Shown here piece after piece: positions 1 to 64,000 of a DNA stretch of 64,000 nt. The position numbers and the translations under genes were made by a program. Origin of the DNA: Cephalotus follicularis (Eukaryota; Streptophyta; Magnoliopsida; Oxalidales; Cephalotaceae). Position 1 is the stretch's first letter; each line of letters opens with the position of its first letter. The DNA lies in NCBI GenBank assembly GCA_001972305.1, contig BDDD01001496.1, positions 186,001 through 250,000 on the forward strand, read 5' to 3'. Under the pieces are notes generated by a model. The model ran no database searches. It saw only the letters and a list, made by a program, of their open reading frames with translations, and was not told the DNA's origin.

Positions 1-280
1 TGGGGATTAAGTAGAGAAAATGAAATGGCATCAATGCTTATGGGGAAAGCACTTGTGCCATTCCCTGGATAACGTTGAGTCTTGTTCTTTGCAGTGGGAA
101 GAAACCTAGCTCGCCATCTTAAATTTCCAAGCTCCACTACTCAAACTCGGTTCATTTTTCTAGAAAAATAACTCATTATAGCCATAGACAAGTCTATTTA
201 AACATTTTTAACTCATTTAAATAGCTTTTGATCCATTTAAAGACCATTCACAAAGTTTAGGTCATAAAACCCCAATTCTC
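1..280 (-). mobile_element. E0: distal part of gypsy 3' LTR, left of the E1 insertion
   Basis: AT-rich non-coding sequence ending at a TTCTC that is repeated directly after E1 (27904-27908). It is therefore the continuation of 27904-28434, the LTR that follows the minus-strand pol remnant at 28445-30369. The LTR runs off the window to the left. No gene is seen. The assignment rests on the target duplication and on the LTR start at 28434; the end of this LTR is not visible. Confidence 0.6.
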
Positions 281-2345
281 TGTTAGAGAGAGTGTGACCT
301 ATCAAGCCACTAGGTGGTTCGACGTACTTGTACTCTGCTCATATTATATACAGTCTTGTTCTATTCATGTTACATTATGCAAATTATGTTTTATTATTTG
401 CATAACCGTATATGTTTTATCACATAATTTAAGCATGACACTGCTTACATATATGGTGCCCTGTCACATCAAAGGGTTGGTTGTCGAGCCAAGGGCTATG
501 AGAGCGACTTCCTTATTCCCTATGACTAAATTGTTCCAAGTCATAGTTTCACTTACTTAGGGCATTTGTGAACCGGATAGATTTGCTGTATTGTGCTTGG
601 TCTCACAAATGGGAGGGTGGGGTATCTCATTGCCACTTGGGTTGAACTCTAAAGCTAAGGCGGGGTGCGTGCTGGGAGTATGTACACTGAACTTGACCCA
701 CCATGGGAATTCTATTTGGATGGTCACATATCTTATGTCAGGAGAGTTTCCCATATGAGACAGTAGTGTATAGACTCTATGAGTCTAGAAAGTCCTTGAT
801 GCACTTGTCTGATCCTTAGACCTGAGCGGTTACTATGCATTGCGTAGAGACTGTCTGACTTTGATTTCTGCCATACCCAGTTCTTTCGCGCGATTGACAA
901 ACAGGCAACTTTTGGGTCTTGCAGGATTTATGTGAATGTAAGTGAGTGCGTAACAAGGAATCGTCACACCTGATGTGAGGGTGATTGGCTCTATAGTATC
1001 TGTATTCATTGTGGACTTTGAAATACCTAGTCAGGTTATGACGAGCTGGAACCTAGGGTTTCTGGAAAGGCTTGTCGATAGTCATGATGGTAAAATACGG
1101 ATTTATAGATATCAGCATATCTAGGGTTGACACGTATCCTTACCCTAGGCTGTGATCGGAGCCGAGGATGGCGAGGGATTATAGTATACGGTAACTGTTG
1201 TCAGGATAAAGTATCGGATGTATCAAAAACGGACTTAATTGTGGAAATTAATCAAGGGATTAATTTACACACATGGAATATGATAGTCATAGGTTCAGGG
1301 TCTTAAAATTAGTCAAGGACTATTTATCGTAAGTTTACTTAAGAGCAAGGCGTCTTAGTAACACACCATCGTTACCAATTAATTTTGGACTTTCGGGTCC
1401 TGCCTCACGAGTATATGTATCAGATACATATATCGTATTGTTTTATAACGTGTGATGACACATGTTATATTGTGGTGTAACAGTGATGTTACGTGACTGA
1501 TTAGTTGACGTAATATACTAATATGATTTTGGTATTTATTAATAATTAGATTATTAAATCTCTTATTAAATAATAAATAATAATTAGATTATTATTTATC
1601 ACTCTCCCCATTGTCTGTTGCACGTGATCAACGTGTTGGTTGTTAGACAACCAATATGATAAGAAGCAAAATAAATATAACACGTTAAAACATATGTCTT
1701 CTCTTATCCATTCCATATGTCATGGTGACAAAATGGAAAAGGGATTTGCATTCAAATGGAATGAAATCCTGATAACATGTTTGGTTGTTATTATCATCCT
1801 ATAATTGGGGAGAAAACTCTGAGGATAAGTTGAGGAAGTTAAAAACGTCTGAGGAGAGGCTGCGTTTTTAAGAGAAGAGCCTGGACACTTTTTTAAAAGG
1901 TGTGTGAGTCTGGTGTTTTTGCTTCTTAGAGAACAAAAACAGAGAGAAGAGAAAATATATGAAAACACACCACAACTTGATTTCTATAGGTGGTGTACTG
2001 CTTTCATTGAGTATTACATTCCCTATATTGATCCTAGTCTAGGATTAGAAATATAGGTTTTGGTTTTGTTTGTTATTCCACTGCTGTTCGTTCCTGAGTA
2101 AAAACTTGTAGTCTCAGAACGGATACTTGAAGGAAGGAGTTGGTTGCTTGGTATAAACTCTATCATTCTATGTATGTTTATATTGTTTATCTGGATTGTT
2201 GATTAGCGATCCTAGGTTGTTTGTATTCATTTATGGTGTTAGATAATGAATGTTCTTTGTTTTGAGCCACTTTAATTAAAATTAAAGTTGAACTGTCCAT
2301 GCAACTAATGCCTAAAATAATTATAAACTCAGTTTTATTCTTACA
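281..2345 (+). repeat. E1 5' LTR (2065 bp)
   Basis: Starts TGTTAGAGAGAGTGTGAC and ends ATTCTTACA. The same start recurs at 8163 and the same end at 27903. It holds promoter and polyadenylation functions in this class of element, but I could not fix a TATA box with confidence. Small open frames inside it (for example 294-560 and 1720-1968) are not supported as genes, because the 3' LTR shows the same sequence without preserving them. Confidence 0.92.
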
Positions 2346-2347
2346 AT

Positions 2348-2359
2348 TGGTATCAGAGC
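2348..2359 (+). promoter_or_regulatory. E1 primer binding site (initiator tRNA-Met type)
   Basis: TGGTATCAGAGC lies 2 nt after the end of the 5' LTR. This is the usual plant LTR-element complement of the 3' end of initiator tRNA-Met, where minus-strand cDNA synthesis starts. Confidence 0.9.
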
Positions 2360-2440
2360 CAACTAATCAACCCCAGTTAAACACTATTTTTTGTTTTTGG
2401 TGGCTATTTTGGAACTCTGGTCGTGTTCTGTACTGTCTAA

Positions 2441-2800
2441 CAGTCGACTGTTTCGCGTATTGCGTCGACTGATGGACATAAAGCACTGACGGTATGCGTT
2501 TAAGCGCTGACAGTTTTGCGTTAAGCTCTTGCGGTCAAGGTAAGACGTCGACGCTTAAGGATGTAGGCAACGGCGGTTTATAATTTGGGTGATGGCGCTT
2601 TGTCTAAAGCGAAGTGCGTTTACGCAAGGCATCGACAGTGGCGTAGACGCTTAGCCAGAAAAAGCCAAGGCTTATGATAAAGCGTCGCCGCTATAATCGG
2701 GACACATGCAAATGAAGCTTCGCTTAAAGCGGGGAAGGTTACGCCAAAGCGTCGACGTTAGCGTCGAAGCTTAGCCAGTAACCTCCTACGCTTAAGGCAG
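2441..2800 (+). repeat. GTCGAC palindrome island in the E1 leader
   Basis: Starting about 80 nt after the primer site, about 360 bp contain four exact GTCGAC hexamers (2443, 2464, 2547, 2751), several one-base variants (such as ATCGAC and GTCGAA) and many GCGTnnACGC-like or AAGCG arms. Longer units such as GCGTCGACGC are self-complementary. The rest of the leader up to about 3590 shows no gene, and 2810-3560 is AT-rich spacer. Confidence 0.75.
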
Positions 2801-3584
2801 AGTGTCGCCACTTTCAACGTGACAAGTACGGTTTTTTAGAATCTTGGTATGTAATCCTAGTGGTACTGGATTTTCATTGATCTAGTGGGAGTTATACCGA
2901 GAAATGCCATATTTGATTCGATTAGCCATTGAAAATTAAAAATGTCTATTTGTTTTATTCAAAATTATATTAGATAGATTTTTGGATGTGATATGCATGA
3001 TGGTAAGGCTTTGGGACATGACCTAGATTTCTGTTTCTTTCGTGGATGTTTAATCTGCTTTATTATTTTATTGGGTTTTTTTAATTTGATGGCCTGCGAG
3101 CACCTTAATTTCTTATTTTTGATTCCTCTCTAGGATAGATTCTTTTCTTTAAAATTTAAATGTAAATTTTGTTATAAATCTTTGTAAGCAAAAGGAGGAG
3201 AATCGAAGGAGAGGAAGATAAAGTAAGTTGCAAGACCAAGATGAAGTCCATGGATGCATGGTATTCTTTGTAATAAAGTAGAATTAAATAGTTCACCTAG
3301 GAGACCCGGTGATCACATTGGCTCATGTGAATCACTATGGAATTGTCCCTAGCCTAACCATGTTTTATGTTATACTTCGGATGCATGTGTTGGACAATTG
3401 GTCCAATTACGTCATTGCATGTAAGCCGTAATTAATTGGATTTGGTTAAGATAACCAATGAATTAATTAATGGATCGACTTAATTAAAATGTGAGACCTA
3501 AAATCCCTCTAAGGATAAAATAATAAGTCTTAACGTCAGGGACACTAAGAGTGACCCGACGTGGCCTTCCATAGTTCTCGTTGA

Positions 3585-3950
3585 GTGGCATTGACAGGTT
3601 GTGGGTGGTTAGCTAAAGCTAAGGTCCGCGATCTGTTTAGTGTCATATCAACGTCAGTATTAGATATTGCAAGGAAATCACAATGTTTTGCACTTAGACA
3701 CGTAAACGTGTGGGTGTCAAAACATGTGTATTACTTTGAGGATTGTGGGTGTAGACTTATACTGGCTCTAATGGTTTGTCATGCTAAAGCTGAGATCATA
3801 TTGAGTTGGTGGACCGAAGCTATGATTGGATCTTACACGAGTATGTGGGATTAGATCCTGAGTTGTGTAAATTGGCAGGTGAGCCTACCTATCTTGGGTG
3901 TTGTGGTTTGTCATGCTAAAGCTGAGGCCATAATATGCTAAGGTAGATTC
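3585..3950 (+). other. Four-hairpin array with TAAA tetraloops in the E1 leader
   Basis: Four stem-loops share the apical loop TAAA. H1: TTAGC/GCTAA with loop 3614-3617. H2: ACACG/CGTGT with loop 3703-3706, and outer arms GTTTTG (3685-3690) and CAAAAC (3718-3723). H3: TCA(T)GC/GCTGA with loop 3785-3788. H4: the same core with loop 3917-3920 and outer arms CTACCT (3885-3890) and AGGTAG (3941-3946). The loops start 89, 82 and 132 nt apart. Stems differ in sequence but stay complementary, which suggests a structured RNA. Function is unknown. Confidence 0.65.
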
Positions 3951-4095
3951 CAATCCCCACTAGGAGATTAGATCTCCCAAATTCCACATGGAGGTGTGTG
4001 ATACGATTAAAATAGTGAGAGGAACCATAAGCACTAAAAACCAAATGTTATGGTAGTAACATGGAAAATGGAAAATGGAAAATTTGCTAATAATC

Positions 4096-4114
4096 TCTTT
4101 ATTGTTTCCTATAG
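4096..4114 (+). promoter_or_regulatory. Possible 3' splice site just before E1 gag
   Basis: A pyrimidine-rich run ending in CCTATAG lies 24 nt before the gag ATG at 4139. E2 has a comparable tract ending in CTGCAG (11995) 8 nt before its gag start. This could mean the leader is an intron in some transcripts. No donor has been identified, so this is weak. Confidence 0.3.
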
Positions 4115-4138
4115 GTTATATATATACTTTGCTAGAAA

Positions 4139-4995
4139 ATGTATGTCAACGCCGCAATTGCCAGAGTCTTAGAGACTAATAAGTTGGATGGGCCAAATTT
4201 CCTTGATTGGCAGCGCAACTTGCGATTGGTTCTGACATCATTGAAGTTGTCTCATGTGATGACGGAATCAGCCCCCATACTTGGTGACGATCCATCTTTG
4301 GACACTTAGGCCGCTGTTGCTAAGTGGCTTGATGATGACGAGCAGGCTCAGTGCCTCGCTATAGCTGGCATGGTGTCAGAGCTACAGAGACAGTACGAGC
4401 ATATGGAGAGCCTTGGTGCTATACTTCTCCGTCTCAAGGAGTTGTATGGCGCGCGGTCTAGGACTGCTAGGTTCGATCTCTCTCGTCAGCTTTTCAGTAC
4501 AAAGATGGTGGAGGGAACTTCGGTCCATGAGCATGGACTGAAGATGATAGATCTGATTACGTAGTTGGCTCAATTGGATTTGACTATAGATAACGATTTC
4601 TACATAGATCTCATTTTGTCATTCCCCCCTCGGTCGTCTTCGCATTTTATATCAAACTTCCACATGAACAAGGTGGACTGTTCTTTGCATGAGCTGGTGG
4701 GTATGCTCAGGACTGCGGAGGCGGCTCTTTACATTGGTAAGTCAAAATCTGCCATTATGTTTCTTCCTTCTTCTTCAAAGACTGCCCAGAATAAGGGTAG
4801 GTCTAAAAAGAAAGGCAAGTCCAAGAAGAAGAAGAAGAGCATAAAGAAGGAAAAGCCACAAGGAGTGGTTGGGGGTATAATCAAGGATAAGCTCAAACAG
4901 CTTATGGATGAGAAAGCTTGTTTCCATTGTGGGAAACAAGGACATTGAAAAAAGGACTGCAAGGAGTTTCTTGCTTCCACTGAGGGTACCTCAGG
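4139..4995 (+). pseudogene. gag: E1 gag (broken)
   Basis: Copia gag, the particle protein that packages the element RNA. I take the ATG at 4139 because the copia gag opening (ETNKLDGPNFLDW) follows in frame. Stops interrupt it near 4306, 4562 and 4946. A very lysine-rich stretch precedes a CCHC zinc knuckle (CFHCGKQGH at about 4918-4944). The stop at 4946 replaces the residue right after the knuckle histidine, so the last cysteine is cut off. The leader lies upstream and protease follows directly. Confidence 0.88.
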
Positions 4996-5008
4996 TTCAG
5001 GTACTTAC

Positions 5009-5290
5009 ATGATTGAGCTTCATGTAGCTTCTAATATTAGTTCTACTTGGGTGTTAGACACTGGTTGTGGTACTAATATTTGCAATTCTTGGCAGGGTCT
5101 AAGAAGTGCAAGACAGCTTAGAGCTGAAGAAGCAGTGGACCTACGATTGGGTGATGGATCAAGGATCATTACTAGAGTTGTAGGAGTTTATGATTTACAT
5201 TTGTCAAATGGTTTTGTAATAAGTTTGGATTAATGTTATCTTCTTGAGAACTTAATTCGGAACATTGTTAGTGTTTCGTACCTGTTTAAA
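5009..5290 (+). pseudogene. E1 protease (aspartic)
   Basis: Retroviral-type aspartic protease that would mature the copia polyprotein. The translated stretch has WVLDTGCGTNIC, where copia proteases have a D-S/T-G-A/C active site, so the catalytic Asp is present. A stop near 5233 ends the frame; the protein then continues in phase toward the pre-integrase domain at about 5291. Length and position between gag and integrase fit the family. Confidence 0.82.
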
Positions 5291-6430
5291 TTGGGCTTAG
5301 AGCTTAATTTTAATGTGAATGGTTGTTCTCTTTTATCAAGTGACAAAAATATCATATGTGAGGGCCACAATGATAATGGGATTTATGTTTTAAATATTGA
5401 CTACAAAACAACATTGTCAATCGAGCAAGGAACTAAAAGACAAAGAGAGAATAATGAAATTAATCAATCCTATACTTGGCACTGCAGATTGGGTCATCCT
5501 AGTGAGGCAAGGATGTCAAAGTTGGTTAAGGATGGTCCTTTGGACATCCAGGACTTAGAGTCCTTTCCAACATGTGAATCTTGCCTGCTTGGAAAAATGA
5601 CCAAATCTCCCTTCTCTGGTCAAGGAGAGAGGGCGGTGGATTTACTAGGCTTAATCCACACCGACATTTGTGGACCTATGTCGGCTAGTGCACGATGAGG
5701 ATATCTTTACTTCATTACTTTTACCGATGATTTGTCACGGTATGGGTATGTGTTTCTGATGAGACACAAATCAGATTCTTTTGAGAGCTTCAAGGAATTT
5801 TGAAATGAAGTAGAGAAGCAAACGGGTAAGCCCATTAAAACTCTTTGATCAGATCGAGGGGGCGAGTACCTGTCTGCTGAGTTCCAAGATTATCTTAGAG
5901 ATAATGGGATTCCTCACAATGGACCCCTCCAGGAACACCACAGCATAATGGTGTGTCCGAACAGAGGAATCGGACCTTGATGAATATGGTCCGGTCCATG
6001 ATGTCTTTTCCAGACCTCTCTACCTCTTTTTGGGGTCATGCACTGGAAATAGCTGCATATGTCCTTAACCGGATTCCTTCAGAATCCGTTCCCTCCACTC
6101 CATACCAGGTATGGACAGAGAGGAAACCCAGCCTAAAACATTTGAGAGTTTGGGGTTGTCCAGCTTACGTTAGAAGGTTGGGACCTAGTAAGCTGGAGTC
6201 ATGAGCAGATCGGTGCCGGTTTGTGAGGTATCCCAAAGAAACGATGGGATATTATTTCTACCACCCGGGGAACAAAAGGTGTTTGTTTCGTGTACTGCAG
6301 TTTTCCTGGAGAAGGAATACCTACTCGCAGGAAGCAGTGGGAGCAAAGTGGAACTCGAGGATTTTCCATTGGGAGATATACCACAGACCGAAAAGGAATT
6401 GCAGGCTAGTAACTCTAGAGACATAGCTGA
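5291..6430 (+). pseudogene. E1 pre-integrase zinc finger and integrase
   Basis: Integrase inserts the cDNA into the genome. The HHCC finger is seen as WHCRLGH, with CESC about 40 residues later. The catalytic core has HTDICGPM (first Asp) and SDRGGEYL (region of the second), then a C-terminal WGCPAYVRRLGPSKLES block. The frame is broken by stops near 5696, 5803 and 5848, a shift near 5925, and another near 6203. Order relative to RT (integrase first) identifies Ty1/copia. Not functional. Confidence 0.88.
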
Positions 6431-7590
6431 GATTAGATCCCAACATGAGATTAGATCTCATACAGGCACTCCTACTTTGAGGAGATCATGCAGGGTTTCA
6501 ACAGTGCCCGAGAGATATAGTTTTCTCGTGGAAGGCACTGATGAACCCAACATCATCGGGGATGATGAGCCTGCTAGCTATCAGAAAGCAGTGCAAGGCA
6601 CTGATTCCACTGCATGGATAGATGCCATGAAATCTGAGATGGATTCCATGTACGCCGACCGAGTTTGGAACTTGGTCAAATCTCCCGAGGGCATAGTGCC
6701 TATTGGTTGCAAGTGGATCTTCAAGAAGAAGATTGGTGCAGATGGAAAGATTGAGACATACAAAACACGATTGGTGGCAAAAGGGTATAGACAGTGACAT
6801 GGGGTCGATTATACCGAAACTTTCTCACCAGTTGCGATGCTGAAATCTATTCAGATTTTGCTTGATATTGCCGCTCATTATGATTATGAGATATGAAAAA
6901 TGGATGTCAAAACTGTGTTCTTAAATGGACATCTTGAAGAGGACATTTATATGTCACAACCCGAGGGGTTTATATCCACTGAATCTTCGCACATGGTGTA
7001 CAAGCTTCAGAGGTCAATTTATGGCCTAAATCAAGCATCTAGGAGCTGGAACATACGTTTTGATGAGGTTATTAAGTCTTTTGGCTTAATTAAAAATTTA
7101 GACGAGCCTTGTGTCTACCAGAAATAGGAAAACTCAAGAATCATTTTCTTGGTGCTATGCGTAGATGACATTTTGATTATTGGGAATGATGTAGGGATGT
7201 TGCAATCCGTGAAAGTATGGCTAGCCAAGAACTTCTCCATGAAGGATTTGGGAGAAGCCTCCTACATACTTGGTATAAAAATCTATAGAGATAGATCTAA
7301 TAGGTTGCTTGGGCTTTCCCAAAGCCAGTACATCAGCAAAGTGCTGAAACGATTCAGTATGGAGAATTCCAAACGAGGCTTATTTCCAATAGGCCATGGA
7401 ATTCAACTTTCCAAGAAAATGCCCCCGCAAACATCTGAGGAAAGGACAGTCATGAGTTGGATGCCCTATGTTTCGGCTGTGGGATCGATCATGTATGTCA
7501 TGCTGTGTACTAGGCCTGATGTCGCACATGCCTTGGGAATGACAAGTCGATTTCAGTCCGATGCTGGTATGAAACATTGAGAAGTAGTCA
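6431..7590 (+). pseudogene. E1 reverse transcriptase
   Basis: Copia RT. The entry block around 6600-6795 has the GCKWIFKKK and RLVAKGYRQ motifs; then come MDVKTVFLNG (first catalytic Asp) and LQRSIYGLNQASRSW. The polymerase box usually reads YVDD; here it is CVDD at about 7161-7172, so the tyrosine is lost. Stops fall near 6796, 6895, 7126 and 7578. Downstream it joins RNase H. Confidence 0.88.
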
Positions 7591-8147
7591 AGGGGGTCCT
7601 TAAGTACCTTAGGAGGACTCAGGATGCCTTCTTGATCTACGATGGAGATATTGAGTTGAAATTGGAGGGATATACTGACTCCAGTTTCACTAGTGATCCG
7701 GATGATCACAAATCAGTGCTGGGATATGTCTATATCCTGAATGGCAGTGTTGTGAGTTGGAGAAGCTCAAAAGAGGAAACTACGGCAGACTCAACTACGG
7801 AAGCTGAGTATATAGCAACCTTAGATGCTGCAAAGGAAGGTGTTTGGATGAGTAAGTTCATAGCTGAACTTGGAGTGGTTCCAACCATTACTCGTCATGT
7901 AGTTCTCTACTGTGACAATAATGGGGTTGTTGCACAAGCCAAGGAGCCCAGGTCTCACCAACGGTCCAAGCATATCCTACGGCGTTATCACTTGATCCGA
8001 GAGATCATTGACTTATGAGACATTGTATTAGAGAGGGTTGCCTCAGAGGTAAATTTAGCAGACCCACTTACTGAAGCTCTTAGTAGTAATGTATTCGAGC
8101 GTCATCGGAGTGTGATGGGCTTGAACTATTGGGCTTCGTGGATTGAG
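7591..8147 (+). pseudogene. E1 RNase H and pol end
   Basis: Ribonuclease H removes the RNA strand of the hybrid. The acidic residues can be seen in GYTDSSF, TEAEYIA and LYCDNNG, followed by the HILRRYHLIREIIDL block. A stop occurs at 8016, after which homologous sequence (ADPLTEAL) continues to the polypurine tract. This is the least damaged domain of E1. Confidence 0.87.
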
Positions 8148-8162
8148 GTCCAAGTGGGAGAT
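8148..8162 (+). promoter_or_regulatory. E1 polypurine tract
   Basis: CCAAGTGGGAGAT directly precedes the TGTTAGAG start of the 3' LTR at 8163. Tracts of this kind prime plus-strand synthesis in copia elements. Confidence 0.8.
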
Positions 8163-8564
8163 TGTTAGAGAGAGTGTGACCCGTCAAGCCACTAGGTGGT
8201 TCGATGTACTTGTACTCTGCTCATATTATATACAGTCTTGTTCTATTCATGTTACGTTGTGCAAATTATGTTTTATTATTGGCATAACTGTATATGTTTT
8301 ATCACATAATTGAAACATGACACTGCTTACATAAATGGTGCCCTGTCAAATCAAATGGTTGGTTGTCGAGCCAAGGGCTATGAGAGCGACTTCCTTATTC
8401 CCTGTGACTAAACTGTTCCAAGTCATAGGTTCACTTACTTTGGGCATTTGTGAACCGGATAGACTTGCCGTATTGTATTTGCTCTCGTGAATGGGAGGGT
8501 GGAGTATCTGATTGCCACTTGGGTTGAACCCTAAAGCTAATGCGGGGTGCGTGCTGTGAGCATG
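8163..8564 (+). repeat. E1 3' LTR, first part
   Basis: Matches 281-680 closely, then is cut at GCATG (8560-8564), the target duplication of E2. The rest of the LTR resumes at 26240. Confidence 0.92.
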
Positions 8565-10303
8565 TGTTAGAGATGAAGTGTTGCGAGCCAGTGTCGAGCT
8601 TGTATTTACTTTATCTTGTATAAATGATTTATAAATTCAATAAATACGTTTATGTTTTATCAATGGCTATGAGTTAGTTTCATTAATACTTGCTTTATTA
8701 ATTGTAAATAAATGTACTGGAATAAAGTTAGAGAACCAAGTTCATGATGAGATCATGATGTGAGAGTTGGAATCTCGGTATACTTTAATTTGAATCTTCC
8801 TAGTCATAGGATTGACACTCAGGGTATGATAAATCCGGATAGACCAGCACGTACTATCAGATCGGTAAGTTAAGGGTGACTAATCTCACACTCACTCGCA
8901 TGGATGATGCTATGACAACTACGTGGGTGCTCATCTAATGAGTTCACTGAAGGTGACTGTTGATAGAATATATGTATGGAATTTTACTTACATGTCAGAC
9001 AAAATTCTAGTTTTATAGCAGTGCATGTGGTCATTGGACATGAGCCATCACTGGATGTCTTGTGCATAAGGTGCTGTGTTTTGATGATCCTTAAATACAT
9101 ATTCTATGAAGTGTACACAAGCATTAGTTGGTATGTATGGAGGCATGTGAACCGGCAACAATGAATCCATTGCTTCTAGTAAAAGAAGATTATGCTCATG
9201 ATGATTTTCGTTAGCGATTAAACGTCTGACCAGGCTAGCCACGATATCAAGAGTGTGATATCATTGGTTGAATATTGGAGGGGCACCTTTAATATTATTT
9301 ATGCTGATGAAAGATAGTCACGAGGCTAAATATTAAATTATTGGGGTCTAACATAATCCGTACCCTATATTTATTTAGAGCATTGTTAATGGAGGGACTA
9401 TACGTGCATCTACCTATAAATAGTGGTTCACAAATTATTCATATTACCTGGGGGTCGTTATGCATTGCTAGATGTCGATATTGACCAGTAGGGTGCCCGA
9501 GATTAAATTGATAAATTAAGTTTGGAAGAAAAAGAATTAAAAGAGTTTTAATTTGAAATGTCCAAGAGAATAATTTTATGAGATAATAAATATTTAATTG
9601 GATAAATTGGGAGCGTCACAATATTAATCCTACGGCCAGCGTAATAGTGAACCCATAGGGTCACACACAATACGGGCATATATTTCCAACACGTGATGAG
9701 AGAAAAATAATTGGGAAGTTATTTCCTAATTATATTTAATGAGATTAAATATATTTAATGAGATTAATTATATTAAAGAAAGAAAGAAGTTTAAAAAGAA
9801 AATGATTCCTTTTGAAAGGGCTGGTTTAATAGGAGATTGTGTTTAAGTGGGATTAGTCTAGCAGATAATATATAAACACATATCCCTATTCATAGTTAAG
9901 ACTTTTGCTCTATTTTGCAAAACCCTAGCCGCCTCTCTCTTTCTCCCTCTCATGCAATCAAGTGTTGATTGCTTGCGAAGCAATTGTGTTGGAGATTGAA
10001 GCTTGGTGTGGATACCTTGGAGGCTTTCTATACTTGGAAGCTAGAACCGTTTAATACGTTCAACAAGTAACTGTGCTTTTGGTAGCAAGAAGACTTATTG
10101 GAAGAAGGAAGGAGCCGCTCCATTCATGTGAGTAATTCCGCCTGCTCCTCCATGTTGTTTTATATCTAACTATATATGTATACTCAAAAGATCTTGGAAA
10201 CAAACAATATGGCTTGATATTCATGAGAAGATCACACAATATATGTTTTAGGGTTTTATGCATATAGATATTTTATTGCCTAAATCTCCATAAGGTTCCA
10301 ACA
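8565..10303 (+). repeat. E2 5' LTR (1739 bp)
   Basis: Paired with 24316-26234 by near-identical starts and ends. Its internal 8976-9164 and 9048-9242 frames are not conserved as genes. A diverged relative of the first ~600 bp lies at 30370-30968. Confidence 0.93.
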
Positions 10304-10306
10304 AAT

Positions 10307-10319
10307 TGGTATCAGAGTC
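10307..10319 (+). promoter_or_regulatory. E2 primer binding site
   Basis: TGGTATCAGAGTC begins 4 nt after the LTR end at 10303. It matches the plant initiator tRNA-Met primer site except at its last bases. Confidence 0.85.
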
Positions 10320-10435
10320 GGATTTGATGCATATATATAGTTAGAAACATGTTTTTGATGACGTTCTTGAAATGTTTGGGTTGAATCCATGAGATGGATG
10401 CATGCGATGCTATTGGGTTTTTTCCCCTGCGCGAA

Positions 10436-10725
10436 AGTGTCGACGCTATTGTGAGAAGCGTCTACGCATTGCGTTGATACCACTGTTGAATAAACCCTAA
10501 AGACGCATAAGCGTCGACGCTTTTGAGAAAAGCATTGAAGCTTGGGCGCTAAGACGTTTACGCACAAAGACGCATAAGCGTCGACGCTTTTGAGAAAGGC
10601 GTCGACGCTTAGGCGCTAAAGTGCTGATGCTTCTGAGAAAGGCATCGAGGCTAAAACGCTGCGTCAACGCTTAACGCTTGAACGTCGACGCTTTGTTCTA
10701 AAGCATTGACGCTCTGGCGTGAAAT
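10436..10725 (+). repeat. GTCGAC palindrome island in the E2 leader
   Basis: Five exact GTCGAC (10439, 10513, 10580, 10601, 10684), most inside the self-complementary decamer GCGTCGACGC and spaced by TTTTGAGAAA-type linkers and GCGCTAA. The position, about 120 nt after the primer site, mirrors the E1 island. The stretch from 10730 to 11450 is non-coding leader with one repeated phrase TTCCAACGGCCTC (about 11257 and 11279). Confidence 0.8.
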
Positions 10726-11456
10726 TACGGGAAATAAGAGTTTTTTCAATTACCCAATTAATTGTATATATTTTTAGAAATATATCTATCAAGTTTATTT
10801 GTTGATTCAACGAGATTGAATATGCATGATGGGATGACTATGGACTTGACCTAGTTTGTCTTATTATTCAAGTGTTGAATGTATGTTTTTATTTTTCATT
10901 ATTTTCGGGTTGTAATATTTTGAGACTTGCATGTCTCTCTTCTCTCTCTTAATTTGTATCTGTACTTCTTCTTCACCTCCTTGTAACTCCCCTTGATTTA
11001 TTTCAAGGTTTCTGTAGTTTCTAGTTGGTTTATGTAATTGAAAAGCGAGCATCACAGTGGAAGCAAGTTGGAGGAGGACGAAGATATTACAAGACCCATG
11101 CATGTATGGGAACGAATGTATGATTGTAATAACATACCTAGGAATGAGACCAACACCTTGTTTGAGAGTCAGACAAGTTGCAGTAGTAAAGTCCATAACC
11201 CGCCATTAGTTTTATAGTATGTATGTGATGCATGTCTAAATTCTGTTCTTGAGATTCCAACGGCCTCCCCCTTAGAGGTTCCAACGGCCTCTCCATATTA
11301 TGCAATGTACCTGTAATTTGATTAATGAAGGCTTGGCTAAAATAATAACAAAAATGAGATTTATATTATTATTCCTCAATTATACCATGATATCAAGTTA
11401 AAGCAAAACTGGCACAAAAGAGTGTTCGGTCGTTGCCTTCTGCCATTACAACTGAT

Positions 11457-11791
11457 ATAGATGCTTTTGGAAATTGTGAGTGTTTTGGCCCCCGTCAAGG
11501 CTTGCCTTTTCTAGGGACATCTATGTGAGTTGAACATGCAGATGAATTGTGCATGTGAATGTTTTGGCCCCTGTCAAGATTCACATTCATTGATTCATTT
11601 TGTGTTGGATGGTTGGTTAAACTTGACTAGAATACATATGGCGTTTTGGCCTCCGTCAAGGTCATATGTAGACTAGAAGCAAAATCTATGATCGGGAATC
11701 ATGCTATTGTATGGTTGGCAAGAGTTTGCCTAACTACAAGATTCAATATAGCGTTTTGACCCCCGTCAAGGTTATATTGAATATGTTGTAG
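11457..11791 (+). other. Four-hairpin array with a conserved C-rich loop in the E2 leader
   Basis: Four copies of an 18-nt core, GTTTTGGCCCCCGTCAAG or close variants, at 11482-11499, 11561-11578, 11643-11660 and 11753-11770. In each, TTGRC pairs with GTCAA around a loop of CCCC, CCCT, CTCC or CCCC. The flanks of each copy also pair, with different sequences. Copy 2 has ATGTGAAT/ATTCACAT. Copy 3 has TACATATGGC/GTCATATGTA. Copy 4 has TTCAATATAGC/GTTATATTGAA plus CTACAA/TTGTAG. Copy 1 has ATAGATG/CATCTAT at 11457-11463 and 11518-11524. Confidence 0.8.
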
Positions 11792-12003
11792 GACAGCGAT
11801 CCCCACTCGAAAATGAGATCCATGAGACTTGGATTGTTGTTTCTCATCTCCCATAATATTTGAGGGTTATGGGATTCGTGTAAAACAGTGGGAGTCTGAG
11901 AGGAAAAACACCTAAAAGATTAAAGACCAAATCTTTATGGTTATAAACATTTAAATTGAATTTATCTGAATATTATCTTTATTTTATATCTGCAGAAATC
12001 GCA

Positions 12004-12900
12004 ATGACAAACCCTTTCACTGTAATTCTTGAGAAGAATCAGTTGACATGTCCAAATTATGTGGACTGGCTACGGAATGTCAAAATAGTTTTGAATTCTG
12101 AGGACATAGATTATGTCCTAGAGGTCCCTATGCCAGCACTGCCTGCTGAAAATGCCTCAACCGAAGATCATGCCATTTATAAGAAATGGGTGGCTGATGA
12201 AAAGAAAGTCAGAAGCTACCTCATGACATCGATGAGCAATGCCCTACAAGTTCAGCATGAATCGATGCGAGATTCTAGGGAAGATCTCCTACATCTCTGC
12301 GAGTTATACGAATAGACTAGTAGGAATGCTCGGTTCTAGCACACTGCTGAGCTATATGGCACTAAAATGGCTGAAGGATCTTCTGTTAATGATCATGTGC
12401 TTAATATGATCAATGTGATTGAACGTCTTGCTGCTCTTAGCATCATTCAGGATGCTGAATTAAGCGCAGATTTGATCTTTCATTCGCTTCCACCTTCCTT
12501 CTCTAGTTTCATCACCAATTTTAACATGAATAGGATATCAGCTACTCTGCATGATCTTCTAAACATGCTGAGGGAAGCCCAAGTGAACATGAATAAGGGC
12601 AAGGTGCTAGTCATGATGGTAGGATCGTCTCGTAGGCCCAAGAGGAAGGGCAAGTCCAACCTTGAGAAGGGGAAGACTAAAAATGGGACGATACCACCAC
12701 GATCGACATCTTTCAAACCAGCAAAAGCCAGACCACATAATCAGACAATCCAGCAAGCTGTTGCTGCGCCGGACACTATCGCAAGAGTTGCACCTACTGA
12801 GGCGTCTACCTCAGATGCTCTTGCTAAAGGACCGTGCTTCCACTGTGGGAAGCCATGACATTGGAAAAAGAACTGTATGACATTCCTTAGATCAATTGGC
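12004..12900 (+). pseudogene. gag: E2 gag (broken)
   Basis: Copia gag. The ATG at 12004 opens MTNPFTVILEKNQLTCPNY, the usual gag start of this clade, although an open frame extends back to 11956. A stop at 12313 is followed by an in-phase continuation through a basic linker to the zinc knuckle, CFHCGKP then a stop at 12856, then HWKKNC. The stop replaces the glycine of the CCHC box. The C-rich hairpin array and a CTGCAG acceptor-like tract lie directly upstream. Confidence 0.88.
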
Positions 12901-12930
12901 AAAGGTATGCCCTATTTGTCTTATATATAG

Positions 12931-13308
12931 GTGAATATGAATATTTCTGATTTATCTTCCTGCATTTTAGACAGCGGATGTGATGCTCACATATGTTCTA
13001 ATTTACAGGCCCTCACGGACAGAAGAAACCTTGAGAAGGGTGAGGGAGATCTACGGCTTGCAGATGGTTCCATTGTTGAAGCCGTAGCTATAGGATCAGT
13101 TTATATTTTGTTGCCTTCGGGCCAGAGTTTAGAACTCAAACGTTGTGTTTATTCGCCTCACATTTTGCGTAATATATTTCATGTTAATTTGAAAGACAAG
13201 TGTTGTTCGATTTTATTTTATAATATGATTTATGCAAAATGTTTCCTTCACGATGGATTATATATATTGAGTAAACATGAGACTGTTTTCAATATGCAAA
13301 AAAGATAA
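12931..13308 (+). pseudogene. E2 protease
   Basis: Aspartic protease of the copia polyprotein. ILDSGCDAHICSNL carries the active-site Asp and matches the corresponding E1 block. The frame is open for 125 residues but separated from gag by a stop, and it shifts into the integrase frame near 13290. Placement between zinc knuckle and pre-integrase finger fits. Confidence 0.83.
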
Positions 13309-14225
13309 TAAAAGAAGGAGAGATGAAGTTAATCAATCCTACCTATGGCATTGCAAACTTGGTCATATAAGTGAGAAAGGAGTACGCAGGTTGATTTCTG
13401 ATGGATATTTTGATTTTTCAACATATCAACCGTTTCCAACTTGTGAACCCTGTCTTAAAGATAAAATGACAAAATCTCCCTTCACAGGAGAAAAGGAAAG
13501 GACCCCAGAACTCCTTGGTCTAGTACATACTGATGTATGTGGACCAATGACAATTGATGCCCGAGGTGGATATTCCTACTTTATAACCTTTACGGATAAT
13601 CATTCTCGTTTCGGTTATTTGTACCTTATGCGTCACAAATCTAAAGCCTTTGAAAAGTTAAAAGAATTCATACATGAAATAGAAAAACATAATGGTAAAA
13701 GTCTAAAGACTCTTCGATCAGATCGAGGTGGTGAGTATGTCTCCACAGAGTTTTTAACTTATCTCAAAGATAATGGGATTATCTCTCAGTGGACCCCTCC
13801 GGGAACACCACAACATAATGGTGTGTCTGAAATGAGAAATCGTACCTTACTTGACATGGTATGTAGCATGATGAGTGATGCTGGACTTCCACTGTCTTTC
13901 TGGGGTTATTCTTTAGAGACTGATGTTCTCTTATTGAACAGGACTCCAACGAAATCTGCTCCCAAGACCCCATATGAGATATGGAATGGGAAGAAACCCA
14001 ATCTTAGTTACCTAAGAATATGGGGCTGCTCTGCATATGTCAAGCAGGCAGCAGCAGATAAATTGGAATCTAGGTCCATTAAATGTAAACTTGTGGGATA
14101 TCTTAAAGAAACACGAGGATATTATTTCTATTATCTACCTGACAACAAAGTGTTTGTAGCTAGACATGCTACTTTTCTTGAGAAGGACTTCCTTTTGGAA
14201 GACACTAATGGGAGTATGATAGAAT
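13277..14225 (+). pseudogene. E2 integrase, cut by the insertion at 14226
   Basis: Open for over 300 residues, the best preserved integrase here. The finger is WHCKLGH ... CEPC; the core has HTDVCGPM, FTDNHSRFGY, SDRGGEY and TPQHNGVSE, so acidic residues of the D,D-35-E triad can be seen. The C-terminal part ends where the AGAAT duplication (14221-14225) and a foreign TGTTGAAACCC start. The annotated frame then reads into the inserted LTR and stops at 14264. After the second duplication copy (20053-20057) the reading frame resumes in phase. Confidence 0.9.
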
Positions 14226-14870
14226 TGTTGAAACCCGGGAGAGGTTCCGGTCAATTTTGGGTCTAGGATGCAAGTGTGTATAATTTTAATTTTTCAAAAA
14301 CACCAAGACACAAAGTCAAGGTTACACTTACATCTTACTACCATAATCTATGCACCTAGGATCTCCGTTTAATATTCAATCGAACAAAACGAAAAGTCAA
14401 GCATACATCCACTTAACCGAAACCAATTCGGTAAATAACAAAAAAACATAAGATTAGGAACCATACCAACGTTGGCGGCTCCATCACTTTGCTGCTACAC
14501 GCTTGCCGAAGCAATTTCCGGTTACCGGCTCTACTGCCGGTTTCCGGCCAGTGCACGAAAAAATCAACCAAGACACCAACGGACTCCAAAAAATCCGCTC
14601 CCCATTTCTGACGGAGACGCGCCGAGAAGCGCTCCGGAACACGAAGAACAGCGGCGGTGACTCACTGAGTTCAGACTCAGTACGACTCGGTCAACACGTC
14701 ATTGACCGACGGCGACATATGTGGACGTCAACACCCCAATAAACTCACTAGTGGCCAAGAATCGCCGTGACTCGGGCTGAAACACCAAGTCACGACGCAC
14801 GGTGAGTCGATTCGGCATAGTCGACTGTTCACTGTTAAAAGAATGTTTTAAAATTTATAGCCGCAAGTGC
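14226..14870 (-). repeat. Left part of the inserted LTR (non-coding)
   Basis: No supported gene. GC-rich patch at 14480-14720 with repeated CCGG-type words. The sequence from about 14850 (CCGCAAGTGCACGG) is a phrase I associate with plant retroelement spacers, and it probably already belongs to the nested element. The border between the two is uncertain. Confidence 0.45.
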
Positions 14871-14964
14871 ACGGATCATGCAGTAACGGGTCGAACACAG
14901 GGAAACGTAAACTAGTTATAATTTATCCAACCTAGGCGAAATATACCAAATTTGAGATAAACTA

Positions 14965-17244
14965 TTAAAAACTACTCCTAATTATGCCAAAATAATAAAA
15001 TAATTGAAAACACGAACAAGAATAATCACGGACTACCAACCAATCACACACATGGTCCATACGAATGCACACCCTCCATCCTAATTGATCTTTAGTAAGA
15101 AAAAAGTTGTTTTCAAGGATGATGTGAGGGTGGGATGGCGTGCTAAGCTTGTGCGTGAAATGGGACAGATCATCCCATTGAACTTCCAAAATCGAATCAA
15201 CGTCCCCATCGTCCAACCAACTTAATATCTCCTTTTGTGTGGCCTCCAATTCCACGAACTCTCTCAAGCATTCCAAGAAGTTGTTCTCAAAGTCTTCGTC
15301 AAAGTACGTTTGGTCAGGCATGGCAATTTTGTGAGTGTAATGGGATAGATGATCCCATTCACTATCCGATGTTGGCTCATTGAGCTTACTTTCTAACCAT
15401 GCTAAAGCCTCCTCGTTTTCTAGCCACATCAATCTATTTCTTTGTTTAACTTCCTCTATCTCGAATTTCCTCTTGAAATTGCGATCAAAGTCGATATTAA
15501 AATACGAATTAATGGTATCAGGAATCGAGCGAATCACGTAGACATCATCAAAGTCAGATTGATGCTTTCCCAAATGAAAAATGTTAAAGTCCATCGACGA
15601 CTTTCCAAAACTCAACTTCATGAGACCATTTCGGCAATTGATCAATGCATTACTTGTGACCAAGAATGGTCTACCAAGGATAACTGGGATTTGGTCTTTT
15701 ATGTTCTCAACAGGTTGGGTATCTAATACGACAAAGTCGACAGGAAAGAAAAACTCACAAACTTTTATCAAAACATCCTCAATTTTCCCTCTTGGTACCT
15801 TTACCGACCTATCAGCTAATTGCAAAGTCGTATTGGTCGGGAGCAACTTTCCTAAACCTAGTTGCTCAAAAACTTCCGAAGGTAACAAATTCACACTTGC
15901 TCCTAAATCGAGCAAGGCATGATCGATTTTGGTGTTACCAATAACACAAGGGCAGCCAGGATCTTTGTATTTTGGAATCTTTGGTTGCGAGATGATCGCA
16001 GTGATATTGGCTGCCAAGAAAGCCTTTTTCGGAGTCTGAAGGATCCTCTTTTTCATGCATAAGTCTTTTAGGACTTTTGTGTAAGAGGGCACCTGCTCAA
16101 TAGCTTCAAGCAATGGGATATTGATTTGAACTTGTTTGAATGTATTGATGATCTTTTCCATTGTTGGGGCTTTCTTATTTTTCTCTAATCTCTTCGGAAA
16201 AGGATCTGGGGGATCAAATGAACGCTTCGGTATTTCCATTAATTGTTCCTTTTTCTCTTCTTCTTTCTCTTCCCTAACTTCTTCTTGCACTTCTAAATTT
16301 GTTGGTTGCACAAAGGAGTCAACAAACTGTTCTTTTGATTTATCATGCGCAAATGACTCAACCAACTCTTCGCTCAAATTTTCTGTTTTATCCGCTGGTT
16401 GGTACTCACTTCCACTTCGCAAGGCAAATGCTTGGTCAGATGGGCCGGAAGAAGATGAGCATTGCGGATTAGATTGCGGTTGGATACGATCGGGCTGAAT
16501 CATATTCGTCCTAGGATTCGGTTCGAGTTGGGAAGGCATTTTCCCTTTTGCTCTTGTATGCACCGCAGATGCTAGCTGAGAGAGTTGCTTTTCTAGGTTA
16601 TGCTGACTAGTCATCACAGTGCTCATAAGAAGTTCCATGCTCTTTTCTAAAGATGAAATCCTAGACGTATCTTCCTTTTGGTTCAACAATCCAGGTGATT
16701 GTTGATTTTGGAATTGATTTTGCGGTGGGAAGGATGGTTGGACATTGTTTGAATTCGGGGAAAACCTTTGATATGTCTGCTGTGGAGTAGACTGGCTAGA
16801 AAAGTTCAAAGGTTGTCCCAAAAAGTGTGCAGGTGGGGCACCAACGCTAGAAGGCTGCCCCGAAAAACTAGATTATCCTCGCATGTTTTGCCCTTGACTC
16901 CATGAGAAGTTTGAATGATTTCGCCAACCCGGATTGTAAGTATTACTATACGGGTTGTATTGGTTCATAGCAGACACATTCTCAGGAGTATATTGATTTT
17001 CAAAGTAGCTTTGGCATTCGTCGATCACATGACTCGGTGACTGGCACCAAGAACACATAGGGGTACTTTGATTGATTTGATTAACTTGTGTGGAACCCCT
17101 AAGCAGCGACTCTAATCTAGTCACGAGACTGTCTAACTGTGCCTCTTTAGCCAGACAAGACGTATGAGTAGTCATGCTAGGTCTATACGAAGTGTGTTCG
17201 TTGCGACAAATCGTATGAGTAGACTCCGTTGAATTAAGCTCCAT
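14965..17244 (-). pseudogene. Gypsy-type gag-protease of a non-autonomous element
   Basis: Read from 17244 to 14965. The first frame (123 residues) has a CSWCQSPSHVIDEC zinc knuckle; after a stop near 16873 a 618-residue frame follows. That frame holds Gln/Asn-rich and acidic Lys/Glu stretches, then a protease with LLDLGASVNLLP and ILGRPFL, wording typical of Athila/Tat-type gypsy proteases (the usual D-S/T-G triad reads DLG here). Beyond it lies an acidic tail and no RT, RNase H or integrase. Upstream are a TATA-like box and a GTCGAC island. It looks like a gag-protease-only element that would depend on a partner for polymerase. Confidence 0.8.
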
Positions 17245-17520
17245 TTATTCACCAACTTTAAGCTTCGCCGACAAGATGAGTGTGGATTTTAATCAGACAA
17301 ACAAAGTATGTGCGAAGGCAGAAATATTGAAGAACAAATAAATATTCAAGGATTTTTATTTGATGGAATTGAAACAATAACAATCTAGGCTTTGTTCTAA
17401 CCCAAAACCTTGAAAAACTAGCTACTAAGCATAATGAAAACTAGACTAATGAGAGAAGGAGAACTAGGGTTTGTACCACCCTCTCTACTCTACACATTCT
17501 TTTTGGCCGGCCATACATTG

Positions 17521-17528
17521 TTTATATA
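17521..17528 (-). promoter_or_regulatory. TATA-like box before the gag-protease gene
   Basis: The minus strand reads TATATAAA here, about 280 nt upstream of the gag ATG at 17244. An AAACCCTAGTTCTCC-type leader follows (about 17459-17475). Spacing suits a promoter and 5' leader. This is inference. Confidence 0.4.
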
Positions 17529-17617
17529 CTACTAAGTTGATCAAAAACGGAATAAAAGTAATCCTAGTTACAAAATATGGCAAAAATCTGAACTTTCAAT
17601 TTCTACTGCAGAGGAAG

Positions 17618-18006
17618 ACGTCGACTTCTTCTTGAAAGGCGTCGACTTCTTTGTGTAAAAATCGCGACTTTGCTGAGATGCGAGAGAAAGGCATTGACTT
17701 CTTCTTGAAAGGCGTCGACGTCTTTTGGTCAAAAGTTACAGGACAATTTTGCTAAAAGACATCGATGTAAATGTTAAAAAACGTCGATCTGCATGAAAGG
17801 CGTCGACTTCTTCTTTAAAGACGTCGACTTCTTTTTCATAGCTCCTTTGAAGATTGTTGTGTTGCCCAGAAAAGACGTCGACTTCATCTGGAAAGGCGTC
17901 GACGTAATTCTATAAACCCAGAAAAGACATTGACTCGTATGAAAGGCATCGATGCATTTTGATGAAACAAGCAAAGGAGTCGACTTCTTCTTGAAAGACG
18001 TCGACT
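17618..18006 (-). repeat. GTCGAC island upstream of the gag-protease promoter
   Basis: Nine exact GTCGAC in under 400 bp (17620, 17641, 17714, 17802, 17823, 17877, 17898, 17979, 18000), mostly in the phrase AAAGRCGTCGACTTCTT. They often come as pairs 21 nt apart joined by TTCTTGAAAGGC-like linkers. Unlike in E1 and E2, the island lies upstream of the putative TATA box. Confidence 0.8.
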
Positions 18007-18739
18007 TCTTTGCCCTGTTTTCTGCAGAATTTGGCATTTCTTCAATCTTTACACTTTTAACTCCAAATTTGCACACTTTTGGATAGGATTCTTGCACTTT
18101 GGTGACTAAACACTTGTACCTGAAAATCATTAAAACACAACCAAAGTAGTCCATTCTAAGCATAAAAATATAACAAATATATCATTAAAAATCACACATT
18201 TTTATGCTAAACATCGACTTAACAAAACGAATCTGGCCACAAATGCACAGGAAAAGGCCGAGAAAAGCCTAAACTAGGGTCAGGGTGGGTAAAACCAAAG
18301 CTTGGCTCCACCTACGGTGACTGTCGGCGGCGGAAGAGACGCCGACAATGGGAAGATGCAAAAATGTGTCTCGGCGAAAACAGAGAGAGAGAAGAGAAAA
18401 AAGGGAGAGCAGAGAGAGAGAGGCTTACCGTGGATGGAAGGCCGCCTTTTTCCCCAGTCACTGACACCAGCGGTGTCAACTTCTCCGGCCGAAAGCGCCG
18501 TCCAGGTGCTGGCGCACGCAACGCATGCGTTTCTCCCCTGTTCTGGCGTTCCCGTACACAGAAAGAAGAATAGGGAGACTTAATGAAAACTCAGCCATTT
18601 TTCTCCTTTACTATAACATTAAGAAATATTTCTCTCTTGTTTTAAATATGTGCACCCCGCACAAGGTATGTTAAACATACTCCTACTGTGGTTTCTTTTA
18701 ATATATCAATTTGACAATACGATGGTAAATTTAAATTAA

Positions 18740-20052
18740 TAAATAAACCACTAATGCCAAATTAATATATACTAGTTAAAACTAGATTTCCTGCCAAGCT
18801 AGCATGTGTGTAGCATGCATCGCTTTTCCAATAATCAGGTGGGACCCGAAAGCTTGGTTTGAATCCGTTACGACTATAAATTTCTCAGAACATTCCAGTA
18901 TTTCTGGTACGACTACCCTAATAGTCCCTGACTATCAGAATGACCCCGGTGTGAATCCCATCACCCCCCGGATCCGTAGAATTAACTACGTCTATAAGTC
19001 GACATCCGGTTAAACCAGTACTTTATCCAGTCAACGACATATGTGTCATGTATCCTATGTCATACTTAGCTCCGACCGCGACCTAGGGTTCGGAATAATG
19101 TCACCCCTAGATAAAGTCGTGATAACTATAAATTTACGTATGCATCAAGACTTTCGGCAAACCTCCCCGGAAACCCCGTTTCCAGTTTGCCTATACCTGA
19201 TCAGGGTTTTATAAGTCTTAACGGACATAAATAATATAGAGTCGATCACCCTTCATGCGGGTGTGACGATCCCTTATTGCGAACTCGCCCATACATCTCA
19301 ATGAAGCTCCCACAATTCCCAAACACAACCCTTTTGCCAGCACTTGGCTAGTGCTGGGGAAGGCGAAAATCAAAGCCAACCAGTTACAACACATTGCATG
19401 CCGGCCGCTCAGGTCTAACAATACAACGTAACTCCACGAATGGTCTACTAGTCACCATAGACTTTACACTACCGAAACTATAGGAATCCTATTGACATAG
19501 GTATGACTTTCCAAATAGGTTTCCTATGGTGGGTCTGTTCAGTCTCATGCTCCTTAGCACGACCCCGCATTATGCATTTGGATTGCATTAGGATAAATCC
19601 AAATGGAAATGAGATAATCCATCATCTACTAAACCCAGGAGCAAGCATAATACGGCAAGTCTTTACGGTTCAACAATTGTCCAAAGAAAGTGAACCTATG
19701 ACTTGGAACGTTCTGTCAGAAGGGAGTAAGGCTCTCATTCTCATAACCTCTCAGGCATGAGATCCAACCCCTCGAACGACAGGGCACTATATGTGTACTC
19801 AGTTGACATGGTGATCAACTGATCCATTGAGATGGTTTGGGATATACGTATAGCGGGTTGCAATTGTTGATTGAATATGCACTATAAAACACAAAAAGGA
19901 ATTCATATTTTATAAATAGAGAGTGTAATATACACACATGCAGCCGCCCCGCTGCTTAAAGAGATATCTCCAGTTAAGGAGTGCATCTTATACATACATA
20001 TATATTTATACAGAGCCACCTCGTGGCATGCAGGGACACTCCTACTCGAATA
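18740..20052 (-). repeat. Inserted Angela-like LTR, 5' two thirds
   Basis: The reverse complement aligns by eye with E1 LTR blocks, for example ATGACTTGGAAC (near 19700), ACCTAGGGTT (near 19083) and GGGACCCGAAAG (18841). Open frames at 18804-19013, 19218-19421 and 19503-19760 are chance frames in this LTR. The stretch 18020-18740 is non-coding and includes a purine-rich AGAGAG run at 18380-18425. Confidence 0.65.
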
Positions 20053-20057
20053 AGAAT

Positions 20058-20448
20058 TAGATGAGCGATCTAAAGAACCACAAGTTAAGGGCCTATCCAA
20101 TCCTGTTCAAATTGATGGTCCTGAAATGTCAGCTACCACAGATACACAACCTTTGCATAAAACTACCAGATTACCTAGGGAACCTGAGAGATACTATGGT
20201 AGTTTTCTCATTGAAGGTACCCGAGAGGTAAATTACATGAATGATGATACGGTAAGCTACAAAGAAGCCATATGCGATATGGGCTCGGAGAAATGGCTTA
20301 AAGCCATGAATTCCAAAATGGAATCCATGTACTCTAATAAAGTTTGGGATTTAGTGGATGCACCCGAAGGGGTTAAACCTTTAGGTTGCAAATGGATTTT
20401 CAAACGAAGGCTTGGAGACGATGGAAAGGTGAAGACATTCAATGCTAG
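20058..20448 (+). pseudogene. E2 integrase-RT linker and N-terminal RT
   Basis: Resumes E2 pol after the insertion. A linker is followed by LPREPERYYGSFLIEG and the RT entry motif GCKWIFKRRLGDDGKVKTF. It is cut at 20448 by the GCTAG duplication and the solo LTR. The frame is open throughout this piece. The remaining RT is at 23094-23890. Confidence 0.88.
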
Positions 20449-20750
20449 TGTAACGCCTGGGATTTTCACACGTTGTAATTTCACGATGTAAATGTACATT
20501 TATTATGGAATTAATAAAATGATGGGTTTCCTGACCTTGACGACGTTTTCTCTTTTGAACAATGTTGTTTTTGGGATAAAAGAAATGTTAAGATTTTGCC
20601 TTAATTTTAAATTTGAGGAAAAAGGCAAAAGCATCGATGCCTTAAACCTATAACCTCGAAGCCCTTCCAACTAATGCGCACGTATTTCAAAATCGCCAAA
20701 ACGACGATGCACAGTATACGCGTCGATGCCTTTCGCGTAAATGTGTAAAG

Positions 20751-20780
20751 ACGTCGACGTGAAGAGAAAGACGTCGACGC
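20751..20780 (+). repeat. GTCGAC pair in the gypsy solo LTR
   Basis: Two copies of AAAGACGTCGACG at 20748-20760 and 20768-20780, 20 nt apart. Weaker variants (CGTCGATGCC at 20721) precede them. Confidence 0.65.
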
Positions 20781-21554
20781 CTTGTGTCGTATTCCTGATG
20801 CACACTAACAGCAGATGGACGTGTCACATGGAGGTCTTTTCATGCCACTTCTCAGGCACATTCACATGCGTTTTATGACGTGTTGATCATGCATCAAGAT
20901 TCCCTGAAGTACCAGCAACAAAAAGGGCCAGATGGGAGGGGACATGTGAGCATGCATGGACTGAGAGGAAGAAGAATGTGACACCTATTGCACCAGGTTG
21001 CATGGGTAAGAGATGAAAAAGAAATGGTGAGTGCATGCAGAGAAGAAAAAAATTCATTTGCATAAACGCCCCCTCCTCTCTCTCTTTCTCTCTCGTCTGT
21101 TAATGAAAGAGAAACACAGTGAGGGAGAGAGAACCAGAAAAGATAGAAAGAGAAAAGCTCAACTTCATTGTTGAGCAAGAGAGAGAGAGCTTGGAGCTTG
21201 GACAACAATTGTTGGAACGAACCAGGGAGCGTTCAAGCCGTATCTGGGAGCTCAAAAGGGACTGCTGAATACTAAAAGGGGTGGACTTTCGGCTTCTAAC
21301 TTGAGGCCAGAGGTAGGGGAAGCCATAATTTTAATTTTGAGCTTAATATTCATGCATGGACAGTGATTTTTGTGCATAGTTTCCATGGTTAATTGAACTA
21401 TTTTTTATCACTGGATCAATGCCATGTTATGCTGGGTATATGATATGTATTTGCATGTTCGTATTCTGGCTTGATTACATGTTGTCTTGCATGTATATGG
21501 ATTGTGTTGGTTACCTTTGTCACATGGTGAGGAAGAAGACAACTGGTGCTCGAA

Positions 21555-21800
21555 ACACGTCGACGCCTTTGGGAAACATCGACGCCTTTGGGTTGTCTGC
21601 ATGGATACTGACGTATTATACGTCGACGCCTAAGGTTCCTACCTTAACGCGTCGACGCCTTAAGAAATACGTTGGTGTTTAAGGTTCCATACCTTAAGCG
21701 TCGACGCGTATAAATTGGACATCGACGTCTTCAAAACAGTGGAAAGCGCTGACGCTAAGGATTTGAGCGTCGACGCTTACGGGACAAAGACATCGATGAC
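21555..21800 (+). repeat. GTCGAC island in the gypsy solo LTR
   Basis: Five exact GTCGAC (21559, 21622, 21651, 21700, 21769) with variants at 21578, 21720 and 21791. They are commonly written CGTCGACGCCTTwrGG and separated by AAGGTTCC-ACCTTAA phrases, which are themselves partly self-complementary. Confidence 0.75.
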
Positions 21801-23093
21801 TAAGGATAGACATCGTCGCCTTCTTGTACTGTTTGGAAGTTTTCTTACTTAATGATACGAAACGATCCCGATTCCTGTTAGGGTGCATTTGAGCATTTGT
21901 ATGCATTGCATATGTACTGTTTACTGCCTATTTAATAACCGTTTATGAGCTGTTATGATTTCTAAATTGTTATAGTAATTTAGACATGCATATATGAGTT
22001 TGAAAACCAATATGTTTGGGTACGAAAATATATAATGGATATTGACATATTTTTGAACATACTGGGAAAGCAATTTCCACCACTGAACTGTTTAAAGTAT
22101 TTCCTACTTACTGAAAAATATACATTTCAAGTATTTATGACTTTTGAAAATGTCTTGAAATGAACTGTCTTTCTCTGATCAAGTGATCATTTTGTAAAAT
22201 GACTTGAACTATTACTGCAATGTTTACTGTAACTGCTCTATCTTGGTTTGTGGCTGTGTTTGCGCCGTACTAGTTGGGTGGCGGGGACTGCCAGCGTTGA
22301 CTTGTGGCAGGGTTGACCTAGGGGCTAGGAGTTGGCTGGGTAACTCACTGTACTGTACTATTGACTTGCTTGGTTGTCTGGAGACAGGACCGAAGCGAGA
22401 GTGCAACGTGGGGCCAGGAGTTGGCGGCGTTGTATATACTAACTGCCTGTTTGTTGGTCCCTTTGTGGACTTACTGTTTACTGGTCCTATGCGGATGCTA
22501 CTGTGCCTGTTTGATGTAACCCTGGCTGGGTTACTACTGTACTATTGATGCATATATATGTTTTCATATATATATCTCCATTGGTATTTTTATTGTACTG
22601 CATCACTACGCATACATCTCATGACATGCATGTAATGTTAATCCCGACTTACTCTTATGACTTAGCCGAGTGAGGACAAAGGCTAACCCCCTACTTTACA
22701 GATTGATGCAGAGGAGCGATATGGACCAACATGGACGAAGGACAAGTTTTAATAATGCTTTTACTAGGGTTATGCTTTTTGGTTGTATTAAACTGGTTAT
22801 GTATTAAACGAGAGTTACGTACCATACTGTTGGTTTAAGTTTTATGTTGTTGACGGATAATGTAATTTAATCATGCTTCGTTTTGGGGTATTTTAACTAT
22901 GACAAACTTGTATTTTGGTAACGTGTAGTATGGGATGCACGTTACTTGCTTTTCAGCTTATGGTCTTAAATGCTTCCGCAACTGATATCGTGTTTAAAAA
23001 GTTTAAATTTATGGTTTTTTGCATAAGTTGAATGTTCTATGTTAATTGCCACCACATATATGTTGTTTATTGAAAACGGGGTGTGACAGCTAG

Positions 23094-24300
23094 GCTCATA
23101 GCCAAAGGTTACAACCAATGGTAAGGATTGATTATGAGGAAACTTTCTCTCCCATAGCCATGCTTAAATCCATTCGGATTTTACTTGCTGTAGCTGCACA
23201 TTTTGACTATGAGATATGACAAATGGATGTGAAAACTTCTATTCTCAATGGAAACATTGATGAAGACATTTATATGACTCAACCTGAGGGTTTCATATCC
23301 ATTGGTGAGGACTAGAAAGTGTGCAAGCTTCAGAAGTCAATTTATGGACTAAAGCAAGCTTCGAGAAGTTGGAACATCCGATTCGATGAGACAATCAAAG
23401 AGTTTGATTTCATTAAGAATTGAGATGAACCATGTGTGTATAAAAAGGTTAGTGAGAGCTCCGTGACTTTCCTAGTCTTGTACGTTGACGACATACTCCT
23501 TATAGGAAATGATGTGATCATGTTATTGAACGTAAAGGTTTGGTTATCCACAGTTTTCTCCATGAAAGACTTGGGAGAAGCTTCCTATATCCTGGGAATA
23601 AAGGTCTATAGAGATAGATCAAAAAGGATGATAGGGTTGTCCCAGTCTTTGTACATTGACAGAGTGCTTAAGCGGTTTAGCATGGAAAATTCCAAGAGAG
23701 GTTACCTACCTCTATGTCATGGGATTTCACTTTCTAAACAGATGTCTCCCAAGACGGCCGAAGAAAAACAAAGGATGATGCACATTCCATATGCTTCAGC
23801 AATTGGAAGCGTCATGTATGCTATGCTTTGCACTAGACCAAATATCGCCTATGCTATAAGTGTTACAAGCAGATATTAGTCAGATCCAGGTGAGAGTCAC
23901 TGGAAGGCTGCCAAAGATATTATTAAGTACCTTAACAAGACTAAGGATTTATTCATGATGTATGGAGGAAAAGGTTTGAAAATTGAGGGTTTTACTGACT
24001 CTAATTTTCAGACAGATGTGGATGATTCGAAATCAACATCGGGGTTTGTGTTCATCTTAAATGGTGAAGTAGTGAGTTGGAATAGTTCCAAGCAGCCTAC
24101 CACTGCGGATTCACTGACTGAAGTTGAATACATTGCGACTCCACCTTATACGTGAGATCATTGATCGTGGAGATATAAAAGTGGAACGAGTTCCAAGTGA
24201 AGACAACATTGCATACCCGCTTACTAAGGCGCTACCAAAGGCGGTCTTCGACAGACACCTTGATGCTATGGGTGTGAGACACTATGGCAACTGGCTTTAG
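23094..24300 (+). pseudogene. E2 reverse transcriptase (rest) and RNase H with an internal deletion
   Basis: RT continues with the RLIAKGYNQ, MDVKT and LQKSIYGLKQASRSW motifs; the polymerase box is intact, LYVDDILLIGND at about 23479-23514. Stops fall near 23217, 23314, 23420 and 23877. RNase H begins near 23955 with FTDSNF and TEVEYIA, then jumps at about 24140 to the far C-terminal block, losing the central part that contains the last catalytic Asp (the CDN motif present in E1). So RNase H is inactive by deletion as well as by frame damage. Confidence 0.88.
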
Positions 24301-24303
24301 CAC

Positions 24304-24315
24304 TTAGTGGGAGAC
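24304..24315 (+). promoter_or_regulatory. E2 polypurine tract
   Basis: TTAGTGGGAGAC directly before the TGTTAGAG start of the 3' LTR at 24316; comparable to the E1 tract at 8148-8162. Confidence 0.75.
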
Positions 24316-26234
24316 TGTTAGAGATGAAGTGCTGCGAGCCAGTGTCGAGCTTGTATTTACTTTATCTTGTATAAATGATTTGTAAATTCAATAAAGATGT
24401 TTATGTTTTATCAATGACTATGAGTTCGTTTCATTAATACATGCTTTATTAATTGTAAATGAATGTCCTGGAATAAAGTTAGAGAACCAAGTTCATGATG
24501 AGATCATGATGTGAGAGTTGGAATCTCGGTATACTTTATTTCGAATCTTCCCAGTCATAGGATTGACACTCAGGGCATGATCAATCCGGATAGACCAGCA
24601 CATACTGTCAGATCGGTAAGCAGAGGGTGACTGATCTCGCACTCACTCACATGGATGATGCTATGACAACTACATGAGTGCTCATCTAATGAGTTCACTG
24701 AAGGTGACTGCTGATAGAATATCTGTATGGAGTTTTACTTACATGTCAGACAGAATGCTAGTTTTACAACAGTGCATGTGGTCCTTGGACATGAGCCGTC
24801 ACTTGATGTCTTATGCATAAGGTGTTGTGTTTTGATGATGCTTAAATACATATTCTATGAAGTGTATACAGGCATTAGTTGGACATGGTACGCTTATGTA
24901 TGGAGGCATGTGAACTGGTAACAATGAATCAATTGCTTCTAGTAAAAGAAGATTATGCTCAGGATGATTTTCGTCAGTGATTAAACGCCTGGCCAGACTA
25001 GCCACGATATCAAGAGTGTGATATCATTGGTTGAATATTAGAAGGGCACCTCTAATATTATTTATGCTAATGAAATATAGTTACGAGGCTAAAGATTAAA
25101 TTATTAGGGTCTGACATAATCCGTACCCTAGATTTAATTAGAGCATTGTCAATGGAGGGGCTATGCGTGCATGTACTTGTAAATAGTGATTCACAAATTA
25201 TTCATATTACCTGGGGGTCGTTATACATTACTAGATGTCGATATCGACCAGTAGGATGTCCGAGATTAAATTGATAAATTAATTTTGGAAGAAAAAGAAT
25301 TAAAAGAGTTTTAATTCGAAATGTTCAAGAGAATATTTTTATGAGATAATAAATGTTTAATTGGATAAATTGTAAGTGTCACAATATTAATCCTACGGCC
25401 AGCGTAATAGTGAACTCATAGAGTCACACACAATACGGGCAAATATTTCTAACACGTGATGACAGAAAAATAATTAGGAAGTTATTTCCTAATTATATTT
25501 AATGAGATTAAATATATATAAATATATTTAATGAGATTTTATATATATATATATATAATTAATTAATGAGATTAATTATCCTTAATGAGATTAAGGTAAA
25601 TTAGAATTCTAGAAGGAAAATAAGACTTCTCCTAGAAGGAATAGGAGACTCCTCCTAGAAGCAAAAGATTTTGTGTTCTAATATGATTGTGAGATTAATT
25701 ATATTAAAGAAAGAAAGAAGTTTAAAAGGAAAAGGATTCCTTTTTAAAGGGCTGGTTTAATGGGAGATTGTGTTTAAGTGGGATTAATCTAGCAGCTAAT
25801 ATATAAACACATCTCCCTATTCATAGTTAAGACTTTTGCTCTATTTTACAAAACCCTAGCCGCCTCTCTCTTTCTCTCTCTCATACAATCAAGTGTTGAT
25901 TGCTTGCGAAGCAATTGTGTTGGAGATTGAAGCTTAATGTGGATACCTTGGAGGCTTTCTATACTTGGAAGCTATAATCGTTTAATACGTTCAACAAGTA
26001 GCTGTGCTTTTGGAAGCAAGAAGACTCATTGGAAGAAGGAAGGAGTCGCTCCATTCATGTGACTAATTCCGCCTGCTCCTCCCTGTTGTTTTATATCTAA
26101 CTATATATGTATGCTCAAAAGATCACTGAAACAAACCATATGGCTTGATATTTAGGAGATGATCACACAATATATGTTTTAGGGTTTTTTGCATATAGAT
26201 ATTTTATTGTCTAAATCGCCATAAGGTTACAACA
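24316..26234 (+). repeat. E2 3' LTR (1919 bp)
   Basis: Same ends as 8565-10303 but about 180 bp longer. The extra sequence at about 25510-25690 holds ATATAT runs, two ATGAGATTAA repeats and a CTCCTAGAAG-type inverted repeat around 25626-25662. It ends in AACA at 26234, followed by GCATG. Confidence 0.92.
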
Positions 26235-26239
26235 GCATG

Positions 26240-27903
26240 TACACTGAACTTGACCCACCATGGAAATTCTATTTGGATGGTCACATATCCCATGTCAGTA
26301 GAGTTTCTCATCTGAGACAGTAGTGTATAGACTATATGAGTGTAGCAAGTCCTTGATGGACTTGTCTGATACTTAGACCTGAGCGACTACTGTGCATTGT
26401 GTAGAGACTGTCTGACTTTTGATTTCTGTCCTACCCAGTTCTTTCACAGGATTGGCAAACAGACAGCTTTTGGGTCTTGCAGGATTTATGTGAATGTAAG
26501 TGAGTGCACAACAAGGAATCGTCACACATGATATGAGGGAGATTGGCTCTATAGTATCTTTATTCGTTGTGGACTTTGAAATGAGTGGTCAGGTTATGGC
26601 GAGCTGGAACCTAGGGTTTCCGAAAAGGCTTGTCGATAGTCATGATGGTAAAATACGGATTTATAGATACCGGCATATCTAGGGTTGACACATATCCTTA
26701 CCCTAGACCGTGATCAGAGCCGAGGATGATGAGGGATTATAGTACAGGGTAACTGTTATCAGGATAAAGTATCGGATGTATCGGAAACGGACTTAATTGT
26801 GGAAATTAATCAAGGGATTAATTTACCTACCTGGAATATGATAGTCATAGGTTCAGGGTCTTAAAAGTAGTCAAGGACTATTTATGGAAAGTTTACTTAA
26901 GAGCAAGACATCTTAGTAACACACCATCGTTACCGATTAATTATAAACTTTCAGGTCCCGCCTCACGAGTATATGTATCAGATACATATATCGTATTGTT
27001 TTATAACGTGTGATGGCACATGCTATATTGTTGTGTATTAGTGATGTTACGTGACTGATTAGTTGACGTAATATACTAATATGATTTTGGTATTTATTAA
27101 TAATTAGATTATTAATTCTCTTATAAAGTAATAAATAATAATTGGATTATTATTTATCTCTCTCCTCATTGTCTGCTGCATGTGATCAACGTGTTGGTTG
27201 TTAGACAACTAATATGATAAGCAGCAAAATAAATATAACACGTTAAAACATATGTCCTCTCTTATCCATTCCATATGTCATGGTGACAAAATTGAAAAGG
27301 GATTTGCATTCAAATGGAATGAAATCCTGATAACACGTTTGGCTGTTATTATCATCCTACAATTGGGGAGAAAACTTTGGGGATAAGTTGAGGAAGTTAA
27401 AAACGTGTGAGGAGAGGCTGGGTTTTTAAGAGAAGAACCTGGACACTTTTTAAAAAAGTGTGTGAGTCTGGTGTTTTTGCTTCTTAGAGAACAAAAACAG
27501 AGAGAAGAGAAAATATACCAAAACACACCACATCTTGATTTCTATAGGTGGTGTACTGCTTTCATTGAGTATTACATTCCCTATATTGATCCTAGTCTAG
27601 GATTAGAAATATAGGTTTTGGTTTTGTGTGTTATTCCGCTGTTGTTCGTTCATGAGTAAAAGCTTGAAGCCTCAAAACGGATACTTGAAGGAAGGAGTTG
27701 GTTGCTTGGTATAAACTCTATCCTTCTATGTATGTTTATATTGTTTATCTGGATTGTTGATTAGCGATCCTAGGTTGTTTGTATTCGTTTATGGTGTCAG
27801 ATAATGGATGTTCTTTGTTTTGAGCCACTTTAATGAAAATTAAAGTTGAACAGTCTATGCAACTAATGCCTAAAATGACTATAAACTTAGTTTTATTCTT
27901 ACA
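26240..27903 (+). repeat. E1 3' LTR, second part
   Basis: Continues the LTR from where 8564 broke off (matches 681-2345) and ends ATTCTTACA at 27903, followed by the TTCTC target repeat. Confidence 0.93.
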
Positions 27904-28434
27904 TTCTCAACCTAAGTTCAAAACTCTATCTCTAATCAATTTCAACTACAAACCATCCATAAATGCATACAATCACTTAAATGTATTGAATAAAGCTGTA
28001 AACCATGTATATATGGTGCATTTAAGGTAGAGAAATTATATCATTTTCTAGAAGCTTAAGGTTGAAAACAAAGGAAACTCAAGCTTCAATATACTCAAGT
28101 TAATCAATTAACTATGCAAATCAATTCCCCATTCCCCTTGTTCTTGGTGAATTCGGCAAAGTAGAGAGATTTTGAGAGTGTGTGCGTGTGTGTGTTTTTG
28201 TGTGTAAAGATGAGGGAATGTGTGAGAAATGTGTTAAGTCAAGCTTATATACCTAGCTCAAAAACTCCCCCATGCTCATTAAGACTAGTAAACACTCCAT
28301 AATAATATATATGGGTAAATCAATATCCCAAGAACCATATTATATATGCACACCTCGATTCACTCAATATTTGTATCATAATCAAATATGATGCAAATAT
28401 GTCATAAAATAATTGTTGGATCTCGATCTTTACA
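27904..28434 (-). mobile_element. E0: gypsy 3' LTR, proximal part
   Basis: On the minus strand the LTR starts TGTAAAGATCGAGATCC at 28434, right after a purine-rich AGGGAAGGA (28435-28444). It runs to the E1 insertion at 27903 and continues at 280-1. A (GT)n-like stretch lies at 28175-28205. No gene is seen. Confidence 0.65.
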
Positions 28435-28444
28435 TCCTTCCCTA

Positions 28445-30369
28445 TAAGAATCTAGCCCCTAGATTCCACCATCCATAAACAAATGAGATTATTTCTCCCT
28501 CATATCCTCCTCCAGTACCCATGTAGCTTTCTCTAACCCATTGTTTTTTCATAGAACCTTAACCAATGAAATGGTCTTGGTCCTCAGGATTCTCTCCTCT
28601 CTATCCATGATCCGTATTGGTGCCTCCTCATATGATCATTATGCTCTTAACGTTATCGGTTCATACTTTATCACATGTGCAGGGTTTAGATGATACTTCC
28701 TCAACAAGGAAACGTGAAACACATCTTGAGCCTCTGAAAAAGCTGAAGGCAGTGCAAGTCTGTAGGCGGCCTCGCTAATCCGATCTAGAATCTCAAACGG
28801 CCCAAAGTACCGTGGTGCAAGCTTCCCTTTCTTTCAAAATCTCATGACTCCTTTCATTGGTGATACTTTGAGGAACACATGATCACCAACTAAGAACTCT
28901 AAGCCTCTTCGATGAACATTTGCATACCTCTTCTGGTGACTCTAAGCTACTAGAAGTGTCTCCTTGATAAATTTCACCTTCTCGGAATTCACTTGCACTA
29001 TCTTTGACCCTAATAAACTTCTCTCATCGACCTTATCCCAACAAATTAGTGATCTACGTCTCCTGTCATACAACGCCTCATATGGTGTCATTTGAATACT
29101 CACATGATAAATGTTGTTTTAGGATAACTCTATCAAAGGCAATGCTCATCCCAATTACCTTTGAAGTCGATAGAACAAGCTCATAGGATATCCTCCAAGG
29201 TCTGAATAGTCTTCTCTGGCTGTCCATCTAACTAGGGGTGGAAATCAGTACTGAAATTCAACTTTGTACGCAAAGATGACTAAAGACCCTTCTAAAACCT
29301 AGAAGTAAATATAGCATCTTTGTTTAATACGATACTTACTGGCACCCATGAAATCTAACAAGTCATACATCTCGTTATGAAATCATCAATCTCCCTCTTC
29401 ATGATATTCCACCAGTAACTAAGTTATTCTCACGATTAATGGAGAAACGAGATCTATGAGCTTGAGATAATAGCTCATCCTTCAATTCAATACTGGTTCA
29501 AACACAAACTATGCGCATGTACCTCAAAATCCCATCGAAAAGCAAGTTAAATTTGGCTTCAATTCTCCATCGGTCACTGTTGCAAAATTTTGTAACTATG
29601 TATCTATACCCTATGCCTCTCAGTTCCTATCAAGCAACAACAGCTAGGCCTGAATTTGAGCAACTGTCAAATAAGCCATCTTGTGGTTCAACTCATCAGT
29701 GACTACATTCGCCCTACCCAGATGATACACTATCTTGCAGTTGTAGTCATTGAGTAACTCCATGTACCTTCTCTGACTCATGTTTAGATATTTCTGAAAA
29801 AATAGGTTCTTCAAGATCTTGTGGTCCATGTACACATTAATCTCATTCGTACATATAGTTTTTCCATTTTCGTAAAGCAAAGATAATGGCCTCCAACTCA
29901 AGGTCACGCAGTAGATATTTCACCTTCCCATACTGCATATGAACGTAATCCAAACCTTTTCTTGAAACATTACTGCAAACCTTGAAGTTCTCATTCCCAT
30001 ATAACGAAGCTAAGATAGGAAAAATTAACCATTCCTTCAACTCTTGAAAACTTATCTCACACTTCACATCCCATACAAACGGAGTATGTTTCTGTGTCAA
30101 CCTTGTCAATAGGGTAGCAATTCATGAAAACCCTCGACTAATCGATGATAATACCATGCTAAGTCGCAGAAACTAAGGACCTTTGTTGCATTCATCAACT
30201 GTTTCCAATCTCTAACTACCTCTATCTTTACTGGATCAACTACTAACCCAGTCTTAGATATAATATGCCCATAAAAGCCACCTTGTCAACCAACACTTGC
30301 TGAATTTGGCATACAACTATCTCTCCCTCAACGACTGTAAAGAATGCAAAGATGCTCTCCATGTTCTCC
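28445..30369 (-). pseudogene. E0: gypsy pol remnant (RT end, RNase H, integrase, chromodomain)
   Basis: Read from 30369 down. The end of RT lies near 30360-30240. RNase H is at 30109-29644, with a VYMDHKILKNLF block and ANVVTDELNHK. A degraded integrase region (29500-28620) ends in a chromodomain-like ATWVLEEDMRE near 28545-28505. Chromodomain-type gypsy elements tend to target heterochromatin. The order RNase H before integrase marks Ty3/gypsy. Stops are frequent. The 5' part of RT, protease and gag are missing: the copy is cut at 30370 by a copia LTR fragment. Confidence 0.8.
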
Positions 30370-30968
30370 TATTAGAAATATATGATGTGGTTTAAATATT
30401 ATTTCTTGTATGATCAATCTTATTCACTTATGCAATAATGATATATGCCATTATCTTTATCATAATATGAGTAGTTTAAATACTAACTATCTCACATGAT
30501 AATTATTATGATAAAGCCCATAGAATTAAAGCAAAGAAAATATAACTATAATGATATCATAATAGTGAGATGTATTATTCTTACATATGTTTTATTCTTA
30601 AATTTTCCCAATCATAGGATCACTATAAAGGGCATTAGTGAATCCGAATAGATTAGCACATATGATGTTTCACTCAAGTAAAAGTATAACTGATCTCATG
30701 GTCATTAGTGTAGTGGACACTAGAATATATATGGGTAATTATTGGAAAATAAGTTCACTGAACTAGCCCGACTAAAAACATCTAACTGGAGTTATCAATT
30801 CCTATCAATTATGAGTTCTATGTCACAGTTATGCATGTGGTCCTTAGATCTGTGACACGATAGTTGTCTTGTGCATATGATATTATATTTTGATATGATT
30901 CTAAATAATTCTAGGAATTATCACAAAATGATATATTGGATATAATGGATTATGTATGGAGGCATGTG
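30370..30968 (+). repeat. Fragment of an E2-related copia LTR
   Basis: Follows the first 600 bp of the E2 LTR in order: TATTAGAAAT for the start, then blocks such as AATCATAGGATCACTATAAA, GCATGTGGTCCTTAGA and TATGTATGGAGGCATGTG, each with a counterpart in 8565-9145. It is cut at 30968 by E3. What follows E3 at 37095-37140 may be its continuation, but I could not match it. Confidence 0.7.
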
Positions 30969-33140
30969 TGACACCCTGAACCCGGTAAAGGTCCAAGACA
31001 TCACCCAAATTCGTTCAGTCTCTCATTCCATAAGTTGGGTAATAGTTAAAGCCTACTCCGTGTAGCGAAAAACCATGAATACTTAAAACTTTCATACATA
31101 TATGCGAACATTCATTCAAACATCTTTAAACATTAATACAGTTCATGTCTTTACGTACACAAGTCCATTCCAAACCATTACAAGTCTTTAACATACATAA
31201 TTCATATCATCTTATACAACCATACAATACAAATATCCATAAACATCTTCCTTGAATCCTTGCTCCATTCATCTTTACCATCACTGGTCTTTATGTCCCT
31301 AGACACTACCAGTTACTCCTGATCCATCCATACCTAAACACATAAAGGTGGCACATCCTGAAGGATGCTTCAGCTAAAGGCCTCGTAGAAACACAACCTC
31401 ATGCTTATATTATGAACAAATATCGCAACATAAAATGCATGTCATGGCATAATACGTGAACAATTGTGGCTAACAAATCCATATAAATAACTGTCTCATA
31501 CCAATATATATATATATAACGTTAACCTAAACATACACTCCTATCCATACATCTACCTAATAATCAGGTGGTCGGCCAGTTACATACCATTTTCCCATAC
31601 CAGTGTATATAACGGTTAACCAAAACATACAAACATTCGTAAGTCCAACCCGGCACAAGCTCGAGATTAAGAACATCTAGTTGCCTACCAGTTCAACAGA
31701 AGAAGCTCAACTAGAACTAGTTGCATGTTGGTTCACCGGTAGGAGCTCAACTAGTTACGGATCCAGACCCTATCCATATATGAGTATAACCCCCTCTGAA
31801 GGTGGGGCACAAGCTCGAGGTTTATACATCTAGTTGCCTATCGACTCACCAATAGAAGCTTGACTAGAATTGGTTGCCTATTAATTCACCGATAGGAGCT
31901 CAACAAGTCACGTATCATGAGTAACTGTGGCAGAGAGATCATTCAATTGTACGTAGACGCCTATTATACCTGACTATAAGTTATAGTTCATTCTATGGTG
32001 AACACATCTATAGACTCTCTCTTACCCTCTATGCCATCTTTAAAACATAGAAAGAAACCTAGTCATAACCTTATCACAGGCCAATGATGGATCCGAAAAA
32101 AATCATTTTCAAAACATGCTTTGAAAACATTTTGAAAATTGCAGACCTTAAACGGTGACCCCTTAGCCTTATGTGTCAGCGCTTTACGCTAAGCATCGAA
32201 AGCCAAACTTAAGCGTCGTCTATTAAGGCAGTCGATAGGTTTAGTTCATTTTGAGGAAGGCCTAAGCAGCTATACTCATGACTAAACTTCATCCTTAGAC
32301 AAACGCTACCAAAAGTAGTCTAAGCTTTGACAGAAGAAAAGCATTCTCCTTTTAAAAACAACCTATAAGCAGCGACGCTCACGGGTTGAGCCTTGACGCT
32401 TAGAGCAGCAGAATTTAGGGTTATAAGCTGAAACTTTTGCAAATCCAAATCTTTCTTTAAAATATTTTAATTCCAGTTCAATACAAGTCCTTTAATATGT
32501 TTCTATGTCATTAAAACCATTTTCAATCCTTCAAATCCTTTCATTAAAGTTTCAGGTTAAAAACCTCGAAAACCTTTATAAACCCTAATATTCAATTCCA
32601 GCAATTCCAATCAATTTCAATCCATACAATCAGTTTATATATGTGTATATATGTGTAATCATGTGCATATTTCGGTACAGAAGGTTTTTACCCAATATTG
32701 AAGCTTGAATCTTGGATTCTAGGTTAAGAAAAGCGAGAAAGAACTCAAGTTTTTGGCCTACGGAGCTTTAATCTTGTGTCAATCAAGGTTTCGATCAATC
32801 AACAACCCTTACCCCCTTGATTTCCTTGTTAATTTAGCTATAAAATGGTGTTTTAGGGCATGTTTGTGAGAGAGGGAGAAGAGAGAATGGGAGAGAGACA
32901 GAATAGAGAAGAGAATGAGATTTTTTAGTGTTTAAGGACTCTATTTATAGGTCTCTCACTAATATCTATCCCCATACATAAACAATACCCTAAACAAACA
33001 TACAGTCATACCATATGAGTATTGGAAATAACCTCATACCATCCATAACCATATGCATAATCAACATCCCTAATATCCGTATAGCATGTCATATGATGAA
33101 AATATGCTAGAGTGTAAAGGGGGGATTTCGCGGCATTATA
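30969..33140 (-). repeat. E3 3' LTR
   Basis: Pairs with 34741-37094 over its whole length, for example TCCGTTCAGTCTC-type and CATGAATACTTAAAACTTTCATACATA-type blocks. It contains internal subrepeats at 31676-31920 and a weak GTCGAC-like patch at 32165-32400 (GCGTCGTC, AGTCGATA). A purine-rich GGGTGAGGGAA on the minus strand at 33140-33150 precedes it. Confidence 0.87.
31676..31920 (-). repeat. Subrepeats in the E3 LTR
   Basis: Units of about 35-40 bp, CTAGTTGCCTA...TTCACCGATAGGAGCTCAA, occur four times here with drift and again at 35440-35870 in the other LTR. Each holds TATCGGTTCACCGATA-like inverted halves. Confidence 0.7.
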
Positions 33141-33389
33141 TTCCCTCACCCTTCAAAGAATATGGTCCCCATATTCTCTGTCCATAACCATAACCACAAC
33201 CATAACCTTACCACCTAGTGCCAAATCCGTATCTATAGAAGTTCTCATAATCATGTTGTACAGGCGAGCTTGACTCCTGATTAGTTGTTTTCCCTTTGCC
33301 TGACTTGTCCCTCTAGAAGTACTCGGTGCACTAGTGGTTTGTGTTGGTGGTCCCTGATACTATGTCTGTCTTTTTTGTGATTGTCCCTT

Positions 33390-34621
33390 GTTACCTATCC
33401 CATGTGGACAATCCCAAGCCACGTGTCCCATCTCTCGACAGTGCACACACTCCCTAAGTACCAGCGAAAGTTGTTAGAGGTATGATTGATCCTCTAACAA
33501 TGTATGCAAGGCACTGGTGTGGATTTGTTTATGGCATCAGAGAACCTGGACTAAGTACCCAAGGTGGGTGCTCCAGACTGGTTCCCCCAACATGAACTGC
33601 GCACTGGTCTTGTGTAACCTGAAAATTGTGCTTGATCACCACTCCCTCCAGAATCAATGTGGAAGTTACCTTGAAATAACCCCTATGAAAACCCAACCAG
33701 TGATCCCCTCGGTGAGCGACTACTGTTTATCTTGGCTGACTTCCCACTACGAAACCTACTCTGATCACTCTACCATAAGGGCGGTTATGGTCCAGTACTT
33801 GTCTGAATCCTCAACATTCTGAACTCCTCTGATATGTTCTCTAACCGTCTAGCCCTAGCCGTCAGATCAACTAGAGTCCTCAAATCTTGTATGATCAACT
33901 GACTCCTTAACTCTATCTTAAGACCTCAAAGAAATTGCTTTGCCTTCTTTTCCTCACATTACACAAGATATGGAATAGACCGAGATAGCTCCATAAACTT
34001 GGTCTCGTAGTGTGATACCATCATGTACCTTTGAGTCAGATTGACAAACTCATGTTCCATTCTATCCTTGATATCCTCGGGATAAAACCAAGAATTGAAC
34101 TTTATCACAAATGCATCCCATGTCATCGGTGTCTCATTTTGTACCCATGAAGCTTGGACCATTGCCCACCAATATTCAAGTTCTCCTTGAAGCATATAAA
34201 CTGCTAAGGAAAGGTTCTACTCATCCGTACTCTCCATAACCACAAAGATCTTTTCTATATGAAGGAGCCACTACTCAACTGCTATTGGATCCATCTCTCC
34301 CTCGAAAACTAGAGGATGTAGCTTGATAAACCTTTCTAGTATATCATCCCTCTCTTGTCGACGTTCGTCCCTTGCATTTCTTCTAAAAAACTGTTCATTC
34401 ATCCTTGCCATAGTTGCACACATATCTCTCCAAGTAGCTTGTTCATCTCCAAGAGGAGTAGCATTCTCATCAAAAGCTAGTGCTTGATTCTCATGGATCG
34501 ATTCATCTTCATTTCCTGAAGCAAAGTTGTTCCTCTTTGCTCTTCCCCTTCCCCTTCGGTTCCTTTGTCCTCTATTGTCCACGTTTATTTTATATAAGAG
34601 GACATCATTAATCAAACACAC
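33390..34621 (-). pseudogene. gag: E3 gag
   Basis: Read from 34621 to 33390. The N-terminal piece (34621-34271) is rich in Arg/Gly and carries a helical segment. The capsid-like piece (34195-33959) has ELEYWWAMVQ, WDAFVIKFNSWFYPED and EFVNLTQRYMMVSHYETKF, typical of the plant gypsy gag domain. A CVHCREMGHVAWDC zinc knuckle lies near 33448-33405. Stops break the frame near 34270 and 33955. No polymerase domain follows; the LTR starts about 250 bp further on. Confidence 0.85.
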
Positions 34622-34726
34622 ATATATTCGATATCAAAAGTATCAACAAATGTAAACACATAAGTTATTCATATCTATTCAATCAATCTATAATCAACAT
34701 TCAGACTTAATTAGCAGGCCAACGCC

Positions 34727-34738
34727 GTTCTGATACCA
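34727..34738 (-). promoter_or_regulatory. E3 primer binding site
   Basis: The minus strand reads TGGTATCAGAAC, 2 nt after the 5' LTR end at 34741. It is the initiator tRNA-Met type with one or two changes, and it fixes the orientation of E3 as minus. Confidence 0.85.
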
Positions 34739-34740
34739 AC

Positions 34741-36565
34741 TGATACCTCGAACCCGGCAGAGGTCCGAGACATCACTCAAATCCGTTCAGTCTCTTATTC
34801 CATAAATTGGGTACTATTTAAAGCCTACTTTGTGCAGTGAAAAACCATGAATACTTAAAACTTTCATACATATGTGCGTACATCTATTCAAACATCTTTA
34901 AACATTAATACAATTCATGTCCTTGCATACAATAGTCCATGCAAAACCTTTACGAGTCTTTAACGTGCATAATTCATATCATCTTATACAACCATACAAT
35001 ACAAATGTCCATAAACATCTTCCTTGATTCCTTGTTCTATGCATCCTTACCATCACTAATCTCTATGTCCCATGCCACTAGCACTTGCTCCTAATTCATC
35101 CATACTTGAACATGTAAAGGTGCCCCATCCTAAAGGATGGGTCAGCCAAAGGCCTCGTAGAAACACAACCCTAGGCTTATGATATGAACAAATATCACAA
35201 TATAAATGCATGTCATGAAATAATGCACGAACAATTGGGGTTAAATGATCCATATATATAATCATCCCAGACTGACATATATGTAGACCGTTAACCTAAA
35301 CATACACTCCTATCCATACATGTACCAGAGAATCAGGTGGTCGACCAGTTATGTACCACTGTCCCATACCAGCGTATATAACGGTTAACCCAAACATACA
35401 AACATCCGTAAGTTCAACCAAGCACAAGCTTGAGATTAAGAATATCTAGTTGCATATCGGTTCACCGACAGGAGCTCAACTAGAACTAGTTGCCTACTGA
35501 TTCACCAGCAGGAGCTCAACTAGGTACGGATCCATAGAGTCATTCGTCCACAATGTCGTAGCATACCATATCATCATGAGTTTAAAACCTGGCACAAACT
35601 CGAGGTATAGACATCTACTTGTCTACCGATTGGACCGATAGAAGCTCAACTAAATCCAGTTGCCTACCGATTCACTGATAGGAGCTCAATTGGTCACGAG
35701 ATCTAAACACTATCACTACATGAGTATAACACACCCTTCCTCCCTTCGAAGGTGGCACAAACTCCAAGTTTGTACATCTAGTTGCCTATCGGTTCACCAT
35801 GGGAGCTCGACTAGAATTGGTTGACTATCGGTTCACCAATAGGAGCTCGGACGATTACATACCATGAGTAACTCTAGCTGAGGGATCAATCAACAAAAGA
35901 TCGATGCCTAGCACACCTGACTAGAAGTTATAGTTCACTTTACAGTGAACACATATATAGACTTTCCCTTAGTCTCTATTTCATCTTTAAAGCCTGTGAA
36001 GAAATCCAGTTATCACCTTATCACAGGCCCAGGAAGGACTTGGAAGAAAACCTTTTTGAAAACATACTTTAGAAACATTTTGAAAAATGCAGGCCTTAAG
36101 CAGCGATACCTTAGCTTAGGCATCAGCGCTTTATGTTAAGAATCGACAGCCAATCCTAAGCACCATTTGTTAAGGCAGTTAGTAGGTTTAATTCATTTTT
36201 AAAAGGGCCTAATCGACAACGCTCAAGACTAATCGTCGTACTTTGCCAAACGTTGTCAAAAGAAGGCTAAGCGTCGACAGATGAAAAGCATCCTCCTTTT
36301 AAAAATAACCACTAAGTGGCAACGCTCACAGGCTGTGCATCGGCACTTAGAGCAGCAGAACTTAGGGTTCTAAGATCAAAATTTTGCAGATCCAATTTTT
36401 TCCTATACAATCTTTCAATTTTCAGTTCGATACAAGTCCTATAATCTGGCAATCCTTTAAATCCTTTCATTCAAGTATTAGGTTAAAAACCCCCAATACC
36501 TCTATAAACCCTAACATTCAATTCAAGAAATTTCAATCCATACAATCAGTTTATATATGTTCATC

Positions 36566-36596
<31 letters not shown>

Positions 36597-37094
36597 TATA
36601 TATTATATATATATATATATAATCATAAGCATATCTAGTTGAGAAGGTTTCTACCAAAGATTGAAACTTGAATATTGGATTCTAGGTTGAGAAAAGTAAG
36701 AAAGAACGCAAGTTCTTTATTTATGGAGCTTTAATCTTGTATCAATCAAAGTTTTGATCAATCAATAACCCTTCCTCCTTGATTTTCTTGTCGATTCAGT
36801 TGTAAAATGGTGTTTTTGGGCATGTTTGTGAGAGAGGGAGGAGAGAGAATGGGAGAGAGACAATAGAGAGAAAAGAATGAGATATTTTGAGTGTTTAAGG
36901 GCTCTATTTATAGGTCACTCACTAATGTCTATACCCATACATAAACAATATTGTAAATAGACATACAATCATACCATATGGGTATTGGAAATACCCTCCA
37001 TAATCATGCATAATAGACATTCCTAATATCCGTATACCATGCCATATAATACAAAATATGCTAAAGCATAAATGGGCGGTTTCGGGGCGTTACA
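34741..37094 (-). repeat. E3 5' LTR
   Basis: Copy of 30969-33140 with extra sequence, including a TA dinucleotide run at 36566-36622 and the subrepeats at 35440-35870. One exact GCGTCGACAG occurs at 36271 in the patch corresponding to 32165-32400. Frames at 35056-35265, 35945-36139 and 36384-36590 are chance. Confidence 0.87.
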
Positions 37095-37159
37095 ATGGGC
37101 ACCTAATAAGAAATCGCTCTCAACCCATAACTATTCAAAAAATATATATTAGTAAGTAT

Positions 37160-37988
37160 TGAAACAAAACTTTTAATTTATTTAATTTGAGAAATTGTTC
37201 TCTAATTTATTTACCTGCAGCAGTAAAAGGTTTCCGCCTATCCTTGACACTCCGCTATGGCAAGCTCTGCAAAGTGATCGGTACAACCATGCAAGTGTCC
37301 CACTACCCAAATTGTAAGTATCGACAGTGTACATATCATCTAACATAAGTAAGAACATAAGTGGCACGGTATCACCAGACGAATCTAGAAATACGATGCT
37401 ACGAGTAGACACAGGATGTATGCCCGTGCGTGCTGCTCCAGTATGATAGGATCATCAACAGACTCAAGCAGGACCTGAGAAAAATGTCTGTGAAGCAATG
37501 CCAACCTTAGGGACGTCCCATAATTAGCTCTACGCATGGGTCGAAGACTAAGTAGAGCCACACAATAATTATCCCATGACTGCATAAAAGTAAATGGTCC
37601 CATGACAGCGCGACTGTCAATCCTAAGTCCTTGTAATACAGCCACATTCTGGAGAGTGACAGGCACTCGCCAACGACCATATGGAAACTATGGGTCTCCT
37701 GTCTCCACCTCTCAACCAGTGCAGTAATTAATGCATGGTCGAGTGAGATGTGTTCCATTGGAGCTATCCCAAGAAAACCTGCCGCCGAATAAGAGGACGC
37801 AGTGTATCCTATAATGGCCATGGCCTACAATGACAACAATATAATGGCTCCGTATCATGCTCTGCTAAAATGTCCTCTGATCGATGGCTAGCCTGCAGTT
37901 CTAGGACATTAGTACTCCAAGGTCCAAGATGTACCCCCAATACACCTCTATCGTGAGTCACTGAATCACCCCTAGTACGAGCCATCTG
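37160..37988 (-). pseudogene. Plant mobile domain (MAIN/phosphatase-7-long-form-like) frame
   Basis: Read from 37988 (MARTRGDS) to about 37160. It shows VLELQASHRSEDI, then DHALITALVERWRQETHSFHM and a GECLSLSRM-type block, then RIDSRAVMGPFTF. This order is typical of the plant mobile domain found in MAIN-like proteins and in transposons. At least two frame changes occur (near 37810 and 37510-37640). Host MAIN genes exist, but the position next to a MULE transposase and the broken frame argue for a transposon-borne copy. Confidence 0.75.
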
Positions 37989-38010
37989 ATGAACCAATAA
38001 TTTATATATA

Positions 38011-38225
38011 TTAAAAAATAAACATCTTAAATATATAACACATGATATTTTATTTTGTTAACATGTACATTTTGCAGTACACGATAACAAAATGAAAAGA
38101 CAAATACAATCACTTTATTAAAAAATAAACATCTTAAATATATATAACACATGATATTTTATTTCGTTAACATAAGTATTTTACATTACACGATAACAAA
38201 ACGGAAAAGACAATTACAATCACTA
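38011..38225 (-). repeat. 107-bp tandem duplication between transposase and mobile-domain frames
   Basis: TTAAAAAATAAACATCTTAA starts at 38011 and again at 38118; both copies run through ATATTTTATTT-GTTAACAT and ACACGATAACAAAA blocks. AT-rich and non-coding; it may have been an intron or intergenic spacer of the MULE. Confidence 0.8.
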
Positions 38226-38249
38226 ATTCCTATTCAGACACGACCTCCG

Positions 38250-40598
38250 ATTGTGTCCTAAATTATGGCAAAGACCATGTGTCTGTCGTGTCAGCTCACC
38301 ATCCCTAGCATCCATTTCATTTTGAAAATAGTTAGATCGGGACTTGCCTTTCTTGTTTTCCTCAACGTCGGATCCAAAACAACAATCGGCCTCTCATACA
38401 CTAGCCAAGTAGTTCTATCAAGTACGGGGTGAAAAGTATAAGCCCGGGTGTTCATGTAATTTTGAATCGAATACTCCTCAACCACCAAATGGCTAGGATC
38501 AAGACTACACGAACCACAAGCAGGAAGAACGTGCAAACACGGATTGTAATAGATCATCTACTCATTACAGGTACATGTTCTGCTGCCCAAATCAACCACA
38601 TGTGACTCTCTCATACTGGAATGACCTCGATAATGGTTCATCCTAAAATTGACTTAAAAAACATCAGGCCTATCATGGAACATCACAACCTCATAAGTAC
38701 TGGCAAGCTGGCACAATCAATGAAGTTTTGCATATATCGTGGAGCTGTATTCGGCTCTTGACGCCATGTAAGCCTGACTGTCTGCTTGTTCGATAACAAA
38801 ATAATTATTTGATATGTTGAAGCTTAGCTGCACTAATGCTGTTATGGGCAGTCCTCGGACACCCTTCAAGACACCATTAAAAATCACAACCATATTTGTC
38901 GTCATGTCTCCCTATCTTCTTCCTTGGTCAAATAGTAATATCCATTTTTCATGACCATATTTATCAGAACCGGACCGATGACTGAACCGATTGAGGTTTT
39001 GGGCCAACGGGGTCAATGGTCCAACCAGTGGGTTAATAGGTCAATCAGTAAATTAATTAGAGAAATTAAAAAATATTAAAAAAAATATTGACCTTGCCAG
39101 TTGGGGTCAACCTTGGGTCACCGATCCGACCAACCGGATAGATCAGGTCAACACAGGTTTGATTGTAAAAATGATCCAATGACTAACTCATACTAGTTCA
39201 CCAATTGGACCGACCGATCCAGTCTGAGTATAATAACTATGGCCACGAAAAATACTATTAAGCCCCTCAACAACACGTTCTTCTTCAACACCCTCTATCT
39301 TAGCCCATAAGCTATCAAATTGTCTTTGTTGTGTTGCAAAAGCCATTGAATAGACAATGTTATTCAATATCCCATTCTTCAACGTCGTGTTGAAATTACT
39401 AGTCACATGTCTCATGCAAAATCGGTGATATGCGTGTGGTTCTCGCCATCCCAGATGCTCATATGACATGGCATTTACGATCCCAATATGCCTATCAGAA
39501 ATGACAGTCAAACCCTGCCTATTGGTAACCCCTATCACAAGGTATCCATAAACCACACCCAAGTTTCATTCGATTCACACTTTGTGATAGCGAAAGCCAA
39601 TGCGAGTAACTATCCATTCCTATCAATACCAACAGCGATGAGAGATTTTCCTTTGTACTTCCCATATGGGTGTTGTTGATGCATATAACTGGTCTACAAT
39701 ATGTGAAAGCCTCGATAGCAGCATCGAATGCCCAAAAAACCCGCTGGAAAACCCGTACTCCTAGTCTGATTGACTCTGGCAAAATTTTGTACAATGCATC
39801 CCAGTCACCGTATAAATCGGCCATGGCCAACTGTTTTCCAAGCCAAGCTTTCTTGTACAAAATCGTGTAATGATATTACTACTTGATCATCGCAATAAAA
39901 GCAGCAATGTTAATGTTAAACTATGGTTTAACGATTTCCCTCACAACATCAACCACAAAACAAGAATCTATTTGTCTGTGATCATGTGTAGTCATTGGAT
40001 TGTAATCTTGATATCCTCCATAAATCGTGGCCATGAGATGATGCTATAAGTTTCCAGGTGCAGGAACCTCCCTGTCTATATTGTAATCTCACCCGACCAG
40101 GATCAGAATGTGAGACTTTACATGGAGCATGAATGCCCAAATGGTACAACTTCACTGCATGCACTAACTCCTCCCTGCTTGCAAATTGCGCCCCAACATA
40201 CAGACTCCACCTTCAAACGGGGGTTGCACTTGCTGTTGCACCCACTGACTGGACGCCATATTGCTCACCCAACTAACATCACGAAATTCAGGGGGAATGT
40301 TCCCTTGAAATGCCCACGATAGCCTTGCCCCCATACTTTCATGAAATTGGGATGGATAGATTGGAGATTGCTCAACATTCATGAACTTCTACTCATCATT
40401 ATCCTCATTCTCTAGTATTACGTCAACGTCTTCATCATTGTCATCCTCATAACGAAGATCATTATGACTGACTGTTTTTGTGCTAAAAGCGTAAAAATCT
40501 TTGCTCCAAACCATATCAGGAATGACATCCAAGTTGACGGGATTTGGATCCATATCTCTCTGGAAACACATCACAAATATATTTAAAAAATGTATCAA
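38250..40598 (-). pseudogene. MULE transposase with SWIM finger, split by a MITE
   Basis: Read from 40598. An acidic N-terminal part is followed by a Mutator DNA-binding block (AVKLYHLGIHAPCKV and CTWKLIASS, about 40164-39990). The transposase core (39870-39188) has KAWLGKQLAMADLYGDWD, AFTYCRPVICINNTH and VISDRHIGIVNA. The catalytic motif is usually IDGTH; here the Asp codon position (39675-39677) encodes Asn. After the MITE the protein continues with MTTNMVVIFNGVLKGVRGLPI. A SWIM finger (CTC...CLH) lies near 38570-38525. Stops occur throughout. Confidence 0.8.
38959..39238. mobile_element. MITE inserted in the MULE transposase (280 bp)
   Basis: Interrupts the transposase between its LNSIF block and its MTTN block. 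Flanks ATGACCAT (38951-38958) and ATGGCCAC (39239-39246) look like an 8-bp duplication with two differences. Ends are imperfect inverted repeats, ATTTATCAGAACCGGACCG against the reverse of GACCGATCCAGTCTGAGTATAATAACT. The inside is rich in GGTCAACC/ACCGGACC words and has no coding capacity. An 8-bp duplication would suit the hAT superfamily. Confidence 0.6.
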
Positions 40599-40599
40599 A

Positions 40600-41448
40600 T
40601 ATCAATTAAAAAAACATATCTAACTCACGTACAAAATATATCAAAATCAATCAATAAAGAAAGACATTTTGAACAATTAAAATATTCAATTAAATCCAAC
40701 TGCATTTTAATCATGTTTCTCCTTACCCACTAACAACATATTCCACAAATTCGATACCTTTTCACAAATCTGAATTGAGACATTCCAAAAATTATACTTT
40801 AAAATTATATACTTTTGCTCGAAAACACACACACAATAAACCTGATGCATGTTGAAGTAATAATAATACCTCTTCACTAATGCATGCAGAAGCAATAATA
40901 AACCAGTAATAATAAACCAGATGCGTGTAGAACTAATGGTATATGCATTTTCAAATGTGAAAAAGTAATAATAATAAGTAAAAAAAAAACAGATTAAATC
41001 AATTAATCAGAAATTACAAAAATAAAAACCCTAACCGATTAAATAAAAAATTAAAAAAATAATTACCCTAACCTTGTCAATGTAGTGATAACAGTAGGTG
41101 ATAATGGTGATGACACTTGGAAGTCCTGCAAGACATGAGTGAGGTGCAAAGAGTGAGCCATAGATAGAGAGACACATAAAGATCAAAATAAAGATATGGA
41201 GAGAGAGCGTCATAGAGAAAGAAAGAGAGAGGGTGACTGCTTACCATGTAGAGTTTTTTCACCTAATTTTCTAACTTTTTTACCTAAATAAAGAACAGCT
41301 ATAAACCGTTATCTCGGTTTTCAACCTTGCTAGTTTAGAACGACAGATGCAGGTTTAGAGTGATGAATCAAAAATAAGTTTGTCAAACATGATAGATGGA
41401 GATAAATCTCTAAAAGTATGATAAATAAGGAAAAAACTCCAATAAAAG
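40600..41448. other. Non-coding AT-rich stretch
   Basis: Contains A/T runs, TAATAATAA repeats and, at 41155-41230, an AGAGAGA-rich patch. No domain is recognised; the frames at 41031-41262 lie on the complement of the purine-rich patch and are not supported. It probably holds the upstream part of the MULE and, toward 41448, the outer part of the old copia LTR into which E4 inserted. Confidence 0.5.
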
Positions 41449-41453
41449 AGACA

Positions 41454-41669
41454 TGTTATAAACTTCTGAGATTAATTAACAATTTAAGATAAAGAAATCA
41501 AGAGAGGAATTGAGAGAGAATAAGGGATTTTCTTATTATGAAATCCTTAGTTTCTTCTTAACATTACATTCCTATTTATAGGAGTTTAGGGGGTTGTTGA
41601 AATAGTAATTGGGTTGTTGGAATTGTAATTCATACATAATTTTGCCTAACTTTGACTAATTTTACAATA
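41454..41669 (-). repeat. E4 3' LTR
   Basis: Pairs with 48310-48535, differing by about ten substitutions and a 10-bp length change near its TTTTGCCTAA repeat. Confidence 0.92.
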
Positions 41670-41813
41670 CTCCCCCTTGAATTTCTATTCCATATTACTA
41701 TGACTGCCTCGTTAAAACCTTGCTAGGAAAAACCCATTGGGATAAAAACCTTTGTGAAGGAAAAAGAGTACAGTCTCCCCCTGAAACAAAACTTCACAAG
41801 TTCTTGAATTGTA

Positions 41814-42330
41814 TTAATGAAGATCTTTAATCTGACGCATCCCAATATCATGTCTGAGCTTCTTGAATGTAGTACATGGTAATGCCTTCGTAAATAAATC
41901 CGCTAAATTGTCACTGGATCGGATTTGTTGTACATCAATATCACCCTTTTTTCGGAAGCTCATGGGTGTAGAAGAATTTTGGTGAAATATGTTTCGTTCG
42001 ATCACCCTTGATATATCCCCCTCTGAGTTGTGTGATGCAAGCGGCATTATCTTCATATATTACAGTGGGATTATTTCTAATCGAGGATAGTCCACATGAT
42101 TCTTGTATATGTTGAATCATTGATCTCAACCATATACATTCTCGGCTTGCTTCATGAATTGCAATGATCTCTGAATGATTCAAAGAAGTTGCCATTATTG
42201 TCTGTTTTGCTGATCGCCATGATAGCAGTGTCACAAAAGGTAAAGACATAACCGGTTTGTGATCTTGCTTTATGTGGATCAGACAAGTATCCAGCATCAG
42301 CATATCCAATCAATGTTGATTTTGTGCCCC
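41814..42330 (-). pseudogene. E4 RNase H
   Basis: Read from about 42330. GYADAGYLSDPHKARSQTGYVF carries the first Asp. The block with SLNHSEIIAIHEASRECIWL and VIYEDNAACI carries the next acidic residues, and ISPKFFYTHEL and LADLFTKALP follow. The protein is split over three frames with shifts near 42180 and 41950. It is the last pol domain before the purine tract and LTR. Confidence 0.87.
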
Positions 42331-43330
42331 TCGGATAAAATAGACCCATATCAGTGTTTCCACGCAGATAGCGCATTATATGCTTAATTCCATTCCAGTG
42401 CCTTCTCGTTGGTGCCGAGCTATATCTTGCTAGTAAATTGACAGAGAATGCAATATCGGGTCTTGTGCAATTTGCAAGATACAATAGTGCTCCAATTGCG
42501 CTAAGACAAGGAACTTCAGGTCCAAGGATTTCTTCTCCTTCTTCTTTAGGACGAAATGGATCCTTCTTGACATCAAGAGATCGGACTACCATTGGAGTGC
42601 TTAGAGGATAAGCTTTGTCCATGTTGAATCGACTAAGAACCTTTTCAGTGTATGTGGATTGATGGATGAATATCCCAGATGATATGTGCTCCACCTGTAT
42701 ACCAAGACAAAATTTTGTTTTTCCAAGATCTTTCATTTCAAACTCACCCTTTAAATATGTCACAGTCTTTGTAAGTTCTTCAGAAGTACCTACAAGATTT
42801 AAATCATCCACATATACTGCAAAAATAGAAAATCCATTGTTAGATTTTTTGATAAAAATACATGGACATATTTGATCATTTGTATACCCTTCTTTGATTA
42901 AGGATTCGCTTAGTCGATTGTACCATATTCGACCAGATTGTTTCAATCCATACAATGAACGTTGTAGTTTAATTGAATACATGTGGCGAGATTTGTTCGA
43001 TTCAGGAATTTTAAATCCATCAGGAATTCTCATATATGTCACTATCAAGTGATCCATATAAGTATGCTGTTACTACGTCCATAAGACAAGTTTCAAGTCC
43101 GTTCGAAGCAGCCATACTAATTAGGAATCGAAAAGTGAGAATATGTTTCCTGGTAATCAATACCTGGTCTCTGTGAGAACCCTTGGGCTACAAGCCTTGC
43201 TTTGTATCTCACAATTTCATTTTTCTCATTTCGTTTTCGAACAAATATCCACCTGCATCCAACAGGGGTTAAACCGCTTGGTGTTTGAATTATTGGTCCA
43301 AATACTTCTCGTTTGGACAAAGATTGCAAC
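42300..43330 (-). pseudogene. E4 reverse transcriptase
   Basis: Read from 43330. The [21 protein letters not shown] entry block spans 43330-43117. After a gap of about 60 bp it continues from 43057 with LQRSLYGLKQSGRIWYNRL, the polymerase box YVDDLNLVG (near 42822-42796), DLGKTKFCLGIQVEH and NCTRPDIAFSVNLLARYSS. The large 43057-42152 frame is open into RNase H. The part carrying the first catalytic Asp is degraded at the gap. Confidence 0.88.
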
Positions 43331-43440
43331 TCTGCTTGTATTGCATCTTTCCATTTTGGCCAATCATTTCTTTATTGTCATTGTTCAACACTTTGTGGTT
43401 CAGGATCCATAACAGGATTTGCAATATCCAATGCAACGAC

Positions 43441-44711
43441 TTAGGCAAACTTGTCATTAACTAGAATCTCATCTCGATTCCATATTTGTTCATTATGTGC
43501 ATAATTAATCGATGCTTCTTGATTTTGAAATCCCACAGCCTCTTCAGGGCTTTGTACTCTCTCTGGAGTCAATATGGGTTCTGGAAACAACACACTATCT
43601 TGTGTTAATGCTTTTTCAGGATTTTGTACACCACCCTTATTTGCCTTTCGTTTTCGTGGTACAATATCTTTTGCTCCAATTGGTCTACCACGTTTCAACT
43701 GTGGTTTGGACTTTAATATATCGATAGCGCTTTCACTATCTTTAGATATATCAATTCTTGTTGGAGCATTCACAGTTGATATATAAGATTTTACCACTTT
43801 TTGAGCATCATTAAATGCATATGGCATTTGATTAGCAATATTCTGCAAATTAATGATCCTTTGAACTTGTAGTTCACATTCATTTGTACGTGGATCAAAA
43901 CTATGTAATCTTGATGCTTTCCATGAATTTTTATTTTCATTTTTCAATAAAATCTTGTCTCTCCCAAACACTGGGAAAACCAATTCATCAAAATCATAGT
44001 CTGCATAACGTGCAGTAAACATGTCACCTGTTAATGGTTCAAGATACCTTATAATTGATGGAGAATCAAATCCCACATAAACGCCAAGTCTGCGTTGTGG
44101 TCCCATCTTGCTCCGCTGAGGAGGTGAAATAGGGACATATACTACACATCCAAACACTCTTAAGTGGGGTATGTTTGGTTCTTGACCAAGAAAAAGTTGC
44201 AATGGAGAATATTTATGATATGCAGTCAGTCTTATATGTATAAGAGCCGCAGCATGCAATATCGCATGTCCCCAAGTTGAAATGGGTAACTTTGACCTCA
44301 TCAATAAAGGACGAGCAATCAATTGAAGTCTCTTTATAAGAGATTCGGCTAACCCATTTTGAGTGTGTACGTGAGGAACAGGATGTTCAATGGTAATTCC
44401 TATTGCCATGCAATATTCATCAAATGCTTTGGAACAAAATTCAGCAGCATTATCTAGCCGAATAGACTTTATAGGATGATCTGAAAATTGTGCTCGTAAT
44501 TTATTTATTTGAGCCAATAGTCTCGCAAATGCAACATTGCGAGTTGAAAGTAAGCATACATGCGACCATCTTGTCGATGCATCTATTAACACCATGAAAT
44601 ACCGAAATGGTCCAGACGGTGGATTAATCAGTCCACAAATATCTACTTGAATTCTCTCTAAGAATTTTGGAGATTCTACAACCACTTTTGTTGTAGATGG
44701 TCTTACAATGA
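43441..44711 (-). pseudogene. E4 integrase core and C-terminal region
   Basis: Read from 44711 to 43441. The core shows ERIQVDICGLI (first Asp), MVLIDASTRWSHVCLL, IKSIRLDNAAEFCSKAF (second Asp), HVHTQNGLAESLIKRL (Glu) and HLRVFGCVVY. A long linker with Pro/Glu-rich VQSPEEAV-type repeats leads to RT. The N-terminal finger is separated by a solo LTR; the reported frame upstream of 44711 (to 44991) is read into that LTR. Frame is otherwise open for over 400 residues. Confidence 0.9.
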
Positions 44712-44716
44712 GTATT

Positions 44717-45676
44717 TGTTGGCCTTTGCCACCCCGTTTAATTGCATTTACATATGTTATTTTGATGATTAACAAACATAGATTAACTTGTATGCATAAT
44801 TCCTTAAAGTATAACTTCATATACTCACTTGATCTTATGTCCAAAGTTGTCCCAAGAACTTTTATGCAGAAACAGGTCAAGACAGCCGACTGGAAAGCAA
44901 TCCAGTCGACTGCCAAGGTTAGGAGTCGACTTCCAGAGGTTATGTAGTCGACTGCTTCTTCAACCAGACTCAAAATCGGCAGGAACACCAATCCAGTCGA
45001 CTGCCACAGGGGTCCAGTCGACTGCCAGGCAAATCCAGTCGACTGTCACAGGGCATAAGTCGACTGCCATGGGTACAATTTCAGGCAGAAGCTTCTGTAA
45101 CATTTTACACCCAATCCAGCCGACTGAAGCAGGGCACCAGTCGACTGCTAGGGGGTCCAGTCGACTGCCAGGGAATCCAGCCGACTGTCATCAATTGTGC
45201 AAAATCAGGCAGCCGACTGGAACAGATCAATCCAAAGCATTCCTACACATTACAAAGCTTTACATTTTACATTCCACATTTACTAGAAGCTTTGTTTAGA
45301 ATTTGAGCATTATTGTAAACAAATTCATTACGAATTTGTAACCATCTAAACACTAATTTCACTCATACAAGAGAGGTTGTCTCTTGTATTGCTCGGTTGG
45401 AGCAAAGTTGTAATTCGCTTGGTTGGAGCGAAAGTTGTTGGAGCTCGGTTGGAGTTTCAAGCCCGGATTGGGGCATACCTAGTGAAATACTCAAGGGGAC
45501 GCCTTGGGGAGTGGACGTAGGCGGTTTTCCGAACCACTATATATCCGTTTGCAAATTCTCTAAACCCTACACTCTTTACTTTCCGTAATTGTGTGTTTGT
45601 GTTAATTGAATTATTTTGTGGTATATTTGCTAGTAATTTTTATAAGTCTATTCACCCCCCCTCTAGACTTCCTACA
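44717..45676 (+). mobile_element. Solo LTR inserted in E4 integrase (960 bp)
   Basis: Starts TGTTGGCCTTTGCC and ends AGACTTCCTACA. It is flanked by GTATT (44712-44716) and GTTTT (45677-45681), which differ by one base. Outside it E4 pol continues in the same phase on both sides. It ends with a CACCCCCCCTCTAG stretch of a kind common at copia LTR ends, so it is probably from a copia element on the plus strand. There is no coding sequence; frames at 44829-45299 and 45397-45588 are chance. Confidence 0.85.
44880..45190 (+). repeat. CAGTCGACTG island in the solo LTR
   Basis: Nine exact GTCGAC (44905, 44925, 44947, 44996, 45017, 45038, 45059, 45140, 45160), mostly as the self-complementary decamer CAGTCGACTG within ATCCAGTCGACTGCCA. 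Further copies carry CCGACTG instead (44885, 45119, 45180, 45211). Adjacent units are often 20-21 nt apart. Confidence 0.85.
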
Positions 45677-45681
45677 GTTTT

Positions 45682-46283
45682 CCTTGCGAACAAGCAACGC
45701 AATGGTTCTCATTATTCAATAGCATTTTCTGTTTTTTAAGTGGATAGCCATGTGAACTTTCAATGATTCGACGCATCATTGTCACACCTGGGTGGCCTAG
45801 CCGTTCATGCCAAATCATGAACCCTTTTAAATCTATGACTTTTGAATCCACAACATTATGAGATTCAATTGCTCTAATTTTCATAATGTATAGCCCAGAA
45901 GAACGCCCAGGGAGTTTCTCCAATATTTGCTTTCGGCCGGAAGCATTACCAGTGATATAAAGATATTCTTTGCCATTTTCATTTGTGGTTTCAATATGAT
46001 AACCATTTCAGCGAATATCTTTGAAACTAAGCAAGTTTCTTCTAGACTTTGTCGAATATAAAGCATCTGTGATGCGCATTTGTGTTCCATTTGATAACAC
46101 AAAGCTGGCCATCCCATAACCTTCAATTAGGTCTAATGTACCAGAAATTGTTCCAACATTAGCCTTTGCTATTGTCAAATGTGAAAAATAATTTTCACTC
46201 TGGAGTATTGTGTGTGTTGTTGCACTATCAGCTATGCATATATCTCCAGTATCCATTGTATGATGATCTATAGATAAAAACAC
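45682..46283 (-). pseudogene. E4 protease and pre-integrase finger
   Basis: Read from 46283. The protease has ICIADSATTHTIL, in which the copia active site is D-S-A, then a region shifted near 46010. The pre-integrase block is WHERLGHPGVTMMRRIIESSHG and ends CVACSQGKL, immediately before the solo LTR. The HHCC finger is visible as H-x5-H and CxxC. Gag lies upstream at 46372. Confidence 0.87.
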
Positions 46284-46371
46284 ACATGTTAATAAATATG
46301 ACTATGTTATATTTAACTTTCATAAGCACTTTATTTAAAAGTGATAAACATTAAAACTATAGCACATAACA

Positions 46372-47454
46372 TCAACCGAGATGGAAGTCTTCGTTGACAA
46401 TCACTTGATTCATTTTCTCGTTTGGATCACTTACGAAATCAGCAATGTCCAAATGGGCTATACCCATTGAACCAAAGTCTGATTGCATAGTTTCCAAAGG
46501 GTCACAATGACCTATAAAATTTGTTTCAATTCGTTTGTCATTCTCTTTTAGAGAAGCTTGATATAAGTCGACCCAATACTTCGCTGTGCGACAAGCACGG
46601 TACCAATGACCTTCCATACCACATCGGTTGCAATTACCCTTTTGATTTTGGGTTTGTTCATCCTTACTGGATTGACCAGGATTGCGCCACTTTTGACGTT
46701 GTTTTGTATCAGGATTTTGCCATTTCATGCTATTATTATTACGTGGCCGCAAGAAATTTTGATTTCTTCCACTGCCACGTCCTCTTCCACGTCCATGTCC
46801 ACGCCCTCTTCCTCGTCCTCTAAATTCTGACGAGGTTGCATTTACCTCTGGTAAAGGGGCTGAACTAGTCGGACGACTTTCATGATTTTGCAGGAGTAAT
46901 TCATTATTTTGCTCCGCAATAAGAAGAGCTCCAATCAGTTCACGATATTTTGTGAACCCGTGCAACCTATATTGTTGTTGCAGTAACATATTGGATGCAT
47001 GAAATGTTCGATATGTTTTCTCCAGCAACATATCCTCGGTGATAACTTCACCACACATCTTTAATTGTGATACAATTTTGAACAACGTGGAATTATATTC
47101 CGAAACTATTTTAAAATCCTGTAATCGTAGCTATGACCAATCATTCAATTCTTTTGGTAGTACAACAGCTTTCAAGTGCTTAAACCTATCATTTAGGTTT
47201 TGCCACAGTTCAAGTGGATTTTCAACAGTTAAATATTCATATTTCAGGCCATCATCAATATGATGCCTTAGGAAAATCAGCGCAGTGGCGCGTTCCTCAT
47301 TTGATGCTGCATTATCTTCATCAATTGTGTGCCTTAATTTCTTAGCACTCAAATGTAGTTTCACATCAAGTACCCAAGATAGACAATTCTTTCCATAAAT
47401 GTCAAGGGCAATGAATTTCCGATTTTCAATGTTTGCCATTTTATACTGAATCAA
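46372..47454 (-). pseudogene. gag: E4 gag
   Basis: Read from 47454 (ATG of MANIENRKFIALDIYGKN at about 47439). Capsid-like motifs are WVLDVKLHLSAKKL and ALIFLRHHIDDGLKYEYL. A stop near 47130 separates it from the second frame (47085-46372), which has an Arg/Gly-rich RGRGRGHGRGRGRG stretch and a CNRCGMEGHWYRAC zinc knuckle. Copia-type length. The leader of about 860 bp upstream carries a SINE and an 86-bp duplication. Confidence 0.88.
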
Positions 47455-47507
47455 AAGATAAAATAAATGTCATTTAAGCATAGTAAATAAATAAAGTTTA
47501 CTGCAAT

Positions 47508-47671
47508 AAAAAAAAAATTGGGCCTCATTGGTGCAATCACAGGAAACGCTCATTTTTTCTCGATTTAATCAGGGCATGAAACCACTTGAGCAAAATAGGG
47601 CTTGCCGAGACTCGAACGCCGGACCTCTTGTATGAACGAGCGGCTTCCTACCACTAAGTCACCACCTCAAG
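47508..47671 (-). mobile_element. tRNA-derived SINE in the E4 leader
   Basis: The minus strand starts near 47671 with an A-box-like TGACTTAGTGGTAGG (47661-47647), then a B-box-like GTTCGAGTCTC (47617-47607) 30 nt further on. Both are RNA polymerase III promoter elements of tRNA heads. A 100-bp unrelated body follows and ends in a T run (47517-47508). Length and layout fit a plant SINE. No clear target duplication was found, so it could also be part of the E4 leader proper. Confidence 0.6.
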
Positions 47672-47986
47672 TGATGACAATCGTTTCCAAGATTAAATAT
47701 ATATAGATATATGATAATATTCTTACTTACATTATTAAATGGATCAAATATTAGATAATTGCAATAATTAAAATTGATCATAAAGTAAATAATTTAAATA
47801 TATAAAACTGTAAACGGGTTCTCACCTATACATCGTAAGGTGATACCGTTAGATATTAAATACATAGGTTTCCCCTAAGTCTCGAGCAATTCCAGTAGAC
47901 AAATGGTACCTCAAGAACAATAAATCATAATAATGTTTCACACCACGTATATGGTGATCATCATATATAAGTAATATGCTAAAGTA

Positions 47987-48158
47987 ATAATAGAGACATA
48001 CGTTTTCATACGCTGTCGGTACTCCGTACGAAATATGAAAACGCGAAACTTTATTATATATATATATATATTATAATAGAGACATACGTTTTCATACGCT
48101 GTCGGTACTCCGTACGAAATATGAAAACGCGAAACTTTATTATATATATATAATATAC
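47987..48158 (-). repeat. 86-bp tandem duplication in the E4 leader
   Basis: AGAGACATACGTTTTCATAC starts at 47993 and again at 48079, and the copies run through GCTGTCGGTACTCCGTACG and ATGAAAACGCGAAACTT into a TATATA tail. A third, diverged half copy (ATACGTTTTCACAC) is near 48154. Other leader sequence (47680-47985 and 48160-48309) is AT-rich with no gene. Confidence 0.9.
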
Positions 48159-48309
48159 GTTTTCACACATAGACGGTACGCCGATCAATCGGTGAAACCA
48201 TTAATCTTTGTTATTATATATATGTATGTATATATATATATACATATATTTGAAAGAATAATTCAAATTACCTCAAATCTCAGTTGGATAGAATCTCGTG
48301 CTGATAACG

Positions 48310-48535
48310 TGTTATAAACTTCTGAGATTAATTAACAATTGAAGATAAAGAAATCGAGAGAGAAATTGAGAGAGAATAAGGGATTTTCTTATTATGAAAT
48401 CCTTAATTTATTCTTAACATTACATTCCTATTTATAGGAGTTTAGGGGGTTGTTGAAATAGTAATTGGGTTGTTGAAATAGTAATTCATACCTAATTTTG
48501 CCTAATTTTGCCTAACTTTAACTAATTTTACAATA
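48310..48535 (-). repeat. E4 5' LTR
   Basis: Pair of 41454-41669. The sequence next to its inner end reads CGTTATCAGCACGAG on the minus strand, where the primer site should be; it does not match the usual initiator tRNA-Met 3' complement, so the primer is unassigned. Confidence 0.9.
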
Positions 48536-48540
48536 AGACA

Positions 48541-49558
48541 GACCTAATCCTACTTTTATACATATAATTACCATGCCTACAACCTTCTATTGCATCATAG
48601 AAACATAACCTCCTACAACCTTCCAATGCGTTATAGAAAAATTCAAAAATCTTGATGGTCTCTCTTGGTTACAAAAACTCAATAATTTCCAACACAAGTG
48701 CAATTCAAGTCACATCAAAGTGACCTGAGCAGTAAATTTTACTACCTTAAAAATTTTACGAGTAATTATTTCTTAAAAAGACAGAAACATAAAAGGAATA
48801 GGCCTAAGCTAATGATGTCATGTAGCCGCCAAATTAAAAACACACAATCATTTTCACTTCCCTTGAGACTTGAGTTTGCCTCGAGCATGTGGGTGGCTTC
48901 ATGATCCCATCAACTGGCTCTTGGTGTTTAAGAGTTAATACATATCCCTACCCACATGATGGATGCTACCTTCAATGTCTTTTGGTGTTACCATGCACAT
49001 GTGTGTGCATGACTCTGACCTATATAATGCTTAAAAACAAATATAGAACATTCTGCATATTATATGTAAAAAGTTCCAAAGAGTAAGACCGTAAGAAAGA
49101 TGGGTGTGTTGAAAATTAAAAGGAGCATGTGTGATATTAGAACACATGAATTAATGAGCACGGATTGTACCTGGTTGAGTTATGTTCAATTGTGCAGCAG
49201 AATATCAAAATCAGTACGATCCTATATCAAACAGACTAGTCCTCCTCACCTTTTTACCAAACAATATGTAGTCTTTTTATATGAGAATAAAAAACAACTT
49301 ATGGTGACAGGAGAGGGACCTAGCCCGATATATATAATAAACCCTAATGAGTCTTTCCATTATGCCCATTGGATTACTAAAGCTCACACTAACCACAATC
49401 CACATCTACAATCTGAAGTGTGCTAGCCCATACAAAATAGATCACTAAAGGGCAATTGGGCTATAAGCCCGTCTCATACGGATTATTATCCTACCAGCTT
49501 TATAAAACAAAATCAATAATTAATGGAAGCCCAATATTTTTTATAAATATTTCCAGCA
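48541..49558 (-). repeat. LTR of an older copia element (split by E4)
   Basis: On the minus strand an LTR starts TGCTGGAAATATTTAT at 49558, preceded by a purine tract CCCAAATGGGAGAA (49572-49559). It runs leftward to the E4 target site at 48541 and presumably beyond 41449. Non-coding. Frames at 48698-49086 and 49100-49426 are not supported. Confidence 0.55.
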
Positions 49559-49575
49559 TTCTCCCATTTGGGAAA

Positions 49576-50529
49576 GATTAATTGTAATTTTAAGAATTTA
49601 AAAAATAGTTTCGAAAATGACTCTCCGGTATAATGGCAAAGTTTTAAATCATTGGCGTCATAGTTTCAAAAACATGATCCTAAGACAACACTTTATAAAT
49701 GATTTGGTCCCATAAAACCATAAAACATAGAATCACAACTTCTTTATGTCGTCATTAACATAAGACCATCCACAGTTACATATGCAAATAACTTTACTAA
49801 CATGAATCTTAGGTAGTGTGACAATGAAATAGCATACACAATGTGATCTCAAAACATGTTATTTATTGTCGGTCCTCAATTTCTCTGAAACAAAATGAGA
49901 AATCTGATTTCTCTAAACAAAATAAGAAATCTGATTTCTCTAAATCCCAATACTTCACAAGGAAGCCAGTATGTCTCGATCAACAAATCCATGGATTACA
50001 AAATGTGTCATTATGAGACATACACAACATGTGACTAATTAACAGTCATGCTTGAGACAGACACCAGTCTCAAAACTTTATGCAAATGACATGTCATAAA
50101 TATAAATGTGCACATAATTCAGATATATGATAAACAGTAACATAAATGATAATCATCAATTATCATAAAATCATAAATCCGAACATAGGAGTTCACAACA
50201 AAGCATATGAAAAAAACATGACATATAAAAGTCGCAACATACATATACTAAACTCTCACTATCAAAGTACATCAAAGGAACTCATAATGCCCATGTTATT
50301 AACATGTCTAGAAAAATCAGATGACCCAAGTCCCTTAGTCAAATGATCAACAATCATATCCATAGTGATATTGTGAAGAAAGACAACATTACCATGCTTA
50401 ACCTACTCTATAACCTTAAAAAACTTAAGGTTGATGTACTTAGCACCACATAAATTCTTTGTATTCTTTGTAAAGAACACTGAACCCATATTGTCAAATT
50501 TAATATGTAAGGTAATACCTTAAAGTCAT
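49576..50529 (-). pseudogene. RNase H tail and 3' untranslated part of the older copia element
   Basis: From 50529 down to about 50262 the minus strand encodes a degraded copia RNase H end: KFDNMGSVFFTKN (the catalytic Asp of the CDN position), LCGAKYINLKFF and VDHLTKGL. This is the Tnt1/SIRE-like wording. Between 50260 and 49576 no coding sequence is seen, only AT-rich 3' region with two TCTGATTTCTCTAAA repeats at 49899-49945. Upstream the domain is cut by E5 (GTCAT duplication) and resumes at 61249. Confidence 0.72.
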
Positions 50530-51029
50530 TGATATGGGAAAAATCCATCCAAAAAGATACCGCCACGTGTCCTCTGGAAAACAAGACAAATGTCCTTCAG
50601 AGCTACAGACACGTGATCGGGCGTTTACAATCTGAAGAGATAACACACAATAACACTCCGGGGTAAAATCAGGGAAATGGAGAGATACTCGGCATTTCTT
50701 TAGGGGTACAATAATCATCTCTGCAAGTCAAGCAAGGTAGTTACATTCAATCTCCGCTATAAATACAACAATCAAACACTATACACAGGTCCATCATTTT
50801 CATACTCTAAAGAACCTTATTGTTGTTTTCTCTACCAATTTTTGACTTAAGTATCGGAGAGTCCCTGGGAGTGAAACCTCCTGGACCTTCACCTAGTTTG
50901 CTTTGTTTGTGCAGTGAGGACAATAAAATACCATCAATACACCCTTTTCGGAGTGTTCACAGCGTTTTTTCCAACAAATCAATGCTCTACATGTAGGGTA
51001 CTGTTGAGGAGTTGATTTTGACATCAACA
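50530..51029 (+). repeat. E5 5' LTR (500 bp)
   Basis: Pair of 60763-61243; the 3' copy lacks about 20 bp around the TTCAATCTCCGC stretch (50748-50760) and has about 30 substitutions. Confidence 0.92.
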
Positions 51030-51030
51030 G

Positions 51031-51048
51031 TTGACGCCATCTGTGGGA
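51031..51048 (+). promoter_or_regulatory. E5 primer binding site
   Basis: TTGACGCCATCTGTGGGA follows the LTR after 1 nt. It resembles the TGGCGCCGTCTGTGGGA site common in plant Tat-type gypsy elements, with two changes. It is not the initiator-Met site of the copia elements here. Confidence 0.7.
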
Positions 51049-51089
51049 AACACTACAAAACGTTTTCTACAAAAAACTCTATTGTAATC

Positions 51090-52680
51090 ATGCCTCTGAG
51101 AAGAAACAACAACTCTACAGCCACCGGCAACCAAGGACTCAAGAATCAACCTACTGCTGGTGATCAGGTTGTTACTACTGAGCAAGCTCCCATCACTGGC
51201 GAGTAGTTCAACCAACTTCTCCAGAAAATGGGACGACTCACAACCCTGCTGGCGAGCAACCTATCTAGACAAACCAGGCTAGTCCGAGCAGACCAGTCAT
51301 TCAAGGTCACTCTAGTCCGAGCAGACTAGCCCGGGAGGATCAATAGCCTCAAGGGGCAAGGAGAAACTCGCCGAGGAGGAGAACAGAGATTGATACATCT
51401 TTAAGGGCGGATTCTTCGAGCTCCCGGGATCATAGCAACAATCCTCGGCTAGACCTTCCCGAGCATGAGCAGGTGGAGGAGGATCGCCCAGAAGAGGCTG
51501 AGGAGACCCAAGCACACTCCTAAGCTTCATGTAGGACGGAGACATTACAGAGGAGCAGGTCAGGCCACTAAGCCTGACTTGAAAAGGGTACATCCCAAGT
51601 TTCTAGCAGGATCAGGAACATTGAGGATGCGGAGCAAACCATGAACATGAGGTTTGCTGAGATAGAGAGAAGCCTCTAAGGAGCCGAGAAATCGAAGGGG
51701 TGCCTGTTAAAGGTACGAAATATTAATTCAACACCCTTCACGCTGGAGATAATGAGGGAGCGTATCCCAAAGGGATTCCGGTTTCTGTGTCTTAAGGAGT
51801 ATGATGGGTCCACTAACCCAATCCAGCATGTACGCTACTACACATAAATTATGTTAGTGCACTAGGCTCCAGATGTTGTGCTTTACCGAAGATTCCCGAC
51901 AACTCTGACAGCCGCAGCCCAAATGTGGTACTCTACACTACCTCAGAACTAGGTGGAGAACTTTGAATAGTTTACGGAACTGTTCGTTACCAAATTCCTC
52001 AACAGCACCACTCAGAGAAGGAATTCAAGTCATTTGATCAATGTGGTGAAGGGGAAAGACGAGTCCTTGAGAGACTACCTCACCAGTTTTAACAAGGAGT
52101 TTTTAACAGTGAATGACCTGCAGTCGTCATTCGCTCCAGCAGCTCTGAGCAGTGGATTAAAGGACAATTCACCCTTCACTTTCTCCCTCATGAAGAAGCC
52201 TGCTCAGGATAAGACAGACCTCCTCAGAAGAGCTGAGAAATATGTGAATGCCGAGGAGGCGATGGCAGCTAGGAAGCAAAAGACTTCCTGGTCGGGCCAT
52301 CAGGCAGAGAAAGATGAGCACTCACGAGGTGCTCCAGGGAAGAAGCAGAAGAGGAAGGAGATGTCAGAGCTGACAAAAGATGACCTGAGGCACAAGCTTT
52401 CCAAGAAGGAGGAATCCCCAAAAAGGGGGGCACCAATCTTTGCTTACAACAACTTTGCCCCTCTCATAGAGACGGGCACAAGGATACTGGCTGTGGAGAA
52501 GGACAAGGTCCCTATCCAATGGCCAGCACCATTGAGGTCCTCGATTGAGAAGAGGGACACAAACAAGTACTGTCGGTATTATCGTGACCACGGGCATGAC
52601 ACAGAGGAGTGCATGCACTTGAAGAATCAGATTAAGGACCCGATTTGGAAAGGTCATCTACGCAAGTATGTTGACAGAGA
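51090..52680 (+). pseudogene. gag: E5 gag
   Basis: The ATG at 51090 opens MPLRRNNNSTATGNQ, which stops at 51204. The central part (51205-52030) is degraded with several stops but shows the Tat gag blocks NINSTPFTLEIMRERIPKGF and AAAQMWYSTLP. From 52034 the frame is open: VVKGKDESLRDYLTSFNKE, a Lys/Glu-rich stretch, and a CRYYRDHGHDTEEC zinc-knuckle-like motif at about 52570-52610, which continues into protease. Confidence 0.85.
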
Positions 52681-53437
52681 TTCTCCCCAAGAAACAAGGG
52701 AGCGCAGAGAGCAAGCTCCAGAGCAGGAAGAGGAGCAACAGCCCATGGGTGTGATCCACACCATCTCTAGAGGGGTTGCATCTGGTGGCAACTATAGTAG
52801 GGCTCAAAAAGCCTATGCTAGACAAACCTTCGCTGTGCAACAATACCCGCATAGCAAAAGGTTGAAGTCAGGTGGGGACGATGAGGTAATATCCTTCTCT
52901 GAAGCGGACTATAAGGGAGTACGTCTCTCTCACGATGATCCAGTTGTGGTGACTCTTCAAGTGGAATTATTCACTATGAAGAGGATCCTCATTGACAGTG
53001 GGAGCTCGGTGGATATCCTATACAAGCATGCCTTTGATCAGTTGAGGATACCAGTTGACCAGTTGAGGCCCGTGAAAACACCTCTGGTGGGCTTCGTAGG
53101 AGAGATGGTCCATCCTCTGGGATCCATCGACTTGTCAGTGGTAGCAGGCACGGCCCCACGCCAGACTCAAGTGCAAATGATATTCCTGGTGGTTGATACA
53201 CAAAGCCCATACAACGCTATAGTTGGGCATCCAATATTAAACTTGATGGAAGCAATAGTGTTGACAAGGCACTTATTGATGAAGTTCCCGACCAGGTTTG
53301 GTGTGGGGGAAGTCCGCGGAGATCAACAGGTTGCAAGGCAGTGTTATAAAACTATGATAATGGACAATGGTAAAGAAAAGCCACTTCCCATAGCAAACGT
53401 GGAGCTCATAAGAGAAGTGGAGTCCGAGTGTCCATAA
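52681..53437 (+). pseudogene. E5 protease region
   Basis: Part of the open frame 52034-53437. After a linker rich in Glu/Gln comes RILIDSGSSVDILY (about 52981-53022), the aspartic protease active site D-S-G, then FLVVDTQSPYNAIVGHPILN, the second half of the fold. A stop at 53435 ends this frame; RT follows at 53453. The protease itself looks intact. Confidence 0.87.
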
Positions 53438-53452
53438 CCTGTAGAAGACATC

Positions 53453-54890
53453 GTGCAACTGCCTTTGGAAGAAGGCAATGTCGAGAGAGTGTTCCAAGTC
53501 TGCTCCCCACTTGGAGAGGTGGAGAAAGAGGAACTAATAACGTTCCTCAGAAATAACAGAGATGTGTTTGCCTGGTCGACAGAGGAGGTCCCAGGGATCA
53601 GGCCAAAGGTGATGGTGCACAGGCTGAGTGTAGATCCAATGGGCCTCCAACCAAGCAAAAGAAATGAAACTTTGCTCTTGAGAGGAAACATGTAATAGCA
53701 TAAGAAGTAAACGAGCTATTACAAGTGGGGTTTATCAGGGAAGCGCATTACTCTGACTGACTAGCGAACCCGGTCCTAGTCAAGAAGGCAAATGGCAAGT
53801 GGAGGATGTGCATCGATTTTACAGACATCAACAAACCTTGTCCAAAGGATCACTTCCCTCTCCCAAAGATTGATCAATTGGTGGATGCAACCTCAGGTTA
53901 CCGAATGTTGAGTTTCTTGGATGCTTACTCAGGATATAATCAAATTCCAATGTATGAGCCAGACGAGAACAAAATGGCATTCATCACGAACAGGGGTATG
54001 TACTGCTACAAGGTCATGCATTTTGGATTAAAAAATGCTGGGACGACCTACCAACGGTTGATCAACAAGATCTTTGAACCTCAGATCGGGAGGAATATGG
54101 AGGTGTATATTGACTATATGCTCGTCAAGACGCCAGCAAAGAGTCCTCACATTAAAGACTTGGAGGAAACTTTTGAGGTGTTGAGGAAATACAAAATACG
54201 TCTCAATCCTACCAAGTGCACGTTTGGGGTCACTTCTGGTAAGTACCTCAGGCGTATGGTTTCTAGTAGAGGAATAGAGGCGTACCCAGAGAAGATTTCA
54301 GCAATTCAGAGCATAAGGCCTCCACAAACTATCAGGGATAGACAGAGATTGAATGGTAGAATTACAGCCCTGAGCATATTTGTTTCCAAATTAGCTGAAA
54401 AATGTCTTCCATTCTTTAAAGTGTTAAGGGATCCCAAGTGGTTTTCCTGGTTGGAAGAATGTCAAGCAGCCTTTGGGAAATTGAAGGAATACCTGGCTTC
54501 CCTTCCTCTGATATCAAAACCAAGAGATGGGAAAGACTTGTATTTGTACCTTGCAGCAACATCAGGCGCAGTGAGTGCAGTGCTTGTCAGGGAAGAGGAA
54601 AAAGTTCAAAGGCCAGTATATTATGTGAGCAAGTCCTTGAATGATGCTGAGGGGAGGCATCCAGAGGTGGAGAAGTATGCTTATGCTCTGATCATAGCGG
54701 CGAGGAAATTGAGGCCGTATTTTCAAGCCCACACAATCAAGGTTTTGACCGACAAGCCACTTAGACAAGTTCTAAAAAAGCCAGACACCTCAGGCAGACT
54801 AGTCAAGTGGTCATTCGAATTGGGCGAGTATGATGTGAAGTTCGAAGCTAGACCAGCAATAAAATCACAAGTCTTAGCAGACTTTGTAAG
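53453..54890 (+). pseudogene. E5 reverse transcriptase and RNase H
   Basis: The N-terminal part (53453-53695) ends in a stop. The main frame starts at 53806 with RMCIDFTDINKPCPKDHFPLPKID. The polymerase box reads YIDYM (tyrosine codon at 54115-54117) where active gypsy RTs have YxDD, so the second catalytic Asp is lost. RNase H follows with DLYLYLAATSGAVSAVLV and the YALIIAARKLRPYFQ and VLTDKPLR blocks. The frame is open through 55530. Confidence 0.9.
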
Positions 54891-55530
54891 AGATAATACA
54901 CCTACGGAGTGTATGGAGGAGGACCCCTCCGAGAGCGAGAGGGGGTTATGGAAACTTTCAGTTTATGGCTCATCCCTTGTATCCGGAAGTGGAGCAGGTT
55001 CGGTGCTAACTAGTCCAGATGGGTGGACCTTGCAGTATGCTCTGAGATTTGGGTTCAAAGCCATAAATCATGAAGCCGAGTGGGAAGCTCTGATCACCAG
55101 ACTGACAATTGAAAAGCACTTAGAGGTTCAAAAAATTGAGGCCTCCAGTGATTCTCAGCTGGTGGTTGGTATGGTGAGTAGAGAGTATAAAGTCAGAAAA
55201 GACTCAATGGCTAAATACTTATCATATGTTCAGAGTTTGAAGTTGGCATTCCTTGTATTAAGAGTTTTGAAAGTACAAAGAGCAGAGAACGCCCAAGCAG
55301 ACCAGTTGTCAAAACTAGCCACGATGGAAGAATTAGAGGAAAATCGAACCGTACTAGTAGACAACTTGGACAGGCCCACCATTTCAGAAGCGGATGTGAT
55401 GGACATTGATGTACCACAAGAGCTGAATTGGATGACTCCGTTCATTAGTTGGCTAAGGGGTGGAATTTTGCCAAAGGACCCAGAGGAAGCGGGAAGACTG
55501 GTGTATAGATTTAACATACACCAATTCTGA
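54891..55530 (+). pseudogene. E5 second (archaeal-type) RNase H
   Basis: Same frame as RT. GLWKLSVYGSSLVSGSGAG corresponds to the first strand, where the family has a catalytic Asp just before GSS; here it is Tyr (54964-54966). Later acidic residues remain in NHEAEWEALI and SSDSQLVVGMV. An additional RNase H of this type after the first one is diagnostic for the Tat lineage. NAQADQLSKLA closes the domain. Confidence 0.88.
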
Positions 55531-56650
55531 GAAGGAATCCTCTACAAAAAGTTTTTTTCTTTCCCTATGTTGAGATGTTTGACTCCCTCAGAGGCCGATT
55601 ATGCTTTAAGGGAAGTCCATGAAGGAGTATGTGGAAATCATACGAGGGGCAAAACCTTGTCCAACAAATTATTGAGGCAGGGCTATTTCTGGCCCACCAT
55701 GCACCAAGATGCCATCAATTTTTTGAGGATGTGTGATAAGTGTCAGAGGAATGCTAATATAATCAGGAGACCATCAGAGCCTTTGACATCCATCATTACC
55801 CCTCGGCCCTTTTCTCAATAAGGAATGGACTTTATCGGACCATTACCAATGGCAACAAGGTAGAGAAAATACCTCATTGTGGTAGTGGATTACTTCACCA
55901 AATGGGTTGAAGTCGAGCCCCTAGTTACAATAAAAGAGAGGAATACAAAAACTTCGTATGGAAGTCAATCATTTGCTATTTCGGGGTCCCTAGAGTGATT
56001 GTATCCGACAATGGGAAACAGTTTGATTTCCAGGCTCTCTGGGATTTTTGGAAGGAATGGAGAATTGAACATAGGCTTGCTTCTGTAGCCTACCCCCAGA
56101 GAAATGGCCAAGTAGAGGTCATTCACAGAGAAATCATCTCAGGTAAAAAAGCGCCTTGAAGATAGTAAGGGAAGATGGACTGAGGAGTTACCAAGTGTGT
56201 TATGTGCTTACAGAACCACTCCTGAGACCACAACTGGTGAGTCCCCATTTAGCCTTTCATTTAGAGCAGAAGCTATTATACTGGTGGAAATTGGAGTTCA
56301 TTCACCTAGAGTTGTGCATTTCAGCGAAGAAAATAATGAAGAAGGATTGAGAAACCTCCTTGACTTAGTGGAAGAGCTCAGAGAAAAGGCAGTCATCAAA
56401 GTAGCAGCGTACCAACAGAGAGTGAGCCATTATTACAACAAAAGGGTAAATCCCCGACCACTAAGGGAAGGAGATCTAGTCCTCCACAATGTGGCAATAG
56501 CTGATCCTACCAGAACCAGAGGAAAGTTAGCTCCGAATTGGGAAGGTCCCTACAAGGTGAAAAGAGTGCTCCGACCATGAACATTCAAACTTGAAACTCT
56601 GGGGGGCAGGGAGATTCCTGGAGCTTAGAATGCTGAGCATCTAAGGAAGT
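55531..56650 (+). pseudogene. E5 integrase
   Basis: The zinc finger is seen in 55567-55821 (REVHEGVCGNHTRGKTL with CDKCQ). The core is broken: VVDYFTKWVEVEPL and SDNGKQFDF lie in different frames after shifts near 55860, 55945 and 56140. The C-terminal part (56197-56580) has LCAYRTTPETTTGESPFSL, DLVLHNVAIAD and KLAPNWEGPYKV. Ends near 56650 with HLRKYYQ. Confidence 0.88.
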
Positions 56651-57780
56651 ACTACCAGTGATTAGTGCAAGTATGTACAAATGTTCAAATTCAACAATGT
56701 CAATAAAAGATCAATTTTTAACTCAAAAGCATGTTCAAGATTATAGTTCCAAGTTTGCAATGGACCGAAGGCCCCAATGTTCAAGTCCTTAAACCTCTGA
56801 ACAGTCGTCTACTAGTTCTCTCAGTCAAGAAGTTTTAATACAAGCTTGTCCGACCATGCTCTCAAGGGAGCTGTCAAAGCAGGCCTAGAAACAGGATCCG
56901 AGCTCTTTAAGTCTCACGAAGACGTAAAACTCCTAAAGGAGTAAACAAATACAGACTAAAGTCTCAAACAGACTGAGGTCTCAAACCAACAAAGACTCCT
57001 TCTGAGGAGCACAAAGACTCCGTCTGAGGAGCATAAAGACTCTGTTCGAGGAGCATAAAGACTCCATAAAGTTTATCAACAAAAGACTTCTAAGGAAGCA
57101 ATAAGACTCCTAAGGGAGCAAACCTTGGTCAGCAACCCCATAAGAACTTGTCCGACCAAACCAATATCGTAACTTGAGAGGCAAATCCATAAGAACTTGT
57201 AACGATCAAAGTTGTTGGACTAAGCACTTTGAAAGAAGTGTCCCCACAAGGGCTGCAAGCTCAGACAACCTGGTCTAAAAAATAACGGACCAGATGAGAT
57301 CCTGCTCAGCAAACCCGTAAGAACTTGCCCGAGCAGACCAAAAACTTGATCAGCGAACACGTAAGAACTCGCAATGATCAAGTATCTTTGCCTAAGCGCT
57401 TTTGATACAAAGTGTCCTATGGGGGCTAGAAAGCTTAGGTAACTAGGTCTAAAAACTGTAAGACCACAATACAAAAAGTCTATAAAATAGGCTAAGTAAA
57501 AATTCCTAAGGGGAATTGCAATGCTTAAATGAAGCATAATTCAAGTTCTATTTGCTTGCATCAAGTTCTTCCTAAGGGAATTACTAAAGCTCGGATGAAG
57601 CTAAAAAAGCATGCAAAGCAAATAAAATTAAGTTCCTAAGGGAATAAAAAAATACAATGATACCAAAAGTTGTATTTATTGTTCTGAAATGTAAATGTAC
57701 AGAGAATATTTTATTGATTGGAGAGAAATTACATTACAAAAAGAAAAAGTACAAGGCAAAGAAGAAGAAAAAAAGCTACT
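56650..57780 (+). other. E5 spacer between integrase and antisense gene, with 22-bp repeats
   Basis: Non-coding. Three 22-bp units AAAGACTCC-TCTGAGGAGCA at 56991-57012, 57013-57034 and 57035-57056 and a partial fourth unit. Each unit can fold through CTCC/GGAG. Longer irregular repeats of ACTTG-CCGA/ATCAA and TAAGAACT words lie at 57120-57370, and CCTAAGGGAAT repeats at 57505-57640. Confidence 0.75.
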
Positions 57781-60178
57781 CTAGGATTCATCCCCAGAAG
57801 GGATGTTATACACAATAGGAGAAGGAAGAGTTGAAGGGTCCTTGGGCGGAGGTACAAGATTGGGGTCCTTGGCAGGACCGATATACGGGACCATTGCACC
57901 TGGAAGATCTGCTCTAGGTGACCCCGCAAATCCCTGAGCGCGACGTTGTTCTTCCCCATAGGCCTGAAGAGCTCTTTCTTCTACTTCATCAACCCCATCA
58001 TGAAAGAAGTCAAACTCAGGTACTACTAGAAAACAAATCACAGAGTCCAAGGGAAGCTCGGGATGACAGCCGACAAAGTTGTGACAGGTGTAAAATCCCC
58101 TGCGATAAAGTGTCGCGGATTCCATGAGGACTTCCTTTTTAAAACCTTCAGAAGACCTAAACAGTCCACGGCTTTGGACAGGGCACCTTGGAATTCAGTC
58201 GAAGCTTTGAATTCAGCAAGAGCCTTGTCCACTGCCTTGTGGGTACCAACAGTCTCCGTCTCTTGCCACTTTGAGTGCATATCTTCCATGACCTTGAAAT
58301 GATCCTGGAGCTTCACGTTATAGCGAATGGCCAGGTCCTTCTCCCTTGTCTCCTTTTCCAGAGCTTCAACGGTCTGCTTCTTCTCCCCCATGAAAGACTC
58401 TTGGGCCCCGAGCACCTCTTACAACTGGGCATGGGCCTCGTCGGACGATTTCCTCAGCTCCGCATTTTCAGCCTGAAGTTGTACAATCAATGCATAGTCC
58501 TCTTTGGCACTCTGCAGCAAAAGGTAGGCGTTGCCCATAGCCTAGAGAAGAAAAATCCAAGATCAAAGGAGGAGAAAAGAATTTACTTAAGTAGTAAATT
58601 TAAAGAAAGATTACAAACCCTGAAGTTGCTTTGGAAGAGATGGGTCCACATCTTGTCGATGGTCCAGTTCTGCCTCGCTTCCACCTCGGAGGGAAAAAGG
58701 CCCGACTTGAAAGCTCGATTGTAACCCCCGGCATTCTTAAGCTAACACCAGAGTTGTCGAGCTCTTCAAGAATCTCTCTCACCTGGGCGAGCTCTTCGGG
58801 TTCATCAGGGCAGGTATGTTCTTAAGGGCTCACCTTGGGAGCACTTTCCCCATTTGTCCTCCTCTTATTTTTGGAAGGACGGGGTGGAGGATCTTGGGCT
58901 TTCTTTTTGCCCCGTGCAATCTCGGCCCTGGTGGCCTCGGCAGCAGCCCTGGCCTTGGCCTCCGCAGCCTTGGCCTCAGCAGCAACCCTAGGCTCGGCCT
59001 CGGCGGCCTTAGAAGCAACCTCCTTTGCTGCCCTCTTCTCCTTAGCCGCAGTAACTTTCTGAAGATCCTTTCATCTCTCCTACTCAGAATTGACCCTCGC
59101 TTTCTCCCGAGCAGCCCTTATGATGTCAATAGTAGGTTGTTGAGATGCCATTACTGCACGGAATTACAAAAAAGATGTGAGAAATATGTCAAGAAGTAAA
59201 ATTTAAAATAAGAAAAAAAAACAAAGGCAGAATATCTAGGGGAAGGCTTAATACGGCTCTCCCCCTCAACAACAGCCGAGGACCCAAGTTCATCTCGGGC
59301 ATCTTGAACCCTCTCTCTCTCTATGTCCCCGTGAGGACCTCCTCCTCTTCATCCAAGCGAGCACGCCGACCAGAGGACATGCTGAGCCCGACCTGGCGCA
59401 AGCGATCTTCTCATACAACGGAGTTCACCTCCTCTGGTGTCAGGGTAGAGAACAACCCCAGATCTGCCTTCTCGGCCTCGGACAAAATGCTCCTCTGATT
59501 AAGGAGCGTGGTATCCAAGGAGTCGCACCACGGGAAAGGAATGAAATCGGGGAGGTTCTTAACGATGAAATACCTCCCCCTCCAGCCCTTGACAGATTTT
59601 GTGGGCTCCACCAATAACTTTTGGTCTGACTAACACGGGACTTGAAGTAAAAGCCGCGCTTTCCTGGAGAAGCATTGACAGAGTGGAACTCCTTGATTAG
59701 CCCCACAGTGGCGGTCACCCCCATCTCCAAGCACCTCACCAAAAAGCCAATGACCTCAGGATTGAGCTTGAAGCATCGAAGGATGATGATGGTAGTGCCT
59801 CAGAACAGCGATAGCAAATGATGGTAAGGGAAGCCTCAAGACATGCTCCAAAGCATCCACGAATACCACAAAGAGGTCTGGTTTACTCTTTGTAACCTCC
59901 TTGGGTGCTCGGGGAAGTGAATATATTATGCTTCTTGGGAAGCAGTATTTGTCGAACAGCTCCTTCATTTTCTCAGGTCAGAGCACACTTTTATCAAAGG
60001 AAGTTCTGAAAACCTGGGTTCCAGCCTTTGTGGTGGCGACATATAGGGCGCCCGCAGCAGTGGCCCCTATCTCCTCCTGGGCGCCGAGAGGGCGCTCGAC
60101 GACTATGACCCCTCCTATGGCCCGGTCCACCTCCTCAGGGGTTCTAATATATCTTTTGGTTTGCTTGGTTCTGGCCAT
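57781..60178 (-). pseudogene. E5 antisense gene (gypsy-associated extra ORF, broken)
   Basis: Read from an ATG at 60178 (MARTKQTKRYIRTPEEVDRA) to the stop at 57781. Blocks follow in order: KELFDKYCFPRSIIYSLP and LPLPSFAIAVLRHY (59968-59800); KGWRGRYFIVKNLPDF (about 59580); an Ala/Lys-rich helical stretch (59150-58830); a Glu-rich coiled-coil-like region (58415-58090); and an acidic-proline tail ending IPSGDES. The first blocks match what is annotated elsewhere as putative gypsy-type transposon protein. Several stops and shifts occur. Transcription would oppose the gag-pol strand. Function is unknown. Confidence 0.8.
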
Positions 60179-60748
60179 CTCGAGCTTTGTGTAGAGAGAG
60201 AGGGACCAAAATTTAAGAGCTGAGAAAAACCTTGGGAAACCTGGACTGATTTGTAAGATGAACAACAGAATACAGTTCACCTAAGAGTTTTGCGAGATAG
60301 ATCCGAAGAAAAGGGTATTTGAAAGTCGGGAAAGTTGAAGAATCTTAGAAAACACGAGCTTTGGAAGATAAGGAAGCGTAAAGAAGCTTTCTCTAGAAGA
60401 ATGGGAAATTTAAAGAACCATAGATTGTTTTCAGACCTTTGGATCTCTGCAATGATGAACAGTTAAGATCAACACATCGAATCAGGTGTGGGAAATGAAG
60501 CGGCAATGCGTGACAAATGAAAAGACACAAGTGTAAAAACCCTTCCTCTGTCGCATCATTATTAACGCTAATTGAAAGGACATAAAACGACACCGATCTT
60601 TGCTCTGCCGCGTCCTAATTAATGCCAGACCTGGGCCAGCTAGTGAGGCCCAACAGATGAAATGATCTGTATCACATATCAAAACCCTGTTCAACATTAA
60701 GCCATGCCACAAATGGTCTTCCTCCTCTGCCAAGCCCAGAAAATGAAG

Positions 60749-60762
60749 ATCAGGGGGGCATA
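60749..60762 (+). promoter_or_regulatory. E5 polypurine tract
   Basis: GATCAGGGGGGCATA lies directly before the TGATATGGG start of the 3' LTR. Confidence 0.75.
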
Positions 60763-61243
60763 TGATATGGGAAAAATCCATCCAAAAAGATACCGCCATG
60801 TATCCTCTAGAAAACAAGACAAATGTCCTTCAGAGCTACAAACACATGGTCGGGCATTTACAATCTGAAGAGATAACGCACAATAACGCTCCGACGTAAA
60901 ATCAAGGAAATGGCGAGATACTCGGCATTTCCTTAGGGGTACAATAATCATCTCCTCAAATAAAGCAAGGCAGTTAAATACAACAATCAAACACTATACA
61001 CAGGTTCGCCATTTTCATACTCTAAAGAACCTTATTGTTGTTTTCTCTACCAATTCTGTTTAAGCATCGGAGAGTCCTCGGGAGTGAAATCTCATGGACT
61101 TTCGCCTAGTTTGATTTCTTTGTGTAGGGAGGACAATCAAATACCATCAATACAACCTTCTTGGAGAGTTCGTAGCGTTTTTTTTCAACAAATCAACGCT
61201 CTACACGTAGGGTACTGTTGAGGAGTTGATTTCGACATCAACA
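60763..61243 (+). repeat. E5 3' LTR (481 bp)
   Basis: Pair of 50530-51029; ends GACATCAACA, followed by the GTCAT duplication. The 480 bp before it (60280-60748) is leader of the antisense gene and shows no other feature. Confidence 0.92.
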
Positions 61244-61248
61244 GTCAT

Positions 61249-63557
61249 CAACATTTGTAACAAAATAATCATACTTAAGAAATTAAATATTAGTACCCCA
61301 AAGATTTTCAATGCGACGATATTCCATGACTAAGATCTTAAGACTTTAAATGATGTGAGATCACTTGTAAAAACAAACCTTACGTGCACAAAGTGACTTT
61401 TATTCACAAAAGTGGTACCATTAGGAAAGTCACGGAAACTTTTTTTTACCACAAAGGTACAGGACCACCAACCATTATGGTTGTCAATAACAATATCAAT
61501 GGATATGTCACCACACAGTTATGACAAGAGAAATAACTTTCACATATCAAGTACATCATAATAACCTAAATAATCTCGTGAGATTCAAAATAAAACATAA
61601 TTGACTTAATTTCTTGATCTAATAATCACCATCACAAGTCTGATCAGACAACGCAATCACAAAATAAAGAATATTTTCCTTTTAGAGTCTATTATACAAT
61701 ATTGTCTAACAATCAAGTGTTAGACTAAACATAGTATATGTATAATAACTTGTGCATTCACATATTTTCAAAAGTTATCATAAAAGTGTCATACACTAAA
61801 AATTATTACTAGGTGATACATTACTCCACACTCTCACTGATCTTATGCATCACTAAAAGCGTCAAGATGCTTACACACAAAGGATACACAATAAACACAA
61901 AATATACTTGAATTTTCAAAGTGTGGAAACATTTTTCCAAATGGATTCAATTGCTACATCAACAGTTTATACACACAAATCTTAAAAAGTATAAACAGTT
62001 GTTCACAAGATATTTTACCTCTAAATTATTTCAAAATTTTATAATCTTGATGCAATACTAAATTATTTTATTCAATCATTTTTTACAAAATAAGAGTTGA
62101 AACAAATTTGTAACAGAAGATACATCGTTATAAATTTATAAAACTTCAAAATTAGGTAGATAAAAATAATTGATTTGAAAAGAACTAATAAACAATAATT
62201 CAAAAACAATAATCAAATGTCTTGATGTACAAAAATGGTTGATCAAATAAATGATAATAACTAATACTATATTAGTACCACTGAAAGTTTGGATAACAAT
62301 AAATGTATAAAATCATAATTACTCGCACAATCAATTCCAAAAGGATTGATATAACACTTCCAAGCTTTCTTTAAAATAAATTACACAAGGTCTACAGAAG
62401 GTTTAAAAAAAGAGTTGATTTTATTTGGTACAACAACAATAAGACACAATATTTTTACAACGTCCAAAATGGACTAATGAACCAAAATAGATTCATGTGG
62501 CAAATCACCCAAATTTCAAAAGAAATTATCATCCAAGAACAAATTACATTGTAGGTATATCATAGGTCAGACTTAAATATTCATATAATCAAAATTGGTG
62601 ATGAAAATCTATTGACTTTGTAATAACGAAAGATACTCAACGAAACTCCTAATGCATTGAGTACAATTTCACCTTTGGGCAGAGAATGCAGCTTGCAATA
62701 GAATTCTCCAACATGGGTCAACCACAAAAACAATAACATTAAAATCAAATGCCTTGGTTAAAATCTCACATTTGGACAAAGATTGTAATACTCAGCAGGA
62801 TACCAGAAAAATAGGTCAACTACAAATCTCATAATAATGCTTCAAACATTCTCATGGGCATCAAGCAACAAAATAAAATGTATCAATAATAATTCATGTT
62901 TTAGTTGATGAACACAAATAAGACACGAAACATTAATTGTCTCCATAAGTATGATGTTTACAGTAGTCTTAAGCATAATCAAATAAATCAAAAAGCATTA
63001 TTCAACATAAAAATCAAATAGTTGAGCACATATGCTATATTAACAAAATTATAGCATACTCAAATTTCTCAACTCAAGATAGCAACAAAATAATATGTAT
63101 CAATAATAATTCATGCTTTAGCTGATGAACACAAATAAGACACGACACGCTAATGTGTCTCCATAGGTATGATGTTTACACTAGTATCAAGCATAATCAA
63201 ATAAATCAAGAAGTATTATTCAACATAAAAACCAAATAGTTGAGCACATATGCTAGATTAACAAAATTGTAGCATACTCAAATTTCTCAACTAAAAATAA
63301 CTATCTATTGCACTTTATGATCATGACATAGCACCAATATACCTAAATGTAACAAAACATGATCATACAAAAGCATATTCAAAAGAATATTATATAGGTC
63401 ATTAAGTGTTAACAGAATGATAGTTATTAATACATATAAATGAAGCAATTACATATTATGATCATCACTATTTTGAAAAATTTTAATGGCTTTTCTTTCT
63501 TACTTGTACACAATGAGAATTTAAACACAATTGTAACTAATGATAAGTAAAACTTAT
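61249..63557 (-). other. Continuation of the older copia copy, then AT-rich non-coding DNA
   Basis: The first 50 bp (minus: FVTNVDD in phase with the RNase H at 50529) continue the domain split by E5. From about 61300 I recognise no coding sequence: about 75% A/T, short repeats, many ATAATAA words. A 217-bp tandem duplication is at 62864-63291. The remaining frames (63427-63627 and similar) are not supported. Confidence 0.5.
62864..63291. repeat. 217-bp tandem duplication
   Basis: AGCAACAAAATAA starts at 62864 and again at 63081; both copies run through AATTCATG-TTTAG-TGATGAACACAA, AGTTGAGCACATATGCTA and CATACTCAAATTTCTCAACT. The copies differ at about 20 positions, so the duplication is old. 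Confidence 0.9.
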
Positions 63558-64000
63558 TGATATGGGAAAAAATCAAGTTAAACCTGATGCGACACGTGTC
63601 CTTATGCAAACACGGACAAGTGTTCAAGAGACAAGAATTGGTGAGTTAAATGCAGAGGAAGCCTGTTGACCTGTAAAACAGTGATATAAGGAGGACTCTT
63701 CCTCGACATAAGTGCCGAGGACACCCAGTGATTTCAGTGTAAACATTATCCACCTCGGATCCATGTCCGAGGAGACCATGAGAAGCAACCCCGCCGAGGA
63801 TACCCTCGGCCACATAACAAGAGGTCTATTACAATTGACTTCATAGTCAGTGAACCGGTTTCAGGCAGCCGAGGAAGCAACAACTTCAAGGAGGACCTCT
63901 CCTCGGCATAAGTGCCGAGGACGCGCCCAACGGCTCCACTTCCAAGATCTATTTCCTCAGACAGAACCAAAGGTCATCCAATTCAAATACAGGTCTATGG
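63558..64000 (+). mobile_element. LTR of a second Tat-like element (truncated by the window)
   Basis: Starts TGATATGGGAAAAAATCAAG, the same opening as the E5 LTR, then diverges but keeps a GACACGTGTCCT-like block. No end is visible. Four CCTCGG-based hairpins lie at 63701-63720, 63753-63772, 63793-63810 and 63901-63920. Frames at 63624-63970 read through these repeats and are not genes. Confidence 0.7.

Follow-up and report, generated by a model that had tools for sequence, protein, structure and literature searches.

Retroviral genomic RNA carries its packaging signal, psi, as leader hairpins near gag, and gammaretroviruses have repeated hairpins with a GACG tetraloop. In packaging signals of the STNV-1 type, several stem-loops bear one loop motif on free stems, and the retroviral CTE is an export element of unspliced RNA. 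How plant LTR retrotransposons choose their own RNA among many co-resident families is, as far as we know, an open question. The available part of a study of the barley Ty1/copia elements BARE1 and BARE2 describes an untranslated leader and separate RNA pools for translation and packaging, and states that BARE2 cannot make Gag and keeps its packaging and dimerisation signals (PMC3735527); the word "hairpin" is absent from that paper. According to the available part of a 2025 review, the RTE of IAP and the MTE of MusD are export elements, plant LTR elements are generally without introns (the exceptions being Ogre and EVADE), and the presence of export (CAR-like) motifs in plant LTR elements is unclear (PMC12786077). 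BARE1 is a further intron-bearing plant LTR element (PMC3735527, available part). Dispersed coat-protein packaging signals have been described for small RNA viruses, for example STNV-1 (PMC6475782, available part).

The locus analyzed here carries an array of four hairpins in the leader of a plant Ty1/copia element. We compare its presumed action with that of retroviral packaging signals as an analogy and not as membership of that class. Like psi, the array consists of hairpins in the leader near gag, has conserved apical loops and would be expected on unspliced RNA; unlike psi, it tends to carry the same loop throughout, a loop peculiar to the family and exchanged from one family to the next, and it belongs to plant Ty1/copia elements. 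As in STNV-1-type signals, several stem-loops display one loop motif on free stems; the array differs in being compact and located in a non-coding leader, and STNV-1 is a virus of another type. Like the RTE and MTE (PMC12786077, available part), and like the CTE, the array would be a structured element on unspliced retroelement RNA. Those three elements differ from it in having host factors as readers. To our knowledge, a concerted family-specific loop is known for none of them. A narrow search of the open-licence literature, which took in few subscription papers and no preprints, returned no description of a four-hairpin leader array, consistent with the view of the initial annotation that no element of this kind had been described.

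The window (the whole stretch of 64 kb of Cephalotus follicularis DNA analyzed) was compared with itself by BLAST, and this showed that the element carrying the array, E2, sits within the 3' LTR of E1, also a copia element (Table 1). E2 has the integrase upstream of the reverse transcriptase (RT), gag_pre-integrs and SH3 domains, an LTR pair and a primer binding site (PBS), as is characteristic of Ty1/copia elements. Its leader, from the PBS at 10307 to the gag ATG at 12004, is about 1.7 kb long and contains 51 ATGs between PBS and gag. Inside E2 there is also a stretch with a minus-strand frame that has an aspartyl protease match (14965-16821), together with an E1-like LTR piece. The elements of the window, and the named protein relatives (Tanacetum, Malus, Theobroma, Sesamum and others), indicate a flowering plant.

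Table 1. Features of elements E1 and E2 in the window (a slash in a splice site marks the presumed cut).
Feature	Position	Strand	Basis or remark
E1 hairpin A	3572..3662	+	loop UAAA
E1 hairpin B	3670..3738	+	loop UAAA
E1 hairpin C	3760..3811	+	loop UAAA
E1 hairpin D	3889..3946	+	loop UAAA
E1 candidate 3' splice acceptor TTTCCTATAG/G	4095..4114	+	sequence; upstream of gag ATG 4139
E2 5' LTR	8566..10303	+	self-BLAST: 8565-10303 vs 24316-26234, 92-94% identical
E2 presumed promoter TATA box TATATAAA	9869..9876	+	read from sequence; role inferred
E2 candidate 5' splice donor CAT/GTGAGT in U5	10128..10133	+	conservation; donor use inferred
E2 primer binding site-like TGGTATCAGAGT	10307..10318	+	one mismatch to TGGTATCAGAGC
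E2 hairpin 1	11449..11532	+	core 11482-11499
E2 hairpin 2	11534..11605	+	core 11561-11578
E2 hairpin 3	11627..11676	+	core 11643-11660
E2 hairpin 4	11734..11791	+	core 11753-11770; UUGAC/GUCAA where the others have UUGGC/GUCAA
E2 candidate 3' splice acceptor, U-rich tract, CTGCAG/	11976..11995	+	scores above all 294 control leader ATGs
E2 gag start MTNPFTVILEKNQLT...	12004..12315	+	frame stops at 12315
E2 integrase part (gag_pre-integrs, rve, SH3)	13277..14266	+	Pfam
E2 RT part	23130-24139		similarity to E1 and contaminant copia contigs
E2 second LTR	24316-26234		self-BLAST

Four 18-nt cores at spacings of 79, 82 and 110 nt had been annotated in this leader, and a scan of both strands recovered all of them: with up to three mismatches, the 64 kb contain exactly four matches, against a mean of 0.27 and a maximum of 2 in 100 shuffled sequences. 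Each E2 core forms six pairs (UUUGGC/GUCAAG) closed by CCCC, CCCU or CUCC, and a 2-nt GU bulge on the 5' side separates this core stem from an outer stem. The annotated exchange of a G-U for an A-U pair is real and lies in copy 4. The flanks had been described as unlike between copies and complementary within each, and so they are: mean identity between copies is 0.27 and 0.23 for the two arms vs 0.92 for the core, and 95% of 60 cells are paired. The length of 8-11 bp given for these stems did not hold, each hairpin having about 20-35 bp in all, with interruptions; and the array, correctly placed in the leader, does not lie directly before gag, since 213 nt separate its end from the ATG at 12004. 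Its position in the 5' leader near gag (11449-11791; ATG 12004) and the better folding of the plus strand correspond to the placement of a packaging signal. The region 11400-11850 folded at -151.5 kcal/mol, compared with -117.4 ± 5.6 for shuffled sequences (z -6.1; none of 100 as low), confirming the structure that the annotation had predicted. Taken singly, hairpins 1 to 4 gave z-scores of -5.3, -2.3, -3.6 and -5.7 on the plus strand and worse values on the minus strand at every hairpin (-2.3, +0.3, -1.3 and -4.0). Hairpin 2 is the weakest, with 4 of 200 shuffles folding equally well, and its base in the window copy is without some 12 nt (11541 region) that are present in most of the other 38 aligned copies. 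Across the four hairpins, 8 of 15 pairs are changed on both sides; the covariation score was attained by none of 500 shuffles, and it reached at most 0.256 in slid registers vs 0.667 in the true one.

Comparison of positions 8000-14300 with Rfam release 15 gave four weak matches (E up to 1), none at the gathering score, and a covariance model built from the four hairpins (R1) matched only its own training hairpins when searched against the window. In plant microRNA precursors the arm that holds the mature sequence is conserved and the loop is variable; such a precursor was rejected, the pattern between the four hairpins being the opposite one (core 0.92, arms 0.27 and 0.23). Thirty-six stretches with the exact core in viral contigs were each folded, and since none showed the GU bulge with matching long arms, they were taken as chance or unrelated; integrase searches of the viral contigs found no relative. 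Nine of these contigs (L009, L014, L016, L017, L018, L020, L022, L032 and L034) have in common a repeated, partly palindromic stretch that ends in ATAATTTTGGCCCCTGTCAAG, is present in three copies in one contig (L009 and L017), and is unrelated to the hairpin array.

The array is abundant in the host. The exact E2 core pattern occurs 3,501 times in the 1.58-Gb genome, vs 3 for the reversed pattern, which at four cores per array implies several hundred arrays or more; E1 cores occur 1,502 times (12 reversed) and TTTGTCATGCNNNNGCTGAG, the motif of hairpins C and D, 6,016 times (5 reversed). Four cores with up to four mismatches were found in 38 of 40 E2 leaders and three in the other two, at spacings near 90, 82 and 110 nt. 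The E2 and E1 loci were drawn from the first 100 among the matches listed and not at random, and the array alignments leave out 2 of the 40 E2 loci (those with three cores only) and 4 of 20 E1 loci without a full triplet. In 39 aligned E2 arrays, 95.4% of 4,049 cells are paired. Covariation within this family is modest: for score, percentage paired and double-changed cells, 5 of 500 shuffles did as well in each case; for doubly changed pairs the number was 58, and for further pair types 216. Within the E1 family (17 arrays) it is invisible, the measures being reached by 55 to 275 of 500 shuffles.

Most variants confined to one copy will have arisen once it was inserted and have never faced selection as RNA, whereas those in many copies have passed through replication. 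Pairing was kept by 28 of 37 E2 variants present in at least four copies, 13 of 36 present in two or three, and 30 of 115 singletons (Fisher p 1.3e-7). Part of this effect is an excess of transitions among the shared variants; with transitions only, pairing was kept in 28 of 33 shared variants vs 26 of 48 singletons (p 0.004). The E1 family gave 12 of 15 for variants in at least three copies, 7 of 15 for those in two and 30 of 76 for those in one. By position, conservation of E2 copies averages 0.93 in the array vs 0.885 upstream of it, and the four core windows rank at 8-33%, behind the best conserved windows of the leader.

The E1 leader also contains four long hairpins (folding z -6.4), at places matching those of E2; blocks that can be aligned by eye between the two leaders lie on either side of the array and in the gap that separates the third hairpin from the fourth. 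Copies of both E2 and E1 thus have four long hairpins in set positions before gag, with the sequence of the outer stems free and their pairing kept. What they share is an apical module: E2 and many hairpins of the E1 lineage have an inner stem of about 5 bp, capped by a loop of 4-5 nt and set off by a 2-nt 5' bulge, with E1 hairpin A deviating by a 3x2 internal loop. Additional leaders came from plant DNA found in bacterial assemblies. In these, L040 has one motif in four copies (1755, 1849, 1920 and 2154), L037 has another motif three times plus a hairpin with loop GAUA on the plan of 2-nt bulge, 5 bp and 4-nt loop, and L042 has a motif twice; the L039 leader showed no clear array. The two ends of L037 overlap by 71 identical bases. 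When repeats were counted against 20 shuffles of each leader, which gave at most two copies, E2, L037 and L040 had 4, 3 and 4 copies, respectively; the 3-copy repeats of L042 and L039 lay elsewhere in the leader, and E1 and L038 were not above shuffles at the setting used. Sliding z-scores were low at several hairpins of E1, E2 and L037/L038 and not low at the repeats of L040, L042 or L039, and equally low sliding z-scores or folding energies occur elsewhere in the leaders too. Separately, two small "plasmids", NZ_CP115302.1 of Streptomyces camelliae and NZ_CP115454.1 of Kitasatospora cathayae, code for an integrase of copia type that shares 51% identity with the E2 enzyme, and are probably plant DNA filed as plasmids.

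Compensation between families was seen in hairpin B, whose inner stems read ACACG/CGUGU, ACAAG/CUUGU, ACCAG/CUGGU and ACUAG/CUAGU. In 11 rows, picked for showing the hairpin from 14 found, there were 13 double-changed cells vs 4.3 expected from shuffles and a score of 0.278 vs 0.139, with none of 500 shuffles reaching either; two other measures were unremarkable, shuffles matching the number of doubly changed pairs in 23 of 500 cases and that of further pair types in 405. Three rows were left out: L037, which belongs to another lineage, and L144 and L146, because only 1-2 of 9 outer pairs form there, the pairing not being in the same register. The search took only unbulged inner stems that had already been read, so the ACAGGC type (L117, L128 and others) is not included. 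The selection on RNA structure claimed in the initial annotation is thus supported by the abundance of cores in the genome, by the pairing of shared variants and by this compensation across families. Covariation among relatives of E2, which it had proposed as one of the checks, is weak within the family, does not stand out on the pair-count measures, and appears across families in the chosen rows of hairpin B.

The geometry of the module was searched for in two grids. A strict one applied to five non-E2 leaders gave four matches at loop 4 and 5' bulge 2, and up to eight at other geometries; with six leaders together, the four matches at that setting compare with a shuffle mean of 1.2 and a maximum of 7. 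A second grid of 72 cells, which allowed a bulged inner stem and covered nine leaders, several of them related, had its maximum of 11 at loop 4 and 5' bulge 2, the next cell reaching 8. This preference is suggestive only, the grid having been built after the data were seen and at least one of the 11 matches (in L128) lying outside the array.

Within an element the loops resemble each other far more than expected by chance, and they differ between families. Twenty leaders were fetched out of 132 integrase matches; seven gave four loops and seven gave none. In elements of the E1 lineage, read in the order A to D, all four loops are UAAA in E1, CCUA in L116, CAAA in L128 and CACA in L143. The other families are mixed, and hairpin B differs most often: L117 has CAUA, CACA, CACA, CAUA; L132 has CCACC, CUCC, CCACC, CCACC; L133 has ACACG, CAGA, ACACG, ACACG; L123 has UCA, CCCC, UCA, CACA (the last two read by eye); and the E2 copy of the window has CCCC, CCCU, CUCC, CCCC. 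All four loops are therefore equal in four of nine families. In this author-chosen set of one element per family, 34 of 54 within-element loop pairs are identical, compared with 5.3 on average and 18 at most in 20,000 slot-wise shuffles among families; without E2 the count is 33 of 48 (mean 5.5, maximum 19). Copies of the E2 family have CCCC more often than any other loop at each of the four hairpins (28, 26, 27 and 30 of 39), and only 7 of the 39 decayed copies have four equal loops. One pair, noticed and not randomly drawn, illustrates a concerted exchange: L132 and L133 share 95.0% identity over 2.3 kb, and still 9 of their 19 loop bases differ (p 1.2e-7), with the same replacement of CCACC by ACACG at three hairpins. 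A complementary partner that varies along with these loops was sought, and three weak sites were found, none complementary to both. Since the stems are free as long as they pair and the loops tend to move together, the pattern is the one expected from a repeated binding site of a family-specific reader.

Several signals suggest that the array lies in an intron. A 3' splice site between array and gag is likely: a U-rich tract and an AG stand immediately upstream of gag, or of pol in L037/L038. Using a simple splice matrix written from general knowledge, AGs within 12 nt of an ATG were scored, with 294 other leader ATGs as controls; four of eight gag (or pol) starts exceed all controls and seven of eight are in the top 1.7%. 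The E1 gag start scores only at 8.8%, because its better AG, the candidate acceptor, sits 24 nt upstream; the place of this acceptor is that of AG/GTTGCTAG in 11 related leaders. In the 11 E1-lineage leaders, out of the 20, that were read for this purpose, GGTTGCTAG (one change allowed) is preceded by A in all 11, giving AG (YAG in 8), the searched motif itself including the G of this AG. Among 41 E2 rows, the acceptor AG has A in 41 and G in 30, with A replacing G in 8, and the conservation of its 11-nt window ranks only at 24%. At the E2 donor-like site, each of the six bases of GTGAGT is intact in at least 23 of the 24-25 covering copies (40 fetched), and the 11-nt window 10127-10137 is in the top 3.2% for conservation. 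A donor-like site lies 125-200 nt before the PBS in four of five elements, in the top 3-8% of windows, the search window having been chosen after the E2 site had been seen; no such site is distinctive in E1, where 50% of windows score as high. An E2 intron from the U5 donor-like site to the gag edge would hold the PBS, about 50 upstream ATGs and the array. With 51 ATGs between PBS and gag, scanning on the unspliced RNA is unlikely. Such an intron would differ from that of BARE1, which comprises 104 nt where the PR domain begins and does not lie in the leader (PMC3735527, available part).

L037 and L038, in contigs filed under Geminicoccus and Solirubrobacter, are plant copia elements in bacterial assemblies and are apparently gag-less: the distance from first ATG to integrase match is about 500 nt vs about 1,290 in E2, and the frame leads straight into the protease motif. 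Both retain leader hairpins, those of L037 including its threefold motif, and in both a 3' splice-like site precedes pol. In keeping leader hairpins they resemble BARE2 with its retained signals (PMC3735527, available part).

Our preferred reading, to which we give a probability of about one half, is that the array is a cis-acting RNA recognition element in a lineage of long-LTR plant Ty1/copia retrotransposons and marks unspliced genomic RNA for Gag. As the splice signals suggest, RNA spliced from U5 to the gag edge would lose the PBS and the array and could serve as gag-pol mRNA, and RNA left unspliced would retain both and be the genome. The family-specific loops suggest that the element's own Gag (or Gag-NC) may bind the repeated loops, which is the least certain step; with four repeated loop sites, binding would then gain in avidity, and packaging or dimerisation would have a family-specific address. 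Taken with the likely intron in the leader, these loops favour a role in recognizing unspliced genomic RNA over one in translation.

The main rival, which we regard as improbable though still worth weighing, is control of export or splicing, in which, as with the RTE, MTE or CTE, a host factor would read the hairpins so that some intron-containing genomic RNA escapes splicing and leaves the nucleus. In both E1 and E2, some 200-550 nt separate the array from the likely acceptor downstream of it, and a leader that is an intron would create a real need for export of unspliced RNA; however, a host reader common to all families would favour one loop and not family-specific loops that switch jointly. 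Considerably less likely is a structure that is real and has no reader, its loops having been made identical as hairpins exchanged sequence through gene conversion or template switching. Short conversion tracts are possible, because several families have the same inner stems (TCATGC/GCTGAG) at hairpins A, C and D, but L128 carries CAAA four times on unlike inner stems, and conversion would be expected to carry the flanks along, whereas the E2 hairpins are alike only in the core (0.92; arms 0.27 and 0.23). A translation element, providing internal ribosome entry or shunting across a 1.7-kb leader with some 50 upstream ATGs, would account for the location before gag, the 51 ATGs and the strong folding; it would not be needed given the likely splice acceptor immediately upstream of gag, and we know of no internal entry site built of repeated identical apical loops, which leaves this explanation with slightly less credit than conversion. 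The weakest is an interface with host silencing, with hairpins feeding Dicer-like enzymes or loops diversifying as small-RNA targets in an arms race, since the long stems and the diversity of loops between families fit it, but the loops are short for such targeting and tend to equal each other along the array, for which escape alone cannot account, and the arms, i.e., the would-be small RNA, vary freely.

Recognition of genomic RNA by Gag could extend to the whole lineage, a broader proposal that we hold only tentatively: each family would possess a four-fold array in a leader intron, its loop acting as a "password" or own address read by its own Gag, and loops and reader would change together as new families arise. 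If so, many co-resident families would be sorted into separate particles, and the array would be found only on full-length genomic RNA. As a tag, the array would provide a compact, repeated, family-specific site in thousands of copies, and the natural loop swap between L132 and L133 makes recognition testable by simple binding assays. The leader intron, if true, would let plant copia elements switch cleanly from mRNA to genome.

The window contains another copia element on the minus strand (41451-48520), with LTR pieces 94% identical, a likely splice acceptor before gag and, in its leader, a perfect tandem duplication of 80 nt (47987-48152). The palindrome GTCGAC occurs 42 times in the window (about 5 expected), often as GCGTCGACGC, and is clustered inside several different elements (2443-2751, 10439-10684, 17620-18000, 20753-21769 and 44905-45160). 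This repeat is seemingly common to unrelated elements; its E1 and E2 occurrences are in the leader and precede the hairpin array.
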